Assembly (NCBI RefSeq): GCF_011806385.1
Contig: NZ_JAATOX010000026.1
Span: 1-37,175 of the forward strand
Length of the DNA: 37,175 bases
Source of the DNA: Phaeobacter sp. HF9A
GTDB taxonomy: Bacteria; Pseudomonadota; Alphaproteobacteria; Rhodobacterales; Rhodobacteraceae
Direction: 5' to 3'
Notes under the pieces: generated by a model
The model's input: the letters and a program-made list of their open reading frames with translations, nothing else
Databases searched by the model: none
Told to the model about the DNA's origin: nothing
Made by a program: the position numbers and the translations under genes
Shown here: positions 1 to 37,175 of the stretch, in pieces
Position numbering within the stretch: position 1 is the stretch's first letter
How the letters are laid out: each line of letters begins with the position of its first letter

Positions 1-1830
1 CATGTTCTGGGGCTCAGCAACAAGGCGTTTCAGGATCAGATGACAGCGATGCCGCTGGTGGCCGAACATTGCGAGCTGCTGCTGGCGGTCGGTGGGATCT
101 CAAGGCGCACGGCGCAGATCACCTCCTCTGGCACAACCCGGCATGAGGTCGGCCCGTGGCTGGCGGAGATGCGGGCCAAGGGCACACGGATCATCGAGCT
201 CTCACCCGCGCGCGGCGAAGGAAATGGCGAATGGCTGCCGATCCGGCCGGGCACGGACACCGCCTGCCTGCTTGCGCTCGCCTATGAGATCCACGCCGCC
301 GGCCTGGCGGACGAGAGCTTCCTGGCGCGCTATACCAGCGGCTGGGAGAGGTTCCGCGATTATCTGACCGGAGCTGCGGATGGCACGCCCAAATCCGCCG
401 ACTGGGCCGCGCCGATCTGTGATCTGGATGCAGAGGTGATCCGCGATCTGGCCCGGGATCTGGCAGGGTGCAAGAGCATGATCGCACTGGCCTGGGGCCT
501 GCAACGCGCCGAACACGGCGAGCAGCCGATCTGGGCCGGGTTGGCGCTGGCGTCGATCATCGGACAGATTGGTCAGCCGGGCACGGGTTATGCATTCGGC
601 TATGGGTCGACGACCCCGGTGGGGCGTGCGGCGCGGCTGGTTCCCTGGCCCTCGATGCCGCAGGGGCGCAACCCGGTGGCGGATTATATCCCGGTGGCGC
701 GCATTGCGGATATGCTGCTGACCCCCGGCGCGCCTTACAAATACGACGGCGAGACGCGGCGCTATCCCGATATCAAGCTGATCTGGTGGACCGGCGGCAA
801 CCCCTTCCACCACCATCAGGAGCTGAACCGCCTCGAAGACGCCTGGACCCGTCCCGAAACGGTGATCGTGAACGATCACAGCTGGACCGCCACTGCGCGG
901 CGCGCGGATATCGTTCTGCCCGCGACGGCACCGTTGGAGCGGGAAGATATCCTGATGAACCGACGCGATCCGACGCTGCTGTGGATGTCGCAATTCCACG
1001 CCCCCGTCGGCGAGGCGCTGGATGATTTCGAAATCTTTGCGCGTCTGTCGCAGAAAATGGGCTTTGGCGAGGCGTTCACCGAAGGGCGCGACACCGAGGG
1101 CTGGCTGGCCTGGCTCTGGGCGCGCTCGCAAGAGGTGGCAGAGGCGCATGGTTTTGCGCTGCCCGATTTCGAGAGCTTCCGCGCCAACGGCAGGTTTGAT
1201 GTGCCAGATGCGGCAGAGGCGCGTATCGCGCTGGGGAATTTCGTGGCGGACCCGGAGGCCCACGCGCTTGCGACCGAAAGCGGGCGGATCACGCTGACGA
1301 ATGAGACCATCGGCGCGATGAACCTGCCGAGCTGCCCGGCCCATCCCACCTGGATCGAGCCAAGCACCTGCCTGACGCGGGCCGAGGAGGGCGAGCTGCA
1401 TCTGATCTCGGGTCAGCCCGATACGCGACTGCATTCCCAGAACGATCGGGGATCCGAGGCCCTGGCCGACAAGATCCACGGGCGCGAGGCGGCGAGCTTT
1501 CATCCCGACACGGCAGCGGCCCTCGGCCTGGCTGCGGGGGATATCGTGCGGCTCTATAATGCGCGGGGCGCGTGTCTCGCCGGGGTGCGGCTGAATGACG
1601 GGTTGCGGCGCGATTGCGTTTCTTTGCCGACCGGGGCCTGGTTCGATCCGCAGACCATCGCGGGCGAACGGCTGGAGGTGCACGGAAACCCCAACGCCCT
1701 GACCCGCGATGCGGGTTGTTCGGAGCTCTCGCAGGGCAATATCGCCCATTCCTGTCTGGTGCGGGCAGAAAAATGGACCGGCAGCTTGCCGGCCCTTTCG
1801 ATCAACACGCCGCCGATCACCGCGCCCTGA
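1..1830 (+). CDS. Molybdopterin oxidoreductase, BisC/TorA/DMSO-reductase family (5'-truncated)
   Basis: The frame is open from the first base, so the gene starts outside the window; 609 residues remain, and the family is usually 750-800. It aligns with the family from the HVxG segment onward. The middle holds the typical VNDHSWTATARRADIVLPAT stretch followed by ERED. The C-terminal pterin-binding domain has RLHSQNDRG, GREAASFHPD, LAAGDIVRLYNARG and GAWFDP, all typical of biotin/methionine sulfoxide, TMAO and DMSO reductases. The expected reaction is reduction of an S- or N-oxide at a bis-MGD molybdenum centre. The N-terminus, with any Tat signal and the Mo-ligand serine, is missing, so location and exact substrate cannot be read. 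It converges on the ABC transporter genes and has no visible link to them. Confidence 0.88.
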   Translation, partial: HVLGLSNKAFQDQMTAMPLVAEHCELLLAVGGISRRTAQITSSGTTRHEVGPWLAEMRAKGTRIIELSPARGEGNGEWLPIRPGTDTACLLALAYEIHAAGLADESFLARYTSGWERFRDYLTGAADGTPKSADWAAPICDLDAEVIRDLARDLAGCKSMIALAWGLQRAEHGEQPIWAGLALASIIGQIGQPGTGYAFGYGSTTPVGRAARLVPWPSMPQGRNPVADYIPVARIADMLLTPGAPYKYDGETRRYPDIKLIWWTGGNPFHHHQELNRLEDAWTRPETVIVNDHSWTATARRADIVLPATAPLEREDILMNRRDPTLLWMSQFHAPVGEALDDFEIFARLSQKMGFGEAFTEGRDTEGWLAWLWARSQEVAEAHGFALPDFESFRANGRFDVPDAAEARIALGNFVADPEAHALATESGRITLTNETIGAMNLPSCPAHPTWIEPSTCLTRAEEGELHLISGQPDTRLHSQNDRGSEALADKIHGREAASFHPDTAAALGLAAGDIVRLYNARGACLAGVRLNDGLRRDCVSLPTGAWFDPQTIAGERLEVHGNPNALTRDAGCSELSQGNIAHSCLVRAEKWTGSLPALSINTPPITAP

Positions 1831-1841
1831 CCGGGCGCGGT
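1819..1841. terminator. Convergent-gene hairpin around the oxidoreductase stop codon
   Basis: Perfect 9-bp arms ACCGCGCCC (1819-1827) and GGGCGCGGT (1833-1841) enclose a 5-nt loop, TGACC, which contains the stop codon of the upstream gene. There is no T-run after it. It lies between convergent genes and could act in both directions. Terminator function is inferred from position and stem strength. Confidence 0.55.
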
Positions 1842-1852
1842 ACTGCCTGTGA

Positions 1853-2839
1853 TCAGTCGCCGTCGGCGTTGCGCATATTGCGCTGCGCCACGGCGAGGGC
1901 GAGGGCGGAGACCAGGATGATCCCCGACAGCGCGTCCTTGGTGTTGAAGTTCAGCCCCATCAGGTTCAACCCGTTGGTGATCATGCCCAGGAACAGCACG
2001 CCCGCCAGGGTGCCCAGCACATTTGGCCGCCCGCGCGGGTGCAGGGCGGCGCCGATGAACACCGCGGCAATAGCGTCAAGCAGGTAGGAAAAGCCCGACA
2101 GCGGCGTGAACATGCGGATATTGGCCGCCGCGATCAGCCCTCCCACGGCGCAGGTGATCGAGGCAAAGACGAAACAGGCGATCAGGATGCGGTTCACCCG
2201 TATGCCTGCGACGATCGAGGCCGAGCGCTGCATGCCCATCGCGTGCACCCGACGTCCCCAGACGGAGCGTTCAAGCACGAGATAGTAGATCAGCACCAAA
2301 ACCGCGGCGATGATGACTTCGGTCGGAATGCCATAGAGATCGCCCTGTGCGATATCGCGAAAGCCCTCCGGCATCTTACGATAGGAGATCGGCCCGCCGC
2401 CATTGGTAAAGATACGCTGCGCCGAGGAGCCGATGAAGAAGGTGCCAAGCGTCGCCAGAAACGGGCTGATCCGAAGACCCACCACAAGGGCCGCATTCAA
2501 CAGACCCACCAGGGAGCCGCCGATCAGCCCCACGCAGGCGGCGGAAAACCAACCCATGCCGTAGGACTTCATCGCCACCACCGCAAAGGCTGCCCCGAAG
2601 TCGAGCGCGATCCCGACCGAGAGGTCGATCCCCCCGGTCGCCACGATCAGTGTCATGCCCATGGCCACGATGATCAGGATGGCCGAGCCTTCGACGATGT
2701 TCAGCAGGTTCTGCCCCTGCACAAAGACCGGGTTCCAGGCCGCGAAGAACAGGAAGAACAGCGCAAAAACAATCAGGAAGCCAAAGCGCATCAGGATGCT
2801 GCGCAGCGAAAGGCGGTTCTGTCTTACAACATTGTCCAT
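1853..2839 (-). CDS. Ribose/simple-sugar-type ABC transporter permease
   Basis: A 328-residue membrane protein of the RbsC/BPD_transp_2 family. After a short basic N-terminus it has about eight to ten hydrophobic segments. It carries the family hallmark GMTLIVATGGIDLSVG near residues 60-76 and an AAVFIGAALHPRGRPNVLGT segment near 240-260, which belongs to the ATPase-coupling and substrate-path region. It is last in the transporter operon; its ATG overlaps the upstream permease stop (TAATG). With the neighbouring permease it probably forms a heterodimeric channel, since two non-identical permeases are encoded. The import substrate cannot be read from this protein. Confidence 0.9.
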   Translation of the reverse strand: MDNVVRQNRLSLRSILMRFGFLIVFALFFLFFAAWNPVFVQGQNLLNIVEGSAILIIVAMGMTLIVATGGIDLSVGIALDFGAAFAVVAMKSYGMGWFSAACVGLIGGSLVGLLNAALVVGLRISPFLATLGTFFIGSSAQRIFTNGGGPISYRKMPEGFRDIAQGDLYGIPTEVIIAAVLVLIYYLVLERSVWGRRVHAMGMQRSASIVAGIRVNRILIACFVFASITCAVGGLIAAANIRMFTPLSGFSYLLDAIAAVFIGAALHPRGRPNVLGTLAGVLFLGMITNGLNLMGLNFNTKDALSGIILVSALALAVAQRNMRNADGD

Positions 2840-3816
2840 TACTGCACCCGTTCGGAAATTGCGGAAAGCGCCACGACGATCACGATCAATGCGCCCTTGA
2901 TGAGGTCGGTCCAGAAGACATTGACCCCGATGGTCTTGAGCCCGATGGAGATCGCCGCCACCAGCACCGCCCCCAGAATGGCGCCCCAGACCGTGACGAT
3001 CCGGCGCGGCGAGAAGGCGGCGCCAAGGAAGGTCGCCAGCACCATCTCCAGCATCAGATTGTCCTGCGCGCCGGGGGAATAGCCGTTGGCTCTGGCCAGC
3101 ATGAAGAACCCGGTGACAAAGCCCATGAAAGCCGCCAGCAGGTAGGTCTGCGCCACCAGTCGGTCAACGCGGATGCCCGAGATTTCGGCCGCGTCACGGC
3201 TGCCGCCAGCGGCTTGCAGGTTCAGCCCCCATTTGGAGCGATGCAGGAAATGATAGGCCAGCAGAGCCAGCACCGCGACGAGCAGGATGCCGAGGGGAAT
3301 GCCAAACACGAAATCCTGCCGCAGGCTGGCGATGGATTCTGCGGCCAGGTTCAATCGTTTGCGGGCGGTGATCACATTGTTGATGCCCACCACGGCCACG
3401 AACATGGCAAGCGTGGCCAAGAGCGGCGCCATCCGCAGGCGCGTGATCAAGACGGCGTTCACGACGCCCACCAGCATACAGGCGATCAGCGAGGCGCCGG
3501 CCGCAATCAGCAGTGGCTGACCGGCGGTTGTCATCACCGACACAATCCCGGCGCAGAGCACGGCGGTGGCGGGGGTCGACAGGTCAATCCCACCCGAAAC
3601 CACATCGTCGCCGCCCGCCATGACCACCGCGGACAGGCCGATCACGGACAGCACCACGGGCAGGCTCTGGGCCAACACCAGTTTCAGGTTCACCACCGTC
3701 ATGAAATTTGGCGCGTTGAGCCCGACATAGAGCAGCAGCGCCAGGAAGATGATCAGCGGCAAGAATCCGACCAGCGTGGCGAGCCGATGTTTCTGGTGTC
3801 GCGCGCTAACTTGCAT
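2839..3816 (-). CDS. Ribose/simple-sugar-type ABC transporter permease (second paralogue)
   Basis: A 325-residue multi-pass protein of the RbsC family, with a variant hallmark VVMAGGDDVVSGGIDLSTPA, an insertion relative to the usual VxxTGGIDLSVG. Later it has the coupling motif LATFLGAAFSPRRIVTVWG. I chose the ATG at 3816 because GGAGA lies eight bases upstream; a longer form from a GTG at 3834 has no ribosome-binding site. From this start the gene overlaps the 3' end of the ATPase gene by 11 bp, consistent with translational coupling. It probably pairs with the next permease in the inner membrane. Confidence 0.9.
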   Translation of the reverse strand: MQVSARHQKHRLATLVGFLPLIIFLALLLYVGLNAPNFMTVVNLKLVLAQSLPVVLSVIGLSAVVMAGGDDVVSGGIDLSTPATAVLCAGIVSVMTTAGQPLLIAAGASLIACMLVGVVNAVLITRLRMAPLLATLAMFVAVVGINNVITARKRLNLAAESIASLRQDFVFGIPLGILLVAVLALLAYHFLHRSKWGLNLQAAGGSRDAAEISGIRVDRLVAQTYLLAAFMGFVTGFFMLARANGYSPGAQDNLMLEMVLATFLGAAFSPRRIVTVWGAILGAVLVAAISIGLKTIGVNVFWTDLIKGALIVIVVALSAISERVQ

Positions 3817-5326
3817 GTTCAGTCTCCGAAACACTCGTGGCGCCGGTGGTGACAGCCACCAGATGATCCACGTTCAGGTCTTGTTTTTCGATGATCGTGC
3901 GGACATCACCGCGCATCATCACCGCCACGCGGTCACAGGTGCCGACAAGCTCCACCGGGTCGGAGGAGGAGATCAGGATGATGGCTCCCTCGCTGGCGAG
4001 GTTCTCAATGAGCTGATAGATCTCGGCCTTGGCGCCGACATCGACCCCAACCGTGGGCTCGTCGAAAATGAAGACCTTGGCGCTCTTGGCGAGCCAGCGG
4101 GCCAGCACCACCTTCTGCTGGTTGCCGCCGGACAGAAACCGCGTCACCGCCTGCGCATTGCTGGGCCGAATGTCGAGATCCTTGATCAGCGCTTCGGTCA
4201 CTTGCCGGGCCTTGCCACGGTCGATCAGGCCAAAGGTGGCGTTTTCGTCCAGCGTGGCCAGGGTTGCGTTCTCTGCCACCGTCATCGGCAGCACCAAACC
4301 GTCGTGACGCCGGTCGCGGGGGACAAGCACCATGCCGTTTGCCACCGCCTTTGCGGCGGTTTTTGTGTCCACGGTTGCACCGTCCAGCGTCAGCGTGCCT
4401 TGTGATTTGCGCAGCCCGTAGAGCGCGTCGATCAGCTCTTCGCGGCCTGAACCGATCAGCCCCGCAATGCCGAAAATCTCGCCGCGCCGGATATCAAGGT
4501 TGACGTCCGAAAAGGCCTGCCCATCATCAAAGTGCTCCAGGCGCAAGGCGACCTCGCCGGCGCTGCGGCTGCTGGTGGGAAAGAAGGCATCGAGATCGCG
4601 ACCGATCATGGCCGACACGAGCGCGGGGCCGGTATCGGTGGTGATCTCGTCAAAGATGGCCACGTTCTTGCCCTGCCGAAACACGGTGACGCGGTCGCAG
4701 ATATCAACGATTTCATTGAGATAATGAGAAACATAGAGGATGGCGATGCCGCGCGTCTTCAGCTTGGCGATCGCGGTCATGATCTTCAGCACTTCTTCGC
4801 TGGCGAGGGGCGCGGTGGGTTCGTCAAAGACAACCACCTTTGCGGCCCCATCGACCAGCGCGCGCGCCACCTGCACCAGTTTGCGCTCGGCGGGGCTCAG
4901 GTCGCGGATCAACCGGTTGCCGGGCAATTCCGATCCCAGCTCCTCGCGCAGGAAGGCCTCGGCGCGGCTGCGCATCTCTCTTTTGCAAAGACCGAAGGGG
5001 CCAGAGATTTCCTGCCCCATGAACACCGATTCCGCGACCGTGAAATACGGCACAAGATGCAGTTCCTGGTGGATGAACCGCACGCCTGCATCGCGGATTT
5101 TTTCGGGCGTGGCGGGGCTGATCGTGCTGCCGCCCACCTCGATACGGCCTTCGGCGGGTTGATAGACCCCGGCCAGGACCTTGATGATTGTGGATTTTCC
5201 CGCGCCGTTTTCGCCGACAAGTCCGTGAACTTCGCCGGGACGCACCATAAGGTCGGCCCCATCAAGTGCCCGCACCCCTGGAAATGTCTGAACGATCCCG
5301 CTCAGCTGGAACGCTGCTTCGGTCAT
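3806..5326 (-). CDS. Two-domain sugar ABC transporter ATPase (RbsA/XylG type)
   Basis: A 506-residue cytoplasmic protein with two fused ABC cassettes, the usual length for RbsA/MglA/XylG proteins. The first cassette has Walker A GENGAGKST, the signature-like LSPAERKLVQVARAL and Walker B VVVFDEPTAPL. The second has the degenerate Walker A GLIGSGREE typical of these proteins, then the signature LSGGNQQKVVLARWLA and Walker B VFIFDEPTVGVDVG. The ATG at 5326 (MTEAAF) is taken as start because AGGCG lies just upstream and homology begins there; an upstream in-frame extension looks non-coding. It energises the two permeases downstream and receives substrate from the binding protein encoded upstream. 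Confidence 0.93.
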   Translation of the reverse strand: MTEAAFQLSGIVQTFPGVRALDGADLMVRPGEVHGLVGENGAGKSTIIKVLAGVYQPAEGRIEVGGSTISPATPEKIRDAGVRFIHQELHLVPYFTVAESVFMGQEISGPFGLCKREMRSRAEAFLREELGSELPGNRLIRDLSPAERKLVQVARALVDGAAKVVVFDEPTAPLASEEVLKIMTAIAKLKTRGIAILYVSHYLNEIVDICDRVTVFRQGKNVAIFDEITTDTGPALVSAMIGRDLDAFFPTSSRSAGEVALRLEHFDDGQAFSDVNLDIRRGEIFGIAGLIGSGREELIDALYGLRKSQGTLTLDGATVDTKTAAKAVANGMVLVPRDRRHDGLVLPMTVAENATLATLDENATFGLIDRGKARQVTEALIKDLDIRPSNAQAVTRFLSGGNQQKVVLARWLAKSAKVFIFDEPTVGVDVGAKAEIYQLIENLASEGAIILISSSDPVELVGTCDRVAVMMRGDVRTIIEKQDLNVDHLVAVTTGATSVSETEHAS

Positions 5327-5367
5327 GTCGCCTCGTCTGTTCAAGAAGATCTGCGGATAGGTGTCGC

Positions 5368-5398
5368 TTGCGGCAGCCAGGTCTCCCGGCTGCCGCAA
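5368..5398 (-). terminator. Intercistronic hairpin between binding-protein and ATPase genes
   Basis: Perfect 11-bp arms TTGCGGCAGCC (5368-5378) and GGCTGCCGCAA (5388-5398) with a 9-nt loop sit in the 96-bp gap after the binding-protein stop. There is no T-run. Such stems often stabilise the upstream transcript or attenuate read-through, so that the binding protein is made in excess over the membrane parts. That role is inferred here. Confidence 0.6.
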
Positions 5399-5422
5399 CA
5401 TGCTGTAAACCGCAGCAGGGTT

Positions 5423-6391
5423 TTACTCGATCTCGCCGTAGCCCAGCTTGCTATAGGCAGCTTTGGCGCCGTCCTGGCCATAGACCGGAATCACGTCCAC
5501 ATAGGTCTGCGGCAGCAGGGTTTCACCGGCAAAGTAGCGGGCGACGTTCTCGGCCGCGGTTTGACCGATCAGACGCGGCTGTTGCGCCACGTTGGCGACA
5601 AAGGGGCTGTCATCTTCGGCCATGATTTCGAGTGTTTCCGGGCCACCGTCGAGCGCGGTCACCACGATATCGGTGCGACCTGCTTCTTCAAGCGCCTGGA
5701 CGACGCCGATGGCCGGCTGGTCCCAGCAGCCCACGTGAATGGCGTCGATCGTGCCCTCGGGGTATTGGCTCAGCAGGTCGAGCGTCTGGCGGCGCGCATC
5801 TTCGGGCGCGTTGGCGAATTCTTCGGCCAGCTCGGGCTGGATGATCTCGATGTTCGGATAATCCTGCAACACGTATTTCCACAGGCCGGTGCGGATGCCG
5901 CAGATGCGCAGGGAGTTTTCAAAGGCGTTGAACACCGCAACCTTGCCCTCGCCGCCGATGGCGTCGGCCATGTAGCGACCGATGGTGGTGCCCATGTAAT
6001 AGTTGTCGGAGGTGGTGTTGTTCACCGCATAGGGGCTGGGGTGATCGACGGCAAATACCGGAATGTTGGCGGCCTGAAGCGCCTCGAACTTCGGTTCCAC
6101 CGAGCCATCGCCCAGGATTGAAATCACCGCATCCACGCCGCGGTTCATCAGCACGTCGTGGTTGTCGGCATGGACCTGATTGTCCCGACCGCCGTCAACC
6201 GGAACAACGGTGCCGCCCAGTTCCTCGACCATGCTGGTTGCGCCGTTAAAGGCTTCGCGATCCCAGAAATGCTGTGTGCCGACAACGGCGACACCGATGG
6301 TTTTTCCTTCCAGGCTCAGCGTGTTGTCTGCGAATGCGGGCGACAGGCCAAGCGCCAGGATTGTGCTTGTGGCTGCGAACAGAGTCTTCAT
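5423..6391 (-). CDS. Periplasmic sugar-binding protein of the ABC importer
   Basis: A 322-residue protein of the type I periplasmic binding fold (Peripla_BP_4, RbsB/XylF-like). A clear Sec signal peptide is present: MKTLFA, a hydrophobic run, then LSPAFA before residue 23. The mature part begins with LEGKTIGVAVVGTQHFWDRE and includes the hinge and ligand stretches NRGVDAVISI, IPVFAVDHPSPYAVN and VTALDGG. The start at 6391 has a strong ribosome-binding site (GGGAGGAA). It is first in the transporter operon, divergent from the kinase operon across an inverted repeat. The ligand is probably the sugar or polyol consumed by that operon; identity is unknown. Confidence 0.92.
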   Translation of the reverse strand: MKTLFAATSTILALGLSPAFADNTLSLEGKTIGVAVVGTQHFWDREAFNGATSMVEELGGTVVPVDGGRDNQVHADNHDVLMNRGVDAVISILGDGSVEPKFEALQAANIPVFAVDHPSPYAVNNTTSDNYYMGTTIGRYMADAIGGEGKVAVFNAFENSLRICGIRTGLWKYVLQDYPNIEIIQPELAEEFANAPEDARRQTLDLLSQYPEGTIDAIHVGCWDQPAIGVVQALEEAGRTDIVVTALDGGPETLEIMAEDDSPFVANVAQQPRLIGQTAAENVARYFAGETLLPQTYVDVIPVYGQDGAKAAYSKLGYGEIE

Positions 6392-6458
6392 GTTGGTTCC
6401 TCCCTTTTGATGCAAGTTTCCTCCCTGCACCAATGTGGGGGAAGAGAACAACCTTCTT

Positions 6459-6487
6459 TACAAATGTCAATAAACAATTCATTTGTA
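6459..6487. promoter_or_regulatory. Inverted-repeat operator in the transporter/kinase divergent promoter
   Basis: Perfect 8-bp arms TACAAATG (6459-6466) and CATTTGTA (6480-6487) are separated by 13 bp in the 115-bp region between the divergent binding-protein and kinase genes. A minus-strand TTGACA (+ strand 6465-6470) lies inside. The local DNA is AT-rich in otherwise GC-rich surroundings. The likely binder is the SorC-type regulator encoded at the end of the kinase operon; this is inferred from context. Confidence 0.6.
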
Positions 6488-6506
6488 GAAGTCGGGAGGA
6501 CGAGAC

Positions 6507-8024
6507 GTGAACGAAATTAGGATTGGTCTGGACGTCGGAACGACGGCGATCAAGGCGGCGGCCTATAGGGCGGATGGCACCTGTGTCGCGCGGGCTGAGC
6601 GGGGAAACAAGGTCCTGCGCACGGGGCCTGGCCAGGCGGAACAGGACATGGAGCAGGTCTGGCAAGGCGCGCTGGCCTGCCTTGCGGATATTGCAAAAAG
6701 CTGTGCGGGCGATGTTGTTCAATCGCTGGGGGTCTGCGGCCAGGGGGATGGCTTGTGGGCGATGGATGCCCAGGGGCGTCCGGTCGGCAACGCGATGCTC
6801 TGGAGCGATACGCGGGCGGCCGCGGATCTGGACGGGCTGGTCGAGGCTGGCGCGACGGATGCGATCGGCATTGGCTCGGGCACCGCGCTGTGGCCCGGCA
6901 CCTCTGCGATGTTGTGGCGGTGGTTGAACGCCCAGGGCGGTGATGCCGTGGCTCGAATCGCCACCGTTTTCACCTGCGCGGACTGGATCGGCTATCGGCT
7001 GACCGGCCAGGTGGCGACCGATATGTCCAACGGATCGATTCCCTTCATCGACCTGGATGCGCGCGCCTATAATGACGATCAGTTTTCCTCCGTTGGCTGC
7101 GAGGGGCTGAAAACCCGGCTTGCGACGCCTCGGCGCGCTTCTGAAACGCTGGGCGGGCTGACTGCGGAGGTCGCCCGTGGGGCGGGGCTTCCCGAGGGGT
7201 TGCCCGTCTCCGTCGGCACGCTCGATCTGGCTGCGATGATTGTGGGGATGGGGTTGGACCAACCGGGTCAGACCATGCTGATTATGGGCACCACGGCGGT
7301 GGTCAACATCCTGACCGATACCTCGGACCGCGTGCCGGTGCCGGTTGGCGCCTCGGCGCTGCATGCCACCAGCGACGCGATTATTCGAATCCTTGCCCCC
7401 TCTACCGGCGCGGCGGCCTTTGACTGGTTCACCCAGCTGCACCCCAAGAGCCTCGGCGGTGATACCCCCGCAGAGGTGGCGGCAAAGCTGAATGCGCTGG
7501 TCGAGACGGTGCCGGTCGGGGCCAATGGGGTGACCTTTCTGCCCTATCTCAACGGCGAACGCGCGCCCTTTGTTGCGGCGGATATCACCGCCGGATTCCA
7601 TGGCATGCGCTCGGACACCACCAAGGCCGACCTGGGGCGCGCGGTGATGGAGGGCACGGCGATGAGTCTGCGCCATTGTTTCGAGAGCCATTCCGGCCTG
7701 CCCAGCGAACCGGTGCAACTGACCGGCGGCGGCTCACGGAACACGGTCTGGTGCCAGATCATCGCGGACATCATCGGCCAGGACGTGGTGGTGAGCGCGC
7801 AATCGGATCAGGGCCTTTGGGGGGCGGCCTGTCTTGGCGCCGCTGCCGCCGGTCTGGGCGCGGCGATCGAGCTGGCCTGCCGCGAAGAGGCCACCACCAC
7901 CTATACCGCCGACCCGGCAAACCATGCCGCCTATTGCGACGTCTATCGACGCTACGAGACGATCTCGACCGCGATGCGGCGGCTTCAGAAAGAGCTAAAT
8001 TCAGTCAAGGACCCGACGCCATGA
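6507..8024 (+). CDS. FGGY-family carbohydrate kinase (LyxK/EryA-like)
   Basis: A 505-residue ASKHA-fold sugar kinase of normal FGGY length. The N-terminal phosphate-1 motif is GLDVGTTAIKAAAY. Next come GQAEQDMEQVWQ and CGQGDGLWAMDAQGRPVGNA, which resemble L-xylulose kinase LyxK and erythritol kinase EryA. The second domain has LIMGTTAVVN, YLNGERAPF and VQLTGGGSRNTVWCQIIAD. The expected reaction is ATP-dependent phosphorylation of a ketose or polyol in the cytoplasm. The start is GTG at 6507, eight bases after GGGAGGA. It leads a four-gene operon with a dehydrogenase, an aldolase/epimerase and a regulator; its last codons overlap the dehydrogenase start as ATGA. The substrate is not determined. 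Confidence 0.9.
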   Translation: MNEIRIGLDVGTTAIKAAAYRADGTCVARAERGNKVLRTGPGQAEQDMEQVWQGALACLADIAKSCAGDVVQSLGVCGQGDGLWAMDAQGRPVGNAMLWSDTRAAADLDGLVEAGATDAIGIGSGTALWPGTSAMLWRWLNAQGGDAVARIATVFTCADWIGYRLTGQVATDMSNGSIPFIDLDARAYNDDQFSSVGCEGLKTRLATPRRASETLGGLTAEVARGAGLPEGLPVSVGTLDLAAMIVGMGLDQPGQTMLIMGTTAVVNILTDTSDRVPVPVGASALHATSDAIIRILAPSTGAAAFDWFTQLHPKSLGGDTPAEVAAKLNALVETVPVGANGVTFLPYLNGERAPFVAADITAGFHGMRSDTTKADLGRAVMEGTAMSLRHCFESHSGLPSEPVQLTGGGSRNTVWCQIIADIIGQDVVVSAQSDQGLWGAACLGAAAAGLGAAIELACREEATTTYTADPANHAAYCDVYRRYETISTAMRRLQKELNSVKDPTP

Positions 8025-9088
8025 GCAATATGATGAAAGCGGCGGTACAATACGCCATCGACGACATTCGCATCGAAGAACGCCCCATCCCGGAGATCGG
8101 CCCGGGCGAGCTCTTGCTCAAGACCCGCGCCTGTGGGCTTTGTGGTGGCGAGACGATGGCCTGGTACAAGACCGAACCGAAGGTGCTGGGCCACGAGCCC
8201 TGTGGCGAGGTGGTCGAGGTCGGCGCCGGGGTGACCGACTACAAGATCGGCGACCGTGTGTTTGTGAATCACCACGTGGGCCGGGTGGACAGCCACCTGT
8301 CCCGGCGCGGGCATTTCACCCGCGATCCGTTCTACAAGACCATGAAGCTCGATCCCGGCGGCGTTTGCGATTATTTCCGTGTGACCGCGCAGCATCTTGC
8401 GATGGATACCCACAAGCTGCCCGACAGTATTTCCGACGAGGCCGCCGTTACCATCGAGCCCTGGTCCTGCGTGCTGTCGGGTCTCAAGCGCTGCAACATC
8501 CAGCCGGGTGACACCGTGGCCGTGGTGGGCGCGGGGTTCATGGGGCAGGGCTTTGTGCATATGGCGCCGCTTTTTGGGGCGGGCAAAGTCGTGGCGCTGG
8601 ATTTCTCCGACTGGCGGCTGGAGAAGGCGAAGTTCTTTGGCGCGACCCACACCATCAACCCCAAGCGCGAAGATGCGGTCGAGGCGATGCGCGCGCTCAA
8701 CAACGGGCGGCTTGCGGATACCGTGATCGTCATCGCGCCGTTCCCATCTGCCTGGGATCAGGCGCTGGCGCTGACCGAGGTCGGCGGCTGTCTGCACCTG
8801 GGCGCGCCGATGCCGCCCGACACGGATTGGGTGCAGAGCGGCCACAAGGCCTATTTCGACCAGATCACCATCACCTCGCGCTATAGCTCGGACCATACGG
8901 ACACCTACAGCTATATCCGGCTGCTGGAATCCGGTCGCATCAAGGCCGACGAGGCGATTTCGCACCGTTTCGACATCAACGACAGCGCCGAGGCGTTCCG
9001 TATGCTGGTCGAGGCCGAAAAATCGCTGAAGATCGTGGTCTACCCCCATGGCATCCCCGAAGACAAAAAGGAACAGACCCATGCTTGA
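8021..9088 (+). CDS. Zinc-type alcohol/polyol dehydrogenase (MDR superfamily)
   Basis: A 355-residue medium-chain dehydrogenase. Catalytic zinc ligands are visible: C41 in GLCGGE, H58-E59 in GHEP, and E146 in EPWSC. The NAD(P) Rossmann motif is VGAGFMG at 169-175. The four-cysteine structural-zinc lobe is absent; its position carries a charged stretch (GRVDSHLSRRGHF and following), so this is a subclass without the second zinc. It probably oxidises a polyol or sugar to a ketose, before or after the kinase. The ATG overlaps the kinase stop (ATGA) and the 3' end overlaps the aldolase gene by 8 bp. Substrate and cofactor preference cannot be read. Confidence 0.9.
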   Translation: MSNMMKAAVQYAIDDIRIEERPIPEIGPGELLLKTRACGLCGGETMAWYKTEPKVLGHEPCGEVVEVGAGVTDYKIGDRVFVNHHVGRVDSHLSRRGHFTRDPFYKTMKLDPGGVCDYFRVTAQHLAMDTHKLPDSISDEAAVTIEPWSCVLSGLKRCNIQPGDTVAVVGAGFMGQGFVHMAPLFGAGKVVALDFSDWRLEKAKFFGATHTINPKREDAVEAMRALNNGRLADTVIVIAPFPSAWDQALALTEVGGCLHLGAPMPPDTDWVQSGHKAYFDQITITSRYSSDHTDTYSYIRLLESGRIKADEAISHRFDINDSAEAFRMLVEAEKSLKIVVYPHGIPEDKKEQTHA

Positions 9089-9746
9089 GGCGCTGAAAGA
9101 ACTCGTTTGCGAACAGAACCTTGAGCTGCCCGCCAATGGGCTGGTGGTGGGCTCTGGCGGCAATGTTTCTGGACGGGATCCAGAAACCGGGCTGGTGGTG
9201 ATCAAACCCTCGGGCATCAAATTCGCCAAACTCACCCCCGAAACGATGGTGGTGGTCGATCTGGATGGCAATGTGATCGAGGGCAGCGCGAAGCCCTCGG
9301 TTGATACCGGCATCCACCTTTATATCTATCGCAACCGTGCGGATGTCTTTGGCATCGCGCATACTCATTCGCCCTATGCCAGCAGCTTTGCCGCGCGCGG
9401 CGAACGCATTCCGGCGGTGATGACCCCGATCACCCATATGCTGGGTCGCGACGTGCCGTGTTCGCGCTATGCGACGCCGGGCGAGGTCGATACCGGCGAG
9501 GCGATCATCGAGGCCGCCGAGGGTGGCTGGGCGGTTCTGGTCAAGGCGCATGGCGTGTTCACCATGGGGCGTGACGCCAAAGAGGCGACATCCAACGCGA
9601 TGTATCTCGAAGAGGCGGCGATGACCACGCATCTGGCCATGTTGCGCGGCCCGGTTGACGAACTGCCGCAGGAAGAAATTGATAGGTGCTATCAGTGGTT
9701 CCGTAAAAACTATGGGCAATCGGGACGTAAAGCCATTAATGAGTGA
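9081..9746 (+). CDS. Class II aldolase / L-ribulose-5-phosphate 4-epimerase-like protein
   Basis: A 221-residue AraD/FucA-family protein; most of its length lines up with E. coli AraD as I recall that sequence. Phosphate-binding SGGNVS and KPSGIKF and zinc ligands D75, H94 and H96 (HTHSPYA) and H157 (KAHGVF) are present. A C-terminal NYGQ matches the AraD end that carries its catalytic tyrosine. The position of the AraD catalytic D120 is H119 here, so classical 4-epimerase chemistry is doubtful and retro-aldol cleavage of a ketose phosphate is the better guess. The start at 9081 has AAGGAA upstream. It follows the kinase and dehydrogenase, which fits a route from polyol to ketose phosphate to DHAP plus an aldehyde. 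Confidence 0.85.
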   Translation: MLEALKELVCEQNLELPANGLVVGSGGNVSGRDPETGLVVIKPSGIKFAKLTPETMVVVDLDGNVIEGSAKPSVDTGIHLYIYRNRADVFGIAHTHSPYASSFAARGERIPAVMTPITHMLGRDVPCSRYATPGEVDTGEAIIEAAEGGWAVLVKAHGVFTMGRDAKEATSNAMYLEEAAMTTHLAMLRGPVDELPQEEIDRCYQWFRKNYGQSGRKAINE

Positions 9747-9749
9747 GTG

Positions 9750-10730
9750 ATGAACAAGAGCCAGAAGTTGTCCGCCGGTCGCAATGACAAGGATGCGGTG
9801 CTGTCCAATATTGCCTTGCTGTACTATGGCGAGGGTCTGACCCAGAACGAAATCGCCAAGCGCTACAAGCTGTCGCGGGCGACGATCGTCAACATGCTGC
9901 GCGAATGCCGCGAGCGTGGGGTTGTCGAGATCCGCGTGGATGGCCAGTTGCTGGCGGCCTCCAGCCTGGGGCGGGATCTGGCCGAGCGATACGGGCTTCA
10001 GGATGTCTATGTCGCGCTGGACCGGGGCGAAGGCGCGGAGGCGACGCCGCGCCGGGACCAGCTGGCGCAGGTGTCGCGTGTCGCGGCGATGGCGATCCTC
10101 GATATTGTTGAACCCGGGGATCAGATCGGTGTCGCCTGGGGCGAAACGATCGCCGCCGTCGCCAAGGCCATGCCGCGCAATCCGGTGCCCGACACCCAGG
10201 TCTGCCAGCTGATCGGTTCGCAGGAATCGGCGCGGGTTCCGGCCTCTGAAATCTGCGCCATCGAAGTGGCCAACAAGCTGGGCGCCCAATGCCACACGCT
10301 GCATGCCCCAGGGATCGTGTCCAGCGCCGGTCTGGCCAGCGCGCTGCGTTCAGAACCCACGATCCAGAGCCAGCTTGCGCGGCTGTCGGATCTGGATATG
10401 ACCATCGCCTCGATCGGCCATGTGGGGGATGACACCCATATGGCTGCGGCGGATATTGCCTCGGTTCAGGAACTGGATCAGGCTCGGCATCAGGGCGCGA
10501 CGGGGATCATTTGTTGCCGCTACATCGACGGAAACGGCGAGGAGATCCGCACCGCCCCCTATGATCGCGTGATCGCGGCCTCGGTCGCTGATATCAAGGC
10601 GGCACCCAAGAAATTGCTGGTGGTCTGTGGTCGGGATCGGCTGGCGGCGACCCGCGCGGCCATCAAGGGCGGGCTGGTCACTCATCTGGTGCTGGATCGC
10701 GAACTCGCCGAGGCGCTGATGGCGGAGTAG
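9750..10730 (+). CDS. SorC/EryD-type sugar-binding transcriptional regulator
   Basis: A 326-residue regulator. The N-terminal helix-turn-helix is around residues 28-58 (EGLTQNEIAKRYKLSRATIV then MLRECRERGVVEI). The C-terminal effector domain is the NagB/RpiA-like sugar-phosphate-binding fold, with IGVAWGETIAAV, QLIGSQ, the LHAPGIVSS segment and GIICCRYIDGNGEEI. It begins four bases after the aldolase stop, at GTGATG; the ATG at 9750 is taken. Family members sense a phosphorylated intermediate of the pathway they control. The inverted repeat at 6459-6487 is the probable target, giving pathway-specific control of importer and enzymes. Confidence 0.9.
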   Translation: MNKSQKLSAGRNDKDAVLSNIALLYYGEGLTQNEIAKRYKLSRATIVNMLRECRERGVVEIRVDGQLLAASSLGRDLAERYGLQDVYVALDRGEGAEATPRRDQLAQVSRVAAMAILDIVEPGDQIGVAWGETIAAVAKAMPRNPVPDTQVCQLIGSQESARVPASEICAIEVANKLGAQCHTLHAPGIVSSAGLASALRSEPTIQSQLARLSDLDMTIASIGHVGDDTHMAAADIASVQELDQARHQGATGIICCRYIDGNGEEIRTAPYDRVIAASVADIKAAPKKLLVVCGRDRLAATRAAIKGGLVTHLVLDRELAEALMAE

Positions 10731-10733
10731 CGC

Positions 10734-11273
10734 CTAGTCCAGCCCGGCCTCCGGGCTGGAGACATCGGGCTGTGCGTCGGTATCCCCCGCCCATTGCGCC
10801 ATGAGGTGGATCAGGATGATGATCATGGTGATCGGCACGATCACCGCGATCCAGGCCATGGCGATGCCCAGGGTATCGGCGGTCAGGCCGGATTGGCGCG
10901 CCAGATATCCTTTGGCAAAGCCGCCGCGCAGGCCAATGAAGGAAAACCAGATCACCGGCAGGATGAAGCTCAGCACCGCGGCCGAGCGGATCGCCTCCGA
11001 TAACAGCCCCGCGAAAGACGGGCGCGGCGCAAAGACGCTCTGCATGAGGACGGCATCCGCGCGGCCTTTGAACGACAGCGTGGTGCCCAAAAGCCCGGTC
11101 CAGACCATCATGTAGCGCGCCACGTCCTCGGTCCAGATCGGCGGCGAGGAAAACACATAGCGAGCCACGACCTGGATCATCACGGTGGTGAACATGCCCG
11201 CCACCGCGAGCATTGCAACGCTGCGGGCGATACGGTGGAGACCGTTGCTGAGTGCGATGATCATATTGGTCAC
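10734..11273 (-). CDS. dctQ: TRAP transporter small membrane subunit (DctQ)
   Basis: A 179-residue protein with four hydrophobic segments, the DctQ topology. The conserved early signature is present as VVARYVFSSPPIWTEDVARY. It is the last gene of the amidase/TRAP operon and is separated from the binding-protein gene by 67 bp. The start is uncertain: GTG at 11273 or ATG at 11264, neither with a good ribosome-binding site. Its last codons share a strong hairpin with the converging sugar operon. It works with the large permease and binding protein in sodium- or proton-driven import of an organic acid; the ligand is unknown. Confidence 0.88.
   Translation of the reverse strand: MTNMIIALSNGLHRIARSVAMLAVAGMFTTVMIQVVARYVFSSPPIWTEDVARYMMVWTGLLGTTLSFKGRADAVLMQSVFAPRPSFAGLLSEAIRSAAVLSFILPVIWFSFIGLRGGFAKGYLARQSGLTADTLGIAMAWIAVIVPITMIIILIHLMAQWAGDTDAQPDVSSPEAGLD
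10738..10760. terminator. Strong hairpin between the sugar operon and the TRAP operon
   Basis: Perfect 10-bp arms TCCAGCCCGG (10738-10747) and CCGGGCTGGA (10751-10760) with a 3-nt loop. It lies between the convergent SorC and dctQ genes, inside the last codons of dctQ, only three bases from the SorC stop. There is no T-run. It probably ends transcription from one or both sides. Confidence 0.6.
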
Positions 11274-11340
11274 GGGCTGGCTCGTCTGATTGGAAAACGT
11301 GGAGGGAGGAGAGGGCGTCGGCTGCGGCGCCCCCGGGCGT

Positions 11341-12315
11341 TTAGCGGCTGGCCTCAGAGAGATCGGTCCAGACCTTGACGTCCTCGGCGGGCATCAGACC
11401 GGAGTCATAGACCTGACGCGACAGATCCCGGAAGGCGCCGCGTTCCTCGTCGCTCAGGCGCTGCACGGTTACGCCCGCGTCTTCCAGCGCGGTGAGCGAG
11501 CTGGCGGACACCTCGTCGAGCCAGGCTTGCGTTGCCGCATTGCCCTTGGTGACGGCCTCATTCACGGCGCTGCGCTCGTCGTCGGACAGCCCATCATACC
11601 ACATCTTGGAGACGATCACGGCGCGGATCGGGATGATGGTGCGGGAATCCGCGAAGTTCTTGACGAAATCAGTCTGGCCAAAGGCGATCGGGACGAAGGG
11701 CGAGTTCAGATAGCCGTCGATCACGCCGGTTTGCAGCCCCGCCGGGACTTCGCCCCAGGGCACGATGGTGCCTGTGGTGCCCCAGGCCTTGTACATTGCG
11801 ATCTGCGCGTCATCCAGCGCCCGCATCCGCAGGTCGGCCATGTCTTCGGGCGTGCGCACGGCGGCATCGGTGGTGATGATCCCCGAGGACGGCCCGAGCG
11901 GCACGATGGCCAGCAGCATGATGTCCTGACCGGCGATCGCGTCGTTCACCCGTTCAAAGATCTCGCCATCGGCCAGCGCGCGCTGCATATGCGCGGCATC
12001 GTCAAAGATATAAGGCAGGCGCAGACCGTAGATGAAGGGATCGACCTGGGCGATGGAGCGGACATCCGACAGCGATACTTCCAGCAGGCCGGTTGACAGC
12101 TGGTCCAGCTTCTCGGCCTCGTTGCCAACGGAATCCCGCGGCATCTCGCGCACGTCCATGCCGGCGTCGGTCAGGGTCTTGCCGAAGGCCTGCACCCAGT
12201 TGTAGGTGCCGGAAACCTTGGGGTCTGGCGCGGTATCCAGCGCGATTTTCACCTCGGCCGATGCGGCGGTTGCGGTCGCCATGAGCGCCGCCAGTGCGAT
12301 GTGTTTCAGTTTCAT
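11341..12315 (-). CDS. dctP: TRAP transporter periplasmic solute-binding protein (DctP)
   Basis: A 324-residue DctP-family protein. The signal peptide is MKLKHIALAALMATATAASA, cleaved before EVKIALDT. It shows the family's LSTGLLEVSLSDV and PYIFDDAAHM stretches, and DLRMRALDDAQ where the carboxylate-binding arginine is expected. It then has GEVPAGLQTGVIDGYLN, typical of DctP lobe II. The start has GGAGGA seven bases upstream and lies 21 bp after the large permease gene. It captures the ligand for the DctM/DctQ channel. The adjacent amidase suggests a carboxylate- or amide-containing compound. Confidence 0.92.
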   Translation of the reverse strand: MKLKHIALAALMATATAASAEVKIALDTAPDPKVSGTYNWVQAFGKTLTDAGMDVREMPRDSVGNEAEKLDQLSTGLLEVSLSDVRSIAQVDPFIYGLRLPYIFDDAAHMQRALADGEIFERVNDAIAGQDIMLLAIVPLGPSSGIITTDAAVRTPEDMADLRMRALDDAQIAMYKAWGTTGTIVPWGEVPAGLQTGVIDGYLNSPFVPIAFGQTDFVKNFADSRTIIPIRAVIVSKMWYDGLSDDERSAVNEAVTKGNAATQAWLDEVSASSLTALEDAGVTVQRLSDEERGAFRDLSRQVYDSGLMPAEDVKVWTDLSEASR

Positions 12316-12336
12316 TTCAGTCCTCCCAGAATGATG

Positions 12337-13620
12337 TCAATCGACGGAAAAGCCAGCAAGGCGCGGCAGCCGGAGGCAGAGTTCCGGCCAATAGGCAAGC
12401 GAGGCGAGCAGCAGCACCTGCGCGGCAACAAAGGGCAGTGCGGTGTAGGCCAGTCGCCAGTAGTTGAGATTGGTCAGCGCCGAGACAACCACCAGACATT
12501 TGCCAAGCGGCGGCGTGATCAGCCCGACACAGAGGTTGAAGCAGAGCACGATTCCGAGGTGGATCGGATTGATCCCCTGTTCCAGGGCCTGGGGCGCGAA
12601 CAGCGGGATCAGCAGCGTCAGCGCTACCGGCGTATCCATGAACATGCCCGCAATGAGGAAGATCCCGACAAGGAAGAACAGGTATTTCGTGCCAGCAAGG
12701 CCAAAGCTGCCCACCCATTCCGCCAGGGCTTTGCTCCAGCCCAGCTGCCCGGCCAGGAAGCCGAGGATCGAAATCGCCGCGAGGATGATGAAGATCGTAC
12801 CCGTGAGCCGCGCGGTTGCCTCCAGCGCGTCCAGGATCATGCTGCGGCTCAGCCCGGTGTAGAACTGTCCGGCGATCAGCGCAAAAAGGACGGCAACGGC
12901 AGAGCCTTCGGTCGGCGTGGCAAGCCCCAGGACAAGCGTGCCGAGGATCACCACCGGCAACAGCAGCGCAGGGGCGGCGCGCAGCAGGCTGGGCCAGAAC
13001 TTTGGCAGGTCGGGCGAGGGGCCGCCGGGATGGTTGCGAACACGCGCAATCACCGCATTTAGCACCATCAGCGCCACAGCCAGCAGGATCCCGGGAATGA
13101 CACCGGCGGCAAACAAGGCCGCGACAGAGGTCCCGGTCAGGCCGCCATAGATGATCATGATGATCGACGGCGGTATGATCGGGCCGATCATCGACGAGGC
13201 CGCGGTGATCGCACCGGCATAGTAGCGATCATAGCCGCGCGCCTCCATTTCGGGCACAAAGGTGCGCGACAGCGCGGCACTGTCGGCGATGGCCGAGCCC
13301 GAGATCCCGGCGAAGAAGACGCTGGTCAGGATGTTCACATGCCCCAGCCCGCCGCGCAGGCGTCCGACGATGGACAGGGCAAAGTCGATCAGGCTGCGCG
13401 TCACACCCGCCCGGGTCATGATTTCCGCCGTCAGGATGAACAGCGGCATCGCCATGAAGGCAAAGACATCAAGCTGCGCAAAGATCCGCTGCGGCATCAC
13501 CGACAGGAACTGCGCCTTGCCCGCCAGGATGAAGGCAAAGACGGAGACCGCGCCCATGAGGTAGGCAAAGGCGGTGCCGCTGATCAGCAGCACCAGGAAA
13601 AGAAGGGGGAGAAACCACAT
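12337..13620 (-). CDS. dctM: TRAP transporter large permease subunit (DctM)
   Basis: A 427-residue protein with about a dozen membrane spans, the normal DctM length. Family hallmarks are FFAGISGSAIADSAALS, MIGPIIPPSIIMIIYG, AGMFMDTPVALTLLIPLFAP and LCVGLITPPLGKCLVV. I start at the ATG at 13620, preceded by GAGGG eight bases away; a TTG two codons upstream is less likely. It lies 11 bp after the amidase gene. The gene order here is M-P-Q in the transcription direction, whereas P-Q-M is usual, suggesting local rearrangement or a distinct subfamily. Confidence 0.93.
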   Translation of the reverse strand: MWFLPLLFLVLLISGTAFAYLMGAVSVFAFILAGKAQFLSVMPQRIFAQLDVFAFMAMPLFILTAEIMTRAGVTRSLIDFALSIVGRLRGGLGHVNILTSVFFAGISGSAIADSAALSRTFVPEMEARGYDRYYAGAITAASSMIGPIIPPSIIMIIYGGLTGTSVAALFAAGVIPGILLAVALMVLNAVIARVRNHPGGPSPDLPKFWPSLLRAAPALLLPVVILGTLVLGLATPTEGSAVAVLFALIAGQFYTGLSRSMILDALEATARLTGTIFIILAAISILGFLAGQLGWSKALAEWVGSFGLAGTKYLFFLVGIFLIAGMFMDTPVALTLLIPLFAPQALEQGINPIHLGIVLCFNLCVGLITPPLGKCLVVVSALTNLNYWRLAYTALPFVAAQVLLLASLAYWPELCLRLPRLAGFSVD

Positions 13621-13631
13621 AGTCAAGACCC

Positions 13632-15161
13632 TCAGACAGCAGTGCGAACGGAGGCGTCGGCGCCCGACCGTGGCGGATGAAGAGCGGGCGGATGCGTCAC
13701 GATCGAGCGCAGATCCGGGGAAGCCGGGTGCAGTTTGGACAGGTCGGGGCGGGGGCGGGCTGTGTCGGGATCAGACTCCAGGAAGGTCTCCATCGTGCGG
13801 GCGACGGCCAGCAGATCGGTATCACCTCTGGGCGAGCCGAGCATCTGAAGCCCAAAGGGCAGTCCGGCCCCGTCCCGTCCGGCGGGCAGGGTGATCGCAG
13901 GGCCGCCGGTCAGCGATCCGCGATAGGTCAGCGCCAGCCAGCGATAGTAGATATCCATCTCCTTGCCGTCGATTTCTTTGACGTGTGGCTCGGTCCAGGG
14001 GAAGGCGGAGACGGGCACGGTCGGCAAGAGGATCGCGTCGAGCCCCTGCATCCGGGCATTGAAGGCATGCAGAATACGGGTCTGTTCCGCATGTGCCCAG
14101 CCCCGGTCGGCCAGGGTGAAAGTCCGGCCCAGATCGACATTGGCGTGGATCGTGGCCCCGAACAGCTCCGGTGTTTCCCGCGCCGGACCGTCAAAGGCGG
14201 TCAGGAAGCTTTCGGCGCGCAGGATGTCAAAGACACGGTCCATCGCGCCCAGGTTCATATCGACCGGGCGGCACTCCGCGACATGCGGTGCCAGCCGCTC
14301 GATGCGGTTGTGGAAGGTGGCGCGGATGTCCGCATCGACCGGCGCGCCGCCGAAATCCTCGGAATATCCAAGCCGCAGGGTGCGCAGCGGCCGTTCCGCC
14401 AGCGCCTCAAACCGGTCGGCAGGATAGGCGACCGAGAGCGGATCGTCGGGATGCGCCCAATGGGCCGCGCGCAGCATCAGAATCAGATCATCGACGTCGC
14501 GCGACATGGGCCCGATGACAGAAATCCCGGACCAGCCAAGCGGCCGCGTCGGATGCGCCACCACATCGATCGACGGTCGATACCCGACGATTCCGCAGAT
14601 CGCGGCTGGCAGGCGCAGCGAGCCGCCAGTGTCCGAGCCGGTGCAGATCGGCAGCAGGTTGGCGGCCAGCGCCGCAGCTGATCCGCCCGAAGATCCGCCA
14701 ACCGTCAGGCGCGGATCGAAGGGGTTGCCGGTCGCACCCCAGACCGGGTTGCGGGTATTTCCGCCTGCGCCCAGCTCCGGCACGTTGGTCTTGGCCAGCA
14801 CGATCGCGCCAGCAGATCGCAACCGCGCCACCATGGGAAGGTCGCGGGCCGGCAGGTTGGCCTTGGCGCGGGGGCTGCCGTGGGTCGTCAGGAGGCCGGC
14901 AGTGTCCTGGAGGTCCTTCACCCCGAGAGGCAAGCCATCAAGGAGCCCTGCCGGCGTGCCGTTGCGCCAGCGCGTGGTGGCGCGGGCGGCCTCGGCTATG
15001 GCGCGTTCGGTATCAAAGGCGGTCAGCGCATTGATCAGCGGATTCACCCGCGAAATATGGGAGAGGCATGTCTCAAGATAAGCGCTTGGTGTGAGGTCCC
15101 CCCGCGCAAATGCGGAAAGGACCTGTCGGGCCGGCAGCCCAACAGTCGTGGCGTCATTCAT
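13632..15161 (-). CDS. Amidase (amidase-signature family)
   Basis: A 509-residue cytoplasmic amidase-signature enzyme. The Ser-cisSer-Lys triad is recognisable: lysine in LPLGVKDL near residue 82, and the serines in TVGGSSGGSAAALAA and GSDTGGSLRLPA near 160-185. The C-terminal half has the family LTGGPAITLPAGRDGAGLPF and GLQMLGSPRGD. It hydrolyses a carboxamide to acid plus ammonia or amine. The start has GGAGAGAG directly upstream. It is first in an operon with the TRAP transporter genes 11 bp downstream, so the transporter probably brings in its substrate or a related acid. The specific amide is unknown. Confidence 0.9.
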   Translation of the reverse strand: MNDATTVGLPARQVLSAFARGDLTPSAYLETCLSHISRVNPLINALTAFDTERAIAEAARATTRWRNGTPAGLLDGLPLGVKDLQDTAGLLTTHGSPRAKANLPARDLPMVARLRSAGAIVLAKTNVPELGAGGNTRNPVWGATGNPFDPRLTVGGSSGGSAAALAANLLPICTGSDTGGSLRLPAAICGIVGYRPSIDVVAHPTRPLGWSGISVIGPMSRDVDDLILMLRAAHWAHPDDPLSVAYPADRFEALAERPLRTLRLGYSEDFGGAPVDADIRATFHNRIERLAPHVAECRPVDMNLGAMDRVFDILRAESFLTAFDGPARETPELFGATIHANVDLGRTFTLADRGWAHAEQTRILHAFNARMQGLDAILLPTVPVSAFPWTEPHVKEIDGKEMDIYYRWLALTYRGSLTGGPAITLPAGRDGAGLPFGLQMLGSPRGDTDLLAVARTMETFLESDPDTARPRPDLSKLHPASPDLRSIVTHPPALHPPRSGADASVRTAV

Positions 15162-15270
15162 ACTCTCTCCAACTGGCGATCATGATCCGCGATCCCCAGC
15201 TCCTCCCATTAATTTTGTTGAAGGTATGATGAATTTTTTGGCAAAAATAATGACTTTTCCGCCCACAACC
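15162..15270 (-). promoter_or_regulatory. AT-rich promoter region of the amidase/TRAP operon
   Basis: This 109-bp gap between the LysR stop and the amidase start is markedly AT-rich from about 15205 to 15262, unlike its surroundings, with several A and T runs. A 10-bp palindrome GATCATGATC (15178-15187) lies near the start codon. It is the natural place for the amidase operon promoter and LysR binding. I cannot assign -35 and -10 boxes with confidence. Confidence 0.4.
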
Positions 15271-16227
15271 TTAACTAAAGGGAATGGTTTTATTGTATTC
15301 TGCCGCCTGCGACAGGCAATCCATAAAGAGCGCCAGCGCACTGTTGTCTTGCAGTGCGCCCTTTTTCCAGAAACAGCGGGCCTCGGACAGGAAGTTCCGT
15401 GTGTCCAGGGGCATTTCCACAAGATCGCCGCGCGCGGCATAGGCCTTGGCCAGGCGCTGAGGGAACAGGCAGAGGGTCGGCATCTGCCGCAGCAGCTCGA
15501 GATTGAGCGACAGGGACAGCGACGAGATCGTATTGCCCGGCAGCGCGACCCCATGCTCGGCAAACAGCGCGTCCACCGCCCGGCGCGCAACCGAATCCGG
15601 TTGCGGCAGAATCCAGGGCCAATCGACCGCATCCTTCCAGGCGATCCGCTCCATCGCGGCCAGCGGATGATTGCGCCCGGCGACAACGACCAGCGGTTCC
15701 TTCAGCAGCACCCGCTGTTCGATGCCCTCCATGTCGCTGGGCTGCCATATCCGGGCGATCAAAAGGTCGATCTGCCCGGCCTCCAGCTGTGGCTTGAGCG
15801 AGACGAAATGCCCTTCGGTCACCGAAAGGCTGGCATCCGGCGCGCCGTTCTTGAACAGGCTTATCGCCCGTGGCAGCAGGATGGGCGCCACAGAGCTGAC
15901 GACGCCGACGTTTACTGACCCGGCAATCCCACTGGCCATGGCCAGCAGGTCGAACTCGGCCCGGTCCAGCTGGTTCAGCACCTGACGCGCGTGTTCGGCC
16001 AGTCGCAGCCCCACCGACGTCAGATGCAACCGGTTGCGTTCGCGTCGGATAATCGGGGTTCCGACGATCTCTTCCAGCTCTGCGATCTGCTTGGAGACAG
16101 CGGGTTGGGTGACATTCAGCGCGGCCGACACCCGCGCGACAAGCCGATGTTCGGCCAGTCCGCAAATCACCCGCAGATGCCGAAGCGTCAGCTGCTTGGT
16201 CAAAGTCCCGCGCTGCAAATTCGGCAT
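15271..16227 (-). CDS. LysR-family transcriptional regulator (GbpR-like)
   Basis: A 318-residue LysR-type regulator. The winged helix-turn-helix is near residues 15-75 (RHLRVICGLAEHRLVARVSA, then LNVTQPAVSKQIAELE). The effector domain follows with the SVNVGVVSSVAPILLPRAI segment and QIDLLIARI. The N-terminal layout resembles GbpR-type regulators. The ATG at 16227 has GGAAGA upstream; a GTG one codon earlier is possible. It is transcribed in the same direction as the amidase/TRAP operon, 109 bp away, rather than divergently as is common. Control of that operon is inferred from adjacency. Confidence 0.88.
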   Translation of the reverse strand: MPNLQRGTLTKQLTLRHLRVICGLAEHRLVARVSAALNVTQPAVSKQIAELEEIVGTPIIRRERNRLHLTSVGLRLAEHARQVLNQLDRAEFDLLAMASGIAGSVNVGVVSSVAPILLPRAISLFKNGAPDASLSVTEGHFVSLKPQLEAGQIDLLIARIWQPSDMEGIEQRVLLKEPLVVVAGRNHPLAAMERIAWKDAVDWPWILPQPDSVARRAVDALFAEHGVALPGNTISSLSLSLNLELLRQMPTLCLFPQRLAKAYAARGDLVEMPLDTRNFLSEARCFWKKGALQDNSALALFMDCLSQAAEYNKTIPFS

Positions 16228-16319
16228 CACCGTCTTCCAAAGTCCTAGGTCCAGGCAACTATGCCGCTTGTGCGGTCAAATACAACAGCAACGGCCCCGG
16301 GTGAATGGTGCTAGCCGGG

Positions 16320-17201
16320 TCAGGACGCCTGCACCAGCCAGTCATAGACGAGCCGCGCGCGGTCGGTGGCATGGGGGTGCAGTTTGACGTAGAAATCCTC
16401 GGCTGTTTCGACCTCCAGCGGCAAGAGCGGGACAAGCTCTCCGCTGTTGCGAAAGCCCTGCGTCAGCCCGACCCAGCCGAGGACCGCGCCCATGTCGTCG
16501 CGGGCCGCTTGCAGGGCGATGATGTAATTGTTGACGCGGTGACTGGCATTGACCGGCCCATCATAGCCCAGACAGTGGAACCAATCCGGCCAATCGGTCC
16601 AGCCCGCCACCCCGGAGTCGAAATGGATGAGCGGCAGCCGTGCCAGCTCCTGTGGTGTGGTGACCGGATTGGCGGCGGCGAATTCCGGGCTTGCAAGCGC
16701 CATGATACTGTCGCGAAACAAGGCGCTACAGGTGCCGCCCTCGCGGGACATATCGCCGAAATGGATGCTGAGATCGCAATCTTCCATCGCGTCATAGGTG
16801 TCGCTGACAATCTGCGCGACCGAGACATCGCCATGGGATTTCCAGAACTGCGCCAGCTTGGGCGTGAGCCAGAGCGAGCTGACCGCCGTGGTCACCCGGA
16901 TCGTCACCGAGGCGCGGTTGGACCTTTGGCGCAGCTGGTCGACCGCGTCGCCCATGGTTTCAAACCCGCGTTGCAGCGCGACCAGCAGATAGGCGCCGGT
17001 TTCGGTAAGATTCACGCCCCTGTGGTGACGCTGAAACAGCGGGCGGCGCAGCTCGGCTTCCAGCGCCTTGACCTGATGGCTGATGGCCGCAGGCGTGACG
17101 TTCAGCTCCTGCGCGGCGGCCTTGAACCCCTCGTGCCGGGCGGCGGCCTCAAAGGCGACCAGCGCGTTCATCGGGGGCAGGTTGTAGGGGCGTTTGGACA
17201 A
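16320..17201 (-). CDS. LysR-family transcriptional regulator (GcvA-like)
   Basis: A 293-residue LysR regulator of the GcvA/AmpR-like group. It begins with SKRPYNLPPMNALVAFEAAA, and the recognition helix is in LNVTPAAISHQVKALE. The effector domain includes the SVTIRVTTAVSSLWLTPKLA segment and DCDLSIHFGD. I place the start at a TTG at 17201, preceded by GAGG five bases away, because this gives the typical GcvA-like N-terminus; an earlier TTG at 17237 has no ribosome-binding site. It is divergent from the methyltransferase gene, its probable target, with symmetrical sequence between them. The ligand is unknown. Confidence 0.87.
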   Translation of the reverse strand: MSKRPYNLPPMNALVAFEAAARHEGFKAAAQELNVTPAAISHQVKALEAELRRPLFQRHHRGVNLTETGAYLLVALQRGFETMGDAVDQLRQRSNRASVTIRVTTAVSSLWLTPKLAQFWKSHGDVSVAQIVSDTYDAMEDCDLSIHFGDMSREGGTCSALFRDSIMALASPEFAAANPVTTPQELARLPLIHFDSGVAGWTDWPDWFHCLGYDGPVNASHRVNNYIIALQAARDDMGAVLGWVGLTQGFRNSGELVPLLPLEVETAEDFYVKLHPHATDRARLVYDWLVQAS

Positions 17202-17259
17202 ATTCACCTCGGGTGTGGTGTTTTCTATTCGCAGCAATGCAGGGTCGAGCCACGGATAT

Positions 17260-17284
17260 GGCTTAATTGAGCTAAGCCTAGGCT
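17260..17284. promoter_or_regulatory. Candidate LysR operator in the LysR/methyltransferase divergent region
   Basis: Inverted repeat GGCTTA (17260-17265), seven bases, TAAGCC (17273-17278). It contains the LysR-type T-N11-A element TTAATTGAGCTAA (17263-17275). A perfect 10-bp palindrome AGCCTAGGCT (17275-17284) overlaps its right edge. It lies between the divergent GcvA-like regulator and the methyltransferase gene. Binding by that regulator is inferred. Confidence 0.5.
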
Positions 17285-17387
17285 AGTTTTTCCACGATTG
17301 CGAGGCCCTTGGATCGCCGTCATCGTCTGACCACTTGGCCTGATGCATTGCCATCAGCCGACCCCCCGTCCAGTCAGGAGTTCAGCC

Positions 17388-18962
17388 ATGCGCGATGCAG
17401 TATCCACGCAAGCCCGGGCCCGCCGGTCCCGCAGAGGCAAGAGCAAAGCCGGGCGCGACGCCGCGCCGGGCCAGAACCTGCATTTGCGGGTTCCTTTTAT
17501 TACGCGCGGCATTCCCACCTATGATTTGCTGAGCGACGAGGCCCTGAGCCGCATCGAGGCGACGGCGGATCGGATCCTTGCCGAAATCGGGATCGTGCTG
17601 CGCGACGACGCCGAAGCGATGCGGCTCTACCGCGAGGCGGGCGCCAAGGTGACCGAGCTTGGCGGCGAGAGCTGGAACTTGAAGTTCGAACCCGGCTTGC
17701 TCCGCGAGATCCTGAAAACCGCGCCGGAGCGCTTCACCCAACATGCGCGCAACCCGGCCAATACGGTGGAGATTGGCGGCGATGCCATGGTCTTTGCCCC
17801 TGCCTATGGCTCGCCCTTTGTGATGGATCTCGATCAGGGGCGCCGCTACGGCACCATCGCCGATTTTGAGAATTTCGTGAAACTGGCGCAATCCTCGCCC
17901 TGGCTGCACCATTCCGGCGGCACCATCTGCGAGCCGACCGATGTGGCGGTCAACAAGCGCCACCTTGATATGGTCTATGCCCATATGCGCTATTCCGACC
18001 GGGCCTTTCTGGGGTCGGTCACGGCGCCGGAACGCGCTGCCGACAATATCGAGATGTGTCGCATTCTGTTTGGCGCCGAGTTTGTCGATCAGAATTGCGT
18101 CATCATGGGCAATTTCAACACCACCTCGCCGCTGGTGCTGGACGGTGTCACCAGCGCGGGCATTCGCACTTATGCTGCGGCGGGGCAGGGGTCGATCCAC
18201 CTGCCGTTCCTCTTGGGGGGCGCGGTGTCGCCGCTGACGATGGCCGGATCGGTGGCGCAGGCGCTGGCGGAATCCATGGCGTCCTGTGCGCTGACCCAAT
18301 TGGTGCGCCCCGGCGCGCCGGCGGTGCTGGCGGCGTTTCTTTCGTCGATGTCGCTGCGCTCCGGCTCGCCCACCTTTGGCACGCCGGAGCCTGCGCTTGG
18401 ATCATTGGTCATGGGGCAGCTGGCGCGCCGGCTGAAGCTTCCGCTGCGCTGCGCGGGCAATTTCAGCACCTCCAAACGGCCCGATGGGCAGGCGATGCAA
18501 CAAGCCATGATGTCGATGATGTCGGCCGTGCAGGGCGGCGTCAATTTCGTGCTGCATACGGCGGGGTTTGCGGATGGGCTCCTGTCCATGTCCTACGAGA
18601 AATTCATGCTGGATTGCGATATGGCCGGTGCGCTGCATGCCTATCTGAAGGGGATCGAGGTCAACGAGGATACATTGGGCTTTGACGCTTTGGCGCAATA
18701 TGGCCCGGGCGAGCATTTGTTCGGCACCGATCACACGCTGCGCCACTATCAGACGGCCTATTGGGACAGTGGCATGAATGACGACCAGCCGTTCGAGAGC
18801 TGGTCAGAGCAGGGCGAAATCGATTCCGCGCAGCGCGCCAATGCGCGGTGGAAAGAGACCCTGAACCGCTTTGAGGCACCGCCGCTTGATCCCGCCATTG
18901 ATGGGGCGCTGCGGGACTATATCGCCCAGAAAAAAGCCGCCGTGCCCGATGCGTGGTATTGA
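17388..18962 (+). CDS. MttB-family (non-pyrrolysine) methyltransferase
   Basis: A 524-residue protein of the trimethylamine methyltransferase family. Recognisable stretches are DEALSRIEATADRILAEIGI, AGIRTYAAAGQGSIHLPFLL, ESMASCALTQLVRPGAPAVL and VNFVLHTAGFADGLLSMSYE. No in-frame TAG occurs, so it is a non-pyrrolysine member like MtgB, MtpB and MtcB, which demethylate glycine betaine, proline betaine and carnitine. Those enzymes pass the methyl to a corrinoid protein; no MttC-like gene is in this window. The start at 17388 has CAGGAG nine bases upstream; the N-terminus is basic and low in complexity. A GcvA-like LysR gene is divergent, and N-demethylation genes follow downstream. The substrate is probably a methylated amine. 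Confidence 0.85.
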   Translation: MRDAVSTQARARRSRRGKSKAGRDAAPGQNLHLRVPFITRGIPTYDLLSDEALSRIEATADRILAEIGIVLRDDAEAMRLYREAGAKVTELGGESWNLKFEPGLLREILKTAPERFTQHARNPANTVEIGGDAMVFAPAYGSPFVMDLDQGRRYGTIADFENFVKLAQSSPWLHHSGGTICEPTDVAVNKRHLDMVYAHMRYSDRAFLGSVTAPERAADNIEMCRILFGAEFVDQNCVIMGNFNTTSPLVLDGVTSAGIRTYAAAGQGSIHLPFLLGGAVSPLTMAGSVAQALAESMASCALTQLVRPGAPAVLAAFLSSMSLRSGSPTFGTPEPALGSLVMGQLARRLKLPLRCAGNFSTSKRPDGQAMQQAMMSMMSAVQGGVNFVLHTAGFADGLLSMSYEKFMLDCDMAGALHAYLKGIEVNEDTLGFDALAQYGPGEHLFGTDHTLRHYQTAYWDSGMNDDQPFESWSEQGEIDSAQRANARWKETLNRFEAPPLDPAIDGALRDYIAQKKAAVPDAWY

Positions 18963-18983
18963 GCAATGTCCCCTATCTGCGGC

Positions 18984-19619
18984 TTATGTCATCCCGTGAC
19001 GGGCGCGAAACCGGGCGATCTCTCGCTCGGTCGGGGCCTGCCCGGTGAAGGTCATGACATAGTCCGGGACCCGCGCCAGACGGTCTTGCATCGGTTCGCA
19101 CACCTGCATCGAGATATAGCCGATTTGCGTCAGATAGAGGGTGCGGGCGCGCACGTCGGCCTCGCCGGGCGGGTAGTCAAAGCGGGCAAACATGTCGCGG
19201 ATGATCGCCAGCCGGGCGGCATCGGCGGCGTGCACGCGGGCGGCGACCTCGTCCGATTGATGCGCCCAACCGCGCACCGCAAGGTCAAGCCGGGTCTCAA
19301 AAGCGCCGCCCTCCAGAAAGACGCCGATCAGGTTCAGGACTGCCTCGACTATCGTTTCCGCATAGTCCTGCGATGCGCGCTCCAGGCTGCCGGTATTGGT
19401 GGCTTCCCAATCCTCCAGCAGCGCCTCCAGCAGGGCGGCGCGATCCGAAAAGAACCAGTAGAAGCTGGTGCGCGACAGGTTCAGCCGATTGGCCAGCGGC
19501 TGGATTTTCACCGCATCAAGCCCGGAGCTCACAAAGGCGTCGCGTGCGGCGGCCAGCCAAACCTCGCGCGATCCGCGCCAACCGCTGGTCTCTTCGGTTT
19601 TTTCGATCTGTATCGTCAT
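18984..19619 (-). CDS. TetR-family transcriptional regulator
   Basis: A 211-residue regulator with an N-terminal TetR helix-turn-helix near residues 18-60 (FVSSGLDAVKIQPLANRLNL, then SRTSFYWFFSDRAALLEALL). The all-helical effector domain is not informative. I start at the ATG at 19619; an in-frame ATG at 19676 would lengthen it but lies within the presumed operator region and has no ribosome-binding site. It is divergent from the demethylase flavoprotein gene and ends 21 bp from the converging methyltransferase stop. It probably represses the flavoprotein gene, perhaps with a methylated amine as inducer. Confidence 0.88.
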   Translation of the reverse strand: MTIQIEKTEETSGWRGSREVWLAAARDAFVSSGLDAVKIQPLANRLNLSRTSFYWFFSDRAALLEALLEDWEATNTGSLERASQDYAETIVEAVLNLIGVFLEGGAFETRLDLAVRGWAHQSDEVAARVHAADAARLAIIRDMFARFDYPPGEADVRARTLYLTQIGYISMQVCEPMQDRLARVPDYVMTFTGQAPTEREIARFRARHGMT

Positions 19620-19669
19620 GCCCTGAACATAAAGGGTTTCCGCGGTGGCGGCAAGAAAATCGACACTGA

Positions 19670-19710
19670 TGAACATTTATTTGACAGGTGTGAACATTTC
19701 TGGAAATGTT
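19670..19710. promoter_or_regulatory. TetR operator and promoter region upstream of the demethylase flavoprotein
   Basis: A perfect inverted repeat AACATTTC-TG-GAAATGTT spans 19693-19710. The half-site TGAACATTT occurs at 19670-19678 and again at 19691-19699, 21 bp apart (two helix turns). A partial copy, TGAACAT, is at 19624-19630 near the TetR start. TTGACA at 19681-19686 is a candidate -35 box, with only a weak -10 inside the palindrome. Control by the divergent TetR protein is inferred. Confidence 0.62.
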
Positions 19711-19734
19711 TCGCCAATCAAACGGAGCCAAGCC

Positions 19735-21780
19735 ATGTCCAATGATCCCCTGTTGCAGCCCTATCAGCTCAAGCACCTGACCCTGCGCAACCGCATCATG
19801 ACCACCAGCCACGAACCGGCCTATCCGGAGGATGGCATGCCAAAGGAACGCTATGCCGCCTATCATGCGGAGCGGGCCAAGGCGGGCGTGGCGCTGGCAA
19901 TGACGGCGGGTTCGGCGGCGGTCTCCAAGGACAGCCCGCCGGTGTTCAACAATATCCTCGCCTATAAGGACGAGGTGGTGCCATGGATCAAACAGCTGAC
20001 CGATGCCTGCCACGATCACGGGTGCGCGGTGATGATCCAGCTTACCCACCTTGGCCGCCGCACCGCCTGGAACAAGGGCGATTGGCTGCCCTCGGTGTCG
20101 TCCTCCAGGCACCGCGAACCTGCGCATCGGGCCTTTCCGAAACTTGCCGAAGACTGGGATATCGAGCGCATCATCAGTGACTTTGCCGACGCCACCGAAC
20201 GCATGAAGGCGGGCGGCATGGATGGGATCGAATTGCAGGTCTACGGTCACCTGCTCGATCAATTCTGGTCGCCGCTGACCAATGATCTGGATGGCCCTTA
20301 CGGTGGCAAGACGCTGGACACGCGCATGCAGCTGCTGATGGATGTGCTGGGCGGCATCCGCAAGCGTGTCGGCGATGATTTCATCGTGGGCCTGCGCTAC
20401 ACGGCGGATGAGGCTCAGGCCGGTGGCATCACCGAGGACGAGGGTATCGAGATTTCCAAACGCCTTGCGGGCTCTGGCATGGTGGATTTCCTCAATGTGA
20501 TCCGGGGCCGCATCCATACCGACCCGGCGATGACCGATATCATTCCGGTGCAGGGCATGAAGAACGCGCCGCATCTGGATTTTGCCGGGCGGGTCAAGAA
20601 GGCCACCGGCATGCCGACCTTCCATGCCTCCAAGATCCCCGATGTCGCCACCGCGCGCCATGCGGTATCCGCCGGATTGCTCGACATGGTTGGCATGACC
20701 CGCGCCCATATGGCCGATCCGCATATCGTGCGTAAGATCATCGAGGGGCGCGAGGATGACATTCGCCCCTGCGTCGGTGCCACATACTGTCTGGACCGGA
20801 TCTATGCGGCGGGCGAGGCCCTGTGCATTCACAATCCGGCCACCGGGCGCGAGCTGAGCATGCCGCACACCATCACCCCCGCCGAGACCCGCAAGAAAGT
20901 CGCTATCATTGGCGCTGGCCCGGCCGGGCTGGAGGCTGCGCGGGTGGCAGCGGAGCGTGGTCATGATGTGACCGTGATGGAAGCCCAGCCCGATCCCGGC
21001 GGCCAGATCCGCCTGACCGCGCAGAACCCGCGCCGTCGCGAGATGATCTCGATCATCGACTGGCGCATGGCGCAATGTGCGGCGCGCGATGTCGAATTCC
21101 GCTTCAACACCTGGGCCGAGGCCGAGGATGTCACCGCGCTGAACCCCGATGTGGTCATCGTCGCCACCGGCGGCCTGCCCAACACGGAACTCTTCGAGAG
21201 CGGCAAGGAGCAGGGTCTGGTCGTCACCGCCTGGGATCTGATCGCGGGCGATGTGAAGCCCGGTCAAAACGTGCTGATCTATGACGAGAGCGGCGATCAC
21301 GCGGGCGTCATGGCCGCCGAGGTGGCCGCCAATGCGGGCAGCACGGTTGAGATCATGACCCCGGACCGCACCTTTGCCCCGGATATCATGGCGATGAACC
21401 TGGTGCCCTATATGCGGGCGCTTCAGGACAAGGACGTGAGTTTTACCGTCACCCGCCGGCTGCTGGATGTGCAACGTGACGGCAATCAGCTCAGGGCTGT
21501 GATCGGCACCGATTACAGCGATCTGAAAACCGACAAGACCTATGATCAGGTGGTGCTGAACTACGGCACCCTGCCGATGGATGACCTTTATTTCGCGCTC
21601 AGACCGCTGTCGTCGAATGGCGGCGCGGTGGACTATGATGCGCTGATCGAAGGGCGCGGGCAAGAAACGCTGCGCGGTCCCAAGGACGGCTTTCAGCTGT
21701 TCCGCATTGGCGACGCGGTCAGTGCGCGCAACACCCATGCCGCGATCTATGACGCGCTGCGGCTGATGAAGGACATCTGA
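19735..21780 (+). CDS. DgcA / N-methylproline-demethylase-like FMN-FeS-FAD oxidoreductase
   Basis: A 681-residue protein of the 2,4-dienoyl-CoA reductase / trimethylamine dehydrogenase family. It has an N-terminal FMN TIM barrel (about 1-335), an iron-sulfur linker, then a dinucleotide-binding domain with AIIGAGPAGLEAARVAAERG near residue 388. SSRHREPAHRAFPK and the RPCVGATYCLDRIY linker resemble dimethylglycine and N-methylproline demethylases. Of the four TMADH-type cysteines, C346, C352 and C364 are present and the second is A349, which I believe is usual for this subgroup. Expected role: oxidative N-demethylation of a secondary or tertiary N-methyl amino acid. The start has CGGAG upstream. 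The Rieske demethylase genes follow on the same strand, as in betaine catabolism. No DgcB- or ETF-like partner is in view. Confidence 0.87.
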   Translation: MSNDPLLQPYQLKHLTLRNRIMTTSHEPAYPEDGMPKERYAAYHAERAKAGVALAMTAGSAAVSKDSPPVFNNILAYKDEVVPWIKQLTDACHDHGCAVMIQLTHLGRRTAWNKGDWLPSVSSSRHREPAHRAFPKLAEDWDIERIISDFADATERMKAGGMDGIELQVYGHLLDQFWSPLTNDLDGPYGGKTLDTRMQLLMDVLGGIRKRVGDDFIVGLRYTADEAQAGGITEDEGIEISKRLAGSGMVDFLNVIRGRIHTDPAMTDIIPVQGMKNAPHLDFAGRVKKATGMPTFHASKIPDVATARHAVSAGLLDMVGMTRAHMADPHIVRKIIEGREDDIRPCVGATYCLDRIYAAGEALCIHNPATGRELSMPHTITPAETRKKVAIIGAGPAGLEAARVAAERGHDVTVMEAQPDPGGQIRLTAQNPRRREMISIIDWRMAQCAARDVEFRFNTWAEAEDVTALNPDVVIVATGGLPNTELFESGKEQGLVVTAWDLIAGDVKPGQNVLIYDESGDHAGVMAAEVAANAGSTVEIMTPDRTFAPDIMAMNLVPYMRALQDKDVSFTVTRRLLDVQRDGNQLRAVIGTDYSDLKTDKTYDQVVLNYGTLPMDDLYFALRPLSSNGGAVDYDALIEGRGQETLRGPKDGFQLFRIGDAVSARNTHAAIYDALRLMKDI

Positions 21781-21791
21781 TCTGCGCGCGC

Positions 21792-21848
21792 TCCCGGTGG
21801 CTCCGGGATGCGACGTCACAAGGTTCGGAGGGGCGCTGGAACGGCGCC
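21792..21848 (+). terminator. Two weak hairpins after the demethylase flavoprotein gene
   Basis: TCCCGG/CCGGGA (21792-21797, 21803-21808) with a 5-nt loop is followed by GGCGC/GCGCC (21832-21836, 21844-21848), then TTTCCC. These are the only termination-like structures in the 230-bp gap before the Rieske gene. They may separate the two transcription units or only attenuate. Confidence 0.35.
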
Positions 21849-21904
21849 TTTCCCAAGACAACAAAAAATACGCCAGCTCGCGCGTCTCATGCCATGCCAC
21901 AGAA

Positions 21905-21927
21905 GACAGGACAGGACAGGACAGGAC
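21905..21927. repeat. Short tandem repeat of GACAG (about 4.6 copies)
   Basis: GACAG is repeated without error four times, plus a partial GAC, in the gap upstream of the Rieske oxygenase gene. The gap otherwise holds an A-rich patch near 21857-21872 and a small hairpin TCCGC/GCGGA (21975-21990) just before the ribosome-binding site. The repeat could vary by slippage; no function is evident. Confidence 0.6.
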
Positions 21928-22010
21928 GAACGGGCCGCTGTTTCATCTCAAGGAACGGCCAATATCCTCCAGTTTCCGCGATTTTGCGGACGTAATCTCG
22001 AAGGTGTCAC

Positions 22011-23252
22011 ATGCTGCGTGAATCCGATGTTCTCTCCACTTTGATGCGCCGAAAGCCTGGCTATTCACTGGCGCAGGATCTGTACTGTGATCCGGGCGTC
22101 TTTGACGCCGATATGGCCCGTATCTGGTACAAGGAATGGCTCTTTGTGCTGCCCTCCTGCGAGATTCCCAAGGCCGGGAATTATGTTGTCCACGAGATCG
22201 GCGCCTATTCCGTGGTGATCGTGCGCGGCAACGATGGCGAGATCCGCGCCTTTCACAATTCCTGCCGCCATCGCGGCTCGGTCCTGTGCAAGGCGAAAAA
22301 GGGCACCGGCCCCAAGCTGGTCTGCCCCTATCACCAATGGACCTATGAGCTGGACGGCAGGCTGCTCTGGGCCCGCGACATGGGCGCGGATTTTGATGCC
22401 TCCAAGCACGGGCTGAGCCCTGTTCATTGTCGTACCCTCTCTGGCATGGTCTATATCTGCCTTGCCAAGGACGCGCCCGACATCGAGGAATTCGCCGCAG
22501 AGACAGCACGTTACCTGGGTGCGCATGATCTGGAAAACTCCAAGATCGCCTATGAAAGCACCATTATCGAGCATGGCAACTGGAAACTGGTCTGGGAAAA
22601 CAACCGCGAATGCTATCACTGCGCAGGCAATCACCCGTCGCTGTGCCGCACCTTCCCGGAGGATCCCGCCTATATCGGCAGCGATCCCACCGGCGGGCTG
22701 AATGATCTGCAAAAACAGCATACCGACCGCTGCGAGGCGGTGGGCGCGGCTTCGGCCTTTCGGGCCTCGGCGACCGGTGATTGGCGCTATGTGCGCACGC
22801 CGCTGCTTGAGGGCGCCGAGAGCTATACCATGAATGGCAAGGTCGCGGTGAGTAAGCCGAATTCCAGCCTGCCGTTTTGCGATGCGGGCTCGCTGCTCAA
22901 GTACAAATACCCGGGCACCTGGAACCATTTCCTGTCGGATCACATCCTGTTGTTCCGGGTCACGCCGATCAGCCCGATGGAGACCGAGGTCTGCACCAAA
23001 TGGCTGGTTCACAAGGACGCGGTTGAAGGCCAGGACTATGACCTGAAGCGCCTCACCGAGGTTTGGCTTGCGACCAATGACGAAGACCGGGAAGTGGTCG
23101 AGAACAACCAGCGCGGCATTCGCTCGCCCGCCTATATTCCGGGGCCCTATTCCCCGAAACACGAGGCCGGAAATATCCAGTTCACCGATTGGTATGCCGA
23201 CACGATGATCCGGGCGATCACCACCGGCGCGACCCCGGTTGCGGCGGAATAA
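22011..23252 (+). CDS. gbcA: Rieske-type quaternary-amine monooxygenase alpha subunit (GbcA/Stc2-like)
   Basis: A 413-residue Rieske non-heme iron oxygenase. The Rieske cluster ligands are C85/H87 (CRHRGS) and C105/H108 (CPYHQW). The mononuclear iron site is in ENNRECYHCAGNHP, with H203 and H208 and bridging E200. Glu at that place, instead of the Asp of ring-hydroxylating dioxygenases, is known from carnitine oxygenase CntA. Much of the sequence resembles glycine betaine demethylase GbcA, including TKWLVHKDAVEG and the NQRGI region. Expected reaction: NADH-driven oxidative removal of one N-methyl as formaldehyde from glycine betaine, proline betaine or a close analogue. The start has AAGGTG upstream. 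The reductase gene follows four bases later. Confidence 0.88.
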   Translation: MLRESDVLSTLMRRKPGYSLAQDLYCDPGVFDADMARIWYKEWLFVLPSCEIPKAGNYVVHEIGAYSVVIVRGNDGEIRAFHNSCRHRGSVLCKAKKGTGPKLVCPYHQWTYELDGRLLWARDMGADFDASKHGLSPVHCRTLSGMVYICLAKDAPDIEEFAAETARYLGAHDLENSKIAYESTIIEHGNWKLVWENNRECYHCAGNHPSLCRTFPEDPAYIGSDPTGGLNDLQKQHTDRCEAVGAASAFRASATGDWRYVRTPLLEGAESYTMNGKVAVSKPNSSLPFCDAGSLLKYKYPGTWNHFLSDHILLFRVTPISPMETEVCTKWLVHKDAVEGQDYDLKRLTEVWLATNDEDREVVENNQRGIRSPAYIPGPYSPKHEAGNIQFTDWYADTMIRAITTGATPVAAE

Positions 23253-23256
23253 AGCC

Positions 23257-24342
23257 ATGAGCCTGGACCTTGATATGACCACCTCTGGCGACGACGGGAT
23301 CTGGCGGGACTCTGAACCGCTGGTGTGCTGTGCCGTGGTGCCCGAAGCGCCTAATACCGCGACCTTCAGCTTCGTGTCGCCCTCCGGGCGGCAGTTCCGC
23401 TACGAGCCGGGCCAGTTCCTGACGTTGGAGCTGCCGGTGTCGGGCAGCACGCTGTGGAAGACCTACACGATTTCCTCCTCGCCGTCGCGACCGCTGACCC
23501 TTTCGGTCACGGTAAAGGCGCAGGCGGGCAGCGTTGGCACGCGCTGGATGCTGGACCATCTGCAACCGGGCATGTCGATCAAGGCAACCGGACCCGCCGG
23601 TATCTTTACCCTGCCGCGCAAGGAGCAGAAAAAATACCTGTTCATCTCGGCCGGGTCCGGCATCACACCGTCGCTGGCAATGACGACCTATCTTTATGAT
23701 CGGGGCACCGATGTCGATGTGACCTTCGTGCATTGCGCGCAACGTCCACAGGACATCATCGCCCGTCAGCGGCTGGAGCAGATGGCCTCTCGGGTGCCCT
23801 CGATCAAGCTGTTCTTTATCGTTGAAGAGGATGACCCCTATCGCGTCTGGACTGGGCTGCGCGGGCGGCTGAATCAGCTGATGATCGGCCTGATCGCCGG
23901 GGACTATATGGAGCGCGAGGTCTATTGCTGCGGCCCCGAACCCTTCATGGAGGCGGTGCGCGAAATGCTGATCGGCCTTGGTTATGACATGGATCGCTAC
24001 CATCAGGAGAGCTTTGGCGCGCCGGTCAAACAAGAAGAGCAGCTGCCCGAGCATGATGACCTGGTGCCGGACGAGGAGGCCGCCGCAAGCGTGACCTTTG
24101 CGCAATCCGAGGTAACCGCGGAGTGTTTCGAGACCGATACGGTTCTCGCGGTGGCGCGCAGTGCGGGGATCGTCATCCCCTCGGGGTGCACCTTTGGCGT
24201 CTGTGGCACCTGCAAGATCCGCAAGACCGCCGGGACTGTGCATATGGTCCACAACGGTGGCATTTCCGAAGAAGATATCGACAGCGGCTATATCCTCGCC
24301 TGCTGCTCGAAACCGATCGGGAAGGTGGAGGTGGAGGTCTGA
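23257..24342 (+). CDS. gbcB: Ferredoxin reductase component of the Rieske demethylase (GbcB-like)
   Basis: A 361-residue hybrid flavoprotein. The FAD-binding domain carries FRYEPGQFLTLELP and KTYTISSSPSRP, the NAD-binding domain LFISAGSGITPSLAM and CCGPEPFMEAV. The C-terminal plant-type [2Fe-2S] domain is SGCTFGVCGTCKIRK with a late cysteine in ILACCSKP, giving C-x4-C-x2-C-x~29-C. This is the domain order of GbcB, CntB and Stc3/4, which pass electrons from NAD(P)H to the Rieske cluster. I start at the ATG at 23257, five bases after the oxygenase stop; an in-frame TTG at 23239 is unlikely. It is probably cotranscribed with the oxygenase. A strong hairpin overlaps its stop. Confidence 0.9.
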   Translation: MSLDLDMTTSGDDGIWRDSEPLVCCAVVPEAPNTATFSFVSPSGRQFRYEPGQFLTLELPVSGSTLWKTYTISSSPSRPLTLSVTVKAQAGSVGTRWMLDHLQPGMSIKATGPAGIFTLPRKEQKKYLFISAGSGITPSLAMTTYLYDRGTDVDVTFVHCAQRPQDIIARQRLEQMASRVPSIKLFFIVEEDDPYRVWTGLRGRLNQLMIGLIAGDYMEREVYCCGPEPFMEAVREMLIGLGYDMDRYHQESFGAPVKQEEQLPEHDDLVPDEEAAASVTFAQSEVTAECFETDTVLAVARSAGIVIPSGCTFGVCGTCKIRKTAGTVHMVHNGGISEEDIDSGYILACCSKPIGKVEVEV

Positions 24343-24362
24343 AACGGGGGCTCCGTTTCAGA
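24338..24362. terminator. Strong hairpin overlapping the reductase stop codon
   Basis: Perfect 10-bp arms TCTGAAACGG (24338-24347) and CCGTTTCAGA (24353-24362) with a 5-nt loop. The reductase TGA lies in the left arm. It sits between convergent genes (the Tm-1-like gene ends at 24399), so a bidirectional terminator is likely, although a T-run is lacking. Confidence 0.65.
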
Positions 24363-24398
24363 CTCTTGTCGATCTGACGGCGCGCGGCGCGCGGAGGC

Positions 24399-25640
24399 CT
24401 AGTCGGTGACGCCGGCGGGGACCAGGCCCTCGGCGACCCAGGTGTCGAGCTGGGCCAGAACCGCCTCGCAGAAGGCATCATCATTGATGTGGCAATCCAA
24501 TGTGGTCATCTGGATACGCTCCGCTGCGGCCTCCTGGCTGGCGGCAACAAAGGCGCGCAGGCCCTCGGGGTCATGGGCGGGCTCGCCCGGTTTGTCCCAT
24601 TCCTCGATCCCCTGCTTTGGCAGGAAATACTGGGTGGGGCCGGCTGCCTTGGCCAGACGATCCACGATTTCGCGGGCCAGGGTACTGCGCTCCTCGGCGT
24701 TGAAGGCGACATTCTTGATCAACCGGTTGTGCTGGTGGAACGGACGCTCGGCAAAGCGCTCCGGGATTTCCTGCCAGCCCGCCAGGTCCAGAATGTCTGA
24801 TGCCCCCGCCGCAACCATCTGCGGGGTGCCACTGCGCCCGGCACCGCTGAGCCGATCGCTGCCGGCGCTCACCAGCGAGCCATGCAGCACGTTGACCAGC
24901 TCTTGCAGGGAAAAATCCATCACGCAGGCAAAGGCACCCTCGGCGGCAAGCCGTTCAAAGGCCATCCCGCCCATGCCCGTGGTGTGAAACACCGCCACGT
25001 CATAGCCCCGCGCCGAGAGCTCCGGGTGCAGGCGTTTCATGTATTTCAGACAGGAGGAGCCCAGCGAGGTCATCCCGATCACGGGACGGTCAAAGTTTGG
25101 CGGCTCGACGGATTTGGCGGCGCCCAGCACGGCACCGGCGGCCTGGCTCAGGGAGGATTTGCACAGCGGATTGAGACCATATAGCCCACCGGCCCAGAGG
25201 ATGAACTGGACATCGGCCGCCATCCGTTCGGCCGCGATCAGCGGAGATCCGGCGACGGTGGAGACAATATATTTCGGCACCCCGATAGGCAGCGCCTGCG
25301 CGCAATCCAGCGCCAGATCGGTGCCCATGGTACCGCCCAGGGCAATCATCCCGTCAAAGCGGCCGGCGTCATACAGCCGGCGGGTCATGAGCGCGGCCCC
25401 GGCGCTCATTTTCTCAAAGGCCTCGCCTTCTTCTCCCAGCGCGATCAGCCCGTCAATGGTCTCGCCCACCGCGGCGGTGACCTCGTGCTTGGTGACATCC
25501 ACGGGCTGCGGCGGGTCGCCAAGGACGCTGACATCCATGGTCAGCACCTTGCCGCCCTGGGATAGGATGCGGCCGATGAGATAGTCGAGCTCGTCGGCTT
25601 TGGTGTCAAACGTGCCGATCACAAGAATGGTCTTTGTCAT
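24399..25640 (-). CDS. Tm-1-like / UPF0261 ATP-binding protein
   Basis: A 413-residue member of UPF0261, the bacterial relatives of the N-terminal part of the tomato Tm-1 protein. It starts with ILVIGTFDTKADELDYL, then DGMIALGGTMGTDLAL, IVSTVAGSPL and VIGMTSLGSSCLKYMKRLHP. The HTTGMGGMAFERLAAEG stretch is a family hallmark in the second Rossmann-like subdomain. No biochemical role is established to my knowledge for bacterial members. It is last in the TTT/phospho-lyase operon, and its ATG overlaps the kinase stop by 4 bp, which ties it to the same pathway. The TIM-barrel partner that forms the C-terminal half of plant Tm-1 is absent here. Confidence 0.88.
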   Translation of the reverse strand: MTKTILVIGTFDTKADELDYLIGRILSQGGKVLTMDVSVLGDPPQPVDVTKHEVTAAVGETIDGLIALGEEGEAFEKMSAGAALMTRRLYDAGRFDGMIALGGTMGTDLALDCAQALPIGVPKYIVSTVAGSPLIAAERMAADVQFILWAGGLYGLNPLCKSSLSQAAGAVLGAAKSVEPPNFDRPVIGMTSLGSSCLKYMKRLHPELSARGYDVAVFHTTGMGGMAFERLAAEGAFACVMDFSLQELVNVLHGSLVSAGSDRLSGAGRSGTPQMVAAGASDILDLAGWQEIPERFAERPFHQHNRLIKNVAFNAEERSTLAREIVDRLAKAAGPTQYFLPKQGIEEWDKPGEPAHDPEGLRAFVAASQEAAAERIQMTTLDCHINDDAFCEAVLAQLDTWVAEGLVPAGVTD

Positions 25641-26602
25641 GGTCGGGTCCTCTTTGGGTCAGGGGTCTTGGCCAGATAGGCCGCACAAAGGTCGCGGGCC
25701 TCGTAAATGAAACGCCGGTTGCGCTCGGGCGCGCCAGCTTCGCTCATGCGGGGAATGATCCATCCCACATAGGTGACCGCGCGCAGCGCCAGAAACAGAT
25801 CCAGCGGCGCGGTGTCCAACGGCCGCTTGCTGCGATAGCCCGCGATCAGGGCGGATTTCAGCGCCTCATAGGCGGGTTCTTTGCGGTTCTTGAACAATGC
25901 CGTTGCGATATCAAACAGGCGAAACCCATAGCCGCCATCGTCAAAATCAATCAGATGCAGCTGATCACCGTCAAGCAGCACATTCTCCCGCACGAGATCG
26001 GCATGGGTAAGCCCGAAATCGAGCGCGCCCGCCAGTTGGGTCAGATCGTGCCGGGCCTGCTGGCGAAACGCCACAAGCAAGCTGCGGGTCTCGGGTGCGA
26101 GGCTGGGATTGTCCCAGAAACGCCCCCAGAGCGGCACCTCACCCAAGAGGCCCTCGATGTCCCAGCGCAGGCGGGTGAAACCCTCCTTTGGTGCAAAGGC
26201 GTCGCTCGCCTGATGCAGCCGGGCAATGTCCTGGCCGAGGGTGAAAAAGACCGCTTCGGGATTTTCCAGGCGCAGCGGCTCGCGGCTGGTGCCGAGCGGG
26301 CGGCCCGGCCGCCATGCCAGCAGATCAACCTGCGTCCCTTCGATAGCTTCGAGGAAATTCCCCGCGCGCGAGGGCTTTGGGCGGGGCACGGAAAGGCCCG
26401 CGCGCGCCATTGCGTCCAGCCACTCCAGCTCGGAGCGGAGCTCTGCCGGGCTGCGCAGTCCCGGACGCCGCAGGCGCAGGGCAAACTCCCCCGTGGCGTC
26501 GGTGACGCGGAACACCTGATTTTCGCGTCCGGCGACAAATTGGCACGTCGCCTGCGTCAGGCCCCATCGCGCCAGCGCGCTTGCGATGAGCGGCGACGTC
26601 AT
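25637..26602 (-). CDS. APH-fold kinase (hydroxylysine/amino-alcohol kinase-like)
   Basis: A 321-residue aminoglycoside-phosphotransferase-fold kinase. The catalytic loop is H200-x-D202 in THADLVRENVLL with N207, followed by the metal-binding D219 in LIDFDDGGYG. The N-lobe has FALRLRRP and a helix-C glutamate near residue 60. It is sandwiched by 4-bp ATGA overlaps between a phospho-lyase gene and the Tm-1-like gene. Pairing with an AGXT2L-type lyase is the arrangement expected for phosphorylation of a vicinal amino alcohol, as with 5-hydroxylysine kinase and its phospho-lyase. This is much more likely than antibiotic resistance. The substrate remains inferred. Confidence 0.88.
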   Translation of the reverse strand: MTSPLIASALARWGLTQATCQFVAGRENQVFRVTDATGEFALRLRRPGLRSPAELRSELEWLDAMARAGLSVPRPKPSRAGNFLEAIEGTQVDLLAWRPGRPLGTSREPLRLENPEAVFFTLGQDIARLHQASDAFAPKEGFTRLRWDIEGLLGEVPLWGRFWDNPSLAPETRSLLVAFRQQARHDLTQLAGALDFGLTHADLVRENVLLDGDQLHLIDFDDGGYGFRLFDIATALFKNRKEPAYEALKSALIAGYRSKRPLDTAPLDLFLALRAVTYVGWIIPRMSEAGAPERNRRFIYEARDLCAAYLAKTPDPKRTRP

Positions 26603-27876
26603 GCCTGCACCGGGGTTTCTGCCATCACGCGATCAAGCGTGTCGATCAGCAGGTCCAGATGCGCCTCGGCAAAGGGCATCGGCGGGCGGGTCTTTAGCGG
26701 GTTTTTTTGGCGGCCCAGGTTGGGCAGCAGGATACCCTGATGGCGCATGGCGTTCACCACACGATCAGCATAGGCGCTGGCGGGCTCTTTGCTGGTGCGA
26801 TCCAGCACGAATTCCGCGCCAAAGACCATGCCGCTCTGACGGGTGTCGCCAATGACGCTGTATTTTTGCGCCAGCGTATCGAGCCGCTCAACGGCCAGTT
26901 TGCCAATCCGGGCGGCATTGGCTTGCAGTGACTTGTCCTCCAGCTCCTCCAGCACCGCCATGGCCGCGGCGCAGGAGACCGGGTTGCCGCCAAAGGTGTT
27001 GAAGTAGCGAAAAGAAGAGCGAAACCGCGCCATGATCTCGGGGGTGGTGACCAGGCCGGCCACCGGATGACCGTTGCCCATGGGTTTGCCCATGGTGACC
27101 ACATCGGGGATGACGCCCTGTTTCTGATGTCCCCAGAAATGGCTGCCGCAGCGGCCAAAGCCTGCTTGCACCTCGTCGCAGATCAACAGCCCGCCGGCGC
27201 GGCGCGCGGCCTCTGCTGCTGGGCGCAGCCAGCCTTCGGCCTGCCGTGGAAAACCCTCGTTGAGGAACAGCGGGCAGACGATCAGCGCCGCGAACCCCAC
27301 CCCGGATGCGTTGAGCGCGTCGATCGCCTCTTGCACCTTCTCGGCAAAGCGCTGCCCGTCGGGATCATGCAGGCGATAGCTGTCGGGGGCTTCCACATGG
27401 CGGACATAGCCGTCCAGCCCAAAGCCGACCTCGGGTGGGTTGGAGGTGGAGAGCTGGCTGACCAGCGTGGTGTTGCCGTGATAGGTGGCGTCGGTTGCAA
27501 TGATGCCGCGCTTGCCGGTCATGGCTTCGGCCATGCGCAGCGCGATATCGTTCGCTTCGGATCCGGTGCAGGTCAGGATGGCGGTTGTCAGCGGGTCATC
27601 GAATGTGCCGGTCAGCCGTTCGACGTAGTCCAGAATACCCTCGTAGAGATAGCGGCTGTGGGTGTTGAGCTTTGCGGCCTGCGTTGTGATCGCCTGCACC
27701 ACCCTTGGGTTGCAATGGCCCACATGGGGCACATTATTATAGCAGTCGAGATATCGGTTGCCCGCCGCGTCCCAAAGCCAGACCCCGTCGCCACGCACGA
27801 CATGGATGGGGTCATCATAAAAGGTTGAGACATTCGGCCCAAGCAGGGCCCGGCGGCGGGCAAGGAGGTCAGGCAT
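26599..27876 (-). CDS. AGXT2L-type PLP-dependent phospho-lyase (class III aminotransferase fold)
   Basis: A 425-residue fold-type I PLP enzyme. The internal aldimine lysine is K264 in DVVTMGKPMGNGHPV; D234 in CDEVQAGFGR contacts the PLP pyridine nitrogen; GSEAND lies at 105-110. CYNNVPHVGHCNPRVV, NTHSRYLYEGILDY and YFNTFGGNPVSCAAAM match ethanolamine-phosphate and 5-phosphohydroxylysine phospho-lyases rather than ordinary omega-transaminases. Those enzymes eliminate phosphate and ammonia from O-phospho-amino alcohols to give an aldehyde. The start overlaps the tctA stop by 8 bp and the end overlaps the kinase start by 4 bp, so transport, phosphorylation and cleavage appear coupled. It could still be a transaminase; the neighbouring kinase argues against that. 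Confidence 0.87.
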   Translation of the reverse strand: MPDLLARRRALLGPNVSTFYDDPIHVVRGDGVWLWDAAGNRYLDCYNNVPHVGHCNPRVVQAITTQAAKLNTHSRYLYEGILDYVERLTGTFDDPLTTAILTCTGSEANDIALRMAEAMTGKRGIIATDATYHGNTTLVSQLSTSNPPEVGFGLDGYVRHVEAPDSYRLHDPDGQRFAEKVQEAIDALNASGVGFAALIVCPLFLNEGFPRQAEGWLRPAAEAARRAGGLLICDEVQAGFGRCGSHFWGHQKQGVIPDVVTMGKPMGNGHPVAGLVTTPEIMARFRSSFRYFNTFGGNPVSCAAAMAVLEELEDKSLQANAARIGKLAVERLDTLAQKYSVIGDTRQSGMVFGAEFVLDRTSKEPASAYADRVVNAMRHQGILLPNLGRQKNPLKTRPPMPFAEAHLDLLIDTLDRVMAETPVQA

Positions 27877-29368
27877 CTTTGGGGCTCTTCTCTTCGGCGC
27901 GCCAGCTTTTCCAGACCGTCCAGGCCTGCACGATGACTGCGATCAGGATCATGGAAAACAGGATGAAGGCGATCGGGCGGTCGATGAAATCCCAGGGCTC
28001 TCGCACCCGCGCCATGGCGGTGCGCAGCTTGTCCTCCATCAGCTTGCCCAGAACGATGCCGAGAATGATCGGCGAAGTGGGATAATCCAGCCGCTTGAGG
28101 ATAAAGCCAAACACCCCAAACCCGGAGGCGATTGCCACATCGGTCAGCGAATTGCGCAGCGAATAGACGCCGATCAGGCTGAAGGTGAGGATCATCATGC
28201 CAAGGAAGCGGTTCGGAATCGTCATCGCTTTCATCAGCGTGTCGGTGGCAAAGAACAGGAAGATCACGACGATGATGTTCAGCAACAACAGGCAGAGATA
28301 AAGCGCGATCACGAAATCCATCTGCTGCGCGAACAGCTGCGGGCCGGGGATGACATTATGCACGTAAAACACTGCAAGCATCATCGCGGTCAGCTCCTCG
28401 CCCGGAATTCCAAGCGCCAGCAGCGGGATCATCGCGGCAGCGGGCACCGAGTTGTTCGCCGCCTCGGAGGCAACGATGCCCTCGGGGTTGCCCTTGCCAA
28501 AGCGCTCGGGCGTCTTGGAGGTCCGCTGGGCGTAGGAATAGGACATGAACTGTGACATGAACTCGCCCACGCCGGGGATCATGCCGCAGATGACACCAAA
28601 GGCGGACCCCACCGCGGCGATGCGCCGATAGACCCAAAGATCCTTCATCTGCGCGAAAAAGCCGACCTTCTCCACATGGGGGAGCGTGATGGCCTTGTCC
28701 TTGTCCATAAACAGGATCAGGGCCTGGCTGATGGCAAAGAGCCCGAGAACGACGACGATCAGGTCGATCCCCGATTGCAGCCAGCCCATGCCGAAGGTGT
28801 AGCGCTGGGTATAGGCCGTCGGCTCGATGCCGATGGTCTGGAGGAAGATCCCGACGCAGGACAGCATGGCGGCCGCCAGCACCTGGCCACGGTGGGTGAT
28901 AATCACAAGCAGAATGCCAAGGAGGGCGGCAAGGAAGATCTCGCGGGCGCCAAACATGGGCGCGACCTTGGCCAGAACCGGCGCCAGCACCATCAGCGCG
29001 GCAATGGAAAAGAGCGCGCCAAAGAAGGATGCGGAATAGGCCAGGCTGAGCGCGCGCCGCCCCTCGCCGCGTTGGGTCATCGGATAGCCGTCATAGGTGG
29101 TCAGCGCGTTGACCGGTGTGCCGGGGGTGTTGACCAGGATCGCCGGAATGGCACCGCCGAACATGGACGAGCCATAGATGCCGAGGAGGGCGGTCAGCCC
29201 GACGATGGGCTCAAGCGAAAAGGTGACCGGCAGCACGATGGCAATGGCCACCGCCGCGCCGACGCCAGGCAGGCCGCCGACGATCACGCCTCCGATCGAG
29301 CCGATCAGCAGCGCGGCCATGACGTCCCAGCGCGCGATGAGTTCAATGCTTGATAGCAGGATATCCAT
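27869..29368 (-). CDS. tctA: TTT transporter large membrane subunit (TctA)
   Basis: A 499-residue protein with about a dozen membrane spans, the TctA length. It carries the family glycine motif IVGGLPGVGAAVAIAIVLPV near residue 30, IPAILVNTPGTPVNALTTYDGYPM, and the second repeat GMIPGVGEFMSQFMSYSYAQ. Ribosome-binding site GAGGTCA precedes it, 11 bp after tctB. It forms the inner-membrane channel of the tripartite tricarboxylate transporter. Its stop overlaps the phospho-lyase start. TTT systems usually carry carboxylates, which suggests that the imported amino alcohol also bears a carboxylate, or that the binding protein is unusual. Confidence 0.94.
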   Translation of the reverse strand: MDILLSSIELIARWDVMAALLIGSIGGVIVGGLPGVGAAVAIAIVLPVTFSLEPIVGLTALLGIYGSSMFGGAIPAILVNTPGTPVNALTTYDGYPMTQRGEGRRALSLAYSASFFGALFSIAALMVLAPVLAKVAPMFGAREIFLAALLGILLVIITHRGQVLAAAMLSCVGIFLQTIGIEPTAYTQRYTFGMGWLQSGIDLIVVVLGLFAISQALILFMDKDKAITLPHVEKVGFFAQMKDLWVYRRIAAVGSAFGVICGMIPGVGEFMSQFMSYSYAQRTSKTPERFGKGNPEGIVASEAANNSVPAAAMIPLLALGIPGEELTAMMLAVFYVHNVIPGPQLFAQQMDFVIALYLCLLLLNIIVVIFLFFATDTLMKAMTIPNRFLGMMILTFSLIGVYSLRNSLTDVAIASGFGVFGFILKRLDYPTSPIILGIVLGKLMEDKLRTAMARVREPWDFIDRPIAFILFSMILIAVIVQAWTVWKSWRAEEKSPKDA

Positions 29369-29378
29369 GTGATTGACC

Positions 29379-29918
29379 TCAGAAATAGCGCAGAAGGATG
29401 TAGCGAAGCCCGTCCGGCGCGTAGTCGTAAATCGCGCCGCCAGGGATTTTGACGTTCATCGCACTCTTGAAAAACAGCACCACCACAAGCCCGAACAGGG
29501 CAGCCCAGACATTCATGCGGCCGCGATAGCCGACCCGCAGGGACAGAAGCGTGCAAAAGATCACGGTGGCGAAGAGATAGCCGATGACCGGAATGGTCGC
29601 GACATAGAGCATGTACCAGCCGATGTATTCCAGCGAGCGGATCCAGTTCAGCCCCTCGCTCCAGCGGCCCGGAGTGCGGTCAACCCGGTGGCGCATCAGC
29701 TTGTGCAGGATCGCAAACAGGATCACACCGCCAAGCGACAACGCCGGCCAGAACCGCGGTTGTGCGGCCAGTCCCTTGCCGGAAATCCAGGTGGTCTGCC
29801 AGGGAAGGGCGGCCAGCAGCGCGGCGGCGAGGATCAGCAAAAGCATGCTGAACAGCATCTCGCCGGGCTTGCGCCCCTCGGGAAAGATATGGGGTTGGTC
29901 TTGTGTGGGCTCGCTCAT
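29379..29918 (-). CDS. tctB: TTT transporter small membrane subunit (TctB)
   Basis: A 179-residue protein with four hydrophobic segments, separated by a charged loop near GRWSEGLNWIRSLEYIG, the TctB topology. I take the second of two tandem ATGs (29918) because GGAGG is four bases before it; the first ATG directly abuts the ribosome-binding site. A longer reading frame upstream is non-coding. It follows tctC after a 106-bp gap holding a GC-rich hairpin and leads directly into tctA. Sequence conservation in this subunit is low, so the call rests on size, topology and position. Confidence 0.87.
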   Translation of the reverse strand: MSEPTQDQPHIFPEGRKPGEMLFSMLLLILAAALLAALPWQTTWISGKGLAAQPRFWPALSLGGVILFAILHKLMRHRVDRTPGRWSEGLNWIRSLEYIGWYMLYVATIPVIGYLFATVIFCTLLSLRVGYRGRMNVWAALFGLVVVLFFKSAMNVKIPGGAIYDYAPDGLRYILLRYF

Positions 29919-29983
29919 CATTCCTCCGGGCGCAGGGGAGCCTGCCGTTGCGAGGGGCTCGAAACGGGACTGATCTCTAGAGG

Positions 29984-30012
29984 GACCAGCCGCGCCAGCG
30001 GCGCGACCGGTC
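29984..30012 (-). terminator. Imperfect GC-rich hairpin between tctC and tctB
   Basis: Nested arms GACC/GGTC (29984-29987, 30009-30012) and CGCGCC/GGCGCG around an AGC loop, with a 3-nt internal mismatch on each side. It lies just after the tctC stop and before tctB. As with the hairpin at 5368-5398, it may protect the binding-protein message or reduce read-through. Function is inferred. Confidence 0.5.
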
Positions 30013-30024
30013 AGACCATTGGGA

Positions 30025-30960
30025 TTATTCAGCGATAATCGCGTTGATGGTGCCAGCGGTTTCCTTGTCGGACAGGATGCGCGCGGCGGCATCATCGGCG
30101 TCGGTCCAGTAGATGATCGCGCCGGTCTGTTTGGCCAGTTCCTGCGCCCGCTCAGAGGCCAGGGTTTCCTTGGCAACAGCGATGATCTTTTCGCGCACGT
30201 CGGCGGGTGTTTCCTTGCGGACAAACAACCCGTTCCAGAGCGAGATATTCAGGTTCGGCGTGATCGACGCCAGGGTCGGCGCGTCGGGCGCGACCGGGAT
30301 CGCTGTTTCGGTGATGGTGGCCAGGATGTTGACGCTGTCGAGGCAGGGCAGGATCTGCTGGATCGTGGTATTGATCACGTCGAAATCGCCAGAGGCCAGC
30401 GAATTGCAGTCGAGCGCACCGGAGGAGGCTTCGGCACCCCAGTCAAAGCCCATTTCCTGCGCCGCGGCAAAGGTCGCCTGGGTCGGCAGCATGAAGGAGC
30501 CGAAATGGCCCAGGACCTGGGGATTGTCAGCGGAGTAATCGGCCAGTTCCTGCAAGGTCGCATAGGGTTTGTCGGCGCTGGCGGCAATCACGAAGGGATA
30601 GGTCAGGAAGATGCCCAGCGGATCAAACGGATCGGGGCTGAGCCCGGGCACGCCCACTTCCGGGCCGACCACCGGCACGTCCACCACAAAGGAGCCAATG
30701 GTGTAGCCATCTGCCGGCGCCGCCGCGACGGAGGCGGCACCCGGGAAGGGGCCACCGTCGGAGGGGCGGTTTACGACCGCCGCCGCGACGCCGTATTTCT
30801 CTTCGAAATCTTCTGCGATCATCCGTGTCAGCACGTCTTCAAGGTCGCCCGGCGGGAAGGGGACGATGAAGCTGACGGGTTTTTCGGGGTAGTCGGCAAA
30901 GGCGGGCGATGCCAGCACGGCAAGCAAAACGCCTCCAAGGATGGATTTGGTTTTGGTCAT
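30025..30960 (-). CDS. tctC: TTT transporter periplasmic binding protein (TctC/Bug family)
   Basis: A 311-residue protein with a signal peptide (MTKTKSILGGVLLAVLASPA, cleaved near FA-DYPEKP). The mature start DYPEKPVSFIVPFPPG is the Bug/TctC hallmark, followed by DGYTIGSFV. The usual glycine-rich ligand loop after PFPPG reads DLEDVLTRM. Two cysteines (in LDCNSLAS and LPCLDSV) could form a disulfide. It is first in the left operon, divergent from iclR. A candidate promoter (TTGACA at + strand 31024-31029, TAAAAT at 31000-31005, both read on the minus strand) carries an operator-like repeat. It delivers the substrate that the downstream kinase and lyase are presumed to use. Confidence 0.92.
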   Translation of the reverse strand: MTKTKSILGGVLLAVLASPAFADYPEKPVSFIVPFPPGDLEDVLTRMIAEDFEEKYGVAAAVVNRPSDGGPFPGAASVAAAPADGYTIGSFVVDVPVVGPEVGVPGLSPDPFDPLGIFLTYPFVIAASADKPYATLQELADYSADNPQVLGHFGSFMLPTQATFAAAQEMGFDWGAEASSGALDCNSLASGDFDVINTTIQQILPCLDSVNILATITETAIPVAPDAPTLASITPNLNISLWNGLFVRKETPADVREKIIAVAKETLASERAQELAKQTGAIIYWTDADDAAARILSDKETAGTINAIIAE

Positions 30961-30986
30961 TGACGGATTCCCTGTGGTGTTATATT

Positions 30987-31029
30987 ATCAACACTGGTGA
31001 TTTTAGTGTTGCGATTGCGCGTGTGTCAA
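30987..31029. promoter_or_regulatory. tctC promoter with IclR-type operator
   Basis: On the minus strand, TTGACA (31029-31024) and TAAAAT (31005-31000) are separated by 18 bp, a good sigma-70-type promoter for tctC. Over and just downstream of the -10 lie inverted arms CAACACT (30989-30995) and AGTGTTG (31005-31011), and an imperfect 15-bp palindrome ATCAACACTGGTGAT (30987-31001). CAACACTGGTGAT recurs in front of the aldehyde dehydrogenase gene. Binding by the adjacent IclR protein is inferred. Confidence 0.68.
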
Positions 31030-31079
31030 GGATTGCTGTTCCAGTGCGCGCGCGCCCAGCCGTGCAGACAGGAGGCAGG

Positions 31080-31883
31080 ATGTCATCAACCGTTACAAAG
31101 GCGCTCTCGTTGTTGGAGTTTTTCTCCGAGGACGAACCGGAACTGGGATTGTCGGATCTGGCCCGCAGGTCGGGCATGGACAAGGCGGCGGTTCACAGGA
31201 TGCTGGGCTCGATGGCGGAGTCCGGCCTGGTAGAGCAGCAAGCCGATTCGCGGCTCTATCGCCTGGGGGCCGGGGTGCTGCGCCTGGCGCGGGTGCGGGA
31301 AACCGCGTTTCCGGTCAGCGCGATGATGCAGCCGATTTTGCTCCGCCTGTCCACGGAAACCGGCGAAACCGCACATGCTTCGCTGATTTCGGGGCGGGCG
31401 CTGGCCAATATCGCAACATGCGAGAGCAAGAAGGGCAGTCGCGTCTCTCTCGTGGCGGGCGAGGTGCTGCCCTATCACAGCACCGCGTCGGGTTTGGCCG
31501 CGCTGGCCTATGCGGATGACAAGCTGCTTGACCGTGTGCTCTCCGCCCCGCGCGAGGCGAGAACCCGGTTCACCCTGACCGAGCGCGACGACATCCTGAC
31601 GCGGATCGAGGTTGTGCGGGCCAATGGGTTTTCGGAATCCGATCAGGCCCACGAGGAAGACGTGCACGGGCTCGCGGCGCCGCTGTTTGATCGCTCCGGG
31701 CGGGCCTGTGGCGCGGTGTCGGTCTCCACCCCCTCGCATCGGATGACGGCGGAGCAGCGCCAGCTGAGCATCGCCGCGGTCCTGCGGGCGGCAGAGGATA
31801 TTACCGCCGGTCTTGGCGGGCAAAGGCCGCGGGGCTACGCGGATCAGGTGGCGGGTTTGCTGGCCTCAGGCCCCCGCGATTGA
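31080..31883 (+). CDS. IclR-family transcriptional regulator
   Basis: A 267-residue IclR regulator. The winged helix-turn-helix is within residues 1-65 (VTKALSLLEFFSEDEP, LGLSDLARRSGMDKAAVHRM, SRLYRLGAGVLRL). The GAF-like effector domain has the expected LPYHSTASGLAALAY, ANGFSESDQAHEEDVHGLAA and GAVSVSTPS. The ATG at 31080 has GGAGG six bases upstream. It is divergent from tctC and is followed 116 bp later by the aldehyde dehydrogenase gene on the same strand. Identical sequence elements in both flanking promoters suggest one regulator for both arms. Its ligand is probably the amino alcohol or a breakdown product. Confidence 0.92.
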   Translation: MSSTVTKALSLLEFFSEDEPELGLSDLARRSGMDKAAVHRMLGSMAESGLVEQQADSRLYRLGAGVLRLARVRETAFPVSAMMQPILLRLSTETGETAHASLISGRALANIATCESKKGSRVSLVAGEVLPYHSTASGLAALAYADDKLLDRVLSAPREARTRFTLTERDDILTRIEVVRANGFSESDQAHEEDVHGLAAPLFDRSGRACGAVSVSTPSHRMTAEQRQLSIAAVLRAAEDITAGLGGQRPRGYADQVAGLLASGPRD

Positions 31884-31956
31884 ACTCACCCTGCGCGCCC
31901 TTCAACGGGTGCGGGCCGGGGCATCCGCTATTCAGGATTGACAGGCGCGCTCTCAG

Positions 31957-31987
31957 TTGGCACGATATATGCAACACTGGTGATAAT
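31957..31987 (+). promoter_or_regulatory. Aldehyde dehydrogenase promoter with second IclR-type operator
   Basis: The 13-mer CAACACTGGTGAT at 31972-31984 is identical to the one at 30989-31001 in the tctC/iclR region. A candidate -35 TTGGCA (31957-31962) and -10 GATAAT (31982-31987) flank it at a rather long 19-bp spacing. A 13-base exact match between two promoters of one cluster is unlikely by chance and marks a shared operator. Confidence 0.6.
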
Positions 31988-31999
31988 AATAAACCGATT

Positions 32000-33484
32000 A
32001 TGGAGAGAACCTTGCTGCATGACCTTTCAAAGGCGCCTGTCGGCCCGGCTTCCCACCTGATTGACGGCCTGTCGCAGGCGGCATCGGATGGCGGCACGAT
32101 GGATGTGATTTCGCCGCTGAACGGCACGCGCCTGACGACCATGGCGCGCGGCACCGTCGAGGACGCCGAGGCGGCGATCGCTGCGGCGCGGGCCGCCTTT
32201 GACGATGGGCGTTGGTCCGGCCTTGCCCCAGCGGCGCGCAAGAAGATCCTGCTGAAATGGGCCGATCTGATCGAGGCCAAGGCGCAGGAACTGGCGGTGT
32301 TGGGGGTGCGCGACAATGGCACCGAGATCGCAATGGCGCTGAAGGCGGAGCCTCTCTCCGCGGCTGGCACGATCCGCTATTTCGCCGAGGCCATCGACAA
32401 GATCTATGGTGAAATCGCTCCCACCGCCCCCGGCACGCTGGGGCTGGTGCACAAGGAGCCGGTGGGCGTGGTCGGTGCGATCGTGCCGTGGAACTTCCCC
32501 CTGATGATCGGAGCCTGGAAACTGGGCCCGGCGCTGGCGGCGGGGTGCACTGTGGTATTGAAACCCGCTGAAACCGCCTCCCTGACGCTGTTGGAGATTG
32601 CCAAGCTGGCGCTGGATGCGGGGCTGCCGCCCGGTGTCCTGAACGTGGTCACCGGCGAGGGCGCGGTTGTGGGCGCCACGATTGCCGAAAGCAATGCGGT
32701 CGATGCGCTGGTGTTTACCGGCTCCGGCGCGACGGGGCGGCGTTTGCTCGAAGCCTCGGCACGGTCGAATTTCAAACGGGTCTACCTGGAGCTGGGCGGC
32801 AAATCCCCCAATGTGGTTTTTGCAGATGCGCCCGATCTGGATGAGGCGGCAAAGGTGTCCGCCTATGGGATCTTTCGCAACTCCGGCCAGGTCTGCGTTG
32901 CGGGCTCGCGCCTGCTGGTCGAGCGCAGCATCCACGACGCCTTTGTCGAAAAGCTGAAGCAGGTGGCAGAGACCATGGTGGTCGGCGATCCGCTGAACCC
33001 TGAAACCTCGGCCGGGGCAATCAACTCCGAGGCGCAGCTGGAACAGAACCTGCGCTTTGTCGCGGAGGCCCGCGCGGCCGGGCGGCAGATCGTCACCGGC
33101 GGCGAGCGCATCCTGCAAGAGACGGGCGGTTACTACATGGCGCCGACGATCGTGGCCGGGGTCTCCCCCGAGGATGCGATCGCGCAGGAAGAGGTCTTTG
33201 GCCCGGTGCTGGCTGTCATCCCCTTTGACAGCGAGGACGAGGCCGTGGCGATCGCCAATGGCACCGATTTTGGCCTCGCCGCCGCGGTCTGGACTGCGGA
33301 TCTGTCGCGCGCGCATCGCATGGTGCGGCGCATCAAGGCGGGGGTTGTGCATGTCAACACCTATGGCGGTGCCGATGTCACCGTGCCGCTGGGGGGCGTC
33401 AAGCAATCCGGCAATGGCCACGACAAGTCGCTGCATGCCTTTGACAAGTTTTTCGACCTGAAAACCGCCTGGATCAAACTGTGA
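32000..33484 (+). CDS. Aldehyde dehydrogenase, PuuC-like
   Basis: A 494-residue NAD(P)-dependent aldehyde dehydrogenase. Catalytic C299 is in NSGQVCVAGSR, general base E264 in LELGGKSPN, oxyanion N165 in VPWNFPL and cofactor-binding K188 in VLKPAE. The end GVKQSGNGHDKSLHAFDKF closely resembles PuuC, which oxidises gamma-glutamyl-aminobutyraldehyde, so an amino-aldehyde or semialdehyde substrate is likely. The start is either ATG at 32000 or a TTG at 32012, which has GGAGAG at better spacing. It follows an IclR-type operator. It would oxidise the aldehyde released by the phospho-lyase encoded in the opposite arm. Confidence 0.9.
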   Translation: MERTLLHDLSKAPVGPASHLIDGLSQAASDGGTMDVISPLNGTRLTTMARGTVEDAEAAIAAARAAFDDGRWSGLAPAARKKILLKWADLIEAKAQELAVLGVRDNGTEIAMALKAEPLSAAGTIRYFAEAIDKIYGEIAPTAPGTLGLVHKEPVGVVGAIVPWNFPLMIGAWKLGPALAAGCTVVLKPAETASLTLLEIAKLALDAGLPPGVLNVVTGEGAVVGATIAESNAVDALVFTGSGATGRRLLEASARSNFKRVYLELGGKSPNVVFADAPDLDEAAKVSAYGIFRNSGQVCVAGSRLLVERSIHDAFVEKLKQVAETMVVGDPLNPETSAGAINSEAQLEQNLRFVAEARAAGRQIVTGGERILQETGGYYMAPTIVAGVSPEDAIAQEEVFGPVLAVIPFDSEDEAVAIANGTDFGLAAAVWTADLSRAHRMVRRIKAGVVHVNTYGGADVTVPLGGVKQSGNGHDKSLHAFDKFFDLKTAWIKL

Positions 33485-33545
33485 TCCGACCGACCCATAT
33501 CGCCGTTCCGGCGCTCGACTTGCTTATATCCTGAAAGGAACACCC

Positions 33546-34901
33546 ATGAAGGACGAGAACTTCCTCAAGGAAAACAACGCCCGTCATCTCTGGCATCCGA
33601 TGGCGCATCCGGCGGACAGCCTGGCCAATCCGCCCGATATCATCACCCAAGGCGAAGGGGTCGAAATCGTCGACGTCGATGGCCACCGCACCGTGGATGC
33701 GGTCGGCGGGCTGTGGAATGTCAACCTTGGCTATTCCTGCGCACCGGTAAAAGCGGCGATCGCGGCGCAGCTGGACAAGCTGCCGTATTATTCGACCTTC
33801 CGCGGCACCACCAATGACGCGGTGATCGAGCTCAGCTACATGTTGCAGGAGTTCTTTGCCCCGGACGGGCTGACCCGGGCGTTCTTTACCTCCGGCGGCT
33901 CTGACAGCGTCGAGGTGGCGCTGCGCCTGGCGCGTCAGTATCACAAGATCCGCGGCGAGGCCGGGCGGGTGAAGTTCCTGAGCCTCAAGAAGGGCTATCA
34001 CGGCACGCACACGCTGGGGGCTTCGGTCAATGGCAATGCCAATTTCCGCACCCAATACGAACCCTTGATGCCAGGGTGCTATCATATCCCGGCGCCCTAT
34101 CCCTATCGCAATCCCTTCAACGAGACGGACCCGGAGCGTCTGGCGCAGCTTTGCGTGGCGGCGCTGGAGGATGAGATCAAGTTCCAGGGCGCCGAGACCA
34201 TCGCCGCCTTTATCATGGAGCCGGTGCTTGGGGCGGGTGGCGTGCTGCCGCCGCACAAGAGTTTCATGCCCGCTGTGCGCGAGATCTGCGACAAATACGG
34301 GATCCTGCTGATCGCCGATGAGGTGATCACCGCGTTTGGGCGCACCGGGTCATGGTCCGGGTCGCGCCACTGGGGTGTCCAGCCGGATCTGATGTGCACG
34401 GCCAAGGCGATCACCAACGGCTATTTCCCCTATGGCGCCGTCATGGTGTCGGGGGGTGTTGCCGAGGTCTTTGAAAAGGACACATCTGGCAAGGGGGCGA
34501 TCGGCTCCGGCTATACCTATTCGGGCCATCCGGTGGGTGCGGCGGCGGCGATTGCCTGCCTCAAGGAAACCGAGCGCTTGCAGGTCAAGGACAATGCAGC
34601 CGCACGCGGCGCGCAGCTCTTTGCGGGGCTTCAGGCCCTGGCGCAGAAATATGATGTCATTGGTGATGTGCGGGGCGGGCATGGGTTGATGTGCGCGCTG
34701 GAGCTGGTCTCTGACCGCGCGCAAAAGACACCGATCGACAAAAAGAGCATCGGCGCGGTTCAGCGGGTCGCCTATGAAAACGGGGCGATGGTGCGCGTGT
34801 CTGGCAATAATGTCATCATGTCGCCGCCGCTGATCCTGTCGGAAACGGATGTCGAAACCATCCTGAGCGCCTTGGATGCCGGGTTCAAAGCGCTGCCCTG
34901 A
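33546..34901 (+). CDS. Class III (omega-type) aminotransferase
   Basis: A 451-residue fold-type I PLP aminotransferase. The PLP lysine is K287 in MCTAKAITNG, D258 lies in ADEVITAFGRTG, and FFTSGGSDSVEVALRL binds cofactor phosphate. NARHLWHPMAH and AVGGLWNVNLGYSC are typical of omega-amino acid, putrescine or taurine:pyruvate aminotransferases. Unlike the phospho-lyase gene product it lacks the TMGKPMGNGHP signature. AAGGAA lies upstream; it starts 61 bp after the aldehyde dehydrogenase gene and is probably cotranscribed with it. It would remove a remaining amino group, for example from GABA or a similar acid, with pyruvate as likely acceptor. Confidence 0.9.
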   Translation: MKDENFLKENNARHLWHPMAHPADSLANPPDIITQGEGVEIVDVDGHRTVDAVGGLWNVNLGYSCAPVKAAIAAQLDKLPYYSTFRGTTNDAVIELSYMLQEFFAPDGLTRAFFTSGGSDSVEVALRLARQYHKIRGEAGRVKFLSLKKGYHGTHTLGASVNGNANFRTQYEPLMPGCYHIPAPYPYRNPFNETDPERLAQLCVAALEDEIKFQGAETIAAFIMEPVLGAGGVLPPHKSFMPAVREICDKYGILLIADEVITAFGRTGSWSGSRHWGVQPDLMCTAKAITNGYFPYGAVMVSGGVAEVFEKDTSGKGAIGSGYTYSGHPVGAAAAIACLKETERLQVKDNAAARGAQLFAGLQALAQKYDVIGDVRGGHGLMCALELVSDRAQKTPIDKKSIGAVQRVAYENGAMVRVSGNNVIMSPPLILSETDVETILSALDAGFKALP

Positions 34902-34909
34902 TGGGGAGA

Positions 34910-34943
34910 GTCACGTGGGCGGCAGATCCGTCGCCCGCGTGAC
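34910..34943. terminator. Hairpin between aminotransferase and MarR genes
   Basis: Left arm GTCACGTGGGCG (34910-34921) pairs with CGCCCGCGTGAC (34932-34943) with one G-T wobble; the loop is about 10 nt. It lies between convergent genes and probably serves both. Confidence 0.6.
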
Positions 34944-34967
34944 CCGTTCCGGCCGGGCCGGGTCGAT

Positions 34968-35474
34968 CTATGCGGGTCGGTCCAGGATTTCGGGCGCGAG
35001 ATCAAGATCCATACGGGAGCGCGGGCGCGCTTTTGGATCGTCGTCGAGCACCGCATGCATGCGCTCCATCACCCGAAAGAAGGTACTGAGCTCGTCGGCG
35101 CTGACGGCGGCGCGCAGCTTTGCCTCGATGTCGCGGGCGGGCGGGATGATATCGGCCAATGCGGCACGCCCCCGGTCGGTCAGCGAGATCGCCACAAGGC
35201 GCGCATCCTTCTCCCCCAGCGCCTTTTGCACCAGCCCCTCCGCTTCCAGGCGCGAAACAGCACGGCTGACCCTTGGCTTTTCCAGGTTCACGCAGTTGTG
35301 GATGTCGCGCACCGACACGGCACCGCAGCGCAGAAGGTGGATCAAGACCCGCCATTCCGGCACCGCCAGCCCATGGGCTCTTTCGTATTCGACCGAGACC
35401 CGCTTGCTGACCCGTTCAGAGAGCACGGCAAGCCGGTAGGGCAAAAAGGCGGAAAGGCGGAAATCATCTGACAT
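34968..35474 (-). CDS. MarR-family transcriptional regulator
   Basis: A 168-residue MarR protein. The winged helix-turn-helix spans about residues 30-100 (LAVPEWRVLIHLLRCGAVSV, then RDIHNCVNLEKPRVSRAVSR), and the wing is ALGEKDARLVAISLTDRGRA. I start at the ATG at 35474, with AGGAG nine bases upstream; an ATG at 35495 lacks one. It is divergent from the metallo-beta-lactamase-fold gene. Two palindromes in between overlap its own candidate promoter (TTGCAC / TATCAT), so autorepression and control of the neighbouring operon are likely. Such regulators often respond to aromatic compounds. Confidence 0.9.
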   Translation of the reverse strand: MSDDFRLSAFLPYRLAVLSERVSKRVSVEYERAHGLAVPEWRVLIHLLRCGAVSVRDIHNCVNLEKPRVSRAVSRLEAEGLVQKALGEKDARLVAISLTDRGRAALADIIPPARDIEAKLRAAVSADELSTFFRVMERMHAVLDDDPKARPRSRMDLDLAPEILDRPA

Positions 35475-35503
35475 GGGGCCGGGCTCCTGGAACATGCTGG
35501 CAA

Positions 35504-35559
35504 ATGATATTGACTTTCGTTGCAAGTGCAACGATAAATAACTGGTTGCACTTGCAACG
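35504..35559. promoter_or_regulatory. Divergent MarR-type promoter with double palindromic operator
   Basis: Two palindromes, GTTGCA-AG-TGCAAC (35519-35532) and GTTGCA-CT-TGCAAC (35545-35558), are themselves mirror images: 15-bp arms 35518-35532 and 35545-35559 around a 12-bp AT-rich spacer. A plus-strand promoter TTGACT (35510-35515) / GATAAA (35533-35538), 17-bp spacing, encloses the first palindrome. A minus-strand promoter TTGCAC (35531-35526) / TATCAT (35509-35504), 16-bp spacing, overlaps it too. Confidence 0.72.
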
Positions 35560-35685
35560 ACTGTACTGCGCCTCCTGCGGCAAAGCGCGCTCTTTCGAGA
35601 CGCAGCGCGGGGAGCGAAACGGTCCGTCGCAGGTGCGTATAGGGACATGCAGGGCAGCAATGCGCTGAAGCAGAGAGGATTACAG

Positions 35686-36636
35686 ATGGCCAATGGATTC
35701 GCGTCGCAAGGCGACACCGCCGAGAAGCAGATTTCCTTCACCGAGATCGGCAAGGGGCTCTATGCCTTTACCGCCGAGGGCGATCCGAACTCCGGTGTGA
35801 TCATCGGCGACGACAGCGTCATGATCGTCGAAGCGCAGGCAACACCGCGGCTGGCGGGCAAGGTGATCGAAAAAGTGCGCGAAGTCACCGACAAGCCGAT
35901 CAGCCATGTGGTGCTCACCCATTATCACGCGGTGCGCGTGCTGGGCGCTGCGGCCTTTGAGGCGCCGCAGGTCATCATGTCGGATGTGGCCCGCTCCATG
36001 GTGGTCGAACGCGGACAGGAAGACTGGGACAGCGAATTCCAGCGTTTCCCGCGCCTGTTCCAGGGCCACGAGAGCATTCCCGGCCTGACCTGGCCGACCA
36101 CGACCTTCAACGACGAGATGACCGTCTATCTGGGCAATCGCCGGGTCGATCTGATGCATCTGGGCCGGGCGCATACCGCGGGCGACATCGTCATTCACGT
36201 GCCCGATGAAAACGTGATGTTCACCGGCGACATCGTCGAATACCACTCCGCCTGCTACTGCGGCGATGGTCACTTCGGCGATTGGGGCAACACGCTGGAC
36301 AATATCGCCGCCTTTGACGTCGATGCCATTGCACCGGGTCGTGGCGATGCGCTGGTGGGCAAGGACATGGTCCATGCCGCGCTGGAAAACACCCGTGACT
36401 TCGTCGAAAGCACCTATCGCCCGGTTGCACGGGTGGCGGCACGTGGCGGATCGCTCAAGGAGGCCTGGGACGCGGTGCGCGCGGAATGTGATCCGAAATT
36501 CAAGGATTACGCCATCTACGAGCATTGCCTGCCCTTCAACGTCGCCCGCGCCTATGACGAGGCCCGGGGGATCGACACGCCGCGGATCTGGACGGCGGAA
36601 CGCGACCTGGAGATGTGGAAAGCGCTGCAAGGTTAA
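35686..36636 (+). CDS. Metallo-beta-lactamase-fold protein with disrupted metal motif
   Basis: A 316-residue MBL-fold protein. The core motif, normally THxHxDH, reads THYHAVRV: H79 and H81 remain, but the Asp and the next His are V83 and R84. Later ligands look kept, with H in GRAHTAGD and D in FTGDIVEYHSACYCGDGHFG, so metal binding may be mononuclear or altered. Recognisable MBL strands are SGVIIGDDSVMIVEAQATP and DNIAAFDVDAIAPGRGD. The start at 35686 has AGAGGA upstream. It is first in a probable operon with a flavoprotein monooxygenase 27 bp downstream, under MarR-type control. The substrate is unknown; hydrolysis or thioester cleavage of an aromatic-pathway intermediate is possible. Confidence 0.82.
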   Translation: MANGFASQGDTAEKQISFTEIGKGLYAFTAEGDPNSGVIIGDDSVMIVEAQATPRLAGKVIEKVREVTDKPISHVVLTHYHAVRVLGAAAFEAPQVIMSDVARSMVVERGQEDWDSEFQRFPRLFQGHESIPGLTWPTTTFNDEMTVYLGNRRVDLMHLGRAHTAGDIVIHVPDENVMFTGDIVEYHSACYCGDGHFGDWGNTLDNIAAFDVDAIAPGRGDALVGKDMVHAALENTRDFVESTYRPVARVAARGGSLKEAWDAVRAECDPKFKDYAIYEHCLPFNVARAYDEARGIDTPRIWTAERDLEMWKALQG

Positions 36637-36663
36637 TCACGTCACTCGGGAGGAGGAAAGATC

Positions 36664-37175
36664 ATGCCATTGGATGATCGTTATCAACTGGCGTTCAAGC
36701 TGTACCCTTATGAGCGCAGCGCCGATCAGGACGCCGACACCGCCCCCCGCCACCCCGTGGTGGTGGTGGGCGGTGGCCCGATCGGGGTCGCCACGGCGCT
36801 CGACCTGGGTCTGCAAGGTATCCCTGTGGTGCTGCTGGACGATCACGAGGGGGTGGGGCAGGGCTCCCGCGCGATCTGTTTCGCCAAGCGCGCGCTGGAA
36901 ATCGCCCACCGCTATGGCTGCGGTCAGGCGATGCTGGACAAGGGTGTGGTCTGGAATGTGGGCAAGGTGTTCCATGACGACCGGCAGGTCTATGAATTCA
37001 ACCTGCTGCCGGAAGAGGGGCACCGCTACCCCGCCTTTATCAACCTGCAACAGCCGCATTTCGAACGCTTCCTCGTAGAGCGTGTGCGCGAGGCGCAGGC
37101 CGCCGGCGCGCCGATCCAGTTGCGGGGCAAGAACCGGGTCGATCACGTCGATGTCCGCGAGGATCACGTGGTGAT
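36664..37175 (+). CDS. FAD-dependent class A monooxygenase (3'-truncated by window end)
   Basis: 170 codons are visible before the window ends; full family members have about 400-580. The FAD-binding Rossmann motif is VVVVGGGPIGVATALDLG near residues 32-49, then an acidic strand end in VVLLDDHEG and the GSRAICFAKRALEI region typical of flavoprotein hydroxylases such as MhpA and the pentachlorophenol-monooxygenase group. NLQQPHFERFL follows. A very strong ribosome-binding site (GGGAGGAGG) precedes the ATG. It probably hydroxylates an aromatic or related substrate with NAD(P)H and O2, together with the upstream MBL-fold protein. The C-terminal domain needed to narrow the substrate is outside the window. 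Confidence 0.85.
   Translation, partial: MPLDDRYQLAFKLYPYERSADQDADTAPRHPVVVVGGGPIGVATALDLGLQGIPVVLLDDHEGVGQGSRAICFAKRALEIAHRYGCGQAMLDKGVVWNVGKVFHDDRQVYEFNLLPEEGHRYPAFINLQQPHFERFLVERVREAQAAGAPIQLRGKNRVDHVDVREDHVV

Follow-up and report, generated by a model that had tools for sequence, protein, structure and literature searches.

A kinase and phospho-lyase module of Phaeobacter sp. HF9A, linked to homoprotocatechuate genes in its relatives and predicted to degrade phenolic beta-hydroxyphenylethylamines

Which compound is degraded by a locus that combines a TTT transporter, a kinase, a phospho-lyase, an aldehyde dehydrogenase (ALDH) and a class III aminotransferase? We addressed this question in a window of 37,175 nucleotides, the whole stretch of DNA analysed, from Phaeobacter sp. 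HF9A (contig NZ_JAATOX010000026.1). A first-pass annotation had proposed a complete amino-alcohol catabolic system here, and every gene that it named was found in its place; ‘complete’ is nonetheless too strong, as ring cleavage sits on another contig. The minus strand carries tctC, for the TTT substrate-binding protein (30025..30960; PF03401, 62 bits), tctB, for the small membrane protein (about 29379..29921, starting at the first ATG within a longer frame; PF07331, 41 bits), and tctA, for the large membrane protein (27869..29368; PF01970, 428 bits). All three products score above the Pfam cut-offs, so the locus holds a full TTT set. On the same strand lie the phospho-lyase gene (26599..27876; PF00202), a gene for an APH-fold kinase (25637..26602; PF01636, 114 bits) and one for a UPF0261/Tm-1-like protein (24399..25640; PF23189 and PF06792). 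The lyase gene is indeed locked by overlaps, sharing 8 bases with tctA (ATGCCTGA) and ATGA with the kinase gene; a further ATGA joins the kinase and UPF0261 genes. The UPF0261 gene lies inside the interval described by the first-pass annotation but was left unnamed there. The divergent arm, also recognized at that stage, occupies the plus strand with genes for an IclR-family regulator (about 31080..31883; PF01614, PF09339), the ALDH (about 32000..33484; PF00171) and the class III aminotransferase (33546..34901; PF00202).

The lyase, a class III PLP-fold protein, had been placed in the ETNPPL/PHYKPL (AGXT2L) group from its TMGKPMGNGHP and CYNNVPHVGH motifs. Both are present in the translation, which scored 366 bits against PDB entry 5g4i and 337 bits against human ETNPPL (6tor), whereas none of the 51 further chains listed at E<=1e-30 exceeded 168 bits. 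The phylogenetic check proposed earlier was carried out with ETNPPL and 5g4i included and PHYKPL left out. The lyase, ETNPPL and 5g4i formed one clade, split from nine transaminase-type rows with support of 100/99, and no clustering with true transaminases was seen. The branch holding 12 lyase rows was recovered, against those nine, in 100% of 200 bootstrap trees. K264, the PLP lysine, and the signature N47, N48, H54, N71, R75, K395 and R397 match 5g4i, the roles of these residues being putative; position 397 is K in ETNPPL, and the window aminotransferase retains only K264 of this set. The closest solved relative is thus the phospholyase 5g4i/5g4j from Arthrobacter, which has every listed signature residue in common with the lyase. 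These comparisons support an AGXT2L-type phospho-lyase rather than a transaminase, with predicted release of phosphate and ammonia. The best NCBIfam models, PRK06148 and PRK06149 (474 and 397 bits), stayed far under their full-length cut-offs and also matched the kinase, weakly; they describe single long fused kinase-lyase proteins, whereas the window has two separate genes. Modelling of its structure from ten sequences reached a mean pLDDT of 45.6 for the lyase, too poor for use.

The kinase gene is intact. Its product has an APH fold with the catalytic motifs H200-x-D202-x4-N207 and D219-F-D-D222, near-invariant in an alignment of 77 rows, and is predicted to act on an amino alcohol. Public records label its homologues ‘homoserine kinase’ or ‘phosphotransferase’; the NCBIfam homoserine kinase model gave 67 bits, below the cut-off of 271. 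We surveyed the loci of the best 80 of 557 confirmed relatives, that is, the closest ones, several of which end at contig ends. In 76 of these best 80 of 557, the lyase is immediately followed by a kinase homologue; the four loci lacking a kinase match are L049, L050, L051 and L067. Given this count and the gap between the two highest lyase scores and the 168 bits or less found elsewhere, the first-pass observation goes beyond chance. The predicted chemistry advanced at the outset, kinase followed by phospho-lyase, is well supported by the clade and by this gene order. A different chemistry is known from PbfA (PMC8154272), likewise a PLP-dependent lyase of class III that takes a beta-hydroxy amine: it releases ammonia from its phosphonate substrate with no phosphate or kinase step. 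By analogy, the window lyase would take water and ammonia directly off a free arylethanolamine while the kinase served another metabolite. We regard this as highly improbable, given the place of the lyase within the phospho-lyase clade, its 194 bits against a cut-off of 525 for the PbfA model (NF049939) and the kinase directly behind it in so many of the best 80 of 557 loci.

The substrates put forward by the first-pass annotation, 2-hydroxyputrescine and 5-hydroxylysine, fared less well. Such a polyamine- or lysine-type amino alcohol would be phosphorylated, cleaved and oxidized to GABA or 2-aminoadipate by the same enzyme chemistry. PuuC (NF007352) is in fact the NCBIfam model closest to the ALDH, and a glutamine-synthetase-like gene, the only polyamine-like neighbour found, occurs in 5 of the best 80 of 557 loci. 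However, the ALDH reached 554 bits, far below the PuuC cut-off of 850, and the glutamine-synthetase-like protein scored 174 bits against the 650 required by the gamma-glutamylputrescine synthetase model. The recurring neighbours are aromatic-ring genes, not polyamine genes. Hydroxyputrescine and hydroxylysine are therefore probably wrong as substrates, and we consider a polyamine or lysine route very unlikely.

The aromatic-ring genes in question are those for homoprotocatechuate (hpa) degradation. At least two of them lie within 10 kb in 22 of the best 80 of 557 loci, in several gene orders and at identity thresholds that we chose. We designate as clade B the 24 lyase-kinase loci without the rest of the module. 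Within the same best 80 of 557, hpa linkage was found in 22/56 loci outside clade B and in 0/24 inside it (p=9e-5, not corrected for kinship), and its distribution on the tree forces at least 10 label changes. In Ruegeria THAF33, a single run contains hpa genes, a PLP decarboxylase, aminotransferase, IclR, tctCBA, ALDH, lyase, kinase and UPF0261; public-record annotation shows further module-hpa runs in Phaeobacter porticola and on a plasmid of CFBP7129. HpaE, HpaD, HpaH, HpaI and succinate-semialdehyde dehydrogenase exceeded their NCBIfam cut-offs in one Rhizobium locus, as did HpaR in another locus; HpaB, HpaF and HpaG remained under theirs. No hpa genes adjoin the module in the window. The same genome carries an hpaF-E-D-decarboxylase-G-H-I operon on another contig, C32, with HpaE and HpaD over cut-off and a decarboxylase nearest to DOPA decarboxylase. 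One relative's locus, L021, unites homologues of both blocks (76-87% for the C32 proteins, 40-76% for the window proteins). Gene content across relatives supports a single conserved module that includes kinase, lyase, ALDH and aminotransferase, and the recurrent homoprotocatechuate genes point to phenolic arylethanolamines.

The lyase-kinase pair could nevertheless act on ethanolamine or 1-amino-2-propanol, in the manner of classical amino-alcohol catabolism, its proximity to hpa genes arising from clustering of amine genes and the true link being that between aminotransferase and hpa. A phospholyase and an ethanolamine-phosphate phospho-lyase are the closest enzymes of solved structure, and clade B pairs exist without the module. 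When lyases with hpa linkage were compared with those of clade B for specificity positions, no informative fixed difference emerged, the single position passing the filter being a gap in clade B; the pocket is therefore no proof of an aromatic substrate. Against an aliphatic substrate, the pair is flanked by module genes on one side and hpa genes on the other, in several arrangements. It also adjoins hpa genes without a window-type aminotransferase in L017, which ends at a contig end, and in a Pseudosulfitobacter cluster of hpa genes, lyase and kinase, whose own aminotransferase is a different one (34%) and which lacks UPF0261.

A survey of 149 genera bears on the same question. HpaD was present in 17/22 genomes with a lyase of at least 60% identity and in 33/127 of the others (p=7e-6), leaving 5 of the 22 close-lyase genomes without it; more distant lyases (<60%) showed no association (7/26). 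HpaD is thus tracked by close lyases and not by distant ones, which again argues against ethanolamine or 1-amino-2-propanol. With 15 kb or less between lyase and aminotransferase, HpaD was present in 13/15 genomes of this 149-genera set. Across the same genera, the aminotransferase itself tracks HpaD (45/66 vs 5/83), and among aminotransferase-bearing genomes the lyase adds a weak association (17/20 with it vs 28/46, p=0.083). Much of the HpaD link may therefore be due to the aminotransferase, beyond which the lyase contributes little. This conditioned result and the Pseudosulfitobacter cluster weigh against the arylethanolamine reading and reduce our confidence in it; an aliphatic substrate still appears unlikely to us.

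HpaD was also sought genome-wide in 50 of the surveyed loci (best 80 of 557), namely 20 of the 24 in clade B and 30 of the 56 outside it, the latter made up of 27 that had at most one hpa gene nearby and 3 drawn from the 22 with hpa linkage. It was over cut-off in 21/30 genomes outside clade B and 9/20 in clade B, a difference that is suggestive only (p=0.089). Both the clade-B occurrences and the nine genomes outside clade B without HpaD over cut-off count against the arylethanolamine reading; of these nine, two look split at contig ends and seven do not. The annotated hpaD of THAF33 had no match to C32 HpaD and so represents another type, which the TIGR02295 model may miss; HpaD counts are therefore lower bounds.

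We estimate a probability of about 60% that the conserved module degrades phenolic beta-hydroxyphenylethylamines, for example octopamine or noradrenaline, toward the Hpa pathway. In this predicted route, whose substrate, individual catalytic steps, transport and regulation we infer, uptake of the amine, or of the corresponding amino acid, would fall to TctCBA. The kinase, as a predicted arylethanolamine kinase, would phosphorylate the benzylic hydroxyl of octopamine or noradrenaline. Loss of phosphate and ammonia, catalysed by the predicted arylethanolamine-phosphate phospho-lyase, would then give 4-hydroxy- or 3,4-dihydroxy-phenylacetaldehyde. The ALDH, a putative (hydroxy)phenylacetaldehyde dehydrogenase, would oxidize this arylacetaldehyde to 4-hydroxyphenylacetate or homoprotocatechuate, and the Hpa meta-cleavage pathway, encoded on the other contig, would take up the (di)hydroxyphenylacetate. 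The aminotransferase (738 bits to PRK07481, above the cut-off of 575) is a candidate tyramine/dopamine aminotransferase and would supply the same aldehydes from these non-hydroxylated amines. IclR, whose best NCBIfam match is the PcaR/PcaU/PobR subfamily (145 bits, below the cut-off of 285), may control both arms.

TTT systems usually carry carboxylates, a point against the proposed reading. In its favour, among the loci outside clade B (best 80 of 557), a TTT system occurs in 21/56 and an amino-acid-type (APC) permease in 16/56, never together. The proposed route assigns no role to UPF0261; its gene is present in 38/56 loci outside clade B and in 0/24 of clade B (best 80 of 557), and the open-access literature found, as far as its accessible text goes, gives no function for the bacterial protein. 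Demethylation genes at 17343-24342 had raised trimethyllysine or silaffin-type substrates. No Rieske homologue of at least 40% identity was seen at the best 80 of 557 loci or in a comparison of eight loci, and for this reason these genes look like a separate module; the open-access literature yielded no paper supporting such substrates.

The kinase and phospho-lyase logic of the module is common to ETNPPL (AGXT2L1) and PHYKPL, of which ETNPPL lies in the lyase's clade; the window differs in its predicted arylethanolamine-phosphate substrate, its operon with TTT and UPF0261 and the hpa linkage of the module. The 4-hydroxyphenylacetate/homoprotocatechuate pathway, with genes that show physical linkage to the module in relatives and lie on C32 here, starts at the arylacetate, and the module would extend it upstream to beta-hydroxy amines. 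The dehydratase activities on octopamine and synephrine (EC 4.2.1.87/88) likewise turn a beta-hydroxy amine into an arylacetaldehyde overall, an outcome that the window route is predicted to reach via a phosphate ester. Among the open-access papers listed, most subscription journals lying outside the search, none assigns genes to bacterial beta-hydroxy deamination of octopamine- or noradrenaline-type amines; wider searches on catecholamines led to pharmacology, and homoprotocatechuate and octopamine together gave no match in the open-access literature searched. Tentatively, and at slightly less than even chances, we propose that a kinase and a phospho-lyase dedicated to arylethanolamines and their phosphates, respectively, form an oxidase-free route from octopamine or noradrenaline to homoprotocatechuate, providing genes for these orphan dehydratase activities, with TTT as a phenolic-amine importer.

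Animals and plants use noradrenaline, octopamine and related amines as signals. If the proposal is true, genes would be assigned to an orphan reaction, kinase/phospho-lyase pairs would extend from aliphatic to aromatic amino alcohols, and the specificity of a TTT system for an amine would become testable. The module would then be a marker for catecholamine use in marine and plant-associated bacteria.

The candidate catabolic interval (24399..34901) consists of two divergent arms. The minus arm carries tctC, tctB, tctA, a class III PLP enzyme (the lyase, 26599..27876), an APH-fold kinase (25637..26602) and a UPF0261/Tm-1-like gene, and the plus arm IclR, aldehyde dehydrogenase (ALDH) and class III aminotransferase genes. 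The lyase start overlaps the tctA stop by 8 bases, and ATGA overlaps occur at both the lyase/kinase and kinase/UPF0261 junctions. A gene set ending convergently with the UPF0261 gene (17343-24342, plus strand) encodes an MttB-like methyltransferase, an OYE-type flavoenzyme, a Rieske oxygenase and a ferredoxin reductase. The top chains for the Rieske protein were 3n0q (620 bits) and 3vca/4qup (580 bits), the latter presumably the stachydrine demethylase Stc2, and the GbcA and GbcB models matched below cut-off. These genes probably serve betaine demethylation. A MarR-type regulator (34968-35474, minus strand) and a metallo-beta-lactamase-fold protein (35647-36636, plus strand) are encoded next to the aminotransferase gene, as they are in the relatives' loci L012 and L014. 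Translations judged by eye indicated a sugar-type ABC importer, a sugar kinase and a SorC-like regulator at 1853-10730, and a TRAP transporter with an amidase at 11341-15161.

The first-pass annotation had placed the lyase in the phospho-lyase group rather than among transaminases, and the phylogeny bore this out. In a tree of 21 rows (12 lyase-side and nine transaminase-type, six of the latter from the own genome), the window lyase grouped with eight relatives, an own-genome paralogue, phospholyase 5g4i (which we take to be from Arthrobacter) and human ETNPPL. The branch parting them from the nine transaminase-type rows had 100/99 support and appeared in 100% of 200 bootstrap trees. The closest solved chains were likewise 5g4i (366 bits) and ETNPPL (6tor, 337 bits), the next chain scoring 168. 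The lyase shares residues N47, N48, H54, N71, R75, K395 and R397 with 5g4i but not with the window aminotransferase. The nearest NCBIfam models were the fused PRK06148 and PRK06149 (474 and 397 bits, under their full-length cut-offs), and the lyase also fell under the cut-off of the model for PbfA, an enzyme described in PMC8154272. The genome encodes another such lyase elsewhere (L091:5194-6624, 44% identical), with no kinase homologue matched across 16 kb at that locus. The window kinase matched PF01636 with 114 bits, and its H-x-D-x4-N and D-F-D-D motifs are near-invariant across 77 aligned rows.

We examined the neighbourhoods (up to 10 kb per side) of the best 80 of 557 confirmed relatives; all sample counts in this and the last two paragraphs refer to these 80 loci. 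The kinase homologue begins within about 150 bases of the lyase match end in 76 of them. Clustering of the neighbouring proteins brought out homoprotocatechuate (hpa) genes, at least two of which lie within 10 kb of the lyase in 22 loci. HpaE, HpaD, HpaH, HpaI and succinate-semialdehyde dehydrogenase exceeded NCBIfam cut-offs in L036, as did HpaR in L066; HpaB, HpaF and HpaG stayed below. The 22 hpa-linked loci come from Rhizobiaceae, Phyllobacteriaceae, Roseobacteraceae, Paracoccaceae and Granulosicoccaceae. On the lyase tree, starred branches require at least 10 changes of the hpa label, with 11 observed vs 19.9 under shuffled labels. Gene order varies: IclR-UPF0261-AT-lyase-kinase-hpaFED in Rhizobium (AT, aminotransferase), hpa reversed in Mesorhizobium, AT-IclR-tctCBA-ALDH-lyase-kinase-UPF0261-hpaR-FED in L061 and hpaIHG-decarboxylase-DEF-R-ALDH-AT-lyase-kinase in Planktotalea. 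Public annotation matches this linkage in THAF33, P. porticola and a CFBP7129 plasmid. In Pseudosulfitobacter, hpa, lyase and kinase genes accompany a TRAP transporter and an aminotransferase just 34% like that of the window. R. pomeroyi DSS-3 and L. methylohalidivorans carry all or most of the module, with no hpa genes in 12-14 kb flanks. A starred clade of 24 loci (100/98), mostly from Paracoccaceae and Roseobacteraceae, had the lyase in all 24 and the kinase in 23, and its flanks of up to 10 kb lacked UPF0261, aminotransferase, ALDH, IclR, TctA, TctC and APC permease genes. At least two local hpa genes were found in none of these 24 vs 22 of the 56 remaining loci (p=9e-5). The lyase pocket gave no separation between this clade and the hpa-linked loci.

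The own genome has hpa genes on contig C32, which follow one another directly in the order hpaF, hpaE, hpaD, PLP decarboxylase, hpaG, hpaH, hpaI. CHMI (HpaF, PF02962) had its single own-genome match there and none in 14 control genomes, and HpaE and HpaD exceeded their cut-offs. The decarboxylase is nearest to DOPA decarboxylase (376 bits), followed by aromatic-amino-acid and tyrosine decarboxylases. Locus L021 unites both gene sets within 21 kb. Its homologues match the C32 proteins at 76-87% and those of the window as follows: lyase 66%, kinase 51%, UPF0261 57%, ALDH 76%, IclR 40%, TctA 62%, TctB 45% and TctC 60%, the aminotransferase being cut by the locus end.

Among 149 genomes of the family, one per genus and including the own genome, 50 had HpaD over cut-off. 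HpaD accompanied a lyase of at least 60% identity in 17/22 genomes vs 33/127 for the rest (p=7e-6), the aminotransferase in 45/66 vs 5/83 (p=2e-16), and a lyase lying no more than 15 kb from the aminotransferase in 13/15. There was no association with lyases below 60% identity (7/26, p=0.50) or not linked to the aminotransferase within 15 kb (11/33). HpaD had the lyase as a neighbour within 15 kb in five genomes, and the aminotransferase in 11. A caveat is that, among genomes carrying the aminotransferase, the lyase effect on HpaD was 17/20 vs 28/46 (p=0.083). HpaD over cut-off was missing from nine of 30 genomes outside the 24-locus clade, in two cases probably through split genes, and present in 9/20 genomes of that clade. 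Since the THAF33 hpaD is of another type, with no match to the C32 protein, HpaD counts by TIGR02295 may be too low. The link between the module and the aromatic pathway is strong; support for an aromatic amine as the substrate of the kinase-lyase pair itself comes mainly from the pair's fixed place among these genes.

AGXT2L-group enzymes convert a phosphorylated 2-amino alcohol to an aldehyde, removing phosphate and ammonia, and amino-alcohol kinases have precedents. The pair would lead octopamine to 4-hydroxyphenylacetate and on into the Hpa pathway, and noradrenaline to homoprotocatechuate, entering it directly. Tyramine and dopamine would yield the same aldehydes through the aminotransferase, and the decarboxylase would supply these two amines from tyrosine and DOPA. 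Octopamine and synephrine dehydratase activities are known (EC 4.2.1.87/88). No description of an octopamine/noradrenaline kinase-lyase pathway was among the literature matches listed, of which broad searches showed the top rows, nor does this route figure in the consulted part of an HpaB review on enzyme engineering (PMC10537072).

Outside the 24-locus clade (n=56), TctA occurred in 18 loci, TctC in 20 and an APC permease in 16. TTT genes (TctA or TctC, 21 loci) and the permease were never found together (p=1e-4, a value that ignores kinship, the split largely following lineage), so that an amino-acid-type permease may substitute for TTT. The usual TTT ligands are carboxylates. A dimethylglycine-dehydrogenase-like gene lies in the module of four loci (matches starting at L012:4066, L013:1632, L014:4036 and L044:4126; 71-72% to the L044 protein), which would suit N-methylated amines such as synephrine, hinting at such substrates there.

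Companion genes outside the clade further included the aminotransferase (36/56), ALDH (37) and IclR (36). A HAD hydrolase gene (e.g. L058:3877-4539) occurred in 25/80 loci, none in the clade, and had no match in the window. The UPF0261/Tm-1-like gene (24399-25640, minus strand) tracks the amine module, occurring in 38/56 loci vs 0/24 in the clade, which may offer a lead to a role for the UPF0261 family.
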